From Actinomycetospora cinnamomea (lineage in GTDB: Bacteria > Actinomycetota > Actinomycetes > Mycobacteriales > Pseudonocardiaceae), in the NCBI RefSeq assembly GCF_003096675.1, contig NZ_QEKW01000015.1, positions 62,001 through 126,000 of the forward strand: DNA of 64,000 bases, in the 5' to 3' direction. Made by a program: the position numbers and the translations under genes. How positions within the stretch are numbered: position 1 is the stretch's first letter; every line of letters begins with the position of its first letter. Under the pieces are notes generated by a model. It was not told the origin of the DNA and did no database searches. It was given only the letters and a program-made list of their open reading frames with translations. This document shows positions 1 through 64,000 of the stretch, one piece after another.

Positions 1-47
1 GGGCCGCGCGGAGATCCGATCGTCGTGCCGCCGCCCTCCTGCGCCCG

Positions 48-1184
48 GTGTCGCGCCGCGTGGTGGCCGCCGGCGCGCTCGCGGCCTGCGCCCTCGCGGG
101 TGGGGCCGTGGTCCACACGAGGTCGAGCGGGCCGTCGGAGACCTCGCCCGGGTCGGCGGAGGACGCCGCCTCGGTACTGGCCCGGAGCTCGGCGTGGACG
201 CGCGAGGCCATGCCCGTGCTCGCCTCGGTCGAGACCGAGCTGCGCCGGGCCGACGAGGTCCGGCAACGGTGGGAGGCGTCCTCCCTCGCGCGGCGCGCCG
301 GGCCGCCGCCGGGCCCGGTCCTGGCCCTGGTCGAGCGCCGGGCCGAGCTGGCGCGCCACCGCGACGCGCTGCGCGCGGCCATGACCGCGATCCGCTCCGC
401 GCCCGCCTCGGAGGCCGCGCTGGTGAGCGCCTGGCCGCAGCTCCGGGCCGCGCAGGAGATGCTGCAGGCGCTGGTCGCCGGTCGCGGCGAGCTCGGGGAT
501 CCGGTGGAGGCGACGGTCCTGCGCCTGGTCCTCGACGAGGGCCCCGCCGCGAGGTCCGCAGGCGGGCCACCGCCGGGACGGGGCGAGCCCAGGGCGCCGA
601 GGGGGATCGACGACACCGCGACCGTCGCGCTGGCCGCCGTGTCCGCCCGGCTGGCCGACCGGCCCGTCGCCTCCCGGTCCGCCGACGTCCCCGAGGTCGT
701 GACTGCGGCGCGGGAGAGGCCGGCGCGCGCCGCGACCACGACCGGAACGCGCTCCGACGCCGTCGAACGACCGTCCGAATCCGACGACGCCGGTTCCCCG
801 GAGTCCCCCGAGGTTCCCGAGGCGACCGGGAGCTCGAGCTCGGCCCCCTCGCTCGCCGCGCCTCCGGCGGCACCCGCGACGGACGAGCCGGAACGGCGCG
901 CCGAGGACCCCGACGCGCGGGCGGCCACTCCCTCGTCCCCGACGCCCCTGTCCGCCGACCCGACGATGCTGACCTTCGACCGACCGTCGTCCGATGCGGC
1001 GGACGCGGAGCAGGTCGGGGAGGAGGCGACGTCGCCCCTGCCCGCCGTCCCGACCGACGGGGACACGGGCGACGGGGACACGGGCGACGAGGACACGGGC
1101 GACGCGGACACGGACGACGAGGCGACCGCACCGTCGGGTGCCCCGACCGGCACGCCGTCCGACGCGCCGACGGACGACCTCTGA
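48..1184 (+). CDS. putative signal-anchored low-complexity protein
   Basis: I do not recognise a family. From the GTG at 48 the product is 378 residues: a short basic N-terminus, a hydrophobic Ala/Gly/Leu stretch at about residues 5-24 that looks like a signal peptide or anchor, a helical charged segment (about 45-170) and then a long disordered Ala/Pro/Ser/Asp/Glu-rich tail ending in Asp-Gly-Thr repeats. The frame is open to the left edge of the window, so the true start may lie upstream. Codon use is strongly GC-biased at third positions, which supports this frame over the competing open frames. A surface or secreted role is inference. Confidence 0.55.
   Translation: MSRRVVAAGALAACALAGGAVVHTRSSGPSETSPGSAEDAASVLARSSAWTREAMPVLASVETELRRADEVRQRWEASSLARRAGPPPGPVLALVERRAELARHRDALRAAMTAIRSAPASEAALVSAWPQLRAAQEMLQALVAGRGELGDPVEATVLRLVLDEGPAARSAGGPPPGRGEPRAPRGIDDTATVALAAVSARLADRPVASRSADVPEVVTAARERPARAATTTGTRSDAVERPSESDDAGSPESPEVPEATGSSSSAPSLAAPPAAPATDEPERRAEDPDARAATPSSPTPLSADPTMLTFDRPSSDAADAEQVGEEATSPLPAVPTDGDTGDGDTGDEDTGDADTDDEATAPSGAPTGTPSDAPTDDL
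1056..1115 (+). repeat. four 15-bp tandem units coding for acidic pentapeptides
   Basis: Four imperfect 15-bp copies (units start at 1056, 1071, 1086 and 1101; the first two are identical) encode Asp-x-Asp-Thr-Gly/Asp in the acidic tail of the gene at 48-1184. Copy number may vary between strains. Confidence 0.7.
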
Positions 1185-1256
1185 GCGGCGGTGGGCCACG
1201 CCGCCGCACGAGCTGTGCGGCCCTCCCACGCCGCGATCCCGGGTCGCGCGCCCGGG

Positions 1257-2099
1257 TCAGCGCGGCGGCGTGACCATCACCGCGCAGGGTCGGTGGTGCA
1301 GGAGCCTCTCGAGGTCCTCGTCCGGCCCCGCCGTGCCGGTGCCTCGCCCGGTCCGCGCGAGGACGAGCAGCTGGGACTGCCGGCCGAGGTGACGCAGGCT
1401 GTCGAGGAGGTCGTCGGTGACCTCCAGGCGGCGGGCACCCGCGCGACGCGCCCGGGCGATGGCGGTGCGTCGCTCGCCCTCGGGGCCGCCGACGGCGGCG
1501 ACCAGCGCGACGCCGCGGCGCCGGGCGGCGGCGGCGGCGAGCTCCAGGGCGGGGTGGTCGTCGTCGCTGCCGCGCAGACCGGCGAGGACGGGGCGCGCGG
1601 AGGGCGTGGACGCCCAGGCGCCGGTGCGGAACGGAGGGACGACGACGACGGGGCAGCGGGCGCGATCCAGCAGGTGGGGCACGGTGCGGTCACCGACGGG
1701 ATCGACGGGATCCCGGCGCCGTCGTCCGCCGATCACCAGGCGGTCGGCGTGCCGGGCGTGCTCCGCGAGCGTCGGGCCGGGCGGGCCGTCGAGCTGGGTG
1801 GCGGTGATCGCGATGTCGGGAGCGATGGCCGCGGCGGCGTGCAGCGCCCGGCGCAACCGGACCCGGCCCGCGGCGGCGCCCTCCTCCGATCCTGCGCGGG
1901 GTCGTGAGACGTGCACGAGGTGCAGGGCGACCCCGTGCGCCGCGGCCTCCGAGGCCGCCCAGCTCACCGCGGTGAGGACGCCGAGCGAGGCGTCGACGCC
2001 GACCACCACGCCGTCGGGTCCTCGCGTCGACGCGTCCGCACCCGACGCGACCGCACCGGCCGGGGCCGGGCGATCGAGCACGCCACCTGCGACGTCCAC
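1257..2099 (-). CDS. tandem universal stress protein (UspA family), degenerate nucleotide motif
   Basis: The product has two Usp alpha/beta domains in one chain. Domain 1 starts with the VVVGVDAS strand and ends with CPVVVVPP; domain 2 ends with CAVMVTPP. The usual ATP-binding signature G-x2-G-x9-G-S/T is poorly preserved in both halves, so nucleotide binding is doubtful. I chose the GTG at 2099, preceded by a GGGAGG ribosome site; the frame stays open to a TTG at 2189. It is transcribed towards the first gene and sits next to a PucR regulator. A second tandem Usp lies at 4399-5358. Role in dormancy or stress is family knowledge. Confidence 0.75.
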   Translation of the reverse strand: MDVAGGVLDRPAPAGAVASGADASTRGPDGVVVGVDASLGVLTAVSWAASEAAAHGVALHLVHVSRPRAGSEEGAAAGRVRLRRALHAAAAIAPDIAITATQLDGPPGPTLAEHARHADRLVIGGRRRRDPVDPVGDRTVPHLLDRARCPVVVVPPFRTGAWASTPSARPVLAGLRGSDDDHPALELAAAAARRRGVALVAAVGGPEGERRTAIARARRAGARRLEVTDDLLDSLRHLGRQSQLLVLARTGRGTGTAGPDEDLERLLHHRPCAVMVTPPR

Positions 2100-2232
2100 G
2101 GTCCTGATGCCTCCCGTCTCGGGCGAGCCGGCTCCACTGCGGCGAGGATGGCGCCGGCGGCCGCGCCGCGGTTCGTCGTCAGCAGACAACTTCCCGACGA
2201 CGGGTTGGCGGCTTCGGACAAGGGCCGCCGGC

Positions 2233-3789
2233 TCAGGAGTCGTCCTCGTCGAGCGCGGCGAGCGCGATGATCATCGCGAGGCGTTGGTCGGGCTGGTCGG
2301 TGGCGAGGTGGGTGACCGCGTCCATGCGACGCAGGCGGTAGCGCACGGTGTTCGGGTGGACCGCGAGCGCGCCGGCCGCGGCGGCGATGTCCCCGTGCGC
2401 GGCGAGCCAGGCCCGCAGGGTGGGCACGTAGTGGGTTCCGTGTCGGCGGTCGTGCCGTCGGAGCTCGACGACGGGGTCCCGTTCGGGTACGCGGCCGGCG
2501 GCGGTGACGGCCCGCAACCGGCGCAGGACGATCCGGTCCCATGACTCGTCGTAGGCCACGGGCGCGAGATCGGGACGGTTGGCGTGCAGCGCCAGGCACT
2601 CGTCGGCCTCGCTGCGGCTGGCCGGCAGCGACGTCGGGCCGGCCGCGCCGCCGACCCCGGCCACGAGCCCCACCCGGCGGGGCAGGGCGGCGCGCACCGA
2701 GGCCACCCAGCGCCGCGCACCCTCGACGCCGTCCGCCCCGTCGGGCAGCAGCGTGTACACGGTGTTGGCGAACAGGGCACTGCGGCCGGGCCGCGACCAC
2801 CCGAACCCGGTGGTCACGTGGTCGAAGGTCACCAGGACGCCGGCGTGCTGCTCGTCCTCGACGTGGGCCTGCAGTGCGACCACCCGCAGGTCCGCGGCGG
2901 GCAGGCCGAGCTGGCTGATCATCGCCTGCGGATCGCCCGCGCCCTCGAGCAGGCGGGCGACCAGGTCGGACTCCACCTGGCGTTCCAGGTCGGCGCTGGC
3001 CCGCGAGCGCAGCAGGTGCAGGGCGGTGGTGCGCGCGCCGTCCTCCAGGACGCGGCGGTGCGCGTCGTCGAACGGCGCCGTGGTCTCGACCCAGATCGAT
3101 CCGAGGAGCTGGCGGCCGGCCCGGACCGCGATCACCATGCGCCCGCCGAAGCCGTGCGCGGGGGAGGGGACGACGAAGACGGGCTCGTCGGAGCCCGCGA
3201 GGTGGCGGAACACCCCGCGCTCGGTGAACAGGGTCCGGACCCGATCGGGCAGCCGCCGACCCAGGATGGTCTGCGACCGCACGGCGTCCACCGCGTCCGC
3301 GGTGTCGTCGGACCGTGAGTAGGCGAGGAGGCGGGAGAGCTCGTCCTCGATGACCACCGAGCAGCCCCCGAGGTCGGCGGCGATCGCGTCGGCGAGGGCG
3401 AACAGATCGGTCGGTCCCCGCCCCGACTCGGTCTCCCGGCCCTCGAGGACGAGGCCGTACGCCAGCCCGGTCAGCTGGCTCCAGGAGACCTCGGGATCGA
3501 CGAGCAGCACGGCGATGCCGGCCTCGCGCGCCTCGGCGGCGGCCGTCGCCTCGAGCGGGGCCCGCGCCCGGATCACGACCACGGTCGCGCGAGCGCGCCG
3601 GCCCAGACGCACCGCGTCGAGGGGTGAGTCGACCCCGACCGCGAGGAACACGTCGCCACTGGCGGCGCGCCGCTCGGTGGCGTCGTGCACGACCAGGCTG
3701 CGCAGCACCGCGCCCCGCGAGCCGCCACCCTCGGCCAGCCGCGCACCGCTGCCGGCCAGGACGTTCACCAACCGGTCCAGCGTGATCAT
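2233..3789 (-). CDS. PucR family transcriptional regulator
   Basis: This 518-residue protein has the PucR layout: an N-terminal PucR-like ligand domain (about 1-130), a central GGDEF-like/CdaR region (about 290-410) and a C-terminal helix-turn-helix at about 440-500 with the hallmark VHPNTVRYRLRRM motif. The ATG at 3789 starts with ITLDRLVNVL, typical of the family. PucR proteins control purine, amino-acid or stress genes in actinobacteria; the ligand here is unknown. It is divergent from the membrane protein/Usp pair at 3911-5358, and the 121-bp gap between them probably holds both promoters. Confidence 0.88.
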   Translation of the reverse strand: MITLDRLVNVLAGSGARLAEGGGSRGAVLRSLVVHDATERRAASGDVFLAVGVDSPLDAVRLGRRARATVVVIRARAPLEATAAAEAREAGIAVLLVDPEVSWSQLTGLAYGLVLEGRETESGRGPTDLFALADAIAADLGGCSVVIEDELSRLLAYSRSDDTADAVDAVRSQTILGRRLPDRVRTLFTERGVFRHLAGSDEPVFVVPSPAHGFGGRMVIAVRAGRQLLGSIWVETTAPFDDAHRRVLEDGARTTALHLLRSRASADLERQVESDLVARLLEGAGDPQAMISQLGLPAADLRVVALQAHVEDEQHAGVLVTFDHVTTGFGWSRPGRSALFANTVYTLLPDGADGVEGARRWVASVRAALPRRVGLVAGVGGAAGPTSLPASRSEADECLALHANRPDLAPVAYDESWDRIVLRRLRAVTAAGRVPERDPVVELRRHDRRHGTHYVPTLRAWLAAHGDIAAAAGALAVHPNTVRYRLRRMDAVTHLATDQPDQRLAMIIALAALDEDDS

Positions 3790-3910
3790 CGCGACCTCCG
3801 CCGGGCTACAAGCGAGGGCGTTCGGTTTGTGCCGATCCTACAACTCGTGCCCGACGGAGCCGTCGCATCCTCGACCGGAGAGCGCGACGAACCACGAGAG
3901 GAGTGCAGCG

Positions 3911-4408
3911 ATGCAGGGCGTGGCGCAGGCACCGGACGTGCGGGCGATGGCCACCGAGCACCTCGACGACGAGGCCCGGCGGTTCACCCGCCGCGTCCGG
4001 TGGGCGATGGCGGTGGAGGGCGTGCTCGCCCTGGTCCTCGGCGCCGCCGGGGTCGCCGCCGTGCTCGAGGCGGGCGCGGCGACGGCGACGGTCGCGGGCG
4101 TCCGGCTGGGCCTGCCCCAGTTCGCGGTGCTCGTCGCCGTCGGTGCGCTCGTCCTGCTCACCCTCCGCCACCGGGCGTGGCTGCGCCGGGTCGCCGTGTC
4201 CAAGGCCGTGCTGGCGGCGGCCCTGTTCGTCGCCGGGTCCGTGTACTACCCGCACGGCGTCTGGGAGATGAACGCGGCGGGGATCTTCCTCCCGGTGGTG
4301 ATCGCCCTGGCGGGGTTCGTCGAGTTCGTCTTCCTCGGGACCGCGAACTTCGTCTCGGAGCCCAGCGACGTCCCGTACCGCGAGCGGCGAGCGGTGGAAT
4401 GGCCGTGA
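3911..4408 (+). CDS. four-helix membrane protein next to a stress protein
   Basis: The 165-residue product starts at the ATG at 3911, eight bases after a GAGAGGAG ribosome site. It has a charged N-terminal helix (1-32) and about four hydrophobic segments (near 35-55, 70-85, 93-112 and 122-145), so it should sit in the membrane. I do not recognise a named family. Its last 10 bases overlap the following tandem Usp gene, so the two are likely co-translated and functionally linked. About 45 bases upstream of the start is a CATCC-TCGAC-CGGAG dyad resembling the MalT-box-like sites of the 44-58 kb region. Confidence 0.75.
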   Translation: MQGVAQAPDVRAMATEHLDDEARRFTRRVRWAMAVEGVLALVLGAAGVAAVLEAGAATATVAGVRLGLPQFAVLVAVGALVLLTLRHRAWLRRVAVSKAVLAAALFVAGSVYYPHGVWEMNAAGIFLPVVIALAGFVEFVFLGTANFVSEPSDVPYRERRAVEWP

Positions 4409-5358
4409 CGACGTCGACGGAGCAGCGGCCGGGCTCCCACGCCCGGTCGACGACGCCGGAGACCGCGTCGCCGGAACACGACGGCTCCGTGCTCGTCGGC
4501 TTCGACGGGTCCCCCGGCGCCGTCACCGCCCTGAGCGTCGCGGGGCTCCTGATGCCCGACCGGCACGCGCGGATCGTCCACCTGTGGTCCTCGCCGGACG
4601 TCGGGTCGATCCTGCACCGGCGGCTCGCACACCGGGCCCGGACCGCCGACCACCTCACGGCGCTGGTCGCCCGCGAGGCCGCGGCGGCGGCCGCGCACGT
4701 GGCCGGGCAGGGTGTCACGCTCGCGCGGGCCGCCGGGTGGACCGCCGAGCCGGCGTCGCGCCGGGTCTACGCCGGCGAGGCGTTCGCCCTCGCCGACCTG
4801 ATCGACGAGGTCCGGCCGGCGGCGGTCGTGGTCGGGTCCCGCGGCCACGGCGGGCTGCGGGGGCTCCTGGGCAGCGTCTCGGCCCGCACGGTGAGCCACA
4901 GCCCGGTACCGGTGCTGGTCGTGCCGCCGCTGCTGGCCGAGGAACGCGCCGCGGCCGTGGGCGGCCCCGTGCTGATCGCCCACGACGGCTCCGACGACGC
5001 CGAACGCGCCCGACGCGTCGCGGCCGGGCTCTTCGGCGACCGTGCCCGAGTCGTCGCCCAGGTCGTGCCCCCGTTCGACCTGTGTCCGTCCGGCGTCGAC
5101 GCCGGTGGGGCGCCACGTGGGGCGATCACCCTGCGCGCCCAGGGTTTCGGACCTCGGGCCGTGGCCGACACGCTGGCCGACGAGGCCGCGGCCCGCGGTG
5201 CCGGTGTGATCGTGGTCGGCTCGCACGGCCGGACGATGCTGCGCGAGCTCGTCCTCGGCAGCGTCGCCCGGGCGGTGCTGCGCCACGGGCACCGACCCGC
5301 CCTCGTCGTCCCCTCGGCGCGGGACCGGCTGGGCGCGGCGGCCGGACCGTCCGCGTAG
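4399..5358 (+). CDS. tandem universal stress protein (UspA family)
   Basis: This 319-residue protein has two Usp domains. The first carries a well-kept nucleotide motif, VVGSRGHGGLRGLLGSVS, at about 140-160 and ends in VPVLVVPP. The second has VVGSHGRTMLRELVLGSVA near 272-292 and ends in ALVVPS. Both fit G-x2-G-x9-G-S, so ATP binding is likely. The first 35 residues are a polar extension. The ATG at 4399 overlaps the stop of the preceding membrane gene (TGA at 4406-4408), which suggests translational coupling. It is convergent with the RNase HI gene. Confidence 0.88.
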   Translation: MAVTTSTEQRPGSHARSTTPETASPEHDGSVLVGFDGSPGAVTALSVAGLLMPDRHARIVHLWSSPDVGSILHRRLAHRARTADHLTALVAREAAAAAAHVAGQGVTLARAAGWTAEPASRRVYAGEAFALADLIDEVRPAAVVVGSRGHGGLRGLLGSVSARTVSHSPVPVLVVPPLLAEERAAAVGGPVLIAHDGSDDAERARRVAAGLFGDRARVVAQVVPPFDLCPSGVDAGGAPRGAITLRAQGFGPRAVADTLADEAAARGAGVIVVGSHGRTMLRELVLGSVARAVLRHGHRPALVVPSARDRLGAAAGPSA

Positions 5359-5376
5359 ACGGCGCTCGTGGCCCCG

Positions 5377-5988
5377 CTACGCGTCGGCGACGGCCCTGGA
5401 CTGCTCGACGGCGAGACGGTCCACCAGGTCGTTCATCTCGTCGCCGGAGTGGCCCCTGGTCCAGCGGAAGGAGACGTCGCCGCGCTCGTTCACGAGGGTG
5501 ATCAGCGGCTCCCACAAATCCCGGCTGACCACGGGCTTCTTGGCGCTGGTCACCCAGCCGCGGGCGATCCAGCCCTTCCACCACCCGTCGCGGAAGCAGT
5601 TCACGACGTAGGTCGAGTCGCTGACGACGACCAGCGGGCCGTCCAGCGCGCGCACGGCCTCGAGCGCGGCCCGGATCTCCATGCGCTGGTTGGTGGTCCG
5701 GGCCTCCCCGCCGCTGTCCTGACGCCCGTCGCGGGTGGCCCAGGCCCAGCCGCCGGGGCCGGGGTTGCCCGAGCAGGCGCCGTCGGTCCACACCTCGAGG
5801 GCGCCGTCGGCGGCCGGCATGTCGGGGCGCGGCGCCTTCTTCGGCTTTGCCGCGCGCGTCCCCGAGGTGGACGGGGCGGCACCCGCGCACGCCGCGTGCG
5901 CCCAGCGCTCGCCCGCCTTCGCGATGTCCTCGCCGGGGCGGACGGGGGAGGCGCAGACCCCGCAGGTGGTGTCGTACTTCGCGGTCAT
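5377..5988 (-). CDS. rnhA: ribonuclease HI with N-terminal zinc-finger-like segment
   Basis: RNase HI cuts the RNA strand of RNA-DNA hybrids. The catalytic set is visible (numbering from the ATG at 5988): Asp69 in TDGACSGNPG, Glu104 in NQRMEIRAALEAV, Asp124 in VSDSTYVVN, and a C-terminal GHSGDEMNDLVD segment. Residues 9-34 form a C-x2-C...H-x2-C cluster, a small zinc-finger-like add-on not present in E. coli RNase HI. A GTG at 6003 could start 5 codons earlier and would leave a single base after the SNF2 stop. The gene follows the SNF2 helicase closely, so the two are probably one transcript handling R-loops or hybrids. Confidence 0.9.
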   Translation of the reverse strand: MTAKYDTTCGVCASPVRPGEDIAKAGERWAHAACAGAAPSTSGTRAAKPKKAPRPDMPAADGALEVWTDGACSGNPGPGGWAWATRDGRQDSGGEARTTNQRMEIRAALEAVRALDGPLVVVSDSTYVVNCFRDGWWKGWIARGWVTSAKKPVVSRDLWEPLITLVNERGDVSFRWTRGHSGDEMNDLVDRLAVEQSRAVADA

Positions 5989-6004
5989 CGGCACCGGCGC
6001 CACC

Positions 6005-8140
6005 CTAGTCGGCGTCCCCGAGCCCCTCGGCCGAGGACAGGGCCTCGGTGAGCAGCGCGACGAGGGCCGCGTGCTGCGCGTCGGCCGACGACCCGACCTC
6101 CTCGTCGGACCCGTCGAGGGCCGCGGCGGCGAGGCCCGCCTTGTCGTCGATCAGGTCGGCGATCCGGGCGTCGATCGTCTGCGCGGCGAGGATGCGCCAC
6201 GCGGTGACGGGCTCGGTCTGGCCGATGCGGTGGCTGCGGTCGATGGCCTGGGTCTGCTCCGCGGCCGTCCAGGGCAGCTCGGCGAGCACGATGTTCGACG
6301 CGACCTGGAGGTTGATGCCGACCCCGGCCGCGGTCAGCGAGCAGACCGCGACGGCGACGCCCGGGTCGTCGACGAACGCGTCGATGTTGCGCTGCCGCAC
6401 GCCGGGCGTCTGGTCGCCGCGGATGGACGAGAAGCGGACGCCCTGCTTGGCGAACGTCTCCTCGGCGGCGTCCATCACGTCGACGTGCTTGGCGAAGAAG
6501 ACCACCTTGCCGGCACTGCGCGCGAGCTGCGCGGCGTAGTCGGCGGCGAGGACGGCCTTCGCCCGGCCGATGCGCCGCATCATGCTGAAGACGTTGTCGC
6601 CGTTCGGCGAGTTCGCGGCGTCCTTCTGCTCCCACGTCGCCACCCGGCGCACGAGGTCGTGGTCGATCTCCTCGGCGGGCCCGGCGCCGCGGGCGGCGAG
6701 CGCGTCGGTGTACCGGGCGACCATCCGGCGGGCGAGGTCGCGCTCGGCAGCCCGGATCGAGCGACCGGTCGGACCGTCCAGCTCGACGGGGAGGTCGGCG
6801 ATGCGGCGCTCGGGGATGTCGGCGGCGACGTCGACCTTGCGGCGACGGACGATGCCGAGGTCCACGACGCACCGGCGCGCGGCCGGGTAGAAGCCCGGGT
6901 CGGCGGGCGTCAGCCCGGTCTCGGACAGGGCGTCCATCAGCTCGGCGCGCGGCTTCTTCTCGTCGATCCAGCCGAGGAACTCCCAGATGGCGAGGAAGTC
7001 CTCGATGTCGTTGATCAGCGGCGTGCCCGTGAGGGCCATCAGCAGCGGCTCCGCGGTGAAGCCGCGGATGCGCTCGGAGAGCGCCAGCACGTGCTGGGAA
7101 CGCTGGGAGGTCTTGTTCTTGATGAAGTGCGCCTCGTCGACGACCATCCCGCGGAAGCCGAAGTCGCCGAGCCACCCGACGTGCCGGTCGAGCACCTCGT
7201 AGTTGACGACGACGATGTCGGCGAACCCGTCGACGGACTCGCCGTTGCCCTGGATCGCGGTGGCCGTGCGGCGGGGGCACCACAGGCCGGCCTCGCGCAC
7301 CCAGTTGGTCTTGACGACGTTGGGGACGACGACGAGCAAGGGGTAGGCCTTCGCGGCCTCCGCGGCGAGCAGCGCCTGGGCGGTCTTGCCCAGCCCGGGC
7401 TCGTCGGCGAGCAGGAAGGTCCGGTGCCCGGCCGCGGCCGCGGCGACGAGCCGGGCCTGGTGCGACATGAGCTCTCGGCCGCCGGGGACGCTGCGGGAGC
7501 CGGGTTCGGGCAGGTCCATGAGCGCGGAGCCGTCGCCGGCGCGCTCGAACGAGCGCAGCAGCGGGTCGAGGAGCTCCCAGCCGCTCAGGGGCGTCGGGCG
7601 GGCCTCGCGCGGCCGGGCCGCGGAGTAGTCGGGGGCGAGGAACGGGTTGGCGAGCCGGCGGGAGACGACCGACTGCGGCACCACCCCGGGTTCGGGGGCG
7701 GCGACGACGGGCTCCTCGGGCTCCGGGGCGACCTGCTCCGCCTCGATCCCCGCGCGGCGCAGCATGTCGCGCTCCAGCGAGCGGGCCTCGTCGGAGACGA
7801 CGGCGTCCTCGGCGAGGAGCGCCAGCAGGGCCGGGTCCCGCACCGCGGTCTTGGCCAGCGACGTCGCGAAGTCGTCGAGACGCCGGAGCTGCTCGGCCCG
7901 CTGCGTGTCCCCGAGGTCGCCGCGCGCCTTGACCCGGGCGCGCTCGTCGCGCAGCAGCAGCGCGACGGCCTGGAACTTCGTGCGCGTCGCGGACGTCGCG
8001 CGTCCGCTCCTCATGGCGTCGCGGACCTCGCGCACGGCGCGCGTGAGCACCGCGGTGATGTCCTCGCGTGCGCGTCCGCGCCGCCGGTTGCCGGGCGCGC
8101 CGCGGCCGGACCTCGTCTGGGGTTGACCTCGACGAGCCAT
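6005..8140 (-). CDS. SNF2-family DEAD/DEAH-box ATPase
   Basis: This 711-residue protein is a Swi2/Snf2 translocase. Visible motifs: Walker A DEPGLGKT at 246-253, DEAH box at 335-338 followed by FIKN, motif III TGTPL near 372, a helicase C domain starting about 500, and motif VI QAIDRSHRIGQ near 640. The first 200 residues are charged, helical and unrelated to anything I recognise. It starts at an ATG with a good GGAGG upstream (complement of 8146-8150). It is just upstream of RNase HI, which suggests a joint role in removing hybrids or in DNA repair; that role is inference. Confidence 0.9.
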   Translation of the reverse strand: MARRGQPQTRSGRGAPGNRRRGRAREDITAVLTRAVREVRDAMRSGRATSATRTKFQAVALLLRDERARVKARGDLGDTQRAEQLRRLDDFATSLAKTAVRDPALLALLAEDAVVSDEARSLERDMLRRAGIEAEQVAPEPEEPVVAAPEPGVVPQSVVSRRLANPFLAPDYSAARPREARPTPLSGWELLDPLLRSFERAGDGSALMDLPEPGSRSVPGGRELMSHQARLVAAAAAGHRTFLLADEPGLGKTAQALLAAEAAKAYPLLVVVPNVVKTNWVREAGLWCPRRTATAIQGNGESVDGFADIVVVNYEVLDRHVGWLGDFGFRGMVVDEAHFIKNKTSQRSQHVLALSERIRGFTAEPLLMALTGTPLINDIEDFLAIWEFLGWIDEKKPRAELMDALSETGLTPADPGFYPAARRCVVDLGIVRRRKVDVAADIPERRIADLPVELDGPTGRSIRAAERDLARRMVARYTDALAARGAGPAEEIDHDLVRRVATWEQKDAANSPNGDNVFSMMRRIGRAKAVLAADYAAQLARSAGKVVFFAKHVDVMDAAEETFAKQGVRFSSIRGDQTPGVRQRNIDAFVDDPGVAVAVCSLTAAGVGINLQVASNIVLAELPWTAAEQTQAIDRSHRIGQTEPVTAWRILAAQTIDARIADLIDDKAGLAAAALDGSDEEVGSSADAQHAALVALLTEALSSAEGLGDAD

Positions 8141-8329
8141 GTACCTCCTCCGGATGCCCGGCGCACCTGCCGAGCATCACGCTGCGGTGACGGGGCGACA
8201 GGAGGACCCGGGGCTCCTCCACGAGGAGAACCGATCGGCGGGTCCTCTTCTTCCCGATCACCGGGGCGCGCCGTCTTCGCCCACCACCATACCGTCCGGC
8301 GGCCGGGGGACGACGCGGCGCGCCGCGGA

Positions 8330-9247
8330 TCAGCGTTGTCCGGCCGGCGACTCCCCGGACCGCGGTGCCGTCGCGGTGGGCTCCCCGGCGGGCGCCCGGC
8401 GCGCGAGCACGTAGCCCACGCCCGCGGCCAGCGGGAACATGACGACGCCGTAGACCGCCGCCGGCACCGCGAGGCGCTCGTCCCCGAGCACCGTCAGCGC
8501 CACCGCGATCGCGAGCGTGCTGTTGTGGATCCCGATCTCGAACGCCGACGCCACCGACTGGCGGTACCCGACCCGGAACAGGCGCGGGAGCAGGAAGCCC
8601 GCGGCCAGGCTGGCGAGGCAGAACAGCGTGGTGACGACCCCGACGTCGGCCAGGTACGTGCCCAGATCCTCGCGCTCGGCCAGGAGGGCCCCGGCGATCA
8701 CGAGCACGAGGACCACGGCCGAGAGCACGCGTACGGGACGGTCGGCGCGGTCGGCGAACGCCGGCGCGAGGCGTCGCACCACCATGCCGAGGACGACCGG
8801 CACCAGGACGATCGCGAACACCTGCGCGATCTTGTCGAACTGCAGCCCGACCGAGGCCCCGCCGAGAGGCGGCTCGAACCAGCCGATGGCGAGCGTGACC
8901 ACCACCGGCAGGGTCAGCACCGCGAGCACCGAGTTGACGGCCGTGAGGGTGATGTTCAGGGCCACGTCACCGCGGAAGAGATGGCTGAACAGGTTCGCGG
9001 TGGTGCCGCCGGGGGAGGCGGCCAGCAGCATCATGCCCACGGCGAGGACGGGGTCGAGCCCGAGGGCCAGGACGAGCGCGAAGCAGGCCGCCGGCAGCAG
9101 GAGGACCTGGGTCGCGAGGGCGACGGCGACGGCCCGGGGCTCGCGGGCGATCCGCGCGAAGTCGCGCACGGTCAGCGAGAGGCCGAGGCCGAACATCACG
9201 ACGGCCAGGGCCAGCGGCAGCCCGACGCTGGTCAACGCGGTGTCCAT
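8330..9247 (-). CDS. bile acid:sodium symporter (BASS) family transporter
   Basis: The 305-residue product has about nine to ten hydrophobic helices and the BASS signatures: ASPGGTTANLFSHLFRGDVALNITLTAV near 75-105 and FEIGIHNSTLAIAVAL near 230-245. These are the two broken-helix sodium/substrate sites. I chose the ATG at 9247 because GGAGGAC sits 4-10 bases before it; the frame extends further only because it is antisense to the repeat gene at 9378. BASS proteins import organic anions with Na+, and bacterial ones carry compounds such as pantoate or keto acids. The substrate here is unknown. Confidence 0.88.
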   Translation of the reverse strand: MDTALTSVGLPLALAVVMFGLGLSLTVRDFARIAREPRAVAVALATQVLLLPAACFALVLALGLDPVLAVGMMLLAASPGGTTANLFSHLFRGDVALNITLTAVNSVLAVLTLPVVVTLAIGWFEPPLGGASVGLQFDKIAQVFAIVLVPVVLGMVVRRLAPAFADRADRPVRVLSAVVLVLVIAGALLAEREDLGTYLADVGVVTTLFCLASLAAGFLLPRLFRVGYRQSVASAFEIGIHNSTLAIAVALTVLGDERLAVPAAVYGVVMFPLAAGVGYVLARRAPAGEPTATAPRSGESPAGQR

Positions 9248-9377
9248 CGGGTCCTCCCCGGCGCGGTGTCGGGTGGGCGGGCCCCGGCCGGGCCCGGCGA
9301 CGACCCCGACATGATCGGGCAGCCCGGACCGATCGGACAATGGACGGGGAGGGGAGGGTCGGGCAGGCTCCCGGATC

Positions 9378-9848
9378 GTGACCGAGGACGACACCGGGCG
9401 ACCCGCGCAGCGCTCGGCCGGCAGCGTGGCCGTCGTCGACCGCGCCGGCGTCGCGGGCAGCGTCGACACCGACCGCAGCGTCGCGGTGGCGGGCAGCGTG
9501 GGCACGGTCGGGAGCGTCGCCGTGGCCCAGAGCGCCGGGACGGCCGGGAGTGTCGCGGTGGCCGGCAGCGTGGCGACCGCGGGCAGCGTCGCGGTGGCCG
9601 GGAGCGCCGCGACCGCGGGCAGCGTCGCGGTCGCCGGGAGCGCCGCCACCGCCGGCAGCGTCGGGATCGTCGCGAGCGTCCTCACCGTCCTCGGCGTCGG
9701 CCTCCGCCGGTGCCTGGGCACGCTGGCCTGCGTGGACTGCACCCGGTGCGTCGGGTGCATCGCGTGCGTCGACTGCGTGGACTGCGTGGGGTGCATCGGC
9801 TGTGTCGGCCTGCGCGGGGCGGTCGGGCAGCGCGGCGTCCGCGCCTGA
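9378..9848 (+). CDS. hexapeptide-repeat protein with a Cys-every-third-residue ladder
   Basis: I do not know a function. From the GTG at 9378 the 156-residue product has three parts. Residues 13-96 are hexapeptide repeats of the AGSVAV / AGSAAT type. Residues 94-110 are hydrophobic. Residues 118-142 have nine cysteines at exactly every third position (118, 121, 124, 127, 130, 133, 136, 139, 142), with Val/Ile and Asp/Gly between, then a VGLRGAVGQRGVRA tail. A period of three or six suits a left-handed beta-helix with stacked cysteines. Synonymous codons vary between repeats, which argues for selection on protein. It is divergent from the BASS gene and convergent with the DUF1579 fusion. Confidence 0.6.
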   Translation: MTEDDTGRPAQRSAGSVAVVDRAGVAGSVDTDRSVAVAGSVGTVGSVAVAQSAGTAGSVAVAGSVATAGSVAVAGSAATAGSVAVAGSAATAGSVGIVASVLTVLGVGLRRCLGTLACVDCTRCVGCIACVDCVDCVGCIGCVGLRGAVGQRGVRA

Positions 9849-9853
9849 CCACG

Positions 9854-10792
9854 TCAGGGCCCGGGCTCGGACCCCGCCTCATCGCCGGCGCGCCCGGCCG
9901 TCACCACGACGAACTCCGGGACGCCGCCGAGCAACCGTTGCCAGGTCGGCGTGAGGTGGCCGACGACCTCGTCGGCGGGCACGGTGCGCGGTGACCGGAC
10001 CTCGTAGGAGACCCCGTCCGAGGTGAGGACGCCGCGGCCGGCCGCCAGGAGGTTGCGGCACCAGTCGACGTCGCTGCCGTAGGGCAAGGGAAGGGCGAAG
10101 CCGCCCGGCACGGGGCGGGCGACGAGCGGGGTCGTGTAGGCCCGGCCGGACCGGCGCCCGACGTGCCCGAGGCGGGAGGCATACCAGTGCCGCCGTCCCG
10201 CGAGGTAGCGCATCAGCGGGTTGAGCGCGTGCTTGTTGAACCGGCGGACGGCGTCGTTCAGGGCCGAGTGCCCGGCGGGCGCGTCGGTGACGGGCGTGCA
10301 GCGGTACTCCTCGACGAGCGACCACTCCCCGCCCTCCACGCGGACCTCGTTCCGCCAGGTGATGCCGCCGTCGGACTCCAGGTCCCACGTGAGCCGCAGC
10401 CGGACCGCCGGCTCGCCGATGGACTCGAACACCAGCCGGTCGCCGGCGATGTGGCCGGCCATCACCGCCGCGTGCCCGTAGCAGTCGGCGAGGGTGGCCC
10501 GGTACTCACCGCGGGCGGGGTCCCAGCCGGCGACCCAGTGCAGCTGCCAGCTCACCGCGGGGGTGCCGTCGAGCAGGTACTGCTCCTGCCGGTAGTCGCC
10601 GACCACCCAGCGGCCGTCCTGGATGAGGGTGTGGGTGCCCGACCCGGTGGCCGTCATCGCGGGGCTCCCCGGACCCATGGCCCCGGCGGTGATCGTGCCG
10701 CTCCAGGTGGTGTCCCGGTGGAAGCGCCGCAGCGCCGCCATCTCGGCACCCACGGCGACGGGCTGGGGGACGGTGTCCTGGACGGTCGTCAC
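9854..10792 (-). CDS. DUF1579-like domain fused to deazaflavin (F420)-dependent nitroreductase-fold domain
   Basis: The product (312 residues from the GTG at 10792, preceded by GAGGAGG) looks like a fusion. Residues about 10-165 resemble DUF1579 (a lipocalin-like beta barrel: LRRFHRDTTWSG, QEQYLLDG, W-rich strands). Residues about 180-305 resemble the deazaflavin-dependent oxidoreductase (DDN/FDOR) split barrel: FNKHALNPLMRYLAGRR, GHVGRRSGRAYTTPL and the SDVDWCRNLLAAG cofactor-site motif. FDOR proteins use F420 or related flavins in actinobacteria. Both domain calls are from pattern memory; the junction is continuous in one frame. Confidence 0.72.
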   Translation of the reverse strand: MTTVQDTVPQPVAVGAEMAALRRFHRDTTWSGTITAGAMGPGSPAMTATGSGTHTLIQDGRWVVGDYRQEQYLLDGTPAVSWQLHWVAGWDPARGEYRATLADCYGHAAVMAGHIAGDRLVFESIGEPAVRLRLTWDLESDGGITWRNEVRVEGGEWSLVEEYRCTPVTDAPAGHSALNDAVRRFNKHALNPLMRYLAGRRHWYASRLGHVGRRSGRAYTTPLVARPVPGGFALPLPYGSDVDWCRNLLAAGRGVLTSDGVSYEVRSPRTVPADEVVGHLTPTWQRLLGGVPEFVVVTAGRAGDEAGSEPGP

Positions 10793-10997
10793 GGTGGCCT
10801 CCTCGAGGGCCTCGGCGATCGGTGGCGGTCGGCCCGGCCACCGTCGGCCCGCGGCGCGGCGCGGACCAGGCGTCGAAGGTCCCGCTCCGGGGCGCTGCTC
10901 GGCCCTGCCCCCGCCCGACCGTGTGGCCTCGACGATCCGGTGCCGGACGGTCCTCGCCACTACAGTGCGGGGGAGCCGGACGGGGGGCACGGGAGGG

Positions 10998-11732
10998 GTG
11001 CGCGTGGACGTCGTCGACTTCGACGACTACGCCGAGCGCTGGTCGCGGGCCCACGGTGGCTACGACGTCCGGTCCTCCCGGTCGACACGGGCCTGGCTGC
11101 GCGTCGCCCACCGCCTCGCCTCGCCGCTGGCCCGCCGCCGGGTGCCGCCGACGTGGGTGACCGCCGTCGGCGGGGTCGGCGCCGTCGCGGTCACCGGGGT
11201 CGCCGCCCTCGGCGGTCGGTGGCCGCTGCTCGCGGCGGCCCTGGTGGTGGTCGTGGCGTTGCTCGACGGCGTCGACGGCGCCCTGGCGGAGATGACGGAC
11301 AGCACCACCGCGTGGGGTCGGGTGCTCGACCAGCTCGTCGACCGCATCGGCGACGTCGCGATGGTCGTCGGCCTGTGGGCCCTCGGTGCCCCCGGGCCGG
11401 TGTGCGCGGCGGCCGCGGTGCTGACCGTGCTCGACGAGTCGATCCGCTCGAGCGCGAGCGCCGCGGGGCTGACCGAGGTCGGCCTGGTCGCCGTCGCCGA
11501 GCGCCCCGTCCGGCTGCTCCTCGGCGGCCTCGCGCTCGCCGCGGCGGGCGCCGTCCCGTCCGCGGCCATGCCGATCGTGACCGCCGGTGCCGCCCTGTGG
11601 GCGTTCCTGTCCCTGCTCGCGACGGTGCAGCTGGTCGTCAACGTCCGCCGCCGGCTGCGCGGGCGCCCGCGCGACCTGCCGAGGACCGAGGACCAGGGGG
11701 AGGTCGGGGAGGAGCCGTCCGGGCACCAGTGA
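10998..11732 (+). CDS. CDP-alcohol phosphatidyltransferase family membrane protein
   Basis: The product (244 residues from the GTG at 10998) has about five to six hydrophobic helices and the CDP-alcohol phosphotransferase signature at residues 90-115: D90-G-V-D93-G-x2-A then G107-x3-D111-x3-D115. These Asp residues bind the metal and the CDP moiety. The position that is Arg in the consensus DG-x2-AR is Glu98 here. Family members attach a polar alcohol to a CDP-lipid to make phospholipids such as phosphatidylinositol phosphate or cardiolipin precursors; the acceptor is unknown. A GTG two codons later could also be the start. Confidence 0.83.
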   Translation: MRVDVVDFDDYAERWSRAHGGYDVRSSRSTRAWLRVAHRLASPLARRRVPPTWVTAVGGVGAVAVTGVAALGGRWPLLAAALVVVVALLDGVDGALAEMTDSTTAWGRVLDQLVDRIGDVAMVVGLWALGAPGPVCAAAAVLTVLDESIRSSASAAGLTEVGLVAVAERPVRLLLGGLALAAAGAVPSAAMPIVTAGAALWAFLSLLATVQLVVNVRRRLRGRPRDLPRTEDQGEVGEEPSGHQ

Positions 11733-11756
11733 GGTGCGCGCCGATCTCCCCGTCGC

Positions 11757-12212
11757 TCACTCGCGCTCGACGGTGCGCAGGCCGTGCGCCGGCGTCCACC
11801 ACTCCACGACGAGGCGCGTGGCCCCGGCGTCGAGGTGGGTGTGGACGACCTCGCCGATGTCGGCGCGGAAGAGGTCGCCGCTCGGCCCCTCGGTGATCTC
11901 GCCGGCGGCGAGCGCACGACCGGCGATCTTGGCCTCGCCGGGCCACTGGGCCTCGGCGCCCTCGACCGGGTCGACCGTGGCGCTGTGCAGCGCGAAGCGG
12001 GGGTCGCGGCGCAGGTCGGCACCCTTGCGGGCCCCGGCCATCGAGCCGAAGGTCAGCTCGCCGTCCGCGAACTCGGCCTCGATGCCGGAGATCCGCGGCG
12101 ACCCGTCGGCCCGGAGCGTCGCCAGGGTCTTGTGTCGGTGGGCGTCGAACAGCTCCCGGACCCGTCGGGCGAACTCCGGCTCCGCGTCCTCGACGTCCTG
12201 CCAGCTGGTCAC
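11757..12212 (-). CDS. pyridoxamine 5'-phosphate oxidase-family split-barrel protein
   Basis: This 151-residue protein starts at the GTG at 12212. It has the flavin-binding split-barrel pattern: ELFDAHRHKTLATLRADGSPRISGIEAEFADGELTFGSM, then KGADLRRDPRFALHS, typical of the PNPOx-like stress/F420-binding group. The N-terminal half should bind FMN or F420 and a phosphate group. It is divergent from the App1/PLD fusion at 12279. No pyridoxine pathway gene is near, so a general flavin or F420 reductase role is more likely than vitamin B6 synthesis. The substrate cannot be told. Confidence 0.82.
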   Translation of the reverse strand: MTSWQDVEDAEPEFARRVRELFDAHRHKTLATLRADGSPRISGIEAEFADGELTFGSMAGARKGADLRRDPRFALHSATVDPVEGAEAQWPGEAKIAGRALAAGEITEGPSGDLFRADIGEVVHTHLDAGATRLVVEWWTPAHGLRTVERE

Positions 12213-12278
12213 GCGCCGATGATGGCACCGCCCTCCGACACCGCGGGCTGCTTGTCGCCGATCGGCCCTCCCGCCACG

Positions 12279-14471
12279 ATGCGAACGGTGACCACGGGGC
12301 GGCCGGCAAGGCTCGGGGTCGTCTACGACATCGACGGCGTGCTCCGCGTGGCGCCGTTGCGGCGGCAGTGGGGTCGGCTGCGCGCCCTGGTGGCGCACGG
12401 GCCGCGGGACCGCCGCTCGCTGCTGGGCATGCAGCGCGTCCTGCACGTGCTCGCCGACGCCGACCCGCCGGCCGACGTGCACTTCCTGACCGCGCTGCCG
12501 ATCGAGCTCGCCCGTCCGCTGACGGCGGCCCTGCGCCACGACCAGTACCCCGGCGGCACGGTCCTGATGGCCGGACGGGCGCTCCTCTCCGGCTGGCTGT
12601 TCGGCGCGGGCCTGGAGCGCAAGCGCGAGACGCTCGACCGCCTCGCCGCGCGGCACCCGGACACGCACTGGGTGCTCGTCGGCGACGACGCCGGCCACGG
12701 CCCCGAGCTGTTCGGCGGCTTCGCCCGCGACCACCCGGACCGGGTCGCGGCGATCGCGATGCGCAGGCTCCTGGACGTCGAGGACGCGTCGACGCGCGCC
12801 GACGACGGTGGGCCCCCGGTGGTCACGGCCCCGAACGGCGAGGAGATGCTGCCGGGGCTGCGGGCGGTGCTGGGCCTCGACGAGGCCGGGGGCGCGCCGA
12901 GGATCGACGACTGGTTCCTCACCGACGCCCAGCGCGGGAACCCGGCGACGCGCCTCCGGGCGTGGACCGACGGCAACGACGTGCGCCCGCGCGTGCACGG
13001 CAGCGTCTACTACCGCGCCCTCGCCGACCGGCTGGCCACGACCGGCACCGGCGACCAGGTGCTCTTCCTGGGGTGGCGCGGCGACGGCGACCAGCAGCTC
13101 ACCGACCGGGGGCCGACCGTCGCCCAGGCGCTCGCGAGCGCGGCACGGCGCGGGGCCCGGGTGTGCGGGCTGCTGTGGCGCTCGCACCTGTCGGCGATCG
13201 GGTACCACGTCGAGCGGAACCGGCGACTGGCCGCGGACCTGCGCGCCGCCGGCGGCGAGGTGCTGCTCGACCAGCGCGTCCGCCCGCTCGGCAGCCACCA
13301 CCAGAAGCTCGTCGTGATCCGTCGCGACACCGACCCGCGGGACGACGTGGCCTACGTCGGCGGCATCGACCTGGTCCTCGGCGCCCGCGACGACATCGTC
13401 CACCGCGGCGACCCGCAGTCCAGCGGGGCCGCGAACGCCTACGACCGCGACCCCCGCCACGACGCCCAGCTCGAGCTGCGCGGACCGGTCGTCCGGGATC
13501 TCCACGAGGTGTTCTTCGAGCGATGGGTCGACCCGACGCCGCTGGTCCGGCTGCCCTGGCACGTCGTTCCCGACCTCGTCCACCGCCTGCCCCTGCGGGG
13601 GTCACCGCTGCCCGTCCCCGCGCCGGACCCGCCCCCGGCCGGACGGTGCGCGGTGCAGGTCCTCCGCACCTACCCCCGGCGGACCCCGCCGCTGCCGTTC
13701 GCGCCGTGGGGCGAGCGCAGCGTCGCCCGCGCGTTCATCAAGGCGCTGGGCCGGGCGCGGCGGATCGTCTACGTCGAGGACCAGTACCTGTGGTCCGCGG
13801 ACGTCGCGCGGGTGTTCGCGGCCGCCCTCCGGCGCGCCCCGCAGCTGCACCTCGTCGCGGTGGTCCCGCGCCCGCACCGTGACGCCCGCCCGGGCCCCGC
13901 GGTGATCGGACAGGCGGAGGCGATCGCGATGGTGCACGAGGCCGGCGGCGACCGCGTGCAGATCCTCGACGTCGAGAACGACGAGGCGAGCCCGGTCTAC
14001 GTGCACGCCAAGGTCTGCGTGGTCGACGACGTGTGGGCCACCGTCGGCAGCAACAACTTCAACACGCGGTCCTGGACCCACGACTCCGAGCTGGTCACGG
14101 CGATCCTCGACGACGAGCGCGACCGTCGAGCGCCCGTGGACCCCGGCGGTCTCGGCGACGGCGCCCGCGGCTTCGCCCGGCGTCTACGGCTCGAGCTGAT
14201 GCGCGAGCACCTCGGCCTCGCCGACGACACCGCGATCCTCGACCCCGATCAGGCCGCCGGCACGGTGCGGGCGCGGGCGGCGGCGCTGGACGCCTGGCAC
14301 GCGGCGGGTGCCCGGGGCGCGCGACCGCCGGGCCGCCTGCGTCGCCACACGCCGGCGCACGAGCAGGTGGAGGTGACCCGGCGGCGGCGTTGGATCACCG
14401 GGCCCGCCTACCGGATGGTGCTCGACCCCGACGGCCGCCCCCTGCGCGCCCGGCTGCAGCGCACCTACTGA
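12279..14471 (+). CDS. App1-like phosphatase domain fused to phospholipase D
   Basis: The 730-residue product joins two lipid-active domains. Residues about 10-180 look like the App1/DUF2183 HAD-type phosphatidate phosphatase domain: D17-I-D19-G, a KRETLDRLAARHPDTHWVLVGDD block and a PELFGGFARDHPDRVAAI tail. Residues about 240-660 are phospholipase D: HKD1 is H341-Q-K343 but the expected Asp348 is Arg; HKD2 is complete, H576-A-K578...D583, followed by GSNNFNTRSW. Such a protein could turn a phospholipid into phosphatidate and then diacylglycerol. Start choice among 12219, 12222, 12279 and 12288 is uncertain; I took the ATG at 12279. Confidence 0.8.
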   Translation: MRTVTTGRPARLGVVYDIDGVLRVAPLRRQWGRLRALVAHGPRDRRSLLGMQRVLHVLADADPPADVHFLTALPIELARPLTAALRHDQYPGGTVLMAGRALLSGWLFGAGLERKRETLDRLAARHPDTHWVLVGDDAGHGPELFGGFARDHPDRVAAIAMRRLLDVEDASTRADDGGPPVVTAPNGEEMLPGLRAVLGLDEAGGAPRIDDWFLTDAQRGNPATRLRAWTDGNDVRPRVHGSVYYRALADRLATTGTGDQVLFLGWRGDGDQQLTDRGPTVAQALASAARRGARVCGLLWRSHLSAIGYHVERNRRLAADLRAAGGEVLLDQRVRPLGSHHQKLVVIRRDTDPRDDVAYVGGIDLVLGARDDIVHRGDPQSSGAANAYDRDPRHDAQLELRGPVVRDLHEVFFERWVDPTPLVRLPWHVVPDLVHRLPLRGSPLPVPAPDPPPAGRCAVQVLRTYPRRTPPLPFAPWGERSVARAFIKALGRARRIVYVEDQYLWSADVARVFAAALRRAPQLHLVAVVPRPHRDARPGPAVIGQAEAIAMVHEAGGDRVQILDVENDEASPVYVHAKVCVVDDVWATVGSNNFNTRSWTHDSELVTAILDDERDRRAPVDPGGLGDGARGFARRLRLELMREHLGLADDTAILDPDQAAGTVRARAAALDAWHAAGARGARPPGRLRRHTPAHEQVEVTRRRRWITGPAYRMVLDPDGRPLRARLQRTY

Positions 14472-14477
14472 CCGCCC

Positions 14478-14963
14478 TCAACCGAGGACGGCGTCGGACG
14501 GCTCGAGCCCCGGCGTCCCTGCCGGGGCGACGCCGTCCCGCAGCCGTCGCAGCACCGTCTCGAACTGCTCGGCGTCGGTGCCGAGCAGCTCCCGGAACCG
14601 GCCGCGCACGTCGGCGACCGCCTCGTCCCACTCGGCCAGGGCACGGAGGCCGCGCGTCGAGACGACGATGAGGACCCGGCGACGGTCTTCGTGGTCGCGC
14701 CGCCGCAGCACGAGGTTCGCGGCCACCATCCGGTCGACGAGCTTGCTGAGCTTCGGCGCGAGGAGCAGCACGTGGTCGGCGACCACGTTCATCGGGCAGC
14801 CCCCGCGGTCGGCGAGGAGGCGCAGGATCCGCCACTGGTCGAGGCTGGAGCCGCAGCGACGCAGCGCCTCCTCCAGCCGTCCGGTGAGCGTCCGCTCGAC
14901 GAGCGACAGCAGGCGGAGGGACTCGTCGACGTCTCCCGTCGCCCGTCCGTCGCTGGCTGGCAC
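14478..14963 (-). CDS. MarR family transcriptional regulator
   Basis: This 161-residue regulator (GTG at 14963) has the MarR winged-helix layout: a helical dimer segment LLSLVERTLTGRLEEALRR, recognition region NVVADHVLLLAPKLSKLVDRMVAANLVLRRRDHEDRRRVLIVVSTRG, and a C-terminal helix. It is divergent from the amide-receptor gene at 15088 with 124 bp between. This arrangement suggests it controls the amide cluster that follows, perhaps through the 12-bp palindrome at 16241-16252. The ligand is unknown. It ends 6 bp from the PLD-fusion stop (convergent). Confidence 0.85.
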   Translation of the reverse strand: MPASDGRATGDVDESLRLLSLVERTLTGRLEEALRRCGSSLDQWRILRLLADRGGCPMNVVADHVLLLAPKLSKLVDRMVAANLVLRRRDHEDRRRVLIVVSTRGLRALAEWDEAVADVRGRFRELLGTDAEQFETVLRRLRDGVAPAGTPGLEPSDAVLG

Positions 14964-15087
14964 CGCTCGATGGTAGCCAGGAGGGCGGTCGCGGCGGCGG
15001 CCTCGTCGTCGCGGGCCCCCGATGGGCGCGGCCGGCTCCCACGATCGGAGCAGTCCCACGCCGGGGTGTGCTCGCTAGCGTCGTGCA

Positions 15088-16176
15088 ATGGCCGAGTCGC
15101 TGGTCCGCCGCCCGGGGACGGCGCCTGGACGCGACGTCCTCGACATGGCCTTGGTGATCCCGCTGCAGGGTCCCGCCGGCATCTTCGGGCCCTCCTGCGA
15201 GAGCTGCGCCGCGCTGGCCGCGCAGGAGATCAACGCCGAGGGCGGCGTGCTCGGCCGGGAGCTCAACCTCGTGCCGGTCGACGGGGGCCGCAGCCCGGCC
15301 GAGGTGGCCGTCGAGGTCGACGCGCTGGTGAGCGCCGGCGCGGTGCAGGCCGTGACGGGCTGGCACATCTCGGCGGTCCGCGAGGCGGTCGCGCCGCGCA
15401 TCCGCGGTCGCGTGCCCTACGCCTACACCGCGCTCTACGAGGGCGGCGAGGACCGGCCGGGGCTGTTCCTCACCGGCGAGACACCGGACCTCCAGCTCGG
15501 GCCGACGCTGGACTGGTTCGCCGGCACGGCGGGCGTCCGGCGCTGGATGATCGTGGGGGACGACTACGTCTGGCCCCGCCGGTCGGCCGCCACGGCGGCG
15601 CGCTACCTGCGCCGGATCGGCGGGACGGTCTGCGACGAGGTGTTCGTGCCGCTCGGGACCTCCGATTTCGCGGGCGTCCTGCGCCGCGTGGAGGCCAGCG
15701 GCTGCGAGGCGGTGCTGATGCTGCTCATCGGCGACGACGCCGTCGCCTTCAACCGCGCCTTCGCGGCGGCCGGCCTCGACCGGGACATCCTGCGGTTCAG
15801 CTCGCTGATCGAGGAGAACGTCCTGCTCGCCTCCGGCCCCGAGAGCACCCGCGGGCTGATGACCTCGGCGGGCTACTTCGAGGACCTGGCGACGAGCTCC
15901 GGGCTCGAGTTCGCCGCCACCTACTTCCGAGAGTTCGGCGACGACGCGCCGGTCCTGAACAGCCTCGGCGAGTCGTGCTACGAGGGCGTCCGGCTGCTCA
16001 CCGAGCTCATGCGGCGCGCCGGCTCGACCCAGGTCCCGGCGATGATGTCGGTGGCCGACGGGCTCGCGTACGAGAGCCCGCGCGGCACCGTCGAGCTCCG
16101 CGACCGGCACCTGCAGCAGAAGGTCTTCCTGGCCGTGGCGGACGGTCTGAGCTGGGACGTCGTCCAGCAGCTGTGA
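15088..16176 (+). CDS. AmiC-like cytosolic amide receptor (periplasmic-binding-protein fold)
   Basis: The 362-residue protein is a Peripla_BP_6 / branched-chain-type receptor close in pattern to AmiC and urea/short-amide binding proteins: DMALVIPLQGPAGIFGPSCESCAALAAQEINAEGGVLGREL near 20-60, TGWHISAVREAVAP near 90-105, and a C-terminal NSLGESCYEGVRLLTELM. It has no signal peptide or lipobox, so it should stay in the cytosol as a sensor, as AmiC does in Pseudomonas. There is no AmiR antiterminator here; the divergent MarR gene is the nearest partner. It leads into the FmdB-AmiS-FmdA genes. Confidence 0.8.
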   Translation: MAESLVRRPGTAPGRDVLDMALVIPLQGPAGIFGPSCESCAALAAQEINAEGGVLGRELNLVPVDGGRSPAEVAVEVDALVSAGAVQAVTGWHISAVREAVAPRIRGRVPYAYTALYEGGEDRPGLFLTGETPDLQLGPTLDWFAGTAGVRRWMIVGDDYVWPRRSAATAARYLRRIGGTVCDEVFVPLGTSDFAGVLRRVEASGCEAVLMLLIGDDAVAFNRAFAAAGLDRDILRFSSLIEENVLLASGPESTRGLMTSAGYFEDLATSSGLEFAATYFREFGDDAPVLNSLGESCYEGVRLLTELMRRAGSTQVPAMMSVADGLAYESPRGTVELRDRHLQQKVFLAVADGLSWDVVQQL

Positions 16177-16213
16177 CCGTCCGGGGTCGGACGGCGACGG
16201 CCCGCGACGGCCG

Positions 16214-16243
16214 TTGACAGCCTCGTCACCACGTCGCTAGTTT
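16214..16243 (+). promoter_or_regulatory. sigma70-like promoter of the formamidase genes
   Basis: A perfect TTGACA at 16214-16219 is followed after 18 bases by TAGTTT at 16238-16243. This is the best promoter match I saw in the window and lies about 70 bp before the FmdB-like start at 16315, in the 138-bp gap after the amide receptor. Confidence 0.6.
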
Positions 16244-16252
16244 CCTAGGAAA
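16241..16252. promoter_or_regulatory. 12-bp palindromic operator candidate
   Basis: TTTCCTAGGAAA is a perfect 12-bp palindrome overlapping the -10 element and the likely transcription start of the amide operon. A MarR dimer bound here would block RNA polymerase. The regulator assignment is inference. Confidence 0.55.
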
Positions 16253-16314
16253 TCAATTCCAACGACGCATATCTCGCCTCGTCGCCGGGGCCGCGACGAA
16301 GGGAGACACCCCCG

Positions 16315-16599
16315 ATGGCCCTCTACGCGTACCGGTGCGGCGAGGACGGGCCCGTCGACGTGGTGCGGCCGCTCGGCACCGCGCCGCCGGTGATCTCCTG
16401 CCCGACCTGCGGCGCCGACGCCCCACGGGTGTTCACCGCGCCCATGCTCGGGCTGGCCGACCGATCGCGGGTGGCCGCGATCGACCGCGCCGAGGCGTCC
16501 CGCACCCAACCGGCGGTGGTCTCCGCGCCGCCACCCCGTCCGTCGCGGGCACCGCGACCCCGTCTCGACCCCCGGACCGCGGCGCTGCCGCGGCCCTGA
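16315..16599 (+). CDS. FmdB-like zinc-ribbon protein of the formamidase cluster
   Basis: The 94-residue product begins MALYAYRCGEDGP and has CPTCGADAPRVFTAP at about 28-45, the layout of FmdB-type regulatory zinc ribbons found beside formamidase genes. The usual first CxxC is reduced to one Cys (Cys8), so only three of four zinc ligands are seen (Cys8, Cys28, Cys31). The last 40 residues are Pro/Arg-rich and disordered. It is first after the TTGACA promoter. FmdB was described as a possible regulator of formamidase expression; the exact role is unproven. Confidence 0.75.
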   Translation: MALYAYRCGEDGPVDVVRPLGTAPPVISCPTCGADAPRVFTAPMLGLADRSRVAAIDRAEASRTQPAVVSAPPPRPSRAPRPRLDPRTAALPRP

Positions 16600-16711
16600 C
16601 CCCACCCGCACACCCACCCGCACCCACCCGGCCGCGCCCTCGAGGGTCGGACCGGGCGCTCCGCCCTGCCCTCTCCCGGGCGCCCGCGGAGGTCGACAGG
16701 AAGGGACTCCC

Positions 16712-16744
16712 ATGCTGATCCGAGGGGCGTCGGCCCGTGGCTAG
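16712..16744 (+). CDS. candidate 10-codon leader ORF overlapping the amide-channel start
   Basis: An ATG at 16712 with a good AGGAAGGGA site 7-15 bases upstream reads ten codons (MLIRGASARG) to a TAG at 16742-16744, overlapping the GTG start (16737) of the AmiS-like gene in another frame. It could couple ribosomes onto the channel gene or be chance. No homology can be judged at this length. Confidence 0.3.
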   Translation: MLIRGASARG

Positions 16745-17372
16745 CGTCGGCCTGCTGTTCGTCGGCGCCGTGCTCTTCATCAACGGCGTCATGCTGCTGG
16801 GCTGGGTCGACGCCCGGTCGGCCGCACCGATGAACTTCTTCGTCGGCGGCCTCCAGATCATCACACCCACCTACCTGATCTTCACCGCGAACGGGGACGC
16901 CGACGTCATCCTCGCCGCGTCGGGGCTCTACCTGTTCTCGTTCACCTACCTCTACGTCGCGGTGAACCTGACCTGGGACCTCGACAGCACCGGCCTCGGC
17001 TACTTCTGCCTGTTCGTCGCCGTCACGGCGCTGGTCTTCTCGTTCCTGAACTTCACCCGCTTCGCGGACCCCGCCTTCGGCGTCATCTGGCTCTACTGGG
17101 CGTTCCTCTGGTCCTTGTTCTTCGTGCTCCTGGGACGCAAACGCGAGGAGATCGGGCGCTACACCGGGGCGGTCTGCGCCATCCAGGGATGGGTGACCGC
17201 CTGGATCCCCGCCCTCCTGCTCCTCACCGGCGCCTACGCCGAGATCGGCGTCCCGCTCGCGTTCGGCCTGGCGATCTTCGGTGTCGTCGTCTTCGCCGCG
17301 CTGATCCCCTGGGCCCGCCGCTCCCGGACCCCCACGACGCCGACCCGCACCGGCGAGCCCGCCGTCGCCTGA
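16737..17372 (+). CDS. amiS: AmiS/UreI family amide or urea channel
   Basis: The 211-residue membrane protein matches AmiS/UreI proton-gated channels: it opens VASVGLLFVGAVLFINGVMLLGWVD and has six to seven helices, including the conserved FLNFTRFADPAFGVIWLYWAFLW block near 102-125. Family members pass urea or short amides through the inner membrane. The GTG at 16737 aligns with the usual family start (short residues before VGLL), with GAGGGG about 10 bases upstream. It lies between the FmdB-like gene and formamidase, so it very likely admits formamide or acetamide for FmdA. Confidence 0.88.
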   Translation: MASVGLLFVGAVLFINGVMLLGWVDARSAAPMNFFVGGLQIITPTYLIFTANGDADVILAASGLYLFSFTYLYVAVNLTWDLDSTGLGYFCLFVAVTALVFSFLNFTRFADPAFGVIWLYWAFLWSLFFVLLGRKREEIGRYTGAVCAIQGWVTAWIPALLLLTGAYAEIGVPLAFGLAIFGVVVFAALIPWARRSRTPTTPTRTGEPAVA

Positions 17373-17403
17373 CCGTCCCGTCCGCCCAGCCAGGAGAGAT
17401 CCG

Positions 17404-18657
17404 ATGCCCCAGAAGGTGTTCCCGCTCGACAGCAACAAGAAGTTCACCGACCAGCAGCTCATCGGTCACAACCGGTGGCACCCGGACATTCCCGCCCAGG
17501 TGCACGTCAAGCCGGGTGACGTGTTCCGCGTCGACTGCCGCGAGTGGTTCGACGGCGCGATCGTCAACGACGACTCCGCCGACGACATCCTCCACGCCCC
17601 GCTGAACTCCGTGCACGTCCTCTCCGGCCCGATCGCGGTCGAGGGCGCGCAGCCCGGCGACCTGCTGATCGTCGACATCCTCGACGTCGGCCCCATCCCG
17701 CAGGAGGACTCCGGCCCGCTGGCCGGGCAGGGTTGGGGCTACACCGGGGTCTTCGCGAAGACCAACGGCGGCGGCTTCCTCACCGACCACTTCCCCGACG
17801 CCTACAAGGTGATCTGGGACTTCCGGGGCGGCAAGGCCACCTCGCGGCACGTCCCGCACGTGGAGTTCACCGGCATCGTCCACCCCGGCCTGATGGGCAC
17901 CGCGCCCTCGCACGACCTGCTGCGCAAGTGGAACGGCCGGGAGCAGGCGCTGATCGACACCGACCCGCAACGGGTGCCGCCGCTCGCCCTGCCCCCGCAG
18001 CCGGACTCGGCGATCCTCGGCTCGCTCACCGGCGACGACTTCGAGCGCGCCCGCAACGAGGCCGCCCGCACCGCGCCGCCGCGTGAGAACGGCGGCAACC
18101 AGGACATCAAGAACTTCACGAAGGGCAGCCGGGTCTTCTACCCGGTGTTCGTCGACGGGGCGAACCTCTCGATGGGCGACCTGCACTTCTCGCAGGGCGA
18201 CGGCGAGATCACCTTCTGCGGTGCGATCGAGATGGGCGGGTTCATCGACCTGCACGTCGACCTGATCAAGGGCGGGATGTCGACCTACGGGGTCTCCGAG
18301 AACGCGATCTTCATCCCGGGCAACACCGACCCGCAGTACAGCGAGTGGATCGCCTTCTCGGGCACGTCGGTGACGCTGGACAACGAGCAGCGCTACCTCG
18401 ACTCGCACCTGTCGTACCAGCGGGCCTGTCTGCACGCGATCGACTACCTGACCACCTTCGGCTACACGCCGATCCAGGCCTACATGATCCTGGGCGCGGC
18501 GCCGATCGAGGGCCGGCTGTCCGGCGTGGTCGACATCCCGAACTCGTGCTCCACGGTCTACCTCCCGACCGGGATCTTCGATTTCGACGTGAAGCCCGGG
18601 AAGGACGGCCCCGCCCGGGTCGACCCCGGCATGGGTGTGCCGGTCGCGCGCGCCTGA
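17404..18657 (+). CDS. fmdA: formamidase / acetamidase FmdA
   Basis: The 417-residue enzyme belongs to the FmdA_AmdA family and has about the usual length (near 410). It shows typical blocks: GHNRWHPDIPAQVHVKPGD near 20-40, VHVLSGPIAVEGAQPGDLLIVDILD near 70-95, FTGIVHPGLMGTAPS near 150-165 and GDLHFSQGDGEITFCGAIEMGG near 258-280. It hydrolyses formamide or short amides to ammonia and the acid, in the cytosol. ATG at 17404 follows AGGAGAG. It closes the amide cluster and is followed by a strong hairpin at 18663-18706. Confidence 0.92.
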   Translation: MPQKVFPLDSNKKFTDQQLIGHNRWHPDIPAQVHVKPGDVFRVDCREWFDGAIVNDDSADDILHAPLNSVHVLSGPIAVEGAQPGDLLIVDILDVGPIPQEDSGPLAGQGWGYTGVFAKTNGGGFLTDHFPDAYKVIWDFRGGKATSRHVPHVEFTGIVHPGLMGTAPSHDLLRKWNGREQALIDTDPQRVPPLALPPQPDSAILGSLTGDDFERARNEAARTAPPRENGGNQDIKNFTKGSRVFYPVFVDGANLSMGDLHFSQGDGEITFCGAIEMGGFIDLHVDLIKGGMSTYGVSENAIFIPGNTDPQYSEWIAFSGTSVTLDNEQRYLDSHLSYQRACLHAIDYLTTFGYTPIQAYMILGAAPIEGRLSGVVDIPNSCSTVYLPTGIFDFDVKPGKDGPARVDPGMGVPVARA

Positions 18658-18662
18658 GCGGC

Positions 18663-18706
18663 AGCGGGACGGCGACGGCCGTCGCGGCGGTGGTCGCCGT
18701 CCCGCT
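18663..18706. terminator. strong hairpin between convergent formamidase and SnoaL-like genes
   Basis: A perfect 14-bp inverted repeat (18663-18676 with 18693-18706) encloses a 16-nt loop directly after the FmdA stop and before the stop of the minus-strand gene. It can stop transcription from both sides; there is no U-tract, as is usual in actinobacteria. Confidence 0.75.
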
Positions 18707-18708
18707 CC

Positions 18709-19101
18709 TCACGCCTGCTCGTCGACGATCTTCCAGTACGAGTCCTTGCGGACGACCTTGCCGTCCCGGAACTCCCAGTGGTCGCAACCGCGCACCCGGA
18801 CCTCCCGGCCGTCGGCCCCGGTGCCCGTGAGCAGCCATTCCGAGACGCCGAGGTCGCCGCTGACCCAGTGGCGGTCGTCGCCGTAGTGGACGTCGGGAAG
18901 CCCCGCGAAGCGTGAGGCCAGGCCCTCGCGCACCGCGGCCTTGCCGACGAGGCGCCTGCCCCACGGGTCGGGCCCTCGGGGCATGTCCAGCGAACAGTCC
19001 TCGGCGAAGAACTCCATGATGGCGTCCAGATCGTGCGCGTTGAAGGCGTCGGTGATCGCCTTCAACGTCACCACCGAGGCCGCCTCGGTTCCCTGCGTCA
19101 T
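18709..19101 (-). CDS. SnoaL-like / NTF2-fold protein
   Basis: The 130-residue product has the cone-shaped NTF2/SnoaL pattern: ITDAFNAHDLDAIMEFFAEDCSLDMPRG at about 15-45, a middle GLASRFAGLPDVHYGDDRHWV, and a C-terminal CDHWEFRDGKVVRKDSYWKI. Such proteins are small cyclases, isomerases or ligand-binding pockets, and the reaction cannot be deduced. ATG at 19101 is preceded by AGGAGGACGA. The next upstream minus-strand gene (DUF2235) ends 15 bp away, so they may be co-transcribed. Confidence 0.82.
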   Translation of the reverse strand: MTQGTEAASVVTLKAITDAFNAHDLDAIMEFFAEDCSLDMPRGPDPWGRRLVGKAAVREGLASRFAGLPDVHYGDDRHWVSGDLGVSEWLLTGTGADGREVRVRGCDHWEFRDGKVVRKDSYWKIVDEQA

Positions 19102-19116
19102 CGCCTCGTCCTCCTG

Positions 19117-20742
19117 TCAGCGGCGAGCGCCGGCCCGTTCGCCGGCGGCGGGCTCGGGAGCCGGTTGGTCGTCGAGCCGTCGCACCGTCAGGACGACCTG
19201 GCCGTGGTTGTTGCCGTAGGACCCCCAGGCGTCGTTGCCGTACGCCCAGAGGTAGCCGGCGCGGTCGACCGCCTGCTGCCGGTCGTCGCCGATGACGAAC
19301 TTCTGGTCCTCCAGCCGTGCCCCGGTCGGGGTCACGACGACCTGGCCCTCGGCGTCGGTGACCTCGTTGGCGACGAGGCCGACGAGGGCCATCAGGGGCT
19401 CGTGCGCCTCGCGTCGGGCGCCGACGAGCTCCGCCTCCGGGTTGTCGAGGACCTGGCGCAGGCCCTGCTCGACCAGATCGACCACCCGGCCGAAGCCGTC
19501 CCCCACGATCGGCCACCGGGCCGCGCCGCGGGGCCCTCCGCCGCCGAGCGGCGTGCCCCAGCGGCCGGCGGCGGTGAAGTGGTAGGTGCCCGGCTCCAGG
19601 TAGAGGCCCGTGGCGTTCCAGCTGCGGTGCGCCTCGACCACCACCTCCACGGCGTCACCGACGCCGAGGGTGCGGGTGGGGCGGTACTGCTGGCCGGCAG
19701 GTCTGCCCGCCCTGGCCCGCTGGCGCTCGTACGCCGAGTCGGCGACCCGGCGCGGCAGCGGGCGGGTGTGGTCGACGAGAGGGGTGGCGCGCGGACGGGG
19801 CTGCGTCGCGGCCTCCACGACGGCCCCGAAGGCACCGAACGGACCCTGCCCGAGCCCGTGCAGCGTCCCGTCGACGGGGTCGGGGCGCACGGCCGGATCG
19901 GCGATCGGCAGCTCGATCGCCGCCCTCGCCTGCTCGATCATCCACCACAGGGCGCCGTCGCTGAGCCCGCGGTCGGCGTGGCCACCGCCGACGTCGCAGT
20001 GGTCGCCGGGGAACCACGTCTGCACGATGTCCTGCCCGGCGCCCGCCGCGGACTCGTCCCAGAGGGTGGGACGGAACGGTCCGCGCATCTCGTCCAGCGA
20101 GACCGCGTGCCGCGCGTGCGGGATGCGGCGGTCGAGGACCACGTCGAGGAACTCGTACCGCTCGCGCGACCCCAGCAGGTCCGGGATCCCCAGGTAGCTC
20201 GGGATGCCGAGCGCGCCGACCGTGTCCCAGACGCCCACGAACGCCACGGGGACATCGGGGGAGCGTGGGTCGTACACCAGCGGCAGCGCGTCGTCGGTCA
20301 CCGGCCCGCGGCTCGCCTCCTGCCCGGCGCGCCGGGCCGCTCTCACGTCGGCCTTGTGCGCCTTGTACCGCCCGTAGGCCGCCGCCACCGCGGCCTCGAG
20401 GGCCTCGCCGCCGAGTGCGGCCCGATCGACGATCCCCACCGTGCCCACCATCCCGGCGAGGCTGCGCGCCAGGTACGCGCCGCGGCTGAAGCCGAAGACG
20501 GCGATGTGGTCGTCCGGCCGGAACTCGTCGACGAGGAACCGGTAGCCGGCGAGGAGATCGCGGTCGATCCCCACCCCGGCGACGCCACCCCGGAGGCGGT
20601 CGAGGAGCCACCCGGTGCCGACGCCTTCGACGTACTTCCTGCGGTTCGGCGGCAGGTCGAGTGCCTCGTACAGCCGCACGACGTTGCTGCGGTCGGTGGC
20701 GTCCTGCCAGGTGCCGTCGCAGCAGATCACCAGGTCGCTCAT
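19117..20742 (-). CDS. DUF2235 alpha/beta hydrolase with C-terminal lectin-like domain
   Basis: Residues 1-300 are a DUF2235 hydrolase: it opens SDLVICCDGTWQDATDRSNVVRL, has the nucleophile elbow GFSRGAYLARSLAGM near 104-118, VGVWDTVGALG near 175 and WFPGDHCDVGGGHAD near 248-262 carrying the His/Asp. These enzymes include phospholipase-type effectors. Residues about 330-530 have a beta-sandwich pattern, LYLEPGTYHFTAAGRW and GYLWAYGNDAWGSYGNN, reminiscent of PA-IL-type sugar-binding domains. The ATG at 20742 is preceded by GGAGCGCGAG. No secretion system or immunity gene is adjacent. Confidence 0.8.
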   Translation of the reverse strand: MSDLVICCDGTWQDATDRSNVVRLYEALDLPPNRRKYVEGVGTGWLLDRLRGGVAGVGIDRDLLAGYRFLVDEFRPDDHIAVFGFSRGAYLARSLAGMVGTVGIVDRAALGGEALEAAVAAAYGRYKAHKADVRAARRAGQEASRGPVTDDALPLVYDPRSPDVPVAFVGVWDTVGALGIPSYLGIPDLLGSRERYEFLDVVLDRRIPHARHAVSLDEMRGPFRPTLWDESAAGAGQDIVQTWFPGDHCDVGGGHADRGLSDGALWWMIEQARAAIELPIADPAVRPDPVDGTLHGLGQGPFGAFGAVVEAATQPRPRATPLVDHTRPLPRRVADSAYERQRARAGRPAGQQYRPTRTLGVGDAVEVVVEAHRSWNATGLYLEPGTYHFTAAGRWGTPLGGGGPRGAARWPIVGDGFGRVVDLVEQGLRQVLDNPEAELVGARREAHEPLMALVGLVANEVTDAEGQVVVTPTGARLEDQKFVIGDDRQQAVDRAGYLWAYGNDAWGSYGNNHGQVVLTVRRLDDQPAPEPAAGERAGARR

Positions 20743-21289
20743 CTCGCGCTCCAGGACCGGTCGGCGATCGACCCAGCATCCCAGCCGCGACGCGGTCGGT
20801 GAATCCGCAGATGTGCGTAGTCGACGGGCAACCGGACCCGTGCCTGCCCTTCCACTGCTCTTTCTGGGCGACTTCAGGATCGATGGCACCCGCCGACGGT
20901 GTGGCGACCGGGTGCGAACGGGTGACCTGGCCCCGACCCGATTCGGATCGAAATACAAACGTCTCCGGGGCGTCAAGGCCGCCGTCCAGTGCTGGCAGGG
21001 AATAACCACACGGTATCCCCGCATGTACGCGCACTGGGCCTGGGTCGCTGGCGTCCCACCCGTCCAACGATCATCATGACAAGAGCTCGGTGACGAGAGA
21101 TTGTCACGCCGGGATCCGTGGGAGCCCGGGGGTGCGATTCCTCCGGGCCACCCGACATCTAGCGCGGCCCCCCGACAACGACGCCCCATCCGCACGACCG
21201 CCCAGCAGAGATCTCGCGAAGATCTGCGCGCACAGGTCGCGGCCCTCGCTCCACCGCCGCTGCCGTCCGCTGAGGAGGAGGCCTTTCGT
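20743..21289. other. 547-bp non-coding stretch with island-like composition
   Basis: No convincing gene lies between the DUF2235 start and the SRPBCC stop. Composition is patchier than its surroundings (several A/T-rich spots such as 20945-20965 and 21070-21105) and it holds a tRNA-like T-arm at 21128-21152. It looks like a scar of lost or inserted DNA. Confidence 0.5.
21128..21152 (+). other. tRNA 3'-end-like remnant (possible attachment-site scar)
   Basis: GGGGG-TGCGATT-CCTCC folds as a 5-bp T-arm (one G-T pair) with a 7-nt loop and is followed by GGGCCACC, as in tRNA 3' ends. No matching acceptor 5' strand, D-arm or anticodon arm occurs upstream, so it is not a complete tRNA. Confidence 0.3.
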
Positions 21290-21736
21290 CTAGACCTCCG
21301 CTTCGAGCAGATCCTTCAGGGTGGCGAGGTCCTTGCGGTTGGCCCGTCGCATCGCGGTGGCCATCACCGGCGCGCTGAAGCGGGAGAAGCCGGAGGGCTC
21401 GCCCCGGTTCCGCAGGGTCATCCGGGTGCCGCCGTCGGGACCGTCCTCCCAAGTGTAGGTGGTCTCCATCGGGAACGGGCCCTCGGCGGTGCTCATGACG
21501 AAGCGGCGGCCGGGATCGAGCTCGCGGACCTCGTAGGTGTAGGCGAGGCGGCGGCCGAGGAACCGGGCGACGAACGCGATGCGCGAGCCGGCGCGGACCG
21601 GGGGAGGGGTCTCCCACTCCACGGCCTCGATGTTCGCGTACCACTTCCTCGCGTTGTCCGGGTCGCTCGCGAACGCCGCCACCGCCTCGCGCGGGCGGGC
21701 GATCGTGACCGCGCTCGTCACGTCCACGCCGGCCAT
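21290..21736 (-). CDS. SRPBCC (START-like) family protein
   Basis: The 148-residue protein has the SRPBCC helix-grip pattern: VTSAVTIARPREAVAAFASDPDNARKWYANIEAVEWETPPPVRAGSRI, then ARFLGRRLAYTYEVRELDPGRRFVMSTAEGPFPMETTYTWED, and a C-terminal long helix with the GxxRFSAPVMATAMRRANRKDLATLKDLLE motif. These cavities bind hydrophobic ligands, and several are polyketide cyclase-like. The ATG at 21736 is the only sensible start. It is divergent from the small gene at 21812. Confidence 0.85.
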   Translation of the reverse strand: MAGVDVTSAVTIARPREAVAAFASDPDNARKWYANIEAVEWETPPPVRAGSRIAFVARFLGRRLAYTYEVRELDPGRRFVMSTAEGPFPMETTYTWEDGPDGGTRMTLRNRGEPSGFSRFSAPVMATAMRRANRKDLATLKDLLEAEV

Positions 21737-21811
21737 GGGCTCAGGATGCCACCGTGTCGCCCGGCTCCACGCGAGGATCGCCGCGTGCTCCCGGCCCGTA
21801 GCGTGGGACAG

Positions 21812-22138
21812 ATGACCACGAGGAAACGGACGTCCGGTCGATCGTGGCCCGGCGCGGAGTGGGTGCGGCCCTGGATGCAGCTCGTCGAGATCGCCTGGTC
21901 GGCACCGGTGGTGATCGGCTACCGGGTCGTCAGGGTTGCCGCGGGTGGATGGCCGCCGCCGGCCCGCGAGCGCCGGGAGCTGGAGCGCATGGTCGGGGAG
22001 AAGGCCGAGGCGTTCGGCCGGGCCGCGGTGGCAGCGGTGACGACGCCGCCGCGGCACACGGCCAGGGCGGTCGGCGCCGTCGTGGGCCCGGTCCATCGCA
22101 GCGTGGTGGGCAACCGCCGCCGGTTGACCCGGGGCTGA
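21812..22138 (+). CDS. small amphipathic protein, weakly phasin-like
   Basis: The 108-residue product begins TTRKRTSGRSWPGAEW, has a hydrophobic patch LVEIAWSAPVVIGYRVVRVAAGGW at about 23-47 and then a charged amphipathic helix ERRELERMVGEKAEAFGRAAVAAV. This arrangement resembles phasins that coat polyhydroxyalkanoate granules, but no pha gene is nearby. I would call it a conserved hypothetical with that hint. ATG at 21812 has only a weak GGGACAG upstream. Confidence 0.5.
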   Translation: MTTRKRTSGRSWPGAEWVRPWMQLVEIAWSAPVVIGYRVVRVAAGGWPPPARERRELERMVGEKAEAFGRAAVAAVTTPPRHTARAVGAVVGPVHRSVVGNRRRLTRG

Positions 22139-22200
22139 ACGCCAATGACGCGGTGCCCGCGAGCCTCGACCTCGCGCCCGCGGGCCGTCATGCTCGGAGC

Positions 22201-22446
22201 GTGACGACACCGGTGGATCAGCTGATGCACCGAGCGATCAAGGCCCGGCAGCGGGCCCAGACCGCGATCGGTGAGGCAGTGCGGGAGGCCCAGGCCGCGG
22301 GCTGGTCGTGGGAGGCCATGGCGTCGGCCCTGGGCGGGACACCCAGCGCCGACACCCTGCGCCGCACGTTCGCCCCGGAGGCTGCGCCGGACGCGCCCGG
22401 GTGCTGCGGCGGGGGCGACGGCTCCTGCGGGTGCGCCGGCGGCTGA
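22201..22446 (+). CDS. small protein with HTH-like helix pair and Cys-rich tail
   Basis: From the GTG at 22201 the product is 81 residues. Residues 15-55 (ARQRAQTAIGEAVREAQAAGWSWEAMASALG...) read like a minimal helix-turn-helix of the type seen in small actinobacterial proteins. The tail is Gly/Cys-rich (CC-GGG-DGS-C-G-C), five Cys in 15 residues counting the two before, able to bind a metal. No family name can be given. It lies just before the cysteine-synthase-like gene with a 14-bp gap. Confidence 0.5.
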   Translation: MTTPVDQLMHRAIKARQRAQTAIGEAVREAQAAGWSWEAMASALGGTPSADTLRRTFAPEAAPDAPGCCGGGDGSCGCAGG

Positions 22447-22460
22447 CCCGCGCACCCGGG

Positions 22461-23411
22461 ATGCTCACGGGATGGGCCGCCGGCGTCGCGGCGACGGTGC
22501 TGGAGGCGGTGGGCGGGACGCCCCTGGTCTGCCTCCGGCACGTCGTACCCGAGGACGACGCGGAGGTGCTGGTCAAGCTCGAGGGCGCCAACCCCACCGG
22601 CAGTTACAAGGACCGGATGGCGGTCGCGATCCTCGAGGGCGCGCGGGGCCGCGGTGCCCTGCGGCCGGGCCAGCGGGTCGTCGAGTTCACCGGCGGGAGC
22701 ACGGGGTCGTCGCTCGCCTTCGTCTGCGCGGTGCTCGGCCACCCGCTCTCCCTCGTCACCTCCGACGCCTTCTCGCCCGAGAAGTTGCGCACCATGCGGG
22801 CCTTCGGCGCCGACCTCACCGTCGTGCCGAGCGAGCAGGGGCGGATCACCCCCGACCTGTTCGTCCGGATGCGCGCGGAGGTCGACCGGATCGCCGCCGA
22901 CGAGGACGCCTTCTGGACCGACCAGTTCCACAACAACGACGCGCTCACGGGATACGCCGGGCTCGGGCGGGAGATCGTCGAGCAGGCCGGCGGGCCGGTC
23001 GACGTGTTCTGCGCGGCAGTGGGGACGGCCGGGATGCTCGCCGGGGTCGCCGAGGTGCTGCGAGCCGCGGGCCCGACGCGGGTGGTCGCCCTGGAGCCGG
23101 CGAGCTCGCCGGCGCTGACGGCGGGGGTCGGCGGCCCGCACCGGGTCGAGGGCACGGCCACCGGGATCGTGCCGCCGCTGCTCACCGACGGTGTGTACGA
23201 CGAGGCCCGCGCGGTGGAGGAGGACGACGCGCGGATCCTCGCGCGGCGCCTCGCCCGGGAGGACGGAGTCTTCGTCGGTACGTCCTCCGCGCTGAACGTC
23301 GCCGGCGCCCTCGCGGTGGCCCGTGAGGCGGGGCCGGGACGCACCGTCGTCACGGTCGCCGCCGACACGGGTCTGAAGTACCTGGCCGGGGACCTGTTCG
23401 ACCTTGGTTGA
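22461..23411 (+). CDS. PLP-dependent cysteine synthase family protein
   Basis: The 316-residue enzyme is a fold-type II PLP protein close to cysteine synthase: VLEAVGGTPLVCLRHVV at 13-29, NPTGSYKDRMAVAIL with the PLP lysine near residue 52, EFTGGSTGSSLAFVCAVLG near 76-94 and GTAGMLAGVAEVL near 190. The hallmark asparagine loop of CysK (TSGNTG) is GGSTGSS here, so the substrate may be a different O-acyl-serine or a diamino acid. It lies 14 bp after the Cys-rich small protein. ATG at 22461 fits the start of the family fold. Confidence 0.85.
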   Translation: MLTGWAAGVAATVLEAVGGTPLVCLRHVVPEDDAEVLVKLEGANPTGSYKDRMAVAILEGARGRGALRPGQRVVEFTGGSTGSSLAFVCAVLGHPLSLVTSDAFSPEKLRTMRAFGADLTVVPSEQGRITPDLFVRMRAEVDRIAADEDAFWTDQFHNNDALTGYAGLGREIVEQAGGPVDVFCAAVGTAGMLAGVAEVLRAAGPTRVVALEPASSPALTAGVGGPHRVEGTATGIVPPLLTDGVYDEARAVEEDDARILARRLAREDGVFVGTSSALNVAGALAVAREAGPGRTVVTVAADTGLKYLAGDLFDLG

Positions 23412-23424
23412 GCCAGGCAGGGGG

Positions 23425-23742
23425 CCTACTTCGGGCGATCTGGTCCGGGCCGGGCTGCCGTTGCCGGACGGGGTGGTGGTGAGGACGGACGCCTACGCCG
23501 TGTTCGATGCGGCGGTCGGGGTCGAACAAAGCGTAGGCGTCGCCGTGGCCGGCAGCGGAAGAGGCGGCGGAGGCGCATCCGTTCGGCATTTCTCGCCGGC
23601 CGCTGTCCCCGAGGACGTCGCCAGCGAGGTACGTGCCGCCTACGCCGACTTGTGCCGGGCCCGTCGCCGAGCGCTCCTCGGCCACCGCCGAGGACCTTGC
23701 CGACGCGAGCTTCGCGGGCCAGCAGGAGACGTTCCTCCACAT
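23425..23742 (+). pseudogene. N-terminal fragment of a PEP synthase/PPDK-type gene
   Basis: Two frames together give the conserved start of the ATP-grasp domain: GDLVRAGLPLPDGVVVRTDAYAVFDA and VPEDVASEVRAAYADLCRAR in one frame, then after a frameshift near 23660 RSSATAEDLADASFAGQQETFLHI. This is typical of PEP synthase, pyruvate phosphate dikinase or rifampin phosphotransferase. It stops at the left end of the IS element (CTAG at 23743-23746). Part of the segment after DAYAVFDA is degraded, with another shift likely. Confidence 0.7.
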
Positions 23743-23746
23743 CTAG

Positions 23747-25566
23747 GAGACCACTGAAGAAGTGGGGTAGGGGGCGGGGCGCCTCGCGGCAGTCGAGCTG
23801 CGGTGAGGTCAGCACCCGTGGGTGCGACAAAAGGTCGCCCCGCCCGCTGGTGATGGTGGCGCGGGCGGGCGTCGGTGTCGAGGTCGCGGGCGTGGACAGC
23901 TGAGTCGACCGCGGGTTAGGCGGCGGCGAGGGTCCATCGGCCGTGGTCGAGGTGCAGCCCGAGGGTGAGCAGGCGGCGCAGGTTGAGCGCGGCGACGCGG
24001 GTGTGCAGCCAGGCGTTGTTCTTGGTCACGCCGCGGTGGGGGATGCGGTGGTTGCCGCGGGTGAGCCAGGCGATGGAGCGTTCGACCATGGGCCGGTGCC
24101 GCCGGTAGCTCTCGAGGTGCTCCGGGAGCCGGGCGTGGGCGCGGTGGGCGCGCTGCAGGGCGTGGTGGGGCCCGAGCGTGAGGGTGCGCCCGTCGGTGGC
24201 GGTGGTGCAGCGCTCGCGCAGCGGACAACCTCGACAAGCGCTCTTGAAGGTAACCTTCCCGGTCCGCGTGACCGGCCGGGTGATGCCGTTCGGGCAGGTC
24301 ACGGCGTCGCTGGTGTCGTTGATCGTGAAGTCGTCGAGGGTGAACCCGCCGGGGACGGTGGGACGCAGCGGCCACGGCTTGATCACCGCGGTGTGCCCGG
24401 CGGCCTCGAGCGCGGCGAGAGCGTCGCCGGTGCCGTAGGCCGAGTCGGCCAACACCGCCACCGGCTCGGCCGGCCGGCTCGGGTCACCGTCGAGCAGGGC
24501 GATCCCGACGGTGGCATCGCTGTTGTCCGGCCCGGCGGCCTTGGTCAGCGCGGTGTTGGTGATCAGCCCGGTGTCGGGCTCGACCACCACGTGGGCGCGG
24601 TAGCCGTCCTGGCGGCGCTCCCGGGACTTGTGGGCGTGGCGGGCATCCGGGTCGACGGTGGAGATCATCCGGTCGGGGGCGACCTGGCGGGCGATGCGCC
24701 ACCGGCCGTCGGTGCCATCCGAGCCCTCGGCGGGCTCGACGTCCTGGCCGGCCACCAGCGCCAGCAACGCCACCGCCTCGGCCTGCTTGGGCTCGAGGCC
24801 GTCACCGCCGGGGTGGCGTTCCTCGATGCCGGCCAGCACCGCCAGCGCATCATTGACCAGCGCCGAGACCAGCTCGTCCCGAGCGGCGGGGTCATCCCAG
24901 GCGATCTCGGGCTTGCCCGGCCGCGCATAGTCATGCCCGCCCGGACGGGCCGACACCTGCGCGACGATCTCGTCGGCGGCGGGGACCTCGCGGGCCACCC
25001 GGCGGATCGCGGCGATCAGCTGGGTCACGGTGTCCTGCCGGGCGACCGCGTCATCGAGGATGGTCGAGTCCAGCGCCCGCCGGGTCTTCCCGGTCACCGC
25101 CCCGGTCTGCCCGATGACCTCGGCGACGGTCTCGAAGATGCGGTCCGGACGGGTCGAGGCGGCCAGCCGGCGTCGCCAGTAGGTCAACGTCGACGGATCG
25201 AACGCGGTGTCGGTGATCGCCAACCCGCACGCGGCCTTCCACCGCAGATCGAACGTCAGCGCCTCCACCGCTTCCCGATCCGACAGCCCGTGCAGGGCCT
25301 GCAGCACCAGCACCGTGGCCACCACCTCCGGCGGCACACTCGGGCGGGCGCGACGGGAGGGGAACAGATCGGCGAACAGCTCCGGCGGGAACAGCCGGGT
25401 GCGGTGGGCGGCCAGGAACGCGAACACGCTGCCCGGCTTCAACAGATGCCCCGCGACCGACTCCACGTCCAGCAACTCACGCTGATCATCAGAGCGACCC
25501 TGCACCCACCAAGGATCCCAGCCCGGGTCCCGGCAGCCCGCTCCGACACCCCGCTTTGTCGGTCTC
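23747..25566 (-). mobile_element. IS1182-family insertion sequence with CTAG target duplication
   Basis: The element begins GAGACC (23747) and ends GGTCTC (25566); the ends continue as imperfect inverted repeats (left ...GAAGAAGTGGGGT, right complement ...CAAAGCGGGGT). CTAG flanks both sides (23743-23746 and 25567-25570), which fits a 4-bp target duplication. The 1820-bp element holds one transposase gene and splits a PEP-synthase-like pseudogene. The exact inverted-repeat length was judged by eye. Confidence 0.82.
23916..25505 (-). CDS. IS1182 family transposase
   Basis: The 529-residue transposase (GTG at 25505) has the IS1182 layout: N-terminal DUF772 region with FPPELFADLFPSRRARPSVPPEVVATVLVLQALHGLSDREAVEAL near 40-85, RRALDSTILDDAVARQD with the first catalytic Asp near 145, a middle PVAVLADSAYGTGDALAALEAAGH with the second Asp near 345, a Cys-rich ACRGCPLRERC near 405 and a DDE C-terminus with VERSIAWLTRG carrying the Glu near 475. 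No stop or frameshift is seen, so it is probably active. Confidence 0.92.
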   Translation of the reverse strand: MQGRSDDQRELLDVESVAGHLLKPGSVFAFLAAHRTRLFPPELFADLFPSRRARPSVPPEVVATVLVLQALHGLSDREAVEALTFDLRWKAACGLAITDTAFDPSTLTYWRRRLAASTRPDRIFETVAEVIGQTGAVTGKTRRALDSTILDDAVARQDTVTQLIAAIRRVAREVPAADEIVAQVSARPGGHDYARPGKPEIAWDDPAARDELVSALVNDALAVLAGIEERHPGGDGLEPKQAEAVALLALVAGQDVEPAEGSDGTDGRWRIARQVAPDRMISTVDPDARHAHKSRERRQDGYRAHVVVEPDTGLITNTALTKAAGPDNSDATVGIALLDGDPSRPAEPVAVLADSAYGTGDALAALEAAGHTAVIKPWPLRPTVPGGFTLDDFTINDTSDAVTCPNGITRPVTRTGKVTFKSACRGCPLRERCTTATDGRTLTLGPHHALQRAHRAHARLPEHLESYRRHRPMVERSIAWLTRGNHRIPHRGVTKNNAWLHTRVAALNLRRLLTLGLHLDHGRWTLAAA

Positions 25567-25760
25567 CTAGGCGAGGACGCCGCGCTCGCGGCGGCCGTCC
25601 GGTCCTGGTCGGCCGTGGACCGCGTGGGCGGATCGACTACCGCGCCCGCCACGACGTCGCCCGGGCGACGTGGGCTCGCGGTGGTCATCCAGCGGATGGC
25701 CGATGCCGCCACCGGAGACCTCGCCCGTGGCCCGCCCGGGCGGCTTTGCCCCGAGCATCG
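25567..25760 (+). pseudogene. continuation of the interrupted PEP synthase/PPDK-type gene
   Basis: To the right of the IS the reading continues GEDAALAAAVRSWSAVDR in one frame, RIDYRARHDVARA in the next frame, then LAVVIQRMADAATG back in the first. These match the blocks that follow QQETFL in the ATP-grasp domain of PEP synthases. At least two frameshifts show that the gene was dead apart from the IS. Nothing of the phosphohistidine or PEP domains follows. Confidence 0.62.
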
Positions 25761-26372
25761 CCGAGTAGATGCCCAGCCCGTTCACCCCCGCTTTCGCGGA
25801 CCTATCGGGCCAGCGGTGACCGGGTCGTTCCGCGGGCTGGTGCACTGGGCCATGGGGCGCCCGATGCCCGAGGGCGGCATCGCCTTCCCGGCGATCACTG
25901 GCTACGCGCAGTACGTCTTCCGGACCCGCGGCTGATCTCGCTGACCCTGCGGACGGCCCTCGCGGTACGCAGCCATAGCGGACCGGAGAACCGCGGCGTG
26001 CGCGGCTGGCGAGAGCGTGGCCGCCGGCACTACATGCGGACCAGCGCGGCGTGGCGGGACGCGAGCGCATGCGGAATCGACTGTCGCACCGCCGCTCGGC
26101 ACGCTCGGCCTCCGCCGCAGCCTTCCGGCGCTCGTGGCCTACTGGCGCGATCGCACTCGCCTCCATCAGCCCCGCCAGTTTCTCCGATCACGCCGTCCCC
26201 CCGATCATCAACGAGTCACTAGGCCGACCACCGGTGATCGTTACAGGCGTCAGACGACGCGCTCAGCCATGAGGCTGATAGCCCGGACGGCGCAGGTTCC
26301 TCTGCTCAACGCGGTAACGGGGTGGAGCGGACGCGCGATAGCCGGGCCGACCACGACGACTTCGGGGGCGGC
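25761..26372. other. 612-bp region without an intact gene
   Basis: Only unrecognised fragments are seen, for example an open stretch ending at 25935 with MGRPMPEGGIAFPAITGYAQYVF that looks protein-like but has no proper start or family. GC is lower towards 26130-26350. It probably holds debris from gene loss plus the promoter of the gene at 26373. Confidence 0.5.
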
Positions 26373-27014
26373 ATGACGACGCAGGCGGGTACCGATGAAG
26401 GCTCCTCGGTTCAGGGTGAGGCGCTCGGGCAGGCGAGTGATCCGACGCCGACACTCGCCGAACCCGGGGTGCCGGCGCGCGAGAACGAGCTTCGCCGCCG
26501 CGTGTCCTTCCTGCGCACGTTCCGGCGCGACCGACGTCCGCTCGCCGTGGGCTTTAGCGCGGGGGTGCTCGTCCTCGCCACGATCTGGGCCGCGACGGCT
26601 GGCGCCTTCACGACTGGCGGCTTCAGCCTGAACGGCAGGATGACGCTTCTCCAGTCGCCGAGCTACGGCAGCTCGTCAAGCTACGGTTCGTCCAGCTATG
26701 GCTCATCCAGCTACAGCTCATCCGCCTTTGTGGTCGGAAGAGACGGCACGTGCTTCGGCGACGGCGGCTACAGCGACATCGGTCAGGGAACGGCGGTGAA
26801 CGTCTACGACAGCATCGGGGCCATCGTCGCGGTCGGTGAGCTCGGTCCTGGGCGTGGTTCCTATTCCTCGGGCTGCACCTTCCCATTCTCGGTGCCCGAC
26901 GTGCCGACCGGCGAACGCTTCTACCAGGTCGAGGTCTCACACCGCGGAAAGATGAACTTGACGGCAGACGAGGCCGAGGCGGGCACTGCAGCGTTCTCCC
27001 TCGGAGGGAGCTGA
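26373..27014 (+). CDS. membrane-anchored protein with Ser/Tyr/Gly linker and small C-terminal domain
   Basis: The 213-residue product has a cytosolic acidic/basic N-terminus (1-56), one transmembrane segment at about 57-79, a Tyr-Gly-Ser-Ser-Ser repeat linker (97-117) and a small extracellular domain with Cys127 and Cys168, likely a disulfide, ending FYQVEVSHRGKMNLTADEAEAG. I know this C-terminal pattern only from unnamed actinobacterial proteins. Codon choice (TCA, AGC, GGT, TAT) is less GC-biased than its neighbours, which hints at acquisition. ATG at 26373 lacks a strong Shine-Dalgarno site. Confidence 0.65.
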   Translation: MTTQAGTDEGSSVQGEALGQASDPTPTLAEPGVPARENELRRRVSFLRTFRRDRRPLAVGFSAGVLVLATIWAATAGAFTTGGFSLNGRMTLLQSPSYGSSSSYGSSSYGSSSYSSSAFVVGRDGTCFGDGGYSDIGQGTAVNVYDSIGAIVAVGELGPGRGSYSSGCTFPFSVPDVPTGERFYQVEVSHRGKMNLTADEAEAGTAAFSLGGS

Positions 27015-27086
27015 CGACCGGGCCTCGTTCCTAGTCCGCGGCCGTCTCGGTGAGCGTCGCGGAGTGGAGAGCAGGAGGACGGCCGT

Positions 27087-27734
27087 TTGAGCACCCCATC
27101 GACCACGGCCCTCGTCCTGGATCTCGCAGGGACGTTCGCGTTCGCGCTCAACGGCGCGCTGACCGCCGTGCGCGCGGCGCGGCTGGACATCGTCGGGGTC
27201 GTGACGCTCGGGATGATCACGGCGTTGGGCGGGGGCATCCTGCGGGACGTCCTGCTCGGCGCGTTGCCGCCCGCGACGTTCAGCGACTGGCGCTACCTCG
27301 TGGTGGCCGCGGTGGGTGGGCTCATTGCGTTCGCGCTGACCCGGCAGCTCGAGCGGCTGTCCCCTGCGATCACGGTGTTCGACGCGCTCGGGCTCAGCCT
27401 CTTCGCGGTGGCGGGGGCCGACCGGGCGCTCGCGTTCGGCGCCGGCACCGGTCAGGCGATCCTGCTGGGCACGATCACCGCGGTGGGCGGCGGCACGCTG
27501 CGCGACGTGCTCGTCCGGCGGGTCCCCACGGTACTGCGCAGCGAGCTGTACGCCGTCCCCGCGCTCGTCGGAGCGGGGGTCGTGGTGATCGCGGACCGGG
27601 TGGGGATCGGTGGTCCGACGTGGGCGCTGGTCGGAGCGGGGATCTGCTTCCTCGTCCGGATGCTCGGGGTCGGGTTCCGGTTGAACGCGCCGGGGCCGCC
27701 CGGCAGCGGGCCGGGCCGCGGCGACGAGGGATGA
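27087..27734 (+). CDS. trimeric intracellular cation channel (TRIC/UPF0126) family protein
   Basis: The 215-residue membrane protein has two repeated three-helix UPF0126 units, each with the GGG-x-LRD motif: ITALGGGILRDVLLG near 45-60 and ITAVGGGTLRDVLVR near 130-145. Bacterial TRIC proteins form cation or glycine-related channels (YicG group). The start is the TTG at 27087, eight bases after AGGAGG at 27073-27078; no ATG or GTG fits better. It is convergent with gvpO, with 4 bp between the stops. Confidence 0.85.
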   Translation: MSTPSTTALVLDLAGTFAFALNGALTAVRAARLDIVGVVTLGMITALGGGILRDVLLGALPPATFSDWRYLVVAAVGGLIAFALTRQLERLSPAITVFDALGLSLFAVAGADRALAFGAGTGQAILLGTITAVGGGTLRDVLVRRVPTVLRSELYAVPALVGAGVVVIADRVGIGGPTWALVGAGICFLVRMLGVGFRLNAPGPPGSGPGRGDEG

Positions 27735-27738
27735 CGGG

Positions 27739-28107
27739 TCAGCCGTACCGCTCGTTGTCACCGCGGCCCCGGACGTAGTGGCGCAGCCGGCGGTAGCCCA
27801 GCAGGTCGCCCGCGTCGTCGAGGTCGACCTCGTAGACGGCGACGACGTCGGTGGTGGAGGGCACGCGCGGGGTCTCGACCACGTCCATGGTCACCGTCCA
27901 GCCCTCACCGCCGCGGCGCAGGCCCGACAGCGTCTCCCATTCCAGGTCCAGATCGTCCGCGAGCCCCCGGGCCACGGCGAGGACCTCCCGTCCCCCGAGT
28001 GCCCGGCGCCGACGGCCGTCCCCGTTCGACGACGTGGCGGTCGCGGAACGCGTGGCCTGGCCGGTCCGCTTCCGAGGCGGTGTGCCCTCGTCCCGTTCGT
28101 CACCCAT
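27739..28107 (-). CDS. gvpO: gas vesicle protein GvpO (orphan)
   Basis: The 122-residue product has a charged disordered N-terminus (1-40) and the GvpO domain at about 45-115: GWTVTMDVVETPRVPSTTDVVAVYEVDLDDAGDLLGYRRLRHYVRGRGD. GvpO is an accessory protein of gas vesicle clusters in actinobacteria. No gvpA, gvpF/L, gvpK or other gvp gene lies in the window, so this copy is isolated, or the protein has another role. ATG at 28107 has GGGAGGTG-like sequence only in the other strand sense; the ribosome site is weak. Confidence 0.85.
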   Translation of the reverse strand: MGDERDEGTPPRKRTGQATRSATATSSNGDGRRRRALGGREVLAVARGLADDLDLEWETLSGLRRGGEGWTVTMDVVETPRVPSTTDVVAVYEVDLDDAGDLLGYRRLRHYVRGRGDNERYG

Positions 28108-28213
28108 GGGAGGTGATGCCCGCGACGGCGCGGCGACGAACGGCCGACGGGGCGGGTTGGGTCGACGACAGCAGTGGCGACACCGCCGCGCGGGGGAGCG
28201 ATCTGGTCCCGGT

Positions 28214-30437
<2,224 letters not shown>

Positions 30438-30450
30438 GGCGGTGCTCGGG

Positions 30451-30591
30451 TCAGCGGTCGGTGGCCGTCACGGGGTCGGCCGTGCGGTGGTCGACCTCCG
30501 CCGCGGGCTCGGGCATCGCCGGCTCCTCGCCGGGCACCGGGGAGCTGATCGGTTCTGCGGTGAGGCGCCGGCGGACCGGTCCGATGTCCAT
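30451..30591 (-). CDS. possible 46-residue acidic/proline-rich small protein
   Basis: A short minus-strand frame from the ATG at 30591 reads MDIGPVRRRLTAEPISSPVP and on to a stop at 30451. The opening resembles tiny actinobacterial proteins I have seen, with basic residues at the front and Pro/Glu after. There is no clear ribosome site. It ends 14 bp before the start of the 29775-30437 gene and could be its leader. Confidence 0.4.
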   Translation of the reverse strand: MDIGPVRRRLTAEPISSPVPGEEPAMPEPAAEVDHRTADPVTATDR

Positions 30592-30693
30592 GACCGGAAC
30601 GCTGCCACGTCCGCCCTCGCGGGACCAGGGTGACGCGGTGTGGGGCCGAGTGTGGGGCTGGCCGCCGCGCCGGCCCGGCGGTAGGAACGCCTC

Positions 30694-30978
30694 GTGAGCC
30701 GCATCAACGACGTCGGTGGGATGGTCGGCTTCCCGGCCATCGTCGAGGAGCCCGACGAGCCGGCGTTCCACGCCGACTGGGAGGCGCACGTCGTCGCGCT
30801 CAACGCCGCGCTGCTGCGCCGGGGCGTCTACGACCTCGACGAGTTCCGTGACGCGATCGAGCGCATCCCGCCCCGCGAGTACCTCGCCGCGTCCTACTAC
30901 GAGAAGTGGTTCCGGGCGATCACGACGCTGCTCGCGGAGAAGGGGATCGCGACGCCGGAGGAGCTGGCCGGTGCCTGA
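30694..30978 (+). CDS. nitrile hydratase beta subunit, N-terminal half (separate gene)
   Basis: The 94-residue product matches only the first half of nitrile hydratase beta: RINDVGGMVGFPAIVEEPDEPAFHADWE, then LDEFRDAIERIPPREYLAASYYEKWFRAITTLLAEKGIATPEEL. It ends where the beta linker would begin. The same split exists in thiocyanate hydrolase (ScnB) and toyocamycin nitrile hydratase. GTG at 30694 follows TAGGAA. The stop overlaps the next start (GTG at 30971) by 8 bases, so both halves are made together. Known activator proteins share this fold, but the position as first of three genes favours a subunit. Confidence 0.82.
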   Translation: MSRINDVGGMVGFPAIVEEPDEPAFHADWEAHVVALNAALLRRGVYDLDEFRDAIERIPPREYLAASYYEKWFRAITTLLAEKGIATPEELAGA

Positions 30979-31258
30979 CCGCTTCGCCGCGGGCGACAGG
31001 GTCCGCACGGGGACCGTCGACCCGCCCCACCACACCCGTCTGCCGCGCTACGCCCGCGGCGTGTGCGGCGAGGTCGTCGCCACGGCCGGCCACCACCCGC
31101 TGGCCGACGAGCGCGCCCGGGGCCTGCCGTCGACGCCGCGTGCCGTCTACTGCGTGCGCTTCGCGGCGCACGACCTCTTCGGCGAGGGCGACCACGCCGT
31201 CGTCGTCGAGCTGTTCGAGGACTACCTGGAGCCGGCCGAGCGGGAGGTCCGACGATGA
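30971..31258 (+). CDS. nitrile hydratase beta subunit, C-terminal half (separate gene)
   Basis: The 95-residue protein is the SH3-like C-terminal domain of nitrile hydratase beta: FAAGDRVRTGTVDPPHHTRLPRYARGVCGEVVATAG near 4-40 and RAVYCVRFAAHDLFGEGDHAVVVELFEDYLEPAE at the end. The HTRLPRY block carries the arginine that contacts the oxidised cysteines of the alpha subunit in this family. It starts at a GTG inside the previous gene and its TGA overlaps the alpha ATG (ATGA at 31255-31258), so the three genes form a tight operon in the order of thiocyanate hydrolase scnB-A-C. Confidence 0.82.
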   Translation: MPDRFAAGDRVRTGTVDPPHHTRLPRYARGVCGEVVATAGHHPLADERARGLPSTPRAVYCVRFAAHDLFGEGDHAVVVELFEDYLEPAEREVRR

Positions 31259-31857
31259 GCGCCACCCACGACGCCACCCACGACGAGGCGCCGATCGCCG
31301 CCCGCGTGCGGCACGTCGAGGCCCTGCTGGAACAGCGCGGCTGGCTGGCACCCGGTGAGGTCGACGAGCGCATCGACGCCCTCGCGGCCGGCGGCTCCCC
31401 GGCGAACGGGGCGGCGATCGTCGCGCGGGCGTGGGTCGACCCCGGCTTCCGGGCGCGGCTCCTCGCCGACGCGAACACCGCGATCGGCGAGCTCGGCCTC
31501 TCCATGGCGGGCGGGCTCCAGGAGCAGCAGCTCATCGTCGTCGCCAACGGGCCCGACGAGCACCACGTGGTCGTGTGCACCCTGTGCTCCTGCTACCCGA
31601 TCGCGCTGCTCGGGCCGTCGCCGGGCTGGTACAAGAGCGAGGCCTACCGCTCCCGCGTGGTCCGTGAGCCCCGGGCGGTGCTGCGCGAGTTCGGTCTCGA
31701 GCTGCCTGCCTCGACGCGCATCACCGTGTGGGACGCCAGCGCCGAGTCGCGCTACATGGTGCTGCCGCGGCGCCCGGCCGGCACCGACGACCTGGACGAG
31801 GGCCGGCTCGCCGCGCTCGTGACCCGGAAGGGGTTGATCGGCACCGCCGCGGTGTGA
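31255..31857 (+). CDS. cobalt-type nitrile hydratase / thiocyanate hydrolase-like alpha subunit
   Basis: The 200-residue subunit has the metal-site motif C108-T-L-C111-S-C113 in VVVCTLCSCYP; Thr at the second place marks the cobalt type (iron enzymes have Ser). Cys111 and Cys113 are expected to be oxidised to sulfinic and sulfenic forms. Further family blocks are ARAWVDPGFRARLLADANTAIGELG and GWYKSEAYRSRVVREPRAVLREFG. After the motif it has PIALLG where nitrile hydratases usually have PWPVLG, so the substrate pocket may differ. It hydrates nitriles to amides, or related substrates. Confidence 0.88.
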   Translation: MSATHDATHDEAPIAARVRHVEALLEQRGWLAPGEVDERIDALAAGGSPANGAAIVARAWVDPGFRARLLADANTAIGELGLSMAGGLQEQQLIVVANGPDEHHVVVCTLCSCYPIALLGPSPGWYKSEAYRSRVVREPRAVLREFGLELPASTRITVWDASAESRYMVLPRRPAGTDDLDEGRLAALVTRKGLIGTAAV

Positions 31858-31872
31858 GGCGAGGCGGCCGGC

Positions 31873-32922
31873 TCAGGGGCGGGCCTCGAGGACGAGGTTG
31901 AACGGCGTCTCCGCGGCGCGGCGGACGCGGCCGAAGCCGCCACGGGTGGCGATCTCCCGCAGCCGCCCCTCGCCCGCCTGGGCGCCCAGGGCCTCGTCGA
32001 CCTCCTGGGACCGCGAGTTCGGCGTGCAGATCATCGTCGAGGCCGAGTAGAAGATGCGCCCGATCGGGGTGAGGTTCTCGCTGAGGTCGTCGCCGGCGTA
32101 GGGCTCGACGACCATCCACGTGCCGTCCGCGGCCAGGCTGCGACAGGCGTGGGCGGCGGCACCGGCCGGGTCGCCCATGTCGTGCAGGGCGTCGAAGACG
32201 GTGACCAGGTCGTAGCCGGTGCCGGGGTAGTCCTTCGCGGTGGCCACCTCGAACCGGCAGTTGGTCAGGCCGGCGTCGGCGGCGGCCTTCTCCGCGGCGT
32301 CGATCGAGGGACCGTGGGAGTCGAACCCCACGAAGGTCGAGTCGGGGTAGGCGGAGGCCATCAGCCGGGTGGAGGCGCCGTAGCCGCACCCGACGTCGGC
32401 GACGCCGGCCCCGGCCCGCAGCTTCTCGTCGACGCCTTCGAGCGCCGGGATCCAGCTGTCGAGCAGGTTGCCGATGTAGTTGGCCCGGAAGAACCGGCAG
32501 GTCCCGGCGAAGAGGTCGGCGTCGTGGTCTCCCCAGGCGACCCCGTTGCCCGTGCGGAACGCCTCCGCGACCAGGTCCACGTCCTTGAGCGCCGCCCCGG
32601 CGACCTGCAGGCCGCCGGGCACGAAGACCGGGTTGTCCTCGCTGGCCAGCGTGAAGGCCTGCTCCTCGGGCAGCCGGAAGGTGCCGGCGTCTTCGTCGTA
32701 CTCCACGTAGCCGCTGGCGGCCTGGGCGGCGAGCCACTCGCGAAGGTAGCGCTCGTCGCAGCCCGTCTTCTCCGCGAGTCGCCGCGGGGTCGTGGGCTCG
32801 CCGTCACCCATCGCGCGGTAGAGACCGAGGCGGTCCCCGAGCACCACGGTGGCGGCGTGGGCGACGGCACCCAGGTCCTGCACGAACCGGCCGATGAACT
32901 GGTCGAGCTTCTCCTCCTGCAC
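31873..32922 (-). CDS. class I SAM-dependent methyltransferase with N-terminal winged helix
   Basis: The 349-residue protein has a winged-helix dimerisation domain (1-90: AATVVLGDRLGLYRAMGDGEPTTPRRLAEKTGCDERYLREWLAAQAASGYVEYD) and a Rossmann methyltransferase domain with motif I VADVGCGYGASTRLMASAYPDSTFVGFDSHGPSID near 172-206 and motif IV DLVTVFDALHDMGDP near 238-252. The layout is that of O-methyltransferase-like proteins common in actinobacteria. The substrate is unknown. It is divergent from the BTAD regulator at 33047 with 124 bp between and convergent with the nitrile hydratase genes. Confidence 0.87.
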   Translation of the reverse strand: MQEEKLDQFIGRFVQDLGAVAHAATVVLGDRLGLYRAMGDGEPTTPRRLAEKTGCDERYLREWLAAQAASGYVEYDEDAGTFRLPEEQAFTLASEDNPVFVPGGLQVAGAALKDVDLVAEAFRTGNGVAWGDHDADLFAGTCRFFRANYIGNLLDSWIPALEGVDEKLRAGAGVADVGCGYGASTRLMASAYPDSTFVGFDSHGPSIDAAEKAAADAGLTNCRFEVATAKDYPGTGYDLVTVFDALHDMGDPAGAAAHACRSLAADGTWMVVEPYAGDDLSENLTPIGRIFYSASTMICTPNSRSQEVDEALGAQAGEGRLREIATRGGFGRVRRAAETPFNLVLEARP

Positions 32923-33046
32923 GGTCTCCTCCTCGACACGCGCCGCGGACAGGGCGCCGGGGAGGTTAGGGATCGTTCCTTGCGGGTCGCTTGCGATGCG
33001 ATGGCGACGATTGTGGCCCGCGCGGGCAGGCCGCTACGAACGGTGC

Positions 33047-36000
33047 ATGGGTGGCGGGGTCGAGATCGACCTCCTCGGCCCCTTCCGGGTGACGCGGGCC
33101 GGGGAGGCCGTCGCTCCGACAGCGTTCGGTGGTCGGCAGGCCCGCCTGCTGCTGCGCGTCCTGGCCGCCGGGCGGGGCACCGTGGCGACCCGCGAGGCCC
33201 TCATCGAGGTGCTCTGGCCCGACGCGTCGCCGTCGGACACGCACGCCGCCCTCAACGTCCTGGTGTGCCGAGTGCGCAGGGCCCTGGGCGACCCCTCGCT
33301 GGTCGAGACCACGGCCGGTGGCTACCTGCTCCACGCCGGGGAGGGCGTCTCGGTCGACGCGGAACGGTTCGCGGCCGCCGTGGACCGGGCGGCCGCCGCC
33401 CGGGAGCGCGGCGACCACCGTGCGACGCTGCAGGAGGTCGAGGCGGCGCTGGACCTCTGGCGGGGCGACCCCCTCCCCGACGACGTCTTCGCCGACTGGG
33501 CAGCCCCGCACCGCGACGGGTGGATGCGTCGCCGGGAGGACGCCCTCGAGCTGGGCGCCCGCGCCGCGCTGGCCGTCGGCGAGCACGGCCGCGCCGCGGA
33601 CCACGCCCGTGCCGCGGCCACCCTGTCCCCGTTGCGGGAGCCCTCGCGCGTCCTGCTCGCCCGGTCCCTGGCCGCGGGCGGGGACCGGGCCGGCGCCCTG
33701 GCGGAGATCGAGGCGCTGCGACGGGACCTCGACGAGGAGCTCGGCATCGGTCTCCCGCCGGAGGCGCAGGACCTGCGCCGCCGGCTCCTGCGGAGCGCGG
33801 CGGGTCACGGCAGCCGCGGGGGCCGGACGAGCGCGCCGTTCACCGGCCGCGACCGGGAGCTGGGGATGCTCGCGCGACTGGGCGAGGGCGACTCCGTCGC
33901 CCTGGTCTCGGGGCCTGCCGGCTCGGGCAAGTCCCGGTTGCTCGACGAGCTCGGCGCGCGGACGGGGCGCACCGTCCTCGCCGCCCGGGCCGTACTGCCC
34001 GAGATCGAGACGCCGTGGAGTCTGCTGCGGGTCCTGCTGCGGGAGGCGGCGGCCGTCGGGGGCCGGGACACGGAGCTCGACGCGCGCTCGGCGAGCGCGC
34101 TCGCGGCGCTGCTCGGCGAACCCGCGCAGCCCGTGCTCGACCCGGCCACCGCGCGCGCCCTGGTCGTCGAGGGAGCGGGCCGGATGCTCGCGGCGCCGCC
34201 ACGGCCGCTGCTGCTCGTCGACGACGTCCAGTGGGCGGACGCGAGCAGCCTCGCCGCCCTCGCCGCCGCGCTGGCCCGGGCCGACGGCCTCGTCGCCGTG
34301 CTGGCCTACCGGCCCGAGGAGCTCGCGGCCCGCCCCGAGGTGGCGGACTTCCGCGGCGCGCTGCGGGCGATGGTGCATCCCGTGGAGCTGCGCCTGGGGC
34401 GGTGGGACGTGGCGTCGGTGCGCCGGCTGGTCGGTGACCCGCAGCTGGCGTCCCTGCTCGTCGAGGCAACCGACGGGACCCCGTTCGCGGTGCTCGAGGT
34501 CGTCCGGGAGCTCGAGCGCCCCGGCCCGGGGCCGGCCGGGGACCGCGCGGTCCGGCACGACGGGGGCGACGTGCTCGCCCGCGCCCGTGCTGCGGCCCGC
34601 GCCGGCCGGCGACGCGCGATCCGGGACCGCACCGCCCGGCTCGGGCCCTCGGCGGTGAGGCTCCTGGGGCTGCTCTCGCTCGTCGGCCGTCCCGCCCCTC
34701 CCGACCAGCTCGCCGCGATGGCGGGCGGCGACATCGGTGCCGCGCTGGCCGTGCTCGGCGAGGCCGAGCTGATCCGCGACGGGCCCGGTGGCGTCGCCAC
34801 CGCCCACGACCTGATCCGCGAGACCGTCCGGGACGGCCTCGACCCCGTGGCGCGGCGCGAGCTGCACCGCGACATCGCGCGCGCCCTGGACGCGGTGCCC
34901 GGCACGCCCGGGGAACGCGCCCACCACCTCGCCGGGGCCGGCGAGAACGCGGCCGCCGCCGTGGCCTACGCGGCCGCCGCCCGCGATCGGCTCGCCGGCT
35001 TCGCCCACGACGAGGCCGGTCGGCTGGTCGAGGCCGGTCTCGCCCTCGACCCCGGCGACGGCGCCCGCGCCGACCTGCTGGACGCGCGGGCCGCGGTGCG
35101 GGACCGTCGCGGTGATCGCGCCGGCGCCCGCGACGACCTGCGCGCCGCCCTGCTGCTCACGACGGCGGCCCCGGAGCGGTCACGGCTGCTCGCGCGGCTC
35201 GCCGCCCTCGCCATGGGGGCCGAGGACCTCGCGCGCGGCCGACCTCGTGGAGCTGGCCCTGGTGGAGGCCGCCGACGAACCGGGCGCGCGGGCTCGTGCG
35301 CTGGCGCTCGCCGCGATCGTCGACATGAACCTCGGCCGTCCCGCTCGGGCGCAGGAGCGCTACGACGAGGCGCTCGCGCTCCACGCGCGCGTCGGTGACC
35401 CGCGTGGGGTCGCCGACGTCCTCGACGCCCGGGCCATGGCCGCCATGCTCGACGGCGACATCACCGAGGCCGTGGCGCTCTTCGAGCGGGTGGCGCGCCT
35501 CTTCTCCGACGTCGGCGACCTGCTGCGCGTCGTGACCCCACGGTCGACGCGGGGCCACGCCCTGCTGTTCGCCGGCCGCCCCGAGCGCGCCCTGTCGGAC
35601 ACCGCGGACGCGTTGGAGCTGGCCCGCTCGCTGGGCCACCCGGAGGGCGAGGCCTACGCCTCGTGGCACCACAGCGAGGCACTGACCGCGGCCGGTCGTG
35701 TCGACGAGGCTACGGCCACCGCCGAGCGGGGCCTCGCCCTGGCCCGGCGGATCCGCCACCGCGGCTGGATCGCGACCACGTCTCGCGCGCTGGGGATCGC
35801 CTGCGAGGCGACGGGCGACGTCGCCGGCGCAAGGACCGCGTTCCGCCGGTCGCTGGAGGCCGCGGAGCGTGTCCCGCTGTTCACCTCCTGGGCCCACGCC
35901 CGCCTCGGTCTCCTCCTCGTCGCCGACGCGGACCTGTCGGGCGCGGCCACCCACGTCGACATCGCGCTGACCGTGGGCCCGCCGCTCGGGCACTACGAGG

Positions 36001-36167
36001 CCCGCCTCGCCCGGTGCGCCCTGGCGGTCGCACGCCGCGAGCCCGGGGCGTCCGGCCTGCTCGACGACGCCCGGGCGCGCGCGGTCCGCGGCGGACACCA
36101 CCTGAGTGCGCGGCGTCTCGCCGAGCTGGGAGGGCAGGAGGCCAGGGGGAGGCCCGTCATCGGTTAG
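33047..36167 (+). pseudogene. BTAD/SARP-type regulator with AAA ATPase and TPR parts, split by a frameshift
   Basis: The reading has a winged-helix DNA-binding domain (1-95), a BTAD domain (about 100-245), an ATPase with Walker A SGPAGSGKS near 288-297 and LLLVDDVQWAD near 390, then helical repeats. At about 35231-35240 (a GCGCGCGG run) the frame changes: GAEDLAR in the first frame continues as AADLVELALVEAADE one base later, and TPR-like repeats run to 36167. The first frame otherwise reads nonsense to 35398. Restored length would be about 1039 residues. Either a true mutation or a sequencing error in a GC run. Confidence 0.75.
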
Positions 36168-36178
36168 CGTTGCTCACG

Positions 36179-37378
36179 ATGACGGAGCAGTCGGCGCTGA
36201 GGGTCGGGGCGGGTGCGGTCGCGATCACCACCGCGACGGTGCTCCCCGTGTTCCTGCTCGGGGCGCTCTCGGTGCAGGTCGGCGCCGAGCTCGGGTTCGA
36301 CCCGGCCGCGCTGGGCCTGGTCGTCTCGGCGTACTTCGGGGTCTCGGCGCTGGTGTCGCTGCCGGTCGGCAAGCTGGTGGAGAAGCTCGGGTCGCGGGCC
36401 ACCAGCCGCATCGCGCTGGTGGGCGCCGCGGTCGCGATGCTGCTGACCGCCGGGTTCGCCCGCAGCTTCGCGGCCGTGGTCGCGATCGTGCTGCTCGGGG
36501 CGTGGACCAACGTGATGGGCCAGCTCAGCACCAACCTCACGCTCGCCCGGGCCATGCCGGCGGGCCGCCTCGGGCTGTCGTTCGGGGTCAAGCAGGCGTG
36601 CGTCCCGCTGGCCACGCTGCTCGCCGGGCTCGCGGTGCCCACGGTGGGGCTGACCGTCGGCTGGCGGTGGGCCTACGTCATCGCGGCCGGGCTGGCGCTG
36701 GCGGGCCTCGCGGCGGCGCCTCGGGGCGCGGGCCCCGAGGAACGCTCCGCCGACCGGACCGCCGACCGGGCGACCGCGGCGCTGGCCGTCATCGGCGCGG
36801 CGGCGGGCCTCGGCGCGGCGAGCTCGACCGGGCTGAGCATCTTCCTCGTGGCGTCCGCGGTCGATCAGGGCGTCGCACCGGGGCTCGCCGGCCTCGTGCT
36901 CACGCTGGGCAGCGTGGTCGCGGTGGTGGTGCGGATGCTGCACGGCTGGCTCGCCGACCGGCGTCGCGGCGGGCACGTCGCCGTGGTGGCCGGGAGCCTG
37001 CTGCTCGGCGCGGCCGGGGTCGTCCTGCTCGCGGTGCCGGGCTCGGTGGCGCTGGTCGTGGGCACGATCCTCGGGTTCGGGCTGGGCTGGTCGTGGCCCG
37101 GGCTCCTGCAGTTCGCGGTGGTGCGCCTCAACCCGGCGGCGCCCGCCGCGGCGACGGCCATCGTGCAGGTCGGGGTGTACGCCGGGGGGTGCCTCGGGCC
37201 GGTGGGCTTCGGACTGCTCGCCACCGGGTCCTCGTTCGCGACGGCCTGGGTCGTCGCCGCGGTCGCCATGCTGCTCGCCGGCGGCGGGGTGCTCGTCGGG
37301 CGCGGGATGCTGCTGCGCCACCGCGCCGCCGCGCCGCGTGCGGACCGTCGCACGGAGGTCCCGGCCACGACCCGGTGA
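36179..37378 (+). CDS. major facilitator superfamily transporter
   Basis: The 399-residue protein has twelve hydrophobic helices and MFS marks: GVSALVSLPVGKLVEKLGSRATSR (motif A between helices 2 and 3) near 58-80 and the second-half equivalent MLHGWLADRRRGG near 256-268, with a cytosolic loop EERSADRTADRA near 182. The pattern resembles small-molecule or cyanate-type exporters. The ATG at 36179 lies 11 bp after the frameshifted BTAD regulator, so the two likely form one transcript, but there is no strong Shine-Dalgarno site. Confidence 0.85.
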   Translation: MTEQSALRVGAGAVAITTATVLPVFLLGALSVQVGAELGFDPAALGLVVSAYFGVSALVSLPVGKLVEKLGSRATSRIALVGAAVAMLLTAGFARSFAAVVAIVLLGAWTNVMGQLSTNLTLARAMPAGRLGLSFGVKQACVPLATLLAGLAVPTVGLTVGWRWAYVIAAGLALAGLAAAPRGAGPEERSADRTADRATAALAVIGAAAGLGAASSTGLSIFLVASAVDQGVAPGLAGLVLTLGSVVAVVVRMLHGWLADRRRGGHVAVVAGSLLLGAAGVVLLAVPGSVALVVGTILGFGLGWSWPGLLQFAVVRLNPAAPAAATAIVQVGVYAGGCLGPVGFGLLATGSSFATAWVVAAVAMLLAGGGVLVGRGMLLRHRAAAPRADRRTEVPATTR

Positions 37379-37515
37379 CGAGGAGGGCTCCGGCCTGGCG
37401 GGCGCGGTCGGGCCGGGCGCGTCGGCGGGATGTCGTGGTTGATCCCGAAGACGTCGTCCCGGTCCCACGCCGTCTTGATCTCCACCAGGCGGGCCCAGCG
37501 GCGCCTGCCGGAGCG
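37379..37515 (-). pseudogene. C-terminal remnant of a berberine-bridge (BBE) FAD oxidase
   Basis: On the minus strand 37515-37400 reads RRRWARLVEIKTAWDRDDVFGINHDIPP, the typical end of FAD-linked oxidases with a BBE domain (usually RYDPxNxFRxNxNIPP). No stop follows at the normal place and no upstream domain exists, since the next gene (37520-37939) takes the space. I read it as a dead 3' fragment. Confidence 0.55.
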
Positions 37516-37519
37516 GGCC

Positions 37520-37939
37520 CTACAGCGCGCGCACGGCGGGCCGCGGGTCGTGGACGAGCACCTGGTCCGGACCGGGCTCGCCCAGGGCCGAGACCAGCTC
37601 GGTGGGGGGACGGTGCAGGGTGAGCCGGCCGTGCCCGCTGACCTGCTGGAGGCGGGCGTAGCCGAGGAAGCGCAGGAGCGCGGGGCTCGACCGTGTCAGG
37701 GCCGACAGGTCGACGTCCAGCTCGTACCGTGCCGCGAGGCGGAGCCCGGGCAGGAGGGCGAGCAACCGGTCGCCCGCGCGGTCCCCGACGACGCCCGCGA
37801 CGGCGAGCACGAGGTGGCCCTCGTCGTAGGCGACGACGGCGATCCCGGCGTGGTCGGGAGCCCGGCAGGCGGCGGCCGCGGCGCGCGCCGCCGTCGCCAG
37901 GGCCTCGGTGCGGGTGCCGTCACGACGGGGTCCTGACAT
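37520..37939 (-). CDS. STAS-like domain protein
   Basis: The 139-residue protein has a beta-alpha pattern of STAS anti-sigma-factor antagonist type: VVAYDEGHLVLAVAGVVGDRAGDRLLALLPGLRLAARYELDVDLSALTRSSPALLRFLGYARLQ. The Ser in LTRSS would lie near the usual phosphorylation site. Families of this kind in actinobacteria take part in partner-switch stress signalling, but no anti-sigma kinase is adjacent. ATG at 37939. Homology is weak and partly guessed from the strand/helix order. Confidence 0.6.
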   Translation of the reverse strand: MSGPRRDGTRTEALATAARAAAAACRAPDHAGIAVVAYDEGHLVLAVAGVVGDRAGDRLLALLPGLRLAARYELDVDLSALTRSSPALLRFLGYARLQQVSGHGRLTLHRPPTELVSALGEPGPDQVLVHDPRPAVRAL

Positions 37940-38207
37940 GGCGCGCTCCCGTTCCACCGCGTCCGACGCGGTCGGTGGCGGCCGACCGTACGCGGTGCCG
38001 CCGACCCGCGCCGTCCGGATTCGGAGGGGCGCCGTGCTACGGTCGGGTCGTTGCCGTCTCGTCGTCCCCGCTGTGCTCGAGCTCCGTGGATCATGTGACA
38101 TCGACCCCGCTCGCACAGCCCGTGGATCCGCGTGTCGTGCCGTTCCGGGATCGGGGCAACCGCACGAGGTGGGCCCGGCCCGCCCGATCCGACACGAATG
38201 AGGATGC
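37940..38207 (+). promoter_or_regulatory. long leader region before the cold-shock gene
   Basis: The 268-bp gap holds the promoter of the minus-strand STAS-like gene and probably a long 5' leader for the cold-shock gene, as is common for csp mRNAs. A GAGGATGC ribosome-site-like sequence lies just before the ATG at 38208. I could not define a fold. Confidence 0.35.
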
Positions 38208-38411
38208 ATGTCCGACGGTACGGTCAAGTGGTTCAACGCCGAGAAGGGTTTCGGCTTCATCGCTCCCGATGACGGGGGCAAGGACATCTTCGTCCACTAC
38301 TCCGCCATCGAGGGCGGCGGCTTCCGCTCGCTGGAGGAGAACCAGCGGGTGAGCTTCGAGTCCAGCCAGGGCGCCAAGGGCCCGCAGGCGGACTCGGTCC
38401 GCGCGCTGTAG
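38208..38411 (+). CDS. cold-shock protein (CspA family)
   Basis: The 67-residue protein is a single cold-shock domain: [34 protein letters not shown] with RNP1 (KGFGFI at 14-19) and RNP2 (DIFVHYS at 27-33), then [26 protein letters not shown]. It binds single-stranded nucleic acid and acts as an RNA chaperone. The ATG at 38208 follows GAGGATGC. A strong hairpin at 38474-38514 follows. It is a monocistronic gene between a STAS-like gene and a DUF4236-like gene. Confidence 0.97.
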
Positions 38412-38473
38412 GACCCGGTCCTCCCCGGAGGAACCCGGTCGGGCGCCGCGTCAGGGTGCGCGCCCGGCCTCCC

Positions 38474-38514
38474 GGGCTGTGGTCCCGCGCCTCATACCCG
38501 TGGGACCACAGCCC
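38474..38514. terminator. hairpin with 13-bp perfect stem after the cold-shock gene
   Basis: 38474-38486 and 38502-38514 are perfect inverted repeats (13 bp) around a 15-nt loop, 62 bp after the csp stop and 69 bp before the next start. It most likely ends the csp transcript; an operator role for the next gene is also possible. Confidence 0.65.
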
Positions 38515-38582
38515 CCTCCGCCCCGGACGGTGGGAACTCCACGGAACGGGCACTCGTTGTCGACGACGACGAAGGAGGATCC

Positions 38583-38780
38583 ATGGGATTCCGTCTGCTG
38601 CCCCGCCCGCGACACCACCTGCGCAAGACCTGGCGTCTCGGGCCGCTGCGGCTGCACCTCGGACCCGAGGGCATGAGCTGGGGGCTCGGCGCCGGGCGCT
38701 GGTCGTGGAACGCGAAGAGCAGGCGCCACACGGTCGACACCCCGGGCCCCGGCTACTGGCAGAGCAGGGGCCGGCGCTGA
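38583..38780 (+). CDS. DUF4236-like small protein
   Basis: The 65-residue product begins MGFRLLPRPRHHLRKTWRLGPLRLHLGPEGMSWGLGAGRWSWNAKS and ends in TPGPGYWQSRGRR. This follows the DUF4236 pattern (Gly-Phe-Arg, then RLGPLRL-type strand, then Gly-rich strands and a PGTG-like turn). The ATG at 38583 has an excellent AGGAGG six to eleven bases upstream. Its role is unknown; the family is a small beta protein sometimes found near membrane or phage genes. Confidence 0.7.
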   Translation: MGFRLLPRPRHHLRKTWRLGPLRLHLGPEGMSWGLGAGRWSWNAKSRRHTVDTPGPGYWQSRGRR

Positions 38781-38801
38781 TCCGGCGCTGGAACCGGGCG
38801 G

Positions 38802-39158
38802 CTAGACCCGGCGCCGAACCTCGGCGTCCAGGCGCATCCGCCAGGCGTCGGTGACGAGCTCGGTGAGGCGGTCGACCTCCACCTCCGCGAGCCGCAGCAG
38901 CACCAGCGGCAGCCCCTCGTAGGACGGGGTGGAGAAGAACAGCCGCGGCTCGCCGAGCAGGAGCGCCTGGCGCTCGGCCTCGTCGCCGACGAACAGCACG
39001 GCGACGTCGGTGCGCAGCACGCGGCGGCCGTCGACACGGTCCGGGTAGGACCAGACGAAGCCCCGCCCGTGGACGCGGAAGTCGAAGCCGTCGCAGTCGC
39101 GCTCCTCGACCTCGTCGAGCGCGAGCGCGACCCGGCGGACATCGTGCACGTCGGCCAC
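38802..39158 (-). CDS. MmcQ/YjbR family protein
   Basis: The 118-residue protein (GTG at 39158) has the MmcQ/YjbR layout: DVHDVRRVALALDEVEERDCDGFDFRVHGRGFVWSYP near 3-38, RTDVAVLFVGDEAERQALLLGEPRLFFSTPSYEGLPLVLLRLAEVEVDRLTELVTDAWRM near 48-108. The family has a double-wing fold thought to bind DNA; the function is unproven. It is divergent from the MDMPI-like gene at 39187 with only 28 bp between starts. Confidence 0.88.
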   Translation of the reverse strand: MADVHDVRRVALALDEVEERDCDGFDFRVHGRGFVWSYPDRVDGRRVLRTDVAVLFVGDEAERQALLLGEPRLFFSTPSYEGLPLVLLRLAEVEVDRLTELVTDAWRMRLDAEVRRRV

Positions 39159-39186
39159 GGGGCGTCAGCGTGCCAGGCTGGCCGCC

Positions 39187-39759
39187 GTGAGCGACACCGC
39201 CGACGCCCGCGCGCTGCTCCCGGCCGCCATCGACCGCTTCACCGTCCGCGTCCTGGCCGTCGGCGACGACGCCTGGGACGCCCCGACGCCGTGCGCGGCG
39301 TGGCCCGTGCGCGACGTCGTCGCCCACCTGTGCTCCGAGCACGAGTGGGCGCCGCACGTGCTCGCGGGCGAGCCGCTCGAGACGGTGGGGGACCGGTACT
39401 CCGGCGACCGCTTCCGTGCCGACCCGGTCGGGTCCTGGCGCCACGCCGTTGCACGCTCACGGCCGTGCTGGACGGCCACGGCGACGCATGCCGACCCGGT
39501 GCCCACGTCGTTCGGGCCGCTCGCGGTCGCCGAGTACGCCGAGCAGATGCTGCTCGACCTCACCGTGCACGAGTGGGACCTGGCCCGCGGCGCCGGGCTC
39601 GACGAGGAGCTGGACGTGGTCGGCGTCGAGCGCGCGCTGGCCTACGTCCGCAGCGACCCGATCATGCTCACGGGGCCGGGCCTGTTCGGTGACCCCGTGG
39701 CCCCCGCCGGCGCCGCTCCTCGCGACGAGCTGCTCGCGCGGCTGGGCCGACGCGTGTGA
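39187..39759 (+). CDS. TIGR03086-type metal-binding protein (MDMPI/DinB fold)
   Basis: The 190-residue protein (GTG at 39187) has the actinobacterial mycothiol-dependent maleylpyruvate isomerase N-terminal/DinB-like fold: TPCAAWPVRDVVAHLCSEHEWAPHVLAG near 35-62, with His47 as likely first metal ligand, and LLDLTVHEWDLARGAG near 119-133 with a second His. The C-terminal helix bundle is complete. Members use mycothiol or a metal for isomerase or transferase reactions. The substrate is unknown. A 12-bp palindrome CACGGGCCCGTG lies at the stop (39760-39771). Confidence 0.85.
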   Translation: MSDTADARALLPAAIDRFTVRVLAVGDDAWDAPTPCAAWPVRDVVAHLCSEHEWAPHVLAGEPLETVGDRYSGDRFRADPVGSWRHAVARSRPCWTATATHADPVPTSFGPLAVAEYAEQMLLDLTVHEWDLARGAGLDEELDVVGVERALAYVRSDPIMLTGPGLFGDPVAPAGAAPRDELLARLGRRV

Positions 39760-39790
39760 CACGGGCCCGTGGGGGACGGCCCGTGGGCGG

Positions 39791-40237
39791 TCAGCGGTGG
39801 GCGCGGTGCTCGGCGATGTCGCGCAGCCGGCTCAGCGTCTCGGTGTCGCGCAGCAGCACCCCCGGCGCCTGGATCAGCCGCGGGACGAGGGACCCGAGGC
39901 CGCGGTCGGCCTCCTCGGCCATGTGGATGCGGCAGCCCTGCGCGGTCGGCTCGAGCCGGATGACCACCCTTGCGGTGCCCGCCGGCCACGCCCTGGCCTC
40001 CAGCGTGAGCATCCGGCCCGGCTCGCACGCCAGCACCGTGGTGGCGTCGGAGAGCATGAACGGCCACACCCCGACGCTGTGGTGCAGCTGCGACCCGACG
40101 GCGGGCCAGTCGTCGTCCACCTCGCGCATGTGCGTGGCCCCCACGACCCACAGCGGGTAGAGCCAGCCGTCGCTGAGCACCGCCCACACCGCGTCGGTGC
40201 CGACCGAGACGTCGACGGTCTTCTCGGGCGCGCCCAT
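39791..40237 (-). CDS. SRPBCC family protein
   Basis: The 148-residue protein has the START-like helix-grip pattern: KTVDVSVGTDAVWAVLSDGWLYPLWVVGATHMREVDDDWPAVGSQLHHSVGVWPFML near 6-62, VLACEPGRMLTLEARAWPAGTARVVIRLEP and a C-terminal helix LIQAPGVLLRDTETLSRLRDIAE. ATG at 40237 is preceded by GAGGAGAG. It probably binds a hydrophobic or lipid-like ligand. It is divergent from the enoyl-CoA hydratase gene and convergent with the MDMPI-like gene. Confidence 0.87.
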   Translation of the reverse strand: MGAPEKTVDVSVGTDAVWAVLSDGWLYPLWVVGATHMREVDDDWPAVGSQLHHSVGVWPFMLSDATTVLACEPGRMLTLEARAWPAGTARVVIRLEPTAQGCRIHMAEEADRGLGSLVPRLIQAPGVLLRDTETLSRLRDIAEHRAHR

Positions 40238-40330
40238 CTCTCCTCGACCTCCTCCTCGTCCGGACGGGTGCCCTTACCCGCAGCGTCCCGTCGCGCACGC
40301 ATGGTCGCCCGCGCGAGAGGATCGCCGACC

Positions 40331-41128
40331 ATGACGACCCCTCCCGTGACCGTCGAGCACGACGCGGCCGGCGTGGCCGTGGTGACGATCGACCACCCGC
40401 CGCTGAACCTCTACGACCGGGCGTTGCACGTCGCCCTGCGCGAGGCGGTGGCCGAGCTCGAGCGCACCCGCCCGCGCGCGGCCCTCGTGCGGGCCGAGGG
40501 CAAGGTGGTCAGCGGGGGCGTGGACGTCAAGCAGGTGTTCCACCCGATGGCGCAGGCCGGCGACGTCGAGGCCGGGACGGCGTACTTCACCGAGCTCGTC
40601 GACCTCGGCCGGCGCCTGCACCACCTGCCCCTGCCCACGGTGTTCGCCGCGCACGGGCTGACCCTGACCTGGGCGTTCGAGGTGGCGCTGGCCTGCGACC
40701 TGATCCTCGCGACGCCGAGGGCGTCGTTCGGGCTGATCGAGGCCACGGTGGGCCTGACGCCGGCGATGGGCGGGACCCAGCGCCTGGCCGAACGCGCCGG
40801 CGACGGCCGGGCGCGGCTGCTCGTCATGACCGCCGAGCGCTTCGGCGCCGAGGAGCTCGAGCGCTGGGGTGTCGTCGACCGCCTGCTGCCCGAGGACGGC
40901 TTCGACGCCGCCGCCCGCGAGCTGGCGGCGTCGCTCGCGGCCGGCCCGACGCGGGCGCACATGGCGACGAAGGAGATCCTGCGCCGCCGCAGCGAGGGCG
41001 GGCTGGAGGCGGCGCACGAGGTCACCCCGCGCGTGGCGGGCGAGCTGTTCGCCACCGCCGACCTGCAGGGCGCCATGGCGTCGTTCGTCGAACAGGGGCA
41101 CGGGAAGGCGACGTTCCGGGGCGAGTAG
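40331..41128 (+). CDS. enoyl-CoA hydratase/isomerase family protein
   Basis: The 265-residue crotonase-fold protein has the two oxyanion-hole regions: RAEGKVVSGGVDVKQ near 56-70 and AHGLTLTWAFEVALACDLILATPRASFGLIEATVGLTPAMGGTQRLAERAG near 108-158. The usual catalytic Glu pair maps to Glu118 (FEVALACD) and Glu138 (LIEATVGL). The Gly-Gly of the second oxyanion site (normally VNGYALGGG) is replaced by HGLTLTW, so activity could be altered. It may act in fatty-acid or amino-acid breakdown. ATG at 40331. Confidence 0.87.
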   Translation: MTTPPVTVEHDAAGVAVVTIDHPPLNLYDRALHVALREAVAELERTRPRAALVRAEGKVVSGGVDVKQVFHPMAQAGDVEAGTAYFTELVDLGRRLHHLPLPTVFAAHGLTLTWAFEVALACDLILATPRASFGLIEATVGLTPAMGGTQRLAERAGDGRARLLVMTAERFGAEELERWGVVDRLLPEDGFDAAARELAASLAAGPTRAHMATKEILRRRSEGGLEAAHEVTPRVAGELFATADLQGAMASFVEQGHGKATFRGE

Positions 41129-41170
41129 GCCCGCCGATGATCGAGCGGCCCGACCGGGTACGCCCGCGGC

Positions 41171-41410
41171 ATGAGTCACGACGACGGCCGCGCGCCCGGC
41201 ATCGACCCCCGCGACCTGGGCGAGGAGACGTTGCTCGACGAGCTGGAGCACCTGCACGCCACCCGCCACGTCACGTTCCGCCACGGCAGCGACGACGCGC
41301 TCGCGGCCCACGACCGGCGTACCCGCGAGCTGGAGGCCGAGTACCTCCGGCGGCACCCGAACCGCGAGGTCGACCCGGCACGGACGCGGTCGGGCGCCCG
41401 CGAGCGCTGA
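41171..41410 (+). CDS. DUF6158 family small protein
   Basis: The 79-residue product matches the DUF6158 pattern: GIDPRDLGEETLLDELEHLHATRHVTFRHGSDDALAAHDRRTRELEAEYLRRHPNREVDPARTRSGARER. It is a two-helix, highly charged cytosolic protein found only in actinobacteria. The role is unknown. ATG at 41171 follows CGGCATGAG only weakly, but the family start agrees with it. It lies 42 bp after the enoyl-CoA hydratase gene. Confidence 0.85.
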   Translation: MSHDDGRAPGIDPRDLGEETLLDELEHLHATRHVTFRHGSDDALAAHDRRTRELEAEYLRRHPNREVDPARTRSGARER

Positions 41411-41560
41411 GGCCGCCGCGGCCGGCCGGCGAACCGCGCGTCCGGTCGGCACCGCGGAGATCTGCTCCGGTGGCGCGGTCGTTCCGCTCAGCGAGACGGT
41501 CGCTCCGTTCGTCGAGATCTCGGCCCGGGAACGCGGCGAGCGCGTCCCCGGGCGGGGACG

Positions 41561-42070
41561 TCAGTGACTGGTGCGACCCCGGTGGACCTCCAGCGTGGGC
41601 GCGACGAGTCGCTCGGCGACCAGGCCGGTGACCACGGAGTACACGCCCTTGTGGAGGAGGTCGACGACCTGCTCCTGCCACGGCCACGTGTGCGGGGGCG
41701 CGCCGACGCCTGTCGCGTTCTCCAGCGTCTGGTCGGTGGCCAGGCGGACGGCGGTGTGCGCGGCGTAGGCGCGCGGGCCCCGCATCCCCAGCGCCGCCCA
41801 GACCCCGTGCAGGGTGCCGACGAGCACGCCCGTGCCCCAGTGCATGGCGTGGTTCCATGCCGGCGGCTGCTCGGCGTCGCTCGGCGCCCCACCCGTGACC
41901 GCCTTCAGCGTCCGGGCCGGCACGTAGGACGACGGCCGCCCGAGCACCGCCTGCTCGATCTTCTCCAGCGCGGTCATCGCGGCCACACCGGCGAGCCCCG
42001 CGCCCGCACCCGCGAGCGCCGCGCGCCCCAGCGTCCCTGCTCTGCTCGTTCCCGTGCCGGTGGTCGTCAT
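41561..42070 (-). CDS. conserved membrane-associated protein of unknown family
   Basis: The 169-residue product has Gly/Ala-rich hydrophobic helices near 12-32 (LGRAALAGAGAGLAGVAAM), 72-92 (HWGTGVLVGTLHGVWAALGM) and 140-155, linked by polar loops with VGRPSSYVPARTLKAVTG and a conserved-looking LATDQTLENATGVGAPPHTWPWQEQ. I recognise the layout as an actinobacterial small membrane protein but no function. ATG at 42070. It is divergent from the deacetylase gene at 42140. Confidence 0.65.
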   Translation of the reverse strand: MTTTGTGTSRAGTLGRAALAGAGAGLAGVAAMTALEKIEQAVLGRPSSYVPARTLKAVTGGAPSDAEQPPAWNHAMHWGTGVLVGTLHGVWAALGMRGPRAYAAHTAVRLATDQTLENATGVGAPPHTWPWQEQVVDLLHKGVYSVVTGLVAERLVAPTLEVHRGRTSH

Positions 42071-42139
42071 GCGCGTGGGGATGCCCAGCGCGGGCGCCGG
42101 GCATGGCCGGGTGCCAGGGTCGGGTGGCAGGGTCGGGTC

Positions 42140-42781
42140 GTGACGCTCCTGACGGCCCTGGGCCGCTCGGTCGGTCCCGTACTGAGCGGCCGGGTGCTCT
42201 TCTCCCTGCCCACGCGGGCGCCGCGGTTCGCGCTCACCGTCGACGACGGGCCCTCCCCGGCGACCACCCCGGCGCTGCTGGACGCACTCGCCCGTCACGG
42301 CGCGCGCGCCTCGTTCTTCCTGCTCGGCGACCAGGCCGAGGCCCATCCCGACCTCGTCGCCCGCATCGCCGCCGACGGCCACGAGCTCGGCAACCACACC
42401 TGGCGCGACGAGCCGACGTGGACGCTGCCTGTGGCCGAGTTCCGGGAGAAGCTGCACGCCACCCAACGCGTCCTCACGGCACACGGACCCGTCCGGTGGT
42501 TCCGGCCCGGCTCGGGGTGGCCCACCGAGGCGCACCTCGCGGTCGCCGAGCAGGTGGGCCTGCGCTGCGTGCTCGGCAGCGCGGCCGCGATCGACGGCTC
42601 GGGCGCCGGGGGCCCGCGGAGCGCGCGCCTCCTCGACCTGGTGGTCCGCCGCGGCACGATCGTCGTGCTCCACGAGGGCACGCCCGGCCGTCGCGCGGTC
42701 GCGGCGACCGTCGACGCCCTCCTGGCGCGGACGGCCCGGCGCGGGCTCGCCGCGGTGACCCTCTCGGAGCTGGCGGGGTAG
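42140..42781 (+). CDS. polysaccharide deacetylase (NodB-type) with altered metal motif
   Basis: The 213-residue protein has the NodB fold: TVDDGPSPATTPALLDALARHGARASFFLLGDQAEAHPDLVARIAADGHELGNHTW near 34-90. Motif 1 (TVDDGPS) has the catalytic and metal Asp. Motif 2 should be H-T/S-x2-H but reads H-T-W-R-D, so the second His ligand is Asp. RWFRPGSGWPT near 116 and VVLHEG near 178 complete the barrel. It could deacetylate cell-wall or exopolysaccharide sugars. There is no signal peptide from the GTG at 42140. Confidence 0.85.
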   Translation: MTLLTALGRSVGPVLSGRVLFSLPTRAPRFALTVDDGPSPATTPALLDALARHGARASFFLLGDQAEAHPDLVARIAADGHELGNHTWRDEPTWTLPVAEFREKLHATQRVLTAHGPVRWFRPGSGWPTEAHLAVAEQVGLRCVLGSAAAIDGSGAGGPRSARLLDLVVRRGTIVVLHEGTPGRRAVAATVDALLARTARRGLAAVTLSELAG

Positions 42782-42792
42782 GGCGGGTGGGT

Positions 42793-43227
42793 TCAGCGAT
42801 CGTCGTCCACGAGGTGCACGGCGGCCTCCTCGGCGCTGGCACCCGCGCCGTCGATGCCCACGTCGTCGGCGTAGAAGTCCTCGCCGTCCTCGCGCAGCAC
42901 CAGCCGGCCCGAGCGCGCGTCGCCGACCTCGTCGTCCCACGGCTCGCCGTCGGTGTCGCTCGCGTCGCCGATCCCGTCGCCGACCTCGTCGACCCGGTCG
43001 GTGTCCTCCCGGCGCAGGCGCCCGGCGAGCGGCTGGCCGGTGCGCTCCTCGGAGGGCGTGGTGCCCCAGGCGGTGGTGCCCCAGGGCAGCTCGTTCGGGG
43101 AGACGCCCTCGTCGAGCTGGTCGGCGAGATCCGGGTCGTCGAGCGACTCGGCCTCGTCGAGCTGGGCGAAGACGCTGTCGTCGTCGGTGTCGGGGTCGTC
43201 ACCGGCGGGGGTGTCGGGCGCGGTCAC
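42793..43227 (-). CDS. DUF5709 family acidic protein
   Basis: The 144-residue protein is strongly acidic, with the DUF5709 pattern: DDSVFAQLDEAESLDDPDLADQLDEGVSPNELPWGTTAWGTTPSEERTGQPLAGRLRREDTD near 15-75 and a C-terminal ARSGRLVLREDGEDFYADDVGIDGAGASAEEAAVHLVDD. The family is restricted to actinobacteria and has no known function; it is presumably cytosolic and partly disordered. ATG at 43227. It is downstream of the AI-2E-type permease on the same strand. Confidence 0.88.
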   Translation of the reverse strand: MTAPDTPAGDDPDTDDDSVFAQLDEAESLDDPDLADQLDEGVSPNELPWGTTAWGTTPSEERTGQPLAGRLRREDTDRVDEVGDGIGDASDTDGEPWDDEVGDARSGRLVLREDGEDFYADDVGIDGAGASAEEAAVHLVDDDR

Positions 43228-43253
43228 GGGGTCAGTGTGCTCCGGCCCGCCCC

Positions 43254-44468
43254 TCAGGTCACGGGCGCGGTGCGCGGCGCCGGCGGGGGGATGACGGGCT
43301 CGTCGGCGGGCTCGCGGTCCGGGCCGTCGGTGCGGTCACCCGCGACGTCCGGCTCCGCGCGGTGGGTGCCGCCGGACGGGGAGCTCCCGGAGCCGATCAA
43401 CGCCTCGACCCAGCGGGCGCTCGGGTCGCAGTCGACCAGCACCGCCTTGATCAGCAACGTCGCGGGGATCGCGAGCAGGGCGCCGAGCGGCCCGAGGACC
43501 CAGGCCCAGAACAGCAGCGCCACGAACGTGACGACCGTCGAGAGCCCGACCGCGTCGCCGGTGAAGCGTGGCTGGATCACCGACTGCACCAGCGCGTTGA
43601 GGATGATGTAGACGCCCACCACGGCGAGCCCCGTCTGCCAGCCGCCGATGAGCAGCCCGAGGACCGCGGGCGGGATCACCCCGATGACGAAGCCGATGTT
43701 CGGGATGAAGTTGGTGATGAACGACAGCAGGCCCCACAGCACCACCAGCGGAATCCCCATGATCGCGAGGGCGATCGAGTCCAGCACCGCCACGATCAGG
43801 CCGAACACCGCGGTGACGACGAGGTAGCGCCGCGTTCCGCGGGCGAAGCCCTGGAGGGCGGAGACCATGTGCGGCCGGTCCGCGCCGATGTCGTCGAGCC
43901 GCCGCGCGGTCCCGTTCGCCTCGGCGACGAGGAACAGCAGCAGCGCGAGGATGAACACGATGCTGGTCAGCGCGCCGGACAGGCCCGAGAGGACGCCCCC
44001 CACGGCTCCGAGGATCTGCCCGAGGTCGGCGGACGACGCCGTCTGCCGGGCCTGCGCCGGGTCGAAGCCGGCGCGCGTGAGGGCCGTCGACACCGACGCG
44101 GTCAACTGCTGGATGCGGTCGGCGTACTGCGGGAGCAGCGCCACCAGCTGCCCGACCGAGGCCAGCAGCACCCAGACCAACCCCAGGATGACCCCGAAGA
44201 TCACCACGAGGAGGGCGAGCACGGTCGACCACGCCGGCAGGCCCCGGCGGCGCATCCACCCCTGGATCGGGCTCACCGCGATCACCACGACGAGCGCGAG
44301 CAGGATCGGCGCGATGAGCCAGGCGCCGGCCTGGAGGCCGGCGATCGTGATGACGATGGCGGCCGCGCCGAGCAGCAGCATCAGGGCGCGGGGGACACCG
44401 GCCGCGGTCCGGCGCGACGAGCTCCCGGCCCGCGGGCCGGCGTCGGGCGCCTCGGTGGGAGTCGACAT
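43254..44468 (-). CDS. AI-2E family transporter (UPF0118)
   Basis: The 404-residue membrane protein has about eight helices and the family marks: ALVVVIAVSPIQGWMRRRGLPAWSTVLALLVVI near 55-90, GIPLVVLWGLLSFITNFIPNIGFVIGVIPPAVLGLL near 258-292 and VQPRFTGDAVGLSTVVTFVALLFWAWVLGPLGALLAIPATLLIKAVL near 318-365. Family members export small molecules or Na+ ions, and a true autoinducer role is rarely shown. The C-terminal 40 residues are disordered. ATG at 44468. A perfect MalT-box-like dyad (44503-44521) sits in the divergent promoter. Confidence 0.88.
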   Translation of the reverse strand: MSTPTEAPDAGPRAGSSSRRTAAGVPRALMLLLGAAAIVITIAGLQAGAWLIAPILLALVVVIAVSPIQGWMRRRGLPAWSTVLALLVVIFGVILGLVWVLLASVGQLVALLPQYADRIQQLTASVSTALTRAGFDPAQARQTASSADLGQILGAVGGVLSGLSGALTSIVFILALLLFLVAEANGTARRLDDIGADRPHMVSALQGFARGTRRYLVVTAVFGLIVAVLDSIALAIMGIPLVVLWGLLSFITNFIPNIGFVIGVIPPAVLGLLIGGWQTGLAVVGVYIILNALVQSVIQPRFTGDAVGLSTVVTFVALLFWAWVLGPLGALLAIPATLLIKAVLVDCDPSARWVEALIGSGSSPSGGTHRAEPDVAGDRTDGPDREPADEPVIPPPAPRTAPVT

Positions 44469-44502
44469 GGGCCGGACGGTAGGAACGCGGCGCGCGGAAC
44501 GG

Positions 44503-44521
44503 CTCACCCGCGCGGGGTGAG
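44503..44521. promoter_or_regulatory. MalT-box-like dyad, site A (perfect)
   Basis: CTCACCC-GCGCG-GGGTGAG is a perfect inverted repeat of 7-bp arms with a 5-bp spacer between the divergent starts at 44468 and 44557. It is the best copy of a motif repeated across 44-58 kb. Confidence 0.65.
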
Positions 44522-44556
44522 CCCGCGGCGACCACCGCTGCCTAGCGTGCCCCGCG

Positions 44557-45483
44557 ATGAGCGCATCCCCCAGCGTCCCCGCGGACGCGCCCGCCTGGCG
44601 GGGCCGGTGGCGGGACACCCGCACGCGCTACGAGGCGTCCCGGATCGGGCTGCTCCAGCGCCGAGTGGTGGACGTCCGGCTCACCCAGCAGGCGCTGATC
44701 CTCGCCGCCCTCGCCTTCATGCTCGTCGTGCCCGCGCTCATCACGCTCGCCGCGTTCCTGCCGCTGGGACGTCCCGGCGGAGCCCTGAGTGGCTTCGCAC
44801 AGCGGGCCGGGCTGACGCCCGAGGCCACCCGCGACCTGCAGCAGCTCTTCCCGACCACCACGACGGTCTCGGGGGCCACGACGGGGGTCGGCCTGCTGCT
44901 GACGGTGATCCTCACCGTGCGGTGGCCGCTCGCGCTGCAGCGCGGCTACGAGCTGGTCTGGGGCCTGCCGCCCCGGGGCGTGACCGCGCTGTGGCGCCCG
45001 CTCGCCTGGGTCGTGGGCTTCCTCGCGCTCGCCGCCGCGGCGGTCCTCGTGGGGCCCGTCCTCGACGCCGGGATGCGGGTGCTGGTCATCCTGGTCGCGG
45101 GCACGCCCCTCGCGGTGGCGTGGGCGTGGTGGACCCAGCACCTCCTGCTCGCCGGGCGGATCGGGTGGTCCCGCCTGCTGCCGGGCGCGCTGCTCACCGG
45201 GCTCGGCCTGGTGGGCCTGCGGCTCGCGGCGGCCGTCCTCCTGTCACCGCAGATCACCTCCCACCACCGGCAGTACGGCCCGCTCGGCGTCGTCTTCGTG
45301 ATCCTCTCGTGGTTCGTCGCCTTCGGCGTGGTGATGCTCGGGGGCGCCGTGGTGGGTCACTTCCTCGCCGAGGGCCGGCGCCCGGCCGTCGCGTCACCCC
45401 GCGGGGATGAGGCCCCCGCGCCCGGGCCGGACGAGAGTCCCGACGAGCCAGGAGCACCGGCTCGTGGCACCGGAGGAGGATGA
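44557..45483 (+). CDS. YihY/BrkB family inner-membrane protein
   Basis: The 308-residue protein has about six helices and the YihY/BrkB pattern: RYEASRIGLLQRRVVDVRLTQQALILAALAFMLVVPALITLAAFLPLG near 28-75, LQRGYELVWGLPPRG near 128-142, and QYGPLGVVFVILSWFVAFGVVMLGGAVVGHFLAE near 247-280. It was once called ribonuclease BN, but the family is now seen as transporters or membrane factors. The C-terminal 30 residues are acidic and Pro-rich. It is followed after 3 bp by the DUF1269 gene, so they are one operon. Confidence 0.87.
   Translation: MSASPSVPADAPAWRGRWRDTRTRYEASRIGLLQRRVVDVRLTQQALILAALAFMLVVPALITLAAFLPLGRPGGALSGFAQRAGLTPEATRDLQQLFPTTTTVSGATTGVGLLLTVILTVRWPLALQRGYELVWGLPPRGVTALWRPLAWVVGFLALAAAAVLVGPVLDAGMRVLVILVAGTPLAVAWAWWTQHLLLAGRIGWSRLLPGALLTGLGLVGLRLAAAVLLSPQITSHHRQYGPLGVVFVILSWFVAFGVVMLGGAVVGHFLAEGRRPAVASPRGDEAPAPGPDESPDEPGAPARGTGGG
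45393..45411. promoter_or_regulatory. MalT-box-like dyad, site B
   Basis: GTCACCC-CGCGG-GGATGAG lies in the 3' end of the YihY gene about 75 bp before the DUF1269 start; the right arm reads GGGGATGAGG, a direct match to the MalT-box consensus GGGGAKGAGG. Confidence 0.5.
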
Positions 45484-45486
45484 CCG

Positions 45487-46002
45487 ATGGCGACCCTGAC
45501 CGCGTGGAAGTTCCCCACCCCCGAGGGCGCGGAGGCGGCCCTCGCGACGCTCGAACGGCTCCAGAAGGAGGAGCTGATCCGGCTGGAGGACGCGGCCGTC
45601 GTGACGTGGCCCGCCGACCGCAAGCGGCCCAAGACCCGCCAGCTGCACAACCTCGTCGGCGGCGGCGCCCTCGGCGGGAGCTTCTGGGGCATGCTCTTCG
45701 GGCTGATCTTCTTCGTTCCGCTGCTCGGGCTGGTGATCGGCGCTGCGGCCGGGGCCGCCGCGGGCTCGCTGTCCGACGTCGGCATCGACGACGACTTCAT
45801 CAACGACGTCCGGTCGAAGGTCACGCCGGGGACCTCGGCGCTGTTCGCCCTGACGTCGAACGCCGTGCAGGACAAGGTGGTCGAGGCCTTCCGTGGCAGC
45901 CACGCCGAGCTGCTCCACACGAACCTGTCGAGCGAGCAGGAGGCTCAGCTGCGCGAGGTGTTCACCGACGTCGACGAGGAGGCGCCGGCCGTCCGGGCGT
46001 GA
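45487..46002 (+). CDS. DUF1269 family membrane protein
   Basis: The 171-residue protein has the DUF1269 layout: LTAWKFPTPEGAEAALATLERLQKEELIRLEDAAVVTWPADRKRPKTRQLHNLVGGGALGGSFWGMLFGLIFFVPLLGLVIGAAAGAAAG, that is an N-terminal alpha/beta part (1-55) and two hydrophobic helices (about 57-95), then DVGIDDDFINDVRSKVTPGTSALFALTS. Known members sit in the membrane and occur in stress-related gene sets. ATG at 45487 follows GGAGGAGG. It overlaps the YihY operon by close spacing (3 bp). Confidence 0.88.
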   Translation: MATLTAWKFPTPEGAEAALATLERLQKEELIRLEDAAVVTWPADRKRPKTRQLHNLVGGGALGGSFWGMLFGLIFFVPLLGLVIGAAAGAAAGSLSDVGIDDDFINDVRSKVTPGTSALFALTSNAVQDKVVEAFRGSHAELLHTNLSSEQEAQLREVFTDVDEEAPAVRA

Positions 46003-46059
46003 ACCCCGTCGGGCCCGTCGGCGGGAGGGACGACCCCGCCGGCGGGTCGCCGCGTGCGG

Positions 46060-46275
46060 TCACCCCTCGGGCGGCTCCGGCACCTGCAGCAGCGAGACGA
46101 GCTCGAGGCCGAGCGCCTGGATGCGGTCGAGCACCGTGTGCACCTCGTCGGCGTCCCGCGACCATCCCGAGAGGACGGTCTCCGCGGGCACCTCCTCGAC
46201 GGTCAGGCCCGGGAAGGCGGCCCGCGTCCGGTCGGACAGGCGGCCGCTGACCCGGATCTCGAAGCGTCCCGACAC
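46060..46275 (-). CDS. small protein, paralog of the gene at 56112
   Basis: From the GTG at 46275 (GAGGAG seven bases upstream) the 71-residue product reads VSGRFEIRVSGRLSDRTRAAFPGLTVEEVPAETVLSGWSRDADEVHTVLDRIQALGLELVSLLQVPEPPEG. It shares the order FEIRVSG-LS...A-F...VEE...TVL-G...D...HTVL..I..LGLELVS with the 56112 protein. It looks like a compact alpha/beta domain. The two copies flank the three MalT-type regulators. The function is unknown; the conserved context suggests a role under those regulators. Confidence 0.7.
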   Translation of the reverse strand: MSGRFEIRVSGRLSDRTRAAFPGLTVEEVPAETVLSGWSRDADEVHTVLDRIQALGLELVSLLQVPEPPEG

Positions 46276-46352
46276 GGCCGTCTCCTCGCCTCCACCGGTG
46301 GCCCGGACGGCCACCCTCGACGGGGATCGTCGGCCCGGGAGCCCGCGGACGC

Positions 46353-46371
46353 CTCATCCCGCGCAGGTGAA
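46353..46371. promoter_or_regulatory. MalT-box-like dyad, site C
   Basis: CTCATCC-CGCGC-AGGTGAA lies 78 bp upstream of the GTG at 46275 and 21 bp past nothing but the stop of the regulator gene at 46392, so it most likely serves the small protein. A weaker copy, GCCACCC-TCGAC-GGGGATC, is at 46310-46328. Confidence 0.5.
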
Positions 46372-46391
46372 CGGCAGGGAAACGGTGGGGC

Positions 46392-48995
46392 TCACACGAG
46401 CAGGCCCCGCTCCCGGGCGCGGGTGACGGCGTGGCGCCGGGTGGAGACGCCGAGCTTCGCGTAGATCGAGCGGATCTGGGTCTTGACGGTGTTGACGGAG
46501 ACCACGAGCTCCTCGGCCATCGCCGGGGCGGCGAGCAGGGAGGGGAGCAGGGCGAGGACGACCAGCTCGCGCTCGGACAGCGGGGGTGCGGCCTCGGGCG
46601 CCGCGCCGCGGCAGACCGCCGCGACCCGGGCGTCGAAGCCCGCCACCGGGGTCCGTTCGCCCAGCAGCGCCCGGGCCCGCACGCCGGCGAGGGCGAACGG
46701 GCGCACGAGGTCGTGGGCCCGCCCGGCGGCGAGCGCGGCGTCGAGCGCCGACCGCGCCCGGGCGGTGTCCTCGCCGCGCAGGGCCGTCTCGGCGGCGAGG
46801 AGGTGGGCCTCCACGCGCAGGGTGCCCGGCGGCCGGTCGCGTCCCAGCAGCGGGCCGACCGCGGTCCGCGCGGCCTCCCAGCGCCCGGTCGCCGCCTCGA
46901 CCCACGCCCGCATCAGCCGGACCTCGTCGGTCTCGCCGGTGCGCGCCACGAGCCAGGTGGTCACGGCGTGCGCGGCCCGCACGTTGCCGAGCAGCAGCGC
47001 GGCCCGGTGCTCGAGCAGCGCGAGCGCGGCGGCGACCGCCGCCGGCAGCGCGGTGTCCCCGAGCGCCTCGCGGGCCGCTCGGGTCGCGGCGGCCCCGGCG
47101 CCACGTCGGCCGAGGTCGCCGACGGCCGCCCCGTGCACCGCGCGCAGGGCGTACGCGTCGGCCGCGGCGAGCCGGACCGACTCCTCGAGGAGCTCGGCGC
47201 AGCGCGCGGCGGCGCGGGCCGGGTCCCCGCGCAGCAGGTCGGCCCACGCGAGCACGGCGGCCGTGCCGGCCGTCCGCACCGGCGTTGCGTGCCGGTCGGC
47301 CCGCAACGCGGCCTCGGCGGGTCCCGTCACCCCGCGGGGGTCGCCGTCGACCACGGCGGTCAGGGCGAGCCCGGCGTACGCGTCGGCCTCGAGCCGGGCG
47401 AAGCCGCCGGCACGGGCCGCGGCCAGGGCGCGCCGGAGCTCGGCGCGGGCGGCGTCCGTGTCGCCGGCCCCGGCGGTGGCGAGCAACGACGTCCCCCGGG
47501 CGAGGTGCAGCAGCCCGGCCGACGCCGGGTCGTCGGGCACCGCGACCCCGGTCGCGCCCGCGGACGGTCGCGGGCCGGCGCCGGCGGCGGACGCGAACAG
47601 CTCGGCCGTCGCGCGCAGCGCCGCGAGCCCGGGTCCGGGGGGCGCCGGCGGCGCGGGTCGAGCGGGCACGGCCGCGCGCGCCGACCGCAGCAGGGCCGCG
47701 GCGGAGGCGGGCTCCCGGTCGGCGAGGTGGACGAGCGCGGCGATCAGTGCCAGGTGCGGGTCGTCGCGCCGCGTGGGGGTGTCGAGCCCGGCGAGCGCGC
47801 GGCGCAGGGCCGGGAGCTCGCCGCGCGCGAGGAGCGGGACGGCCACGCGGCGGAGCAGGTCGGCGGTCAGGGCGGGGTCGTCCGCCCGCTCGGCGTGGCG
47901 CAGGGCGTGCGCGGGCTCGGCGTGCTCGGCCCACCAGCGGGCTGCGACGGCGTGCTGTCGGCGGTGCCGGTCGGGCCGCCGGCGCGCGAGATCCGCGTCG
48001 AGGTGGGAGCGCACGAGGGTGTGGAGGCGGTGCGTGCCGGGGTCGACGCGGTCGACCATCCCGAGCCCGTGCGTGAGCTCCTCGAGGCGCCGGGCGGCGT
48101 CGGGGTGTCCGCTCAGGGTGACGGCCAGCGGGTCGGGGAGGCGCCCGCAGACGGCGAGGTCACCCAGCAGCGCACGGTCGTCCGGGGTCAGGCCCGCCAG
48201 GATCTCGCCGCCGAGGTAGTCGGCGACCGAGCGTTCGTCGCCCGAGAACCGGGCGAGGAAGGCGCCGGGCTCCTCGCGGTCCCGGCGCAGGGCGAGCACC
48301 GCGAGCCGCAGGCCGGCGGCCCAGCCCTCGGTGCGCCGGTGCAGGACCGCGACCTCGTCGCCGGTCAGCGGGACCCCGCACGACGCCGCGAGCGCGGCCG
48401 CCTCGTCGACGGTGAACCGGAGGTCGCGCACCCGCAGCTCGCACAGCCCGTCGGAGAGGCGCAGGCGGGGCAGGCCCACGGCCGGGTCGGAGCGGGCGGC
48501 GAGCACCAGGCGGACCCCGGCCGGGCGGTGGCGCACGAGCCGCGCGAGGGCGCGGCTGCCCGAGCGGCGGTGGGACAGGACGTGGGCGTCGTCGAGGACG
48601 AGGCGCAGGGGAACCGGCAGGTCGTCGAGGCCGTCGAGCAGCGCGTCGGCGATGTCGTCGCCCGCAGCCGCCCGGCCGCGCAGCCCGTGCAGCGGGTCGT
48701 CGGCGGGCACCACGTCGGCGGCGAGCACGGCGGCGAGCACGGCGGCCCAGAACCGGTCCGGGTCGGCGTCGTCCCGGTCCAGCCCCACCCAGGCCGTCGC
48801 GGTCTGCTGGTGCTGCTCCTGGTCGTGACGGGCCCACTCGGCCAGCAGCACGGTCTTGCCCGACCCCGCGGGCGCGATCACCACGATCAGCTGCCCCGCC
48901 GCGGCGGCCGCGAGCCGCGCCCGCAGCGCCGGGCGCGGCACCGACCATGCGGGCAGCGGCGGCACCACCGTCCTGCTCGCGGGTATGCGGACCAT
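46392..48995 (-). CDS. MalT-type ATP-binding LuxR family regulator 1
   Basis: The 867-residue protein is a large LuxR/MalT (LAL-type) regulator: Walker A APAGSGKT at 41-48, a LVLDDAHVL sensor near 125, an AAA/winged region to about 330, helical TPR-like repeats (about 340-780) and a C-terminal LuxR HTH near 800-860 (LSERELVVL...VVSVNTVKTQIRSIYAKLGVSTRRHAV). ATG at 48995. It closes the string of minus-strand regulators; the 110-bp gap upstream holds three direct MalT-half-sites (49041-49085), which suggests control by itself or its neighbours. Confidence 0.9.
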   Translation of the reverse strand: MVRIPASRTVVPPLPAWSVPRPALRARLAAAAAGQLIVVIAPAGSGKTVLLAEWARHDQEQHQQTATAWVGLDRDDADPDRFWAAVLAAVLAADVVPADDPLHGLRGRAAAGDDIADALLDGLDDLPVPLRLVLDDAHVLSHRRSGSRALARLVRHRPAGVRLVLAARSDPAVGLPRLRLSDGLCELRVRDLRFTVDEAAALAASCGVPLTGDEVAVLHRRTEGWAAGLRLAVLALRRDREEPGAFLARFSGDERSVADYLGGEILAGLTPDDRALLGDLAVCGRLPDPLAVTLSGHPDAARRLEELTHGLGMVDRVDPGTHRLHTLVRSHLDADLARRRPDRHRRQHAVAARWWAEHAEPAHALRHAERADDPALTADLLRRVAVPLLARGELPALRRALAGLDTPTRRDDPHLALIAALVHLADREPASAAALLRSARAAVPARPAPPAPPGPGLAALRATAELFASAAGAGPRPSAGATGVAVPDDPASAGLLHLARGTSLLATAGAGDTDAARAELRRALAAARAGGFARLEADAYAGLALTAVVDGDPRGVTGPAEAALRADRHATPVRTAGTAAVLAWADLLRGDPARAAARCAELLEESVRLAAADAYALRAVHGAAVGDLGRRGAGAAATRAAREALGDTALPAAVAAALALLEHRAALLLGNVRAAHAVTTWLVARTGETDEVRLMRAWVEAATGRWEAARTAVGPLLGRDRPPGTLRVEAHLLAAETALRGEDTARARSALDAALAAGRAHDLVRPFALAGVRARALLGERTPVAGFDARVAAVCRGAAPEAAPPLSERELVVLALLPSLLAAPAMAEELVVSVNTVKTQIRSIYAKLGVSTRRHAVTRARERGLLV

Positions 48996-49040
48996 CGCGG
49001 GCGACCTCCGTCTCGTCGCCACGGAGAGTGTCGCGCGGGC

Positions 49041-49085
49041 GGGTGAGACGGCGTCCCACCCGGAGGATGAGGCGGGACGGGTGAC
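49041..49085 (-). promoter_or_regulatory. three MalT half-sites before regulator 1
   Basis: GGGTGAG at 49041-49047, GGATGAG at 49065-49071 and GGGTGAC at 49079-49085 are direct repeats in the 110-bp gap before the ATG at 48995, with a CCCACCC between the first two. This clustering matches the way MalT binds several tandem boxes. Confidence 0.5.
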
Positions 49086-49105
49086 GGTGTCGGAGACGCG
49101 ACCAC

Positions 49106-51823
49106 TCACAGCAACCCGAGGGTGCGTGCGCGGCGGACCGCCTCCCGGCGTCCGGTGGCCCCGAGCTTGCGGTACACCGACCGCTGGTGGGTCTTCACGG
49201 TGTTCAGCGAGACGTAGAGCTCGGCGGCGATCTCGGCGTTCGACAGCGTGCTCGCGAGGTAGCGCAGCATCGTCGCCTCGCGCTCGGTGAGCGGCTCGGC
49301 GAGGGCGCGCCGCCGCACGGCGGGGTCGGGGGTCGTGCCCGTGAGGCGCTCGAGCAGGTCGACGGCGAAGGACGCGGCGCCGCTGCCGCGGTCGATGCGC
49401 CGGCGCAGCAGGTCCGTGAGCGAGGGCTCGGCGAGGAACGGCCGGCGCAGGCCGTCGGGAGCGGCGGCGAGGAGGGCCTGCTCGAGCAGGTCGAGGGCCC
49501 GCTCCGGGTCGCCGGCCCGCCGGCGGGCCGCCGCCGCGACGACGCAGGCGCCGACGCGCACCCGGGGGAGCGCGCTGGCCACCGTGGTGCCCAGGGCATG
49601 CTCGACGCCCTCGTCGCCCAGGTGCAGGCGCAGGAGGGCCGCCGCGACCCGACCCGCCTCGGTGCGCGGCGCGCCGAGACGGTCGGCCAGCGCCCGGGCC
49701 GCCTCGGGGTTGCCCCCGCGGGCCAGGAGGTCGGCCTCGCCCAGCCGCCACTGCTCGGCCAGCGGCCGCGGCGGGGTCCACGTCCCGGTGCGGGCGCCGG
49801 CGACCCGGAGGCGCTCGAGCGCCTCCTCGCGGTCGTCCGCGGCGTCGCGGCGGGACGCGAGGACCAGCGACCGCGCGAGCAGGACGTGCGGCTCGGGCGC
49901 GATCTCCTCGACGTCGGCGAGCCGTCCGAGCCAGAGGTCGGTGTCGGAGAGCTCGTCGCGGTCGACGGTCAGCCGGGCCATCGCCAGGTAGGCGGGCGCC
50001 ACCTGGGGGGTCTGCGCCCAGCCCGACCCGGTGGCCGTGGCGATCACCTCGCGGGCCCGCGCCGCCGCGGTGTCGAGCTCGCCCCGCTCGCAGGCGAGCA
50101 GGGCGAGGTGGGACGCGGCGTTGACGCGGGGGAGCGCCGGCGGTCCGCCCGAGCCGGCGGCCTCCGCCGTCCGGCGCAGGTGCGCCTCCGCCGCCTCGAG
50201 GTCACCGAGCCAGAGCTCGGCGGTCCCGAGGTTGGTGAGCACGACGGCGGGGACGATCTCCGCGTCCAGCACGCCCCAGCGATCGAGGGTGGCGACGTCC
50301 AGGGTCACCGTGCGGTAGGCGCGGGCCAGGGCCTCGAGATCGCCGGACACCCGCGCGCGGGCGGCCTCGATGAGCCCGTGGTGGACGGCGAGGCGCTGCC
50401 GGCGGCCCTCGCCGAGCTCCCCGGCGCCCCGGCGGGCGGCGTCGACGAGGGTCCGGACCTGGGTCGTGTCGCCCGTGGTGATCCGGGCGCCCGCCAGCGC
50501 GGTCGCGAGCTCGGGTCGCTCGAGCAGCACCGGGTGCGGGACGCCGCCGAGGATGCGCGCGACCTCCTCCGCGGAGCCGCGCAGGACCAGCGACACCAGG
50601 TGGGCGGCGAGCACGTCGGCGGCGAGCGCCCAGAGCTCGCCGTGGACGCTCGACCGCAGGGCCTCGAGCGGCATGCCGTGGCGGCGGAACCACACGGCGG
50701 CCCGGCGGTCGCGGTCCCGCCGGGTCCGGCGGGGGACCGGACGCGCCCGCAGCAGGTCGAGGACCAGGCGGTGGAGCCGGTACCAGCGCCCCGGGTGGTC
50801 GAGCGCCTGCACGAACAGGTGCGACGCCGAGAGCTCCGCGAGCAGCGCCGCCCCGTCGTCGCGCCCGGTCAGCGCGTCGGCGAGGTCGGCGCAGACCAGG
50901 TCGACGGCGCTGACCTGCTCGAGGAAGGCCAGCAGCTCGGGTGTCTGGCGGTCGAGGACCTCCTCGAGCAGGTAGCCGGACACGCTGTGCGCGTCGCCGG
51001 AGAAGGCTGCGACGGCCGCGTCGACGTCCGGGCGGGTCGCGAGGTCGAGCGCGGCCAGCCGCATCCCTGCGGCCCAGCCCCCGGTGCGGGCCACCATCTC
51101 GTGGACGTGACCGCCGTCGGCCGGCACGCCGAGCTGCGCGAACAGCGCGGCGGCCTCGTCGTCGCGGAAGGCGAGGTCGTCGGGTCGGATCTCGGCGAGC
51201 AGGCCGGCCAGCCGCAGCCGGGTCAGCGGCCACGGCGGGTCGCGGCGCGTGGTGGCGACGAGCGCGAGCGACGGTACGGGGCGCTCCACCAGGCTGCGCA
51301 GCCCCGCGTGGACGGCCGGGGACGTCACCTCGTGCAGGTCGTCGAGGACGAGGACGACGGGCCGGTCGGCCGTCCGCAGCGCGCGGGCGAACACCCCGGG
51401 CAGCTCCTCGGGGTCGCCGACGCCGTCGAGCCGGCGCAGGGCCGCCGTGGCCGCCGGCCCGGCGCCCGGCCCCACCGCGCGGGCGAGCGCGGTCCAGAAC
51501 GTCCGCGGGTCGTCGTGGCCCGGGCCGAGCGTGACCCAGGCCGGCTGCCGGCCCCCCGCCCCGCTCGCGAGCCACGAGCCCACCAGCAGTGTCTTCCCCC
51601 ACCCGGCCGGCCCCACGACGAGGGTGACCGCCGCGTCAGCCACGGCGCGGTCGAGCAGCGCGTGCAGCCGGGGCCGCTCCACGACGTGGGTCGCCACCGG
51701 CGCGGCGTGCTCGGCGTCGTCGCGGCGGCCGAGCGGATCCGCCCGGGCGCGGGAGGTCGGCGCCCAGGGTCCCTCGATCACCGGCCCGGACACCCCGGCC
51801 GGCCTCGCGCGGGAGGTGGCCAC
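49106..51823 (-). CDS. MalT-type ATP-binding LuxR family regulator 2
   Basis: The 905-residue protein has Walker A GPAGWGKT at 71-78, LVLDDLHEVTSPAVHAGL near 157, the AAA/winged part to about 370, TPR-like helices and a C-terminal LuxR HTH near 840-900 (LTEREATMLRYLASTLSNAEIAAELYVSLNTVKTHQRSVYRKLGATGRREAV). The GTG at 51823 is 4 bases after the MFS stop, so translation is likely coupled to the regulator 3-MFS pair. Inducers of this class are often sugars or metabolites; here the ligand is unknown. Confidence 0.9.
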   Translation of the reverse strand: MATSRARPAGVSGPVIEGPWAPTSRARADPLGRRDDAEHAAPVATHVVERPRLHALLDRAVADAAVTLVVGPAGWGKTLLVGSWLASGAGGRQPAWVTLGPGHDDPRTFWTALARAVGPGAGPAATAALRRLDGVGDPEELPGVFARALRTADRPVVLVLDDLHEVTSPAVHAGLRSLVERPVPSLALVATTRRDPPWPLTRLRLAGLLAEIRPDDLAFRDDEAAALFAQLGVPADGGHVHEMVARTGGWAAGMRLAALDLATRPDVDAAVAAFSGDAHSVSGYLLEEVLDRQTPELLAFLEQVSAVDLVCADLADALTGRDDGAALLAELSASHLFVQALDHPGRWYRLHRLVLDLLRARPVPRRTRRDRDRRAAVWFRRHGMPLEALRSSVHGELWALAADVLAAHLVSLVLRGSAEEVARILGGVPHPVLLERPELATALAGARITTGDTTQVRTLVDAARRGAGELGEGRRQRLAVHHGLIEAARARVSGDLEALARAYRTVTLDVATLDRWGVLDAEIVPAVVLTNLGTAELWLGDLEAAEAHLRRTAEAAGSGGPPALPRVNAASHLALLACERGELDTAAARAREVIATATGSGWAQTPQVAPAYLAMARLTVDRDELSDTDLWLGRLADVEEIAPEPHVLLARSLVLASRRDAADDREEALERLRVAGARTGTWTPPRPLAEQWRLGEADLLARGGNPEAARALADRLGAPRTEAGRVAAALLRLHLGDEGVEHALGTTVASALPRVRVGACVVAAAARRRAGDPERALDLLEQALLAAAPDGLRRPFLAEPSLTDLLRRRIDRGSGAASFAVDLLERLTGTTPDPAVRRRALAEPLTEREATMLRYLASTLSNAEIAAELYVSLNTVKTHQRSVYRKLGATGRREAVRRARTLGLL

Positions 51824-51827
51824 CTCG

Positions 51828-53105
51828 CTACACCTCGCGGCCGGCCGGCCGGGCGCCGGCGGCCGCGGCGGTCGCGTCGCCCCGGATGACGGCCAGGTCC
51901 GCGGGGTACGCGCGCGCCGCCCGCCCGAAGGCGGCGGCCGCCACGAGCCCGAGGACGGCCACGACCGCGAGGGCGTGGGCGAGCCCGAACGTCCCGGCGA
52001 GGACGCCGGTGAGGACCGGACCGACCGTGAGCCCGAGGAGGTTCTGGGCCACGACGAGCACCGCGACCGCCGTGGCGCGCACCCCCGGGTGGGTCACGTC
52101 GACCACGGCGGCCGCCGCGGGCCCGACCGCGGCCGTCACCGCCGCGGAGCCGAGGAGCACGAGGACCACCTGCCCCGGCCCCGGGGGCAGCACCGCGAAC
52201 GCCGGCACGAGCAGCGCGCTCGCCACGAGGCCGGCCACCAACGGCACCCGGAGGCGGGTGTGCGGGTCGCGGCGCGCCGCACGGTCGGAGAGCACCGCCG
52301 CGATCCCGGTGCCCAGCGCCCCGGCGAGCACCACGCCCGCCGCCAGCCCGCCGGCCTGCGCGGGGGCGAGGCCGAGGCCGCGCTCGAGGTGGGTCGGCAA
52401 CCACGTGTAGAGCGACGACGCGACGACCAGCAGCAGCACCATGCCCGCGACCGCGCCGCCGACGGTCCGCGTGCGCAGCACCCCGGCCAGGGCCCGCGGC
52501 CCCAGCGTCGTCGTGCGGACCGTCGGGTAGTCGCGCACCCGCAGGACGGCCAGCGCCAGCAGCAGCCCCGGCACGGCGAGGATCCCGACGGCCCACCGCC
52601 AGCCCCACTGCGCCGCGACCGCGCTGCCCAGCGCCATCCCCACGACCGTCCCGAGGGGACCGCACGCCTGGAACGCGCCGAGCACCGCGGCCCGCCGCCC
52701 CGCCGGGAACAGCGTCGCGAGCAGGGCACCTCCCGCCGGGCCGTAGCCCGCCTCGCCGGCCCCGACCCCGATCCGGGCCGCGAACAGCGCGGCCGGGCCC
52801 TGCGCGAACCCCGACGCGGCCGAGGCCGTGCTCCACACGACCCCCATGGCGGCGATCGCGCGCACCCGGCTCCACCGGTCCACGAGCGTCGCGACGGGCA
52901 GGGCGCCCAGCGCCACCGTCAACGTCACCACCGAGACGAGCGCGCCGAGGGTCGCGTCGTCGAGCCCCCACTCCCGGCGCAGGTAGGGGAACGCCGCGAC
53001 GAGGACCTGGCGGTCGGCGAAGTCGAGCACCATGAGGGCGCAGAGCAGCACGAGGACCGACGAGGGCGACGGGCCCGGCCGGGGCTCGCTCCCCTCCCCG
53101 CTCAT
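51828..53105 (-). CDS. major facilitator superfamily transporter in a regulator operon
   Basis: The 425-residue protein has twelve helices and MFS motif A in ALPVATLVDRWSRVRAI near 66-82, plus RIGVGAGEAGYGPAGGALLATLFPAGRRAAVLGAFQACGPLGTVVG near 108-155, typical of the sphingolipid-/glycerophosphate-like MFS group. The last 40 residues include an FGRAARAYPAD tail. Its ATG overlaps the stop of regulator 3 (ATGA at 53102-53105) and it is followed within 4 bases by regulator 2. The tight link suggests it moves the inducer or the compound these regulators sense. Confidence 0.88.
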   Translation of the reverse strand: MSGEGSEPRPGPSPSSVLVLLCALMVLDFADRQVLVAAFPYLRREWGLDDATLGALVSVVTLTVALGALPVATLVDRWSRVRAIAAMGVVWSTASAASGFAQGPAALFAARIGVGAGEAGYGPAGGALLATLFPAGRRAAVLGAFQACGPLGTVVGMALGSAVAAQWGWRWAVGILAVPGLLLALAVLRVRDYPTVRTTTLGPRALAGVLRTRTVGGAVAGMVLLLVVASSLYTWLPTHLERGLGLAPAQAGGLAAGVVLAGALGTGIAAVLSDRAARRDPHTRLRVPLVAGLVASALLVPAFAVLPPGPGQVVLVLLGSAAVTAAVGPAAAAVVDVTHPGVRATAVAVLVVAQNLLGLTVGPVLTGVLAGTFGLAHALAVVAVLGLVAAAAFGRAARAYPADLAVIRGDATAAAAGARPAGREV

Positions 53106-55618
53106 CCCAGGAGGCCCTGCTCGTGGGCGACGAGCACGGCGTCCCGGCGGGTCGTCACCCCGAGCTTGCCGTACAGCGCGCGGACGTGGGTCTTCACCGT
53201 GTTGATCGAGACGTCGAGCGCCCCGGCGATCTCGTCGAGGCTCTCCAGGGACGGCAGCCGGATCAGCACGTCGTGCTCGCGGCCGCTGAGCCCGGTCCCG
53301 GCCGGCGACGTGGCGCCGGCGGCGAGGGCGCGGGCGACGAACCCCGCACGGGGCGCCCCGGCCGCGAGCTCGTCGACGAGCAGGGCACGCACGGCCGTGT
53401 CGGCGTGCGCGAAGGGTCGCAGGGCGTCGAGCGGCGCGGCGAGGTCGGCGGCGTGCCGGGCCGCGGTCCGGGCCCCCGGACGGTCCTCCCGCGCCAGCCG
53501 GCCGCGGCTCTCGAGCAGCCACGCCTCGACGTCGAGAGCGTCCGGTGTGGGCTGCGGACGCCGGGTGAGCAACGGGGCGAGCGCGGCGCGGGCGGCGGCG
53601 TGGTCACCGGCCGCGGCGGCGGTGCGGGCACGCACGAGGGCCGTGGCGGGGCTGTCCGGGCACCGGCCGGCGAGCCACGCGGCGACCGCCGTGGCCGCCG
53701 TGCGGTGGCCGAGCGCGAGGGCCGCCCGGTGCTCCAGGAGCGCCGCGACCGCGGTGAGGGCGGCCGGGACCGGGTCGCCGCCGAGCTCCGCCCGCGCCGC
53801 CTGCAGCTCGAGCAGCCCGACCGCGCGGTGCCCGAGGTCGAACGCGGCGCCGCCGTGGGCGCACCGCAGGGCGAAGCGCACCGTCGCGACCGGCGCGTCC
53901 CCGGGGGTGGCGCGTGCCCGGGCGGGGTCGCCGGCCAGGAGCGCGGCGTGGGCCTCGACGGCGCGCGCCGCCGCCGTCCACGGGGCGACGGCGGGCGTCG
54001 AGACGCCGGCCGCGAGCGCCCGGCCGGCCGTCTCGCGCGCCCCGGGCACGTCCCCCTCGGCCCACAGGGCGACCGCGAGCAGGGCGTGGGCACGCTGCAC
54101 GAGGACGTCGAGCCCGTGCCGGTGGGCCAGGGCGAGGGCGGCCTCGAGCTCGGCGCGGGCCCCCGGCGCGTCGTCGTCGCCGAGCGCGGCGGACCCCCGA
54201 CCGAGGTGGACGTGCGCGGCCAGGGACGGGTCGGCGGGCGGGTGCCCGGCGGCCGGTCGCGGGACCCGGCACCCGAGCAGCCGCTCGGTCGCGTCGCGGA
54301 AGGTGGTGTCGACCCCGGGGCCCGCTCGGCGTGCCGCCCGCAGCGCGGGGCCCACGGGCTCCCCGCGGGCGAGGCGGACGTGGATCGCGGCGGTGGCGAG
54401 ACGCGGGTCCGTGGGGTCCCGCCCGATCGCGGCGGCCAGCACGTCGTGCTCACCCCGGCCCGCGAGCCACGGCGCCCAGCGGCCGACGAGGTCCGCGAGG
54501 AGCCCGCCGTCACCGGCCATGGCGGCGTGCCGGAGCGCCCGGACCGGGTCGCCCTGCTCGGACCACCAGCGGGCCGCGACGGCCTCCCGGTCGGCCACCA
54601 GCGTCGGGCCGCGGCGCCCGAGGTCGGCGACGAGGTGGGTGCGCAGGAGCTCGGGCAGGTGGTAGGGGTCTGCGGCGGTCCCGCTCCCGCCGACGAGACC
54701 GGTGTCGCGGGCGAGGTCGTCGAGCAGTTCCGCCGCGTCCTCCCGCCCCGCCAACCGGGCGGCCAGCCCCGCCGGGACCCGCGCGGCGACGCTGGTGCGG
54801 CGCAGCACCTCGCGGTGCGGCTCGGAGAGCCCGGCGAGCACCTCGTCGACGAGGTAGTCGGCGACGGGCCGCTCGTCGCCGGAGAACCCGTCGAGGAAGC
54901 GCGCCGGATCGGGGTGCTCGCGCAGCGACAGCGCGGCCAGGCGCAGCCCCGCCACCCAGCCGCCGGTGCGTTCGTGCAGCACGGCGACCTGCGCGTCGTC
55001 CAGGTCGATGCCGCACGCCGAGAGCAGGGCCGCCGACTCGGCGGGCGAGAACTGCAGCTGCTCGGCGCGCACCTCCACCAGGCGCTCGTCCAGGCGCAAC
55101 CGCGGCAGGGGCAGCGGTGGGTCCCGCCGCCCGGCGAGCACGAGCCGCAGCCCGGGCGAGGCGTCACGCAGGAGGACTTCCAGCCCGTGCACGGAGAGCG
55201 GGTCGGTGACGTGCTGGACGTCGTCGAGCACCAGCCGGACCGGCGTCGGCAGCGACGCGAGCGCCTCGGTGAGGTCGGCGAGGAACTCCGGAGCCATGAC
55301 CGACCGGGACACGACCAGCCGGTGGAGCCGGTGGGACGGCGGCACGGCGGGCAGGGCGGTCAGGGCGGCCAGCACCGCGCTCCACAGCCGCCGCGGATCG
55401 CGATCCTCGGGCTCCAGGGTGACCCAGGCGGTGTCGGGGGCGTCGTCGTCGCCGATCCACGACGCGAGGACCGAGGTCTTGCCGAAGCCCGGGGGCGCGG
55501 ACACGAGCACGAGGTCGCGGTCCGCGCCCCGGGCGAGGCGGGCCTCCACGTCCCGGCGCCGGACGTGCTCCGGCGGGAGGGGCGGGAGACCGGTCCTCGA
55601 CCGGCGGACGTGGGCCAT
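53102..55618 (-). CDS. MalT-type ATP-binding LuxR family regulator 3
   Basis: The 838-residue protein has Walker A APPGFGKT at 41-48, LVLDDVQHVTDPLSVHGLEVLL near 128, LVLAGRRDPPLPLPRLRL near 157, winged part, TPR-like helices and a C-terminal LuxR HTH near 775-835 (LSGREHDVLIRLPSLESLDEIAGALDVSINTVKTHVRALYGKLGVTTRRDAV). ATG at 55618 is the first start of the run regulator 3 - MFS - regulator 2. It shares domain order with the other two; the three are clear paralogs. Its upstream region (55619-56111) faces the small-protein gene. Confidence 0.9.
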   Translation of the reverse strand: MAHVRRSRTGLPPLPPEHVRRRDVEARLARGADRDLVLVSAPPGFGKTSVLASWIGDDDAPDTAWVTLEPEDRDPRRLWSAVLAALTALPAVPPSHRLHRLVVSRSVMAPEFLADLTEALASLPTPVRLVLDDVQHVTDPLSVHGLEVLLRDASPGLRLVLAGRRDPPLPLPRLRLDERLVEVRAEQLQFSPAESAALLSACGIDLDDAQVAVLHERTGGWVAGLRLAALSLREHPDPARFLDGFSGDERPVADYLVDEVLAGLSEPHREVLRRTSVAARVPAGLAARLAGREDAAELLDDLARDTGLVGGSGTAADPYHLPELLRTHLVADLGRRGPTLVADREAVAARWWSEQGDPVRALRHAAMAGDGGLLADLVGRWAPWLAGRGEHDVLAAAIGRDPTDPRLATAAIHVRLARGEPVGPALRAARRAGPGVDTTFRDATERLLGCRVPRPAAGHPPADPSLAAHVHLGRGSAALGDDDAPGARAELEAALALAHRHGLDVLVQRAHALLAVALWAEGDVPGARETAGRALAAGVSTPAVAPWTAAARAVEAHAALLAGDPARARATPGDAPVATVRFALRCAHGGAAFDLGHRAVGLLELQAARAELGGDPVPAALTAVAALLEHRAALALGHRTAATAVAAWLAGRCPDSPATALVRARTAAAAGDHAAARAALAPLLTRRPQPTPDALDVEAWLLESRGRLAREDRPGARTAARHAADLAAPLDALRPFAHADTAVRALLVDELAAGAPRAGFVARALAAGATSPAGTGLSGREHDVLIRLPSLESLDEIAGALDVSINTVKTHVRALYGKLGVTTRRDAVLVAHEQGLLG

Positions 55619-55987
55619 GCGGCGTCCTCGGGTGGCTGCGCGCCCTCGGGCTGCTGAAGACGCTGCTCATCGCGACGATAGGAGCCGCGACCCTGGTCGG
55701 GTAGCGGACAACCTCCTCGTCCTGCGCGGGACCTCCGGCCCTGGCGGTACCGACGTTCGGCCTATTGGGCGACGCGGTGGAGCCGCGCGATCACGGGCGG
55801 TCCAGTCGGGGGCGGCCCGGCCCGCCGCTACCGCCGCGCGATGGCGATCCGCAGCGCGGCCGATGTCGGTCGTCTCGTCCGCCGAGAAGACCGTGGGCTG
55901 GGTCGGTCATCTCGACCCGCCCGGTGCCGATCCGCTCGCCGTCACAGAACAGCGGCCTCGACCGTCGTGGGCGGCCCCCGGGGCGGC

Positions 55988-56006
55988 CTCACCCCGCCGG
56001 GGTGAC
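55988..56006. promoter_or_regulatory. MalT-box-like dyad, site D
   Basis: CTCACCC-CGCCG-GGGTGAC, one base from a perfect dyad, 106 bp upstream of the ATG at 56112. Confidence 0.55.
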
Positions 56007-56025
56007 GGCGCTGCGCCGGGTCCGG

Positions 56026-56044
56026 ACCATCCTCGACGGGTGAG
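56026..56044. promoter_or_regulatory. MalT-box-like dyad, site E
   Basis: ACCATCC-TCGAC-GGGTGAG, 68 bp upstream of the ATG at 56112 and 38 bp from site D. Its TCGAC spacer recurs at 46317-46321 and near 3870. Confidence 0.5.
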
Positions 56045-56111
56045 GGCGGGCGCCCTCCGCGCCCACCACGCTGGGGTCTCGACGCGGGAGGACCGACGGC
56101 GAGGAGGAGCG

Positions 56112-56318
56112 ATGGCGGGCCGGTGCTACGAGTTCCGTGTCGACGGGTGTCTCTCCCCGCGCGCTCGCGAGGCCTTCTGCGACATGGACGTCGAGGAGGC
56201 CCGCCCCGGGGTGGTCCTGCGGGGCGCGGTCGTCGACGACGCCCACCTGCACGGCATCCTCGAGCAGCTGCACCTGCTCGGGCTCACCGTCGTCTCCGCG
56301 CGCCCGGTGGACCGCTAG
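56112..56318 (+). CDS. small protein, paralog of the gene at 46060
   Basis: The 68-residue product reads MAGRCYEFRVDGCLSPRAREAFCDMDVEEARPGVVLRGAVVDDAHLHGILEQLHLLGLTVVSARPVDR. It aligns with the 46060-46275 protein over the full length (YEFRVDG-LS, VEE, GVVLRGAVVDD, HGILEQLHLLGLTVVSA). Cys5, Cys13 and Cys23 are extra. ATG at 56112 has a GAGGAGGAG site upstream. It has two MalT-box-like dyads in front, so it is the best candidate target of regulator 3. The function is unknown. Confidence 0.72.
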   Translation: MAGRCYEFRVDGCLSPRAREAFCDMDVEEARPGVVLRGAVVDDAHLHGILEQLHLLGLTVVSARPVDR

Positions 56319-56343
56319 CGAGTCGCCGAGGCGCCGTCGGGCG

Positions 56344-56613
56344 TCACACCATCTCCAGACCCTCGCCGACGTTGTGGACCAACCGGTGGTCGTGGTCGCG
56401 CGCGAGCACGTGCCCGACGCCGACGGCCAGGGCCACCGGCCAGGAGACCACCTCCGCGACGACGAGGCCGCCGAGGACCACGACGAAGGCGAGGGTGCCG
56501 GTCGGCGGCCAGCCGACCGGGCCGAGGAGGGGGACGTCGACCTGCCAGCGGCCGGCGGTCGTGCTGGAGGTCGTGCCGGGGGTGGTGGTGGTCGTGGACG
56601 GTGTGGTGCTCAC
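56344..56613 (-). CDS. small membrane protein with Thr-rich N-terminus
   Basis: From the GTG at 56613 the 89-residue product has a Ser/Thr/Pro tail (1-22), PLLGPVGWPPTGTLAFVVVLGGLVVAEVVSWPVALAVGVGHVLARDHDHRLVHNVGEGLEMV: one to two hydrophobic helices at about 39-68 and a short His-rich C-terminus. No family is known to me. It is 16 bp downstream of the K+ channel gene on the same strand and likely belongs to the same transcript. Confidence 0.65.
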   Translation of the reverse strand: MSTTPSTTTTTPGTTSSTTAGRWQVDVPLLGPVGWPPTGTLAFVVVLGGLVVAEVVSWPVALAVGVGHVLARDHDHRLVHNVGEGLEMV

Positions 56614-56629
56614 GGCGGGACTCCTCGGG

Positions 56630-57154
56630 TCAGGTCGATGACGCGCCGCGCCGCGACCGGCCGCGCCGGACCGCCTCGAGCACCGCGTTCACGAGGAGCC
56701 CGAGCACGAGCAGGTCGGCGACCATCTGCACCGTCACCAGGGCCCGTGCCGGCTGGCTGAGGGGGGCGATGTCGCCGAACCCGACGGTCGCGAACACCGT
56801 GACGGTGAAGTACAGCGCGTCGATCCGGGTCAGGGGTTGGGTGAACGTGCCGGGGTTCGCCGCGTCGATCACGACGTAGGTCGTGGCGAAGAGCAGGAGG
56901 AACAGGGGGATCGCGCTGGCGAAGGTCTCCACGGCGCGCAGCCCCGGGTACCGGGCCCCCACGATCGCGCGCAGCTGCCAGCCGATCATCCCGACCAGGG
57001 TGGCGAACCCGATCAGGAACAGGACGAGCGTCCCGACGTCCTGCTGGGGGCGCAGCGGCGCCGCGAAGTAGACCACCACGAGCAGGACGATGGTGGCCAG
57101 GGAGCGGGCCAGGACCAGGGCGATGCGTCGCCGTGACGGTGCTTCGGAGTCCAC
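56630..57154 (-). CDS. two-pore-domain-type potassium channel protein
   Basis: From the GTG at 57154 the 174-residue protein has hydrophobic helices near 12-33, 42-58 and 80-100, then a pore loop with the selectivity filter TVGFGD at 123-128 and a last helix near 138-160. TVGFGD is a K+-channel filter (Ion_trans_2 type). There is no cytosolic RCK domain. It would pass K+ and help set membrane potential. It is followed by the small membrane protein at 56344. A strong hairpin (57186-57220) lies just upstream of the start. Confidence 0.85.
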   Translation of the reverse strand: MDSEAPSRRRIALVLARSLATIVLLVVVYFAAPLRPQQDVGTLVLFLIGFATLVGMIGWQLRAIVGARYPGLRAVETFASAIPLFLLLFATTYVVIDAANPGTFTQPLTRIDALYFTVTVFATVGFGDIAPLSQPARALVTVQMVADLLVLGLLVNAVLEAVRRGRSRRGASST

Positions 57155-57185
57155 GGGGACACCCCTACCTCCTCGCGACGTCGCG

Positions 57186-57220
57186 GACGAGGCCCGCCCG
57201 GCGTCCGGGCGGGCCTCGTC
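57186..57220. terminator. hairpin with 16-bp perfect stem and 3-nt loop
   Basis: 57186-57201 and 57205-57220 are perfect inverted repeats with loop CGT. It follows the stop of the minus-strand gene at 57248 and should terminate it before the channel gene starts at 57154. Confidence 0.85.
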
Positions 57221-57247
57221 GACCGTTCCCACGTCCCCGCGCGGAGG

Positions 57248-57715
57248 TCAGTAGTCGGTGCTCTCACCCCACGTCACCATCAGCGCGTAGATCACCACGA
57301 TGTCGAGGGTGATGAGGACCAGCGACCAGATGGGGTAGGCCGGCAGGTAGGCGAGCTGCACGATCGCGTTGATCGCGAGCAGGGTGATGCCGACGCCGCG
57401 GGCCCAGCCCGGCGCCCGACCCAGGAGGCTCATGCCCGTCGCCAGCACCAGGATGCCGAGCACGATGTGGACCCAGCCCCACGCGGTCAGGTCGAACAGC
57501 AGGACGCCCGCGCCCGTCAGCGTCACGTAGGTCGGCGAGAACAGGGCGAACAGGCCCTGGAGGATCCCGAAGCCGCCGACGATGGTCATGACGACGCCGC
57601 CGAACCGGACCCATCCGGTCATGGCGTCCGAGCGGGGTGCGGCCGCCGTGCCGTTCGTCCGGGGTGGCGTCATCGACGCTCTCGAGGCCTGCGTCGGGAT
57701 CTGCTGCTCGGTCAT
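57248..57715 (-). CDS. DUF7144-like four-helix membrane protein
   Basis: The 155-residue protein has a polar N-terminus (1-32) and four helices: GWVRFGGVVMTIVGGFGILQGLFALFSP near 34-60, LTAWGWVHIVLGILVLATGMSLLG near 76-100, GVGITLLAINAIVQLAYLP near 108-126 and SLVLITLDIVVIYALMVTW. This is the common actinobacterial DUF7144 layout. ATG at 57715 has GGAGGAGATC upstream. A perfect MalT-box-like dyad (57781-57799) lies 66 bp upstream. It is ended by the strong hairpin at 57186-57220. Confidence 0.85.
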   Translation of the reverse strand: MTEQQIPTQASRASMTPPRTNGTAAAPRSDAMTGWVRFGGVVMTIVGGFGILQGLFALFSPTYVTLTGAGVLLFDLTAWGWVHIVLGILVLATGMSLLGRAPGWARGVGITLLAINAIVQLAYLPAYPIWSLVLITLDIVVIYALMVTWGESTDY

Positions 57716-57780
57716 GATCTCCTCCGGACACGCGTCGGACGGCTGTCGCCCCGACGCTGCCGCGGCCGCCCACCGCCGAC

Positions 57781-57799
57781 CTCACCCGAGCCGGATGAG
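57781..57799. promoter_or_regulatory. MalT-box-like dyad, site F
   Basis: CTCACCC-GAGCC-GGATGAG, arms complementary except one position, 66 bp upstream of the ATG at 57715 and 21 bp past the DUF5313 stop. Confidence 0.6.
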
Positions 57800-57819
57800 A
57801 ACGGCCCCTCGGGCGGCCG

Positions 57820-58254
57820 TCAGCCCTCCGGCGGCGTCCGGTAGCGGGCCGCGTAACGCTCCGCGGCCGCGGCGTCCTTCTCCGCGGTGCGCTCGGCGCG
57901 CTTCGCGGGACCGGTGCCCAGCGGGTACCCGGCCTTGACCAGCCGGTGCTCGGCGGTCTCGTGCAGGTAGCTGACCGAGAAGATCAGCCCCATGATCGCG
58001 CCGCCGAGAGCGCACATCATCCGCAGCCACAGCGGGCCGGGGACGAGGACGACGATGGCGATCGCGAACGGGGCGATCTGCACGATCGCGCGCAGGACGT
58101 GGCGCAGCCACCAGGTGCGGCAGGTGGTGTCGTGGAGCACCCACGGGGAGTAGCGGGCGGGCAGCCCGCCGCCGTAGGCGTACCAGAGCCACCGGAACGG
58201 GTCCGGCCGCCGGACGGGCGCGGCTCCCACGCGGGCCTCCTCGTTCGTGCTCAT
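57820..58254 (-). CDS. DUF5313 family protein
   Basis: The 144-residue protein (ATG at 58254) has the DUF5313 pattern: PDPFRWLWYAYGGGLPARYSPWVLHDTTCRTWWLRHVLRAIVQIAPFAIAIVVLVPGPLWLRMMCALGGAIMGLIFSVSYLHETAEHRLVKAGYPLGTG, with two hydrophobic helices near 58-98. Its start overlaps the stop of the GntR gene (ATGA at 58251-58254), so they are translated together. The family is confined to actinobacteria and has no known role. Confidence 0.87.
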   Translation of the reverse strand: MSTNEEARVGAAPVRRPDPFRWLWYAYGGGLPARYSPWVLHDTTCRTWWLRHVLRAIVQIAPFAIAIVVLVPGPLWLRMMCALGGAIMGLIFSVSYLHETAEHRLVKAGYPLGTGPAKRAERTAEKDAAAAERYAARYRTPPEG

Positions 58255-59060
58255 CCCTCGTCGGTCCACAGGCCATCACGCTCGTAGAGCGTGCGCAGGT
58301 CGACGATGTGGTCGCGCATGGCCTCCTCGGCCGCCTCGGGGTCACCCGCCGCGACGTGCTCGGCGATGACGCGGTGGCACTCGTCGACCTTGTCCCACTC
58401 GCCGCGCTCGACCCCGACCCGACGCAGGCGGGTGCGCAGCACGTCGTTCACCGGCTGCCCCATCATCGTGATCATCAGGTTGCCGGTGGCCATGAGGATC
58501 GTGGTGTGGAAGTCGATGTGGCCGACGAAGCCGCTGGGGTCGCGCTCGTCGCGGGGCGCCACGGCCGCGGCGCGGATGGCGGCGACCGTCTCGGCGTCGG
58601 CGCGCTGCGCGGCGAGGCGGGCCGCGGTCGGCTCGAGCAGCAGCCGCGCCTCGAGGAGGTCGCGGATGCCGAGCTGCGGGGTCATCACCAGGACGCCGAG
58701 GGCGCTGCCGACGTCCTCGACGACGCGGGCCGGGTCCGGCGACGCCACGAACGAGCCGCCGTGCACGCCGCGCGTGGTCTCGATGAGGTGCTGGCTCGCG
58801 AGCACGCGCAACGCCTCGCGCACGGTGCTGCGACTGACCCCGAACGCAGTGCCGAGCTCGGCCTCGTTCGGCAGCCGCTCGCCCGCGGCCAGCGCGCCGC
58901 CCAGGATCTGCGTCCGCAGCTCGTCGGCGACCTGCTTGTAGGCCGGACGGATCCGCTGCACGCGCAGCCGCGCCCTCGGGGCGGGCGGGGGAGCGGGTCC
59001 GGGCTCGGGCTCCGGGGGTGTCGTCACGTCCGGGGGTGTCGAGCAGACGGGCGGTTCCAC
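58251..59060 (-). CDS. GntR family regulator with FCD ligand domain
   Basis: The 269-residue regulator has a Pro-rich N-terminus (1-30), a GntR winged helix (ADELRTQILGGALAAGERLPNEAELGTAFGVSRSTVREALRVLASQHLIETTRGVHGGSFVA near 45-105) and an FCD domain with metal ligands in DFHTTILMATGN and EHVAAGDPEAAEEAMRDHI. Such proteins sense acids or CoA-related metabolites. It is divergent from the MaoC-CoA-transferase operon, so it very likely controls it; a GTC-A-GAC half-palindrome lies in the gap near 59191-59197. Confidence 0.88.
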   Translation of the reverse strand: MEPPVCSTPPDVTTPPEPEPGPAPPPAPRARLRVQRIRPAYKQVADELRTQILGGALAAGERLPNEAELGTAFGVSRSTVREALRVLASQHLIETTRGVHGGSFVASPDPARVVEDVGSALGVLVMTPQLGIRDLLEARLLLEPTAARLAAQRADAETVAAIRAAAVAPRDERDPSGFVGHIDFHTTILMATGNLMITMMGQPVNDVLRTRLRRVGVERGEWDKVDECHRVIAEHVAAGDPEAAEEAMRDHIVDLRTLYERDGLWTDEG

Positions 59061-59234
59061 GGGTCGACCTCCGCGCAGGATGGGGGACCGCGTCGATGGC
59101 GGTGTCGGTCGCGGTGGCCGCAGGGATGCCCCGGCGCGGGGTCGAGCGTAACAACCGCACGACTGTCGGTGAGCATCTTGTCCTCAAAAAGTCAGACGTT
59201 TAGGTTCGGGGTCCCGGACGGGGAGGAGCGCGCG

Positions 59235-59783
59235 GTGACGGTGCGGCAGGGGTGGCAGGGCCGGTTCTACGAGGACTTCGAGATCGGCGACGTCTACCAG
59301 CACCCGCTGGGGCGGACGATCACCGAGACCGACAACACCTGGTTCACGCTGCTGACGATGAACACCAACCAGGCGCACTTCAACGCCCAGGTGGGCGCGT
59401 CGTCGGAGTTCGGCCGGATGCTCGTCGCGTCCCCGCTGACGATCGCCGTCGCGATGGGGCAGTCGGTCACCGACACCACGCAGAACGCCTTCGCCAACCT
59501 CGGGCTCGACGACCTGCAGCTCACCGCGCCGGTGTTCGTGGGCGACACCATCTGGTCGGAGTCGATCGTCCTCGGGGCGCGGACGTCGTCGAGCCGCCCG
59601 GAGGCCGGCATCGTCACCATCCGCACCCGCACCCTCAACCAGGACGCGGTCGAGGTGCTGCGCTTCAAGCGCACCTTCTACGTCCACCGTCGCGGCGCCG
59701 CCCGGGCGGGCTCGCTGTTCCCGCAGGCCGCGACCCCGCTGTCGCTCGAGGCCGAGCAGGCCGGACCGGGGACGACGTCGTGA
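59235..59783 (+). CDS. MaoC-family (hot-dog) acyl-CoA hydratase
   Basis: From the GTG at 59235 the 182-residue protein has the MaoC hot-dog fold: RFYEDFEIGDVYQHPLGRTITETDNTWFTLLTMNTNQAHFNAQVG near 11-55, with the catalytic Asp/His of the hydratase-2 pattern (D31 and the HFNA His), FGRMLVASPLTIAVAMGQS near 62-80 and LQLTAPVFVGDTIWSESIVLG. It should hydrate a branched or dicarboxylic enoyl-CoA. Its TGA overlaps the next GTG (GTGA at 59780-59783). It is the first gene of the operon. Confidence 0.85.
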   Translation: MTVRQGWQGRFYEDFEIGDVYQHPLGRTITETDNTWFTLLTMNTNQAHFNAQVGASSEFGRMLVASPLTIAVAMGQSVTDTTQNAFANLGLDDLQLTAPVFVGDTIWSESIVLGARTSSSRPEAGIVTIRTRTLNQDAVEVLRFKRTFYVHRRGAARAGSLFPQAATPLSLEAEQAGPGTTS

Positions 59784-61033
59784 GGCCGCTCGAGGACATC
59801 CGCATCGTGTCGCTCGAGCAGTACGGGGCGGGGCCGTTCGGCTCGATGCACCTGGCCGAGCTCGGGGCCGAGGTCATCAAGATCGAGGACCCGGGCTCCG
59901 GCGGCGACGTCGGGCGCTACGTCCCGCCGTACGCCGAGGGGAACGACTCGCTGTTCTTCGAGTCGTTCAACAAGAACAAGTCCTCGGTGCTGCTCGACAT
60001 CCGCACCGACGCGGGTCGCGAGGTCTTCCACGACCTCGTGCGCTCCGCCGACGCCGTGTACTCCAACCTGCGCGGCGACGTCCCCGAGAAGCTCGGCATC
60101 CGCTACGCGGACCTGGCCGAGGTCAACCCGCAGATCGTCTGCTGCTCGCTGACCGGCTTCGGGATGACCGGACCGCGCTCCCGGGAGCCGGGCTACGACT
60201 ACGTGCTCCAGGCCCTCGGGGGCTGGATGTCGGTCACCGGCGAGCCCGGCGGCGCGCCGCAGAAGGCGGGCCTGTCGCTGGTGGACTACAGCGGCGGGTT
60301 CGTCGCGGCGATCGCGCTGCTCGCCGGCATCCACGCCGCCCGCCGCGACGGCGTGGGCACCGACTGCGACCTCTCGCTCTACGACACCGCGGTCAGCCTG
60401 CTGACCTACCCCGCGACCTGGCACCTCACCGGCGGCTACGAACCGGTGCGCACCCACCACTCGGCGCACCCCTCGCTGGTCCCGTTCCAGGCGTTCGAGG
60501 CGAGCGACGGCTGGCTGGTCGTCGGCTGCGCCAAGGAGAAGTTCTGGCAGCGGCTCACCGTCGTGCTGGGACGCGCCGACATCGCCGACGATCCACGGTT
60601 CGCGACGTTCGCCGACCGCGACCGGAACCGCGACGTGCTGGTCCCGCTGCTCGAGGACCTCTTCCGCACCCGCACCGTGGCCGAGTGGCTCGAGCCGCTC
60701 TACGCCGCGGCGATCCCCTGCGCGCCGGTCAAGGAGGTCGCGGGCGCCCTCGACGACCCGCACACCGTGGCCCGCGCGCTGGTCGCCGAGACCGAGCACC
60801 CGCGCTTCGGCACCGTGCGCTCCCTGCGCTCGCCGGTGCGCGTCGGCCCGCCCGGTGACGACACGCCCGCCCCCCGCGGCGGCCCGGCGATGGGGGAGCA
60901 CACCGACGGGGTCCTGCGCGGCCTCGGCTACGACCAGGACCGGATGGACGCCCTGCGCGCGGCCGGCGCGTTCGGCAGCGTGCCCCCGCCCGAGGACGCC
61001 GCGCCCGAGACGCCGTCGGCGTCGACGGGCTGA
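59780..61033 (+). CDS. CaiB/BaiF family (class III) CoA-transferase
   Basis: The 417-residue enzyme belongs to family III CoA-transferases: PLEDIRIVSLEQYGAGPFGSMHLAELGAEVIKIEDP near 3-38, NKNKSSVLLDIRTDAGREVFHDLVRSADAVYSNLR near 63-98, and the catalytic Asp169 in AGLSLVDYSGGF. It moves CoA between organic acids, often succinyl-CoA to a dicarboxylate. The start overlaps the MaoC stop and the next gene begins 10 bp after its own stop. Together the operon would activate an acid and oxidise it as a CoA thioester. Confidence 0.9.
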   Translation: MRPLEDIRIVSLEQYGAGPFGSMHLAELGAEVIKIEDPGSGGDVGRYVPPYAEGNDSLFFESFNKNKSSVLLDIRTDAGREVFHDLVRSADAVYSNLRGDVPEKLGIRYADLAEVNPQIVCCSLTGFGMTGPRSREPGYDYVLQALGGWMSVTGEPGGAPQKAGLSLVDYSGGFVAAIALLAGIHAARRDGVGTDCDLSLYDTAVSLLTYPATWHLTGGYEPVRTHHSAHPSLVPFQAFEASDGWLVVGCAKEKFWQRLTVVLGRADIADDPRFATFADRDRNRDVLVPLLEDLFRTRTVAEWLEPLYAAAIPCAPVKEVAGALDDPHTVARALVAETEHPRFGTVRSLRSPVRVGPPGDDTPAPRGGPAMGEHTDGVLRGLGYDQDRMDALRAAGAFGSVPPPEDAAPETPSASTG

Positions 61034-61043
61034 GGAGGAGACC

Positions 61044-62207
61044 GTGGACTTCACGTTGACCGACGAGCAGCGCCTCTACCGCGACTCGCTGCGCGACTTC
61101 GTCGACCGCGAGATCGTCCCGGTGGCCCGGGACTGGGAGCACGAGGGCCGCTACCCGACCGAGATCGTCGAGAGCATGCGGAAGCTGGGCCTGTTCGGGC
61201 TGGCGGTGCCCGAGGAGTACGGCGGGCTCGCGGCCGACACGGTGTCGTTCGCGCTGACCTTCGAGGAGATCTCGCGGGGCTGGATGGGTGTCGCCGGCAT
61301 CCTCGGCAGCCACGCGGTGTCCTGCTGGATGCTCGCGCGTCACGGCACCGACGAGCAGAAGGACCGCTACCTGCCCGACCTCGCGACCGGGCAGAAGCGC
61401 ACGGGGATCGCGCTGACCGAGCCCGGGGCGGGCACCGACCTGCAGGGCATCACGACCACCGCGCGCCGCGACGGGGACGACTACGTCATCCGCGGCACCA
61501 AGATGTGGATCACCAACGCGCGGCACGCCGACGTCCTGCCGGTGCTGGTCAAGACCGATCCCGAGGCGACGCCGCGCCACCGCGGGATGAGCATCCTGCT
61601 CGTCGACGCCGGCACGCCCGGGCTCGAGGTCACCAAGGACATGGGCAAGCTCGGCTACAAGGGCACCGAGTCGTGCGAGGTGGTGCTCGACGACGTGCGC
61701 GTCCCGTCCTCGGCCCTGCTCTCCGGCGTCGAGGGCAAGGGCCTGCAGCACGCCCTGTCGTCGCTGGAGACCGGGCGCATCAACATCGCGGCCCGCTCGG
61801 TGGGCATCGCGCAGCGGGCCTACGACGAGGCCCTGTCCTACGCCCGCGAGCGCACGGCGTTCGGACAGGCGATCGGTGACTTCCAGGCCGTGCAGCTGCG
61901 GCTGGCCGAGATCGCGGTGCAGCTGCAGGCGGCGCGGCTGATGACCTACTGGGCGGCGTCGCGCATGGACGACGGCGTGCGCATGGACACCGAGTCCGGC
62001 ATGGCCAAGATCTTCGCGTCGGAGACGGCGCTGCAGTGCGCCACCGACGCGATGCGCATCCACGGCGGCTACGGCTACTCCACCGAGTTCGAGGTCGAGC
62101 GCCTCTACCGCGACGCGCCGCTGATGTCGATCGGCGAGGGCACCAACGACGTCCTGCGCTCGGTGGTGGCGAAGTCGTTGCTGGCGGGGAAGGCGAGCAT
62201 CTCGTGA
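61044..62207 (+). CDS. acyl-CoA dehydrogenase
   Basis: From the GTG at 61044 (GAGGAGGAG seven bases upstream) the 387-residue flavoenzyme has the three-domain ACAD layout: N-terminal helices, IALTEPGAGTDLQGITTTARRDGDDYVIRGTKMWITNA near 128-165 (FAD site), and GGYGYSTEFEVERLYRDAPLMSIGEGTNDVLR near 340-371 whose GEGT Glu is the usual catalytic base. The sequence is of the isobutyryl/glutaryl-CoA group. It follows the CoA-transferase; the amidase GTG overlaps its stop (GTGA at 62204-62207). Confidence 0.92.
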   Translation: MDFTLTDEQRLYRDSLRDFVDREIVPVARDWEHEGRYPTEIVESMRKLGLFGLAVPEEYGGLAADTVSFALTFEEISRGWMGVAGILGSHAVSCWMLARHGTDEQKDRYLPDLATGQKRTGIALTEPGAGTDLQGITTTARRDGDDYVIRGTKMWITNARHADVLPVLVKTDPEATPRHRGMSILLVDAGTPGLEVTKDMGKLGYKGTESCEVVLDDVRVPSSALLSGVEGKGLQHALSSLETGRINIAARSVGIAQRAYDEALSYARERTAFGQAIGDFQAVQLRLAEIAVQLQAARLMTYWAASRMDDGVRMDTESGMAKIFASETALQCATDAMRIHGGYGYSTEFEVERLYRDAPLMSIGEGTNDVLRSVVAKSLLAGKASIS

Positions 62208-64000
62208 CGGCGGACGTGCCCGAGGAGGTGGCCGAACCCGCCGTGCTCGCCCGCGAGGTGGCGCGGCTGGGCTACGTGCTGGACGACGAGCAGGTCGCGG
62301 CGATGCGCGCGGCGGTGGTCGGCGCCGAGCCGGCCGTCGCGGCGCTGCGCCGGCGCCCGGTCCCGATGGACGGCGGCGCCGACCCGGCCCACGGCGACCG
62401 GTGGGTGCGCGTCGCGGCCCGGACGCGGGAGCCGTCGGCCACGGTGTCGGCGAGCGGCGGCGGCTCCGACGGCTCCGACGGCTCCGACGGCTCCGACGGC
62501 TCCGACGGCTCCGACGGCTCCGACGGCTCCGACGGCTCCGACGGCTCCGACGGCTCCGACGGCGGTGTGGGCGACCTGCTCGCCGCGTTCGCGGCGGGGC
62601 GCACCACGCCGGACGAGGCCGTGGCCGGTGCGCTCGCGCGCCTGCGGGACGCCCACGAGGCGCTGAACTGCACGATCCGCTTCCTCGACGAGCGGGCGAG
62701 GAGCGCCGCGGCCGAGTCCACGCGACGCTGGGCCGAGGGCCGCCCGCGTCCCCTCGAGGGCGTGCCGTTCGGGGTCAAGGACGTCATCGACGTGGCGGGC
62801 GTCCCGACGACCGCCGGGTCGTGGTGCCACGGCGACACGCCCGCCGCGGCGTCGGCGACGGTGGTGCGCCGGCTCGAGGAGGCCGGTGCGATCCCCGTCA
62901 GCAAGGACGCGACGACGGAGTTCGCGGTCGGCGGGCCCCACCCGCCGCGGTTCGGGGCGGTGCGCAACCCCTGGGACGCAGGCCGGTGGGCCGGCGGCTC
63001 GTCCACCGGCTCGGCGGCCGCCGTCGCCGCCCGCGCGGTGCCGTTCGCGCTCGGCACCGACGTCGGCGGCTCGGTGCGGCTGCCCTCGGCGTGGAACGGG
63101 CTCACCGGGCTCAAGCCGACCGCGGGGGCGATCCCGCGTACCGGCGTCGTCCCCCTGTCCTGGACCGCCGAGACCGTCGGGCCCCTCACCCGCAGCGCCG
63201 CCGACACCGCCCGGGTGTTCGCGCTGCTCCGCGGCCCCGATGGTGTCGATCCGCGCGGTGTCGATCCGCGCGGGGCCGACCCGCGCACCGGCGACCTGCC
63301 GCCGTCCGCGCCGGGCGAGCGGCGCGACCTCACCGGGGTGCGTGTCGCCGTGGTCGGCGGGGAGGTCGCGGCGTTCTGCGACGCGGACGTGCGCGCCGGG
63401 CTCGACGCGGTCGTCGCGCACCTCGTCGCCGCCGGCGCAGACGTCGTCGAGGCCGAGCTGCCGCGCGGGGCCGCCGCGCTCCCGATCGGCTACGAGATCG
63501 TGTTCGCCGAGGCCGCGACGCTGCACCGGCTCGATCGCGACCGCTGGGACCGCTACGACCCGGTGACCGTCCGCCGCATCAGCCAGGGGATCACCACGCC
63601 GGCCGTCGACTACCTGCGCGCCCTGCAGTTCCGGGCCGAGCTGCAGCGCGAGCTCGACGCCCTCCTCGATCCCGCCCTCGAGCGCGCGGACCTGCTGGTG
63701 ATGCCGACCTGCCCGTCGACCGCGCCGTCGCTGCCGGAGGCCGGGTCGGACGCGACGGTCGTCGTCGACGGCGAGGTCCACCCCCTGTACGCGGCGCAGT
63801 CGCGGACGACGATGATCGCGAACCTCACGGGGGCGCCGGCGCTGGCGCTGCCGTCCGGGTTCGCCGCCGACGGCTGCCCGACATCGGTGCAGTTCGTCGG
63901 CCGGCCCCACGACGAGGCGGTGCTGCTGGAGGTCGCCGGGGTCCTGCAGGCCCGGACCGATCATCACCGGACCCGGCCGCCGCTCGTGACGGGCTCTTCC
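62204..64000 (+). CDS. amidase-signature hydrolase, 3' end beyond window
   Basis: The frame from the GTG at 62204 is open to the window end (599 codons). It has the Ser-cisSer-Lys triad: Lys192 in PFGVKDVIDVAG, cis-Ser266 in GGSSTGSAAAVAAR and nucleophile Ser290 in GTDVGGSVRLPS. Residues 1-120 are an N-terminal extension that includes (Gly-Ser-Asp) x 11. It overlaps the acyl-CoA dehydrogenase stop, so it is the fourth gene of the operon. It would hydrolyse an amide, releasing the acid for the CoA-transferase; the substrate is unknown. Confidence 0.88.
   Translation, partial: MTADVPEEVAEPAVLAREVARLGYVLDDEQVAAMRAAVVGAEPAVAALRRRPVPMDGGADPAHGDRWVRVAARTREPSATVSASGGGSDGSDGSDGSDGSDGSDGSDGSDGSDGSDGSDGGVGDLLAAFAAGRTTPDEAVAGALARLRDAHEALNCTIRFLDERARSAAAESTRRWAEGRPRPLEGVPFGVKDVIDVAGVPTTAGSWCHGDTPAAASATVVRRLEEAGAIPVSKDATTEFAVGGPHPPRFGAVRNPWDAGRWAGGSSTGSAAAVAARAVPFALGTDVGGSVRLPSAWNGLTGLKPTAGAIPRTGVVPLSWTAETVGPLTRSAADTARVFALLRGPDGVDPRGVDPRGADPRTGDLPPSAPGERRDLTGVRVAVVGGEVAAFCDADVRAGLDAVVAHLVAAGADVVEAELPRGAAALPIGYEIVFAEAATLHRLDRDRWDRYDPVTVRRISQGITTPAVDYLRALQFRAELQRELDALLDPALERADLLVMPTCPSTAPSLPEAGSDATVVVDGEVHPLYAAQSRTTMIANLTGAPALALPSGFAADGCPTSVQFVGRPHDEAVLLEVAGVLQARTDHHRTRPPLVTGSS
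62462..62560 (+). repeat. eleven perfect 9-bp repeats coding (Gly-Ser-Asp)11
   Basis: GGCTCCGAC is repeated eleven times without a single change in the N-terminal extension of the amidase. Perfect identity means recent expansion. The units are in frame, so length can vary without frameshift. Confidence 0.95.

Follow-up and report, generated by a model that had tools for sequence, protein, structure and literature searches.

Around three genes for MalT-type regulators in Actinomycetospora cinnamomea, a 19-bp palindrome of the form CTCAYCC-N5-GGRTGAG recurs ahead of genes. This raises the question of whether it serves as an operator, which protein would read it and how new such a system is. Here we follow the palindrome through the 64,000-nucleotide stretch of DNA that was analysed (the window), the rest of the genome and related genomes.

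A spaced palindrome around three MalT-type regulators

The regulators LAL1 to LAL3 comprise 838-905 aa, and all three have AAA matches and GerE, the make-up of the LAL family (large, N-terminal ATPase, C-terminal LuxR HTH). They resemble E. coli MalT, a large ATP-binding LuxR-type regulator, sequence identity being 26-28% over their N-terminal half and 37-50% over the HTH region, where T-[VI]-K-T-x-x-R-x-x-Y-x-K-L-G is common to all four proteins. The N-terminal half of LAL2 matches the MalT structure 8bob. Against the NCBI MalT model, LAL1, LAL2 and LAL3 score 229, 244 and 208 bits at a cut-off of 537, which places them below MalT sensu stricto. To the same regulator family belong SCO0877 and SCO7173 of Streptomyces coelicolor, which the available text of PMC3282765 describes as studied for phosphate response and actinorhodin, with no operator given.

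A pattern scan of the window confirmed all six dyads listed in an earlier note on this DNA: exact at 44503 and 57781, with one mismatch at 45393 and 55988, and with two at 46353 and 56026. Within the run of half-sites at 49041-49085 there is a degenerate dyad with three mismatches at 49053, and three of the seven dyads carry two or three mismatches. The note had also likened the half-site to the MalT box, and it is identical to the core of that box in the version that PMC7567727 quotes. E. coli MalT boxes, quoted there as repeats of GGGGA(T/G)GAGG, share this core but are repeats rather than a 5-nt-spaced dyad. One placement needs correcting: the 45393 dyad falls within the 3'-terminal part of the YihY gene, 75 bp ahead of the DUF1269 start. 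The features are as follows, with offsets counted in nucleotides from the dyad.

43254..44468, minus: AI-2E family transporter (PF01594), predicted target
44476..44481, minus: -10-like TACCGT for the AI-2E gene, offset 22 from the 44503 dyad
44503..44521, no strand: exact dyad, common to the divergent AI-2E (minus) and YihY (plus) genes
44543..44548, plus: -10-like TAGCGT for YihY, offset 22 from the 44503 dyad
44557..45483, plus: YihY/BrkB family protein (PF03631), predicted target
45393..45411, plus: dyad, 1 mismatch, ahead of DUF1269; -10-like GAGAGT, offset 22
45487..46002, plus: DUF1269 protein (PF06897), predicted target
46060..46275, minus: small protein 1, 71 aa, without Pfam match, predicted target adjoining LAL1
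46353..46371, minus: dyad, 2 mismatches, ahead of small protein 1; -10-like GACGAT, offset 22
46392..48995, minus: LAL1, MalT-type regulator, also predicted target; start ATG 48995 judged from relatives
49053..49071, minus: degenerate dyad, 3 mismatches, and extra half-sites, ahead of LAL1; -10-like CACTCT, offset 23
49106..51823, minus: LAL2, MalT-type regulator; strongest LuxR HTH match of the three, MalT-like TPR region
53102..55618, minus: LAL3, MalT-type regulator
55988..56006, no strand: upstream dyad, 1 mismatch, ahead of small protein 2
56026..56044, plus: promoter-proximal dyad, 2 mismatches, 67 bp ahead of small protein 2; -10-like CACGCT, offset 23
56112..56318, plus: small protein 2, 68 aa, without Pfam match, predicted target adjoining LAL3
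57248..57715, minus: DUF7144 membrane protein (PF23636), predicted target
57781..57799, minus: exact dyad, 65 bp ahead of DUF7144; -10-like CAGCGT, offset 22

The block around the 49053 dyad is recognisable in four relatives. The 55988 dyad was probably once common to small protein 2 and a divergent sulfatase gene that has been lost here. An Rfam scan of 43000-60000 returned no match, and a structured RNA was rejected on that ground.

Promoter phase, placement and conservation

All seven dyads have a -10-like NANNNT 22-23 nt downstream. Tested jointly over the 64 kb, dyad (<=3 mismatches) plus NANNNT yields 9 strand-hits against about 1.3 expected, and no place besides the seven dyads passes. 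What had been reported as a weak relative near 3870 turns out to match at 3864 with 3 mismatches, has no correctly spaced -10 and is therefore not a member. Within the genus, 66 of 90 oriented sites have NANNNT at an offset of 22-23, any other offset reaching at most 3, and 24 of the 90 have no -10 pattern; outside the genus the figures are 65 of 120 sites and at most 4 at other offsets. No promoter position other than the -10 is conserved in the 40 nt past the dyad. For one further set of regions the dyad counts are not independent, because the regions were chosen partly by exact dyads; the -10 phase is independent.

The dyad motif is real, and computation establishes its fixed spacer, its -10 phase, its conservation and its link to LAL genes. 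Scans of the whole genome and of relatives put it above reversed-pattern controls. The genome holds 14 dyads against none at <=1 mismatch (four in the LAL1-3 cluster, four on contig C22, where a second cluster with dyads is located) and 83 against 30 at <=2 mismatches. Across 18 Actinomycetospora genomes, this one included, exact dyads number 40 against 0, and at <=1 mismatch the count is 215 against 17. When the spacer is varied, 5 nt gives 78 pairs and other lengths 0-3, so that enrichment is found at 5 nt only. The number of dyads per genome tracks the number of MalT-type regulators with a Spearman coefficient of 0.88 (n=18, kinship ignored, LAL counts from a single query).

Of the 69 sites with <=1 mismatch located <=8 kb from a LAL or small-protein gene, 63 precede a called start by at most 150 bp, a space making up 12.7% of bases, in a test run on partly dyad-selected loci, some of them fetched since they hold an exact dyad (including G001_C10, G005_C9 and parts of G003_C11). 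The motif is thus not equally frequent inside genes or far from promoters, and footprinting finds the dyads conserved in orthologous promoters of relatives. With 16 of the genome's 21 dyad-plus-(-10) matches lying in the two regulator clusters, these results support the regulon around MalT-type regulators that the earlier note had proposed. A genome-wide regulon was rejected on the strength of the six sites (<=1 mismatch) outside the two clusters. Four of them lie within called genes, one of these four at the same time preceding another start by 130 bp; of the remaining two, one has no start nearby and one precedes a start by 27 bp.

Relation to the MalT operator of Actinoplanes

The regulon had also been put forward as a candidate undescribed one. 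This did not hold, because Droste et al. 2020 (PMC7567727) reported a motif of its kind for MalT (ACSP50_3915) of Actinoplanes sp. SE50/110, with operator, position and regulator all of the kind met here. According to the available text of that article, which builds on mutants and TSS data, the palindrome TCATCC-N5-GGATGA has its 3' end 34.4 +/- 1.0 nt from the TSS and overlaps the -35, and deletion and overexpression indicate a MalT-like protein acting as an activator. The same text describes a large maltose-regulated genomic region of 51 genes, expressed more highly on maltose than on glucose, that contains two MalT-like LuxR regulators and genes named as arginine deiminase, class II amidotransferase and PPK2; maltose genes, as far as this text goes, are not controlled. 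Literature searches outside subscription journals, mostly at the level of listed entries, showed no paper with this motif besides PMC7567727.

Compared with that account, the window shares the half-site and the 5-nt spacer, each half varying at a single position (T/C and A/G); half-sites here are often GGGTGAG, and the strict form with T/A in both halves (TCATCC-N5-GGATGA) is absent from the seven dyads. Actinomycetospora belongs to another family, and instead of two regulators the window has three, plus the divergent AI-2E/YihY operator and two adjacent small proteins. The -10 phase would put the 3' end of the operator near -34 and its centre near -43, over the -35 region, a distance that would agree with the published one. 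Three genomes of another family have a region like the published one, with the motif and the gene families of the Actinomycetospora clusters. These three regions and the Actinomycetospora clusters share AI-2E, DUF1269, DUF7144, SulP, DAGK, HdeD-like and LAL genes. Exact TCATCC-N5-GGATGA occurs only 2, 0 and 1 times in the three, which counts against the operator reading, and one of them carries genes that PMC7567727 also names, for a class II amidotransferase and for PPK2. Judged from sequence, the predicted Actinomycetospora regulon is of the kind described for Actinoplanes MalT. E. coli MalT, in contrast, controls mal genes, and the window's seven predicted targets include no maltose or maltodextrin gene.

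Predicted activation, rival readings and reach

Since the palindrome occupies one fixed spot before genes around MalT-like regulators, here and in relatives, it is very probably a shared on-switch. We predict, with a probability of about 0.85, that one or more of LAL1-3 use the dyad as their operator, which would be centred near -43 and belong to a class II activator. Binding, activation, the acting LAL and an inducer are what we infer from these data. The regulator would bind inducer and ATP and oligomerise, and the oligomer would set its paired LuxR-type HTH domains onto the two GGRTGAG half-sites of an operator ending near -34. Bound in this position, it would recruit RNA polymerase to the -10 (NANNNT) 22-23 nt onward, as in class II activation. 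A single symmetric operator, such as that at 44503, could serve two divergent promoters. The predicted targets are AI-2E, YihY, DUF1269, DUF7144, both small proteins and LAL1 itself. The odds that LAL2, the first candidate, is the acting regulator are about even.

Alternatively, another regulator may bind the dyad and the LAL genes may be merely co-located targets, as would agree with LAL1 being itself a predicted target and with the roughly five sites (<=1 mismatch) found even in genomes without a LAL1-like match (4-7 in five genomes). We consider this improbable, as the half-site equals the MalT-box core quoted in PMC7567727, LAL1-3 and MalT share their HTH, motif number follows LAL number, and the Actinoplanes deletion and overexpression, in the available account, indicate a MalT-like protein. 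Less probable still is that a LAL sits over the -35 region as a repressor and keeps RNA polymerase out. The operator's overlap with the -35 would suit activation and repression alike, but the -10 elements hold a constant distance from the dyad and are the sole promoter position conserved in the 40 nt that follow it, as expected for activator-dependent promoters, and Actinoplanes MalT activates (PMC7567727). Chance or base composition, with GC-rich palindromes picked by eye, has next to no probability left: in the window the bare dyad at <=3 mismatches is no commoner than chance predicts (18 against 15.5 expected, 31 of 100 shuffles reaching 18), but reversed-pattern controls, the spacer scan and the -10 phase reject this reading, and placement counters it as well.

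In E. coli, MalY, Aes and MalK play a feedback ligand or inhibitor role on MalT. Returning to the predicted LAL operator, a wider reading, which we hold tentatively and at odds well below even, is a regulon across several actinobacterial families. Tandem MalT-type STAND activators, each with a partner of ~70 aa beside it under the same operator, would switch on envelope and membrane genes (AI-2E, YihY, SulP, HdeD-like, DUF389/DUF6325, LapA, DUF7144 and sulfatases). The partner would feed back on its regulator as ligand or inhibitor, and the Actinoplanes region would be one instance. Apart from this wider reading, what is new here is the regulon predicted for Actinomycetospora, its occurrence across several families, the recurrent unannotated ~70-aa neighbour and the second cluster on contig C22. 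The single Actinoplanes regulon reported so far thereby becomes a class that can be recognised and searched for by its operator and promoter together, and lists of targets can be drawn up for many genomes from sequence. The class also brings numerous unannotated membrane genes (DUF1269, DUF7144, DUF389/DUF6325), along with the small protein, into one response with a directly testable trigger. As to its function, glutaminase genes, in part only candidate direct targets, and HdeD-like DUF308 genes are found around related sites; with the arginine deiminase of the published Actinoplanes region, they are no more than suggestive of an acid or stress response.

The small protein has 2058 homologues at E<=0.001, the best 120 of which show no Pfam domain and no name beyond hypothetical or uncharacterized; PDB sequences gave nothing better than E=0.5. 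Outside the genus, a site (<=2 mismatches) in the 170 bp upstream accompanies only 7 of 24 and 8 of 29 small-protein loci, which counts against the operator reading. In S. coelicolor, the available text of PMC3282765 describes a hypothetical protein of 89 aa whose gene is overlapped at the 3' end by SCO7173.

Operator occurrence and promoter geometry

The earlier note listed six copies of the palindrome CTCAYCC-N5-GGRTGAG and a block of its half-sites (GGRTGAG) around three MalT-type regulators, all of which are present at the following positions together with the genes of this part of the window.

44503 and 57781: exact dyads
45393 and 55988: dyads with one mismatch
46353 and 56026: dyads with two mismatches
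49053: dyad with three mismatches, within the half-site block
46060-46275 and 56112-56318: small1 (71 aa) and small2 (68 aa), which are related to each other and have no Pfam match
43-58 kb: LAL1, LAL2 and LAL3, MalT-type LuxR regulators of 838-905 aa
43-58 kb: AI-2E transporter, YihY/BrkB protein, DUF1269 protein, ion channel and DUF7144 protein
43-58 kb: MFS-like transporter (label assigned from sequence)

With three mismatches allowed, the window's 18 bare dyads do not exceed chance (15.5 expected). In the whole genome (6.0 Mb, 50 contigs), 83 sites with up to two mismatches compare with 30 for the reversed pattern, and 14 with up to one mismatch compare with 0. Across 18 Actinomycetospora genomes, this one included, there are 40 exact dyads versus 0 and 215 sites with up to one mismatch versus 17. 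The spacing is strict in the fetched loci: 78 inverted pairs have a spacer of 5, versus 0-3 for each of the other lengths in the range 0-11; direct and everted pairs number 0-7 and 0-5. Outside the genus the spacer counts are 39 versus 0-3. As a side observation, genomes of another genus (f3/g49) carry many exact copies of CTCACCC-N5-GGGTGAG in scattered places, with spacers that recur; these may be part of another regulon or a repeat.

Most sites lie just upstream of genes, as the earlier note had observed, rather than being equally common inside genes. In the parts of the fetched loci no more than 8 kb from a LAL or small-protein gene (529,742 bases), 63/69 sites with up to one mismatch fall in the 150 bp before a called start, a zone holding 12.7% of bases; the reversed pattern gave 0 sites, and without the own genome the count is 58/63. 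Distances from dyad to start peak at 33-37 bp, the rest spreading over about 49-115 bp. Across 90 oriented sites, the two positions that stand out most in the 40 nt following the dyad are an A at 23 and a T at 27, as in a -10 hexamer. This NANNNT lies at offset 22 in 45 sites and at 23 in 21, with any other offset seen at most 3 times; outside the genus, 120 strand-sites give 49, 16 and at most 4, respectively. All seven window dyads have the hexamer at offset 22-23; as 44503 and 55988 carry it on each strand, this makes 9 strand-hits versus about 1.3 expected under a first-order model, and the combination (up to three mismatches) occurs nowhere else in the 64 kb. From the hexamer, transcription is predicted to start 33-34 nt past the dyad, which would place the operator end near -34 and its centre near -43 and leave AI-2E and YihY nearly leaderless.

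Conservation in Actinomycetospora

The sites recur in orthologous promoters, where an absence of conservation would have counted against the earlier note's proposal. The cluster is found in five relatives (G006, G007, G012, G015 and G016), with a dyad (up to one mismatch) before DUF1269, before DUF7144 and at the AI-2E start in 5/5, and before small2 in 2/5. In G012 the AI-2E dyad lies inside the called gene, whose call is probably too long at its start. The LAL1 promoter block can be recognised in all four relatives whose examined stretch extends that far; LAL1 itself probably starts at the ATG at 48995 (window 48993-48995), as in relatives, rather than at the gene caller's choice. A sulfatase gene lies between small2 and LAL3 in 5/5 relatives and is absent from the window, where a 35-residue remnant persists at 55856-55957 on the minus strand (57% identity; E=6e-7 when 650 bp were searched). 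The 55988 dyad was therefore probably once a shared divergent promoter.

A joint genome-wide search for dyad plus -10 returned 21 strand-hits versus 1 for the control, 16 of them in the window cluster and a second cluster on contig C22. There the pair precedes two DUF7144 genes, one small protein, two AI-2E genes, a DUF389/DUF6325 gene and two other genes. The C22 cluster, at about 3-6 kb and 36-50 kb, also contains a LAL, DUF1269 and a glutaminase, and has two small proteins in all.

A regulon kind described in Actinoplanes

The earlier note's suggestion of an undescribed regulon is not supported. Droste et al. 2020 (PMC7567727) report TCATCC-N5-GGATGA in Actinoplanes sp. SE50/110, where it precedes 17 transcription starts of a 51-gene region at a distance of 34.4 +/- 1.0 nt. 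RT-qPCR there showed 42/51 genes lowered by malT deletion and 39 raised by overexpression, with maltose genes unaffected. Three genomes of one genus in another family of the same order (f3/g319; 8.8-10.3 Mb) carry a similar region with AI-2E, two DUF1269, four DUF7144, SulP, DAGK, an HdeD-like gene and two or three LALs, plus M48 in two and YihY in one. Over 57 kb, each has 12-14 dyads with up to two mismatches versus 0 controls, the strict published form occurring 2, 0 and 1 times, and each region includes two small-protein hits separated by about 26 kb. The class II amidotransferase and PPK2 that PMC7567727 names for such regions were confirmed in one. Together, the Actinoplanes report and these regions make the cluster in the window a further, itself new, instance of a described regulon kind.

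Fourteen further regions from four families (f1, f84, f5 and f21) have the dyad, mostly with the -10, ahead of genes of these types: HdeD/DUF308-, SulP-, LapA-, DUF389/DUF6325-, DUF1269-, AI-2E-, alkylsulfatase- and small-protein-like. They hold 70 sites (up to two mismatches) versus 2 controls, counts not independent of the dyad, for which the regions were partly picked. Our searches of open-licence papers turned up no description of the regulon in further families, nor any of the small protein.

Regulators, small proteins and proposed working

LAL1-3 share the HTH motif T-[VI]-K-T-x-x-R-x-x-Y-x-K-L-G with E. coli MalT, and GGATGAG includes the MalT-box core as quoted in PMC7567727. Among matches bearing an organism name, the best for LAL1 is A. 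straminea (67%), and those for LAL2 at 73-80% are all Actinomycetospora. LAL2 has the strongest HTH match of the three and is our first candidate for the acting regulator, at about even odds. A MalT-type STAND activator would most likely bind inducer and ATP, oligomerise, sit on the dyad across the -35 region and recruit RNA polymerase; LAL1, bearing a degenerate operator, may be cross- or auto-activated. The predicted targets are rich in membrane proteins, and some of their families are tied elsewhere to envelope or acid stress; no trigger is readable from the sequence.

Over the 18 genomes, site counts correlate with LAL1-like gene counts (Spearman 0.88) and with small-protein counts (0.75), both without phylogeny correction. 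Thirteen genomes with a LAL1-like hit have 5-21 sites, and five without have 4-7, two of the latter being 59% and 84% complete. In the family sample, exact dyads occur in 24/33 genomes with the small protein versus 35/167 without (Fisher p ~2e-8). Only 7/24 family and 8/29 phylum loci with a small-protein gene have a site (up to two mismatches) in the 170 bp before that gene, versus 0 for both the reversed pattern and an equal downstream window, a scarcity that argues against a simple story. Small-protein family members are about 65-90 aa long, lack a Pfam domain and are often encoded beside LAL regulators. In regions selected for carrying LAL or small genes, all 30 small genes that share a fetched region with a called LAL are no more than 10 kb away from it. 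A LAL or LuxR match falls inside the 3-kb small-protein locus in 14/24 family and 20/29 phylum cases.
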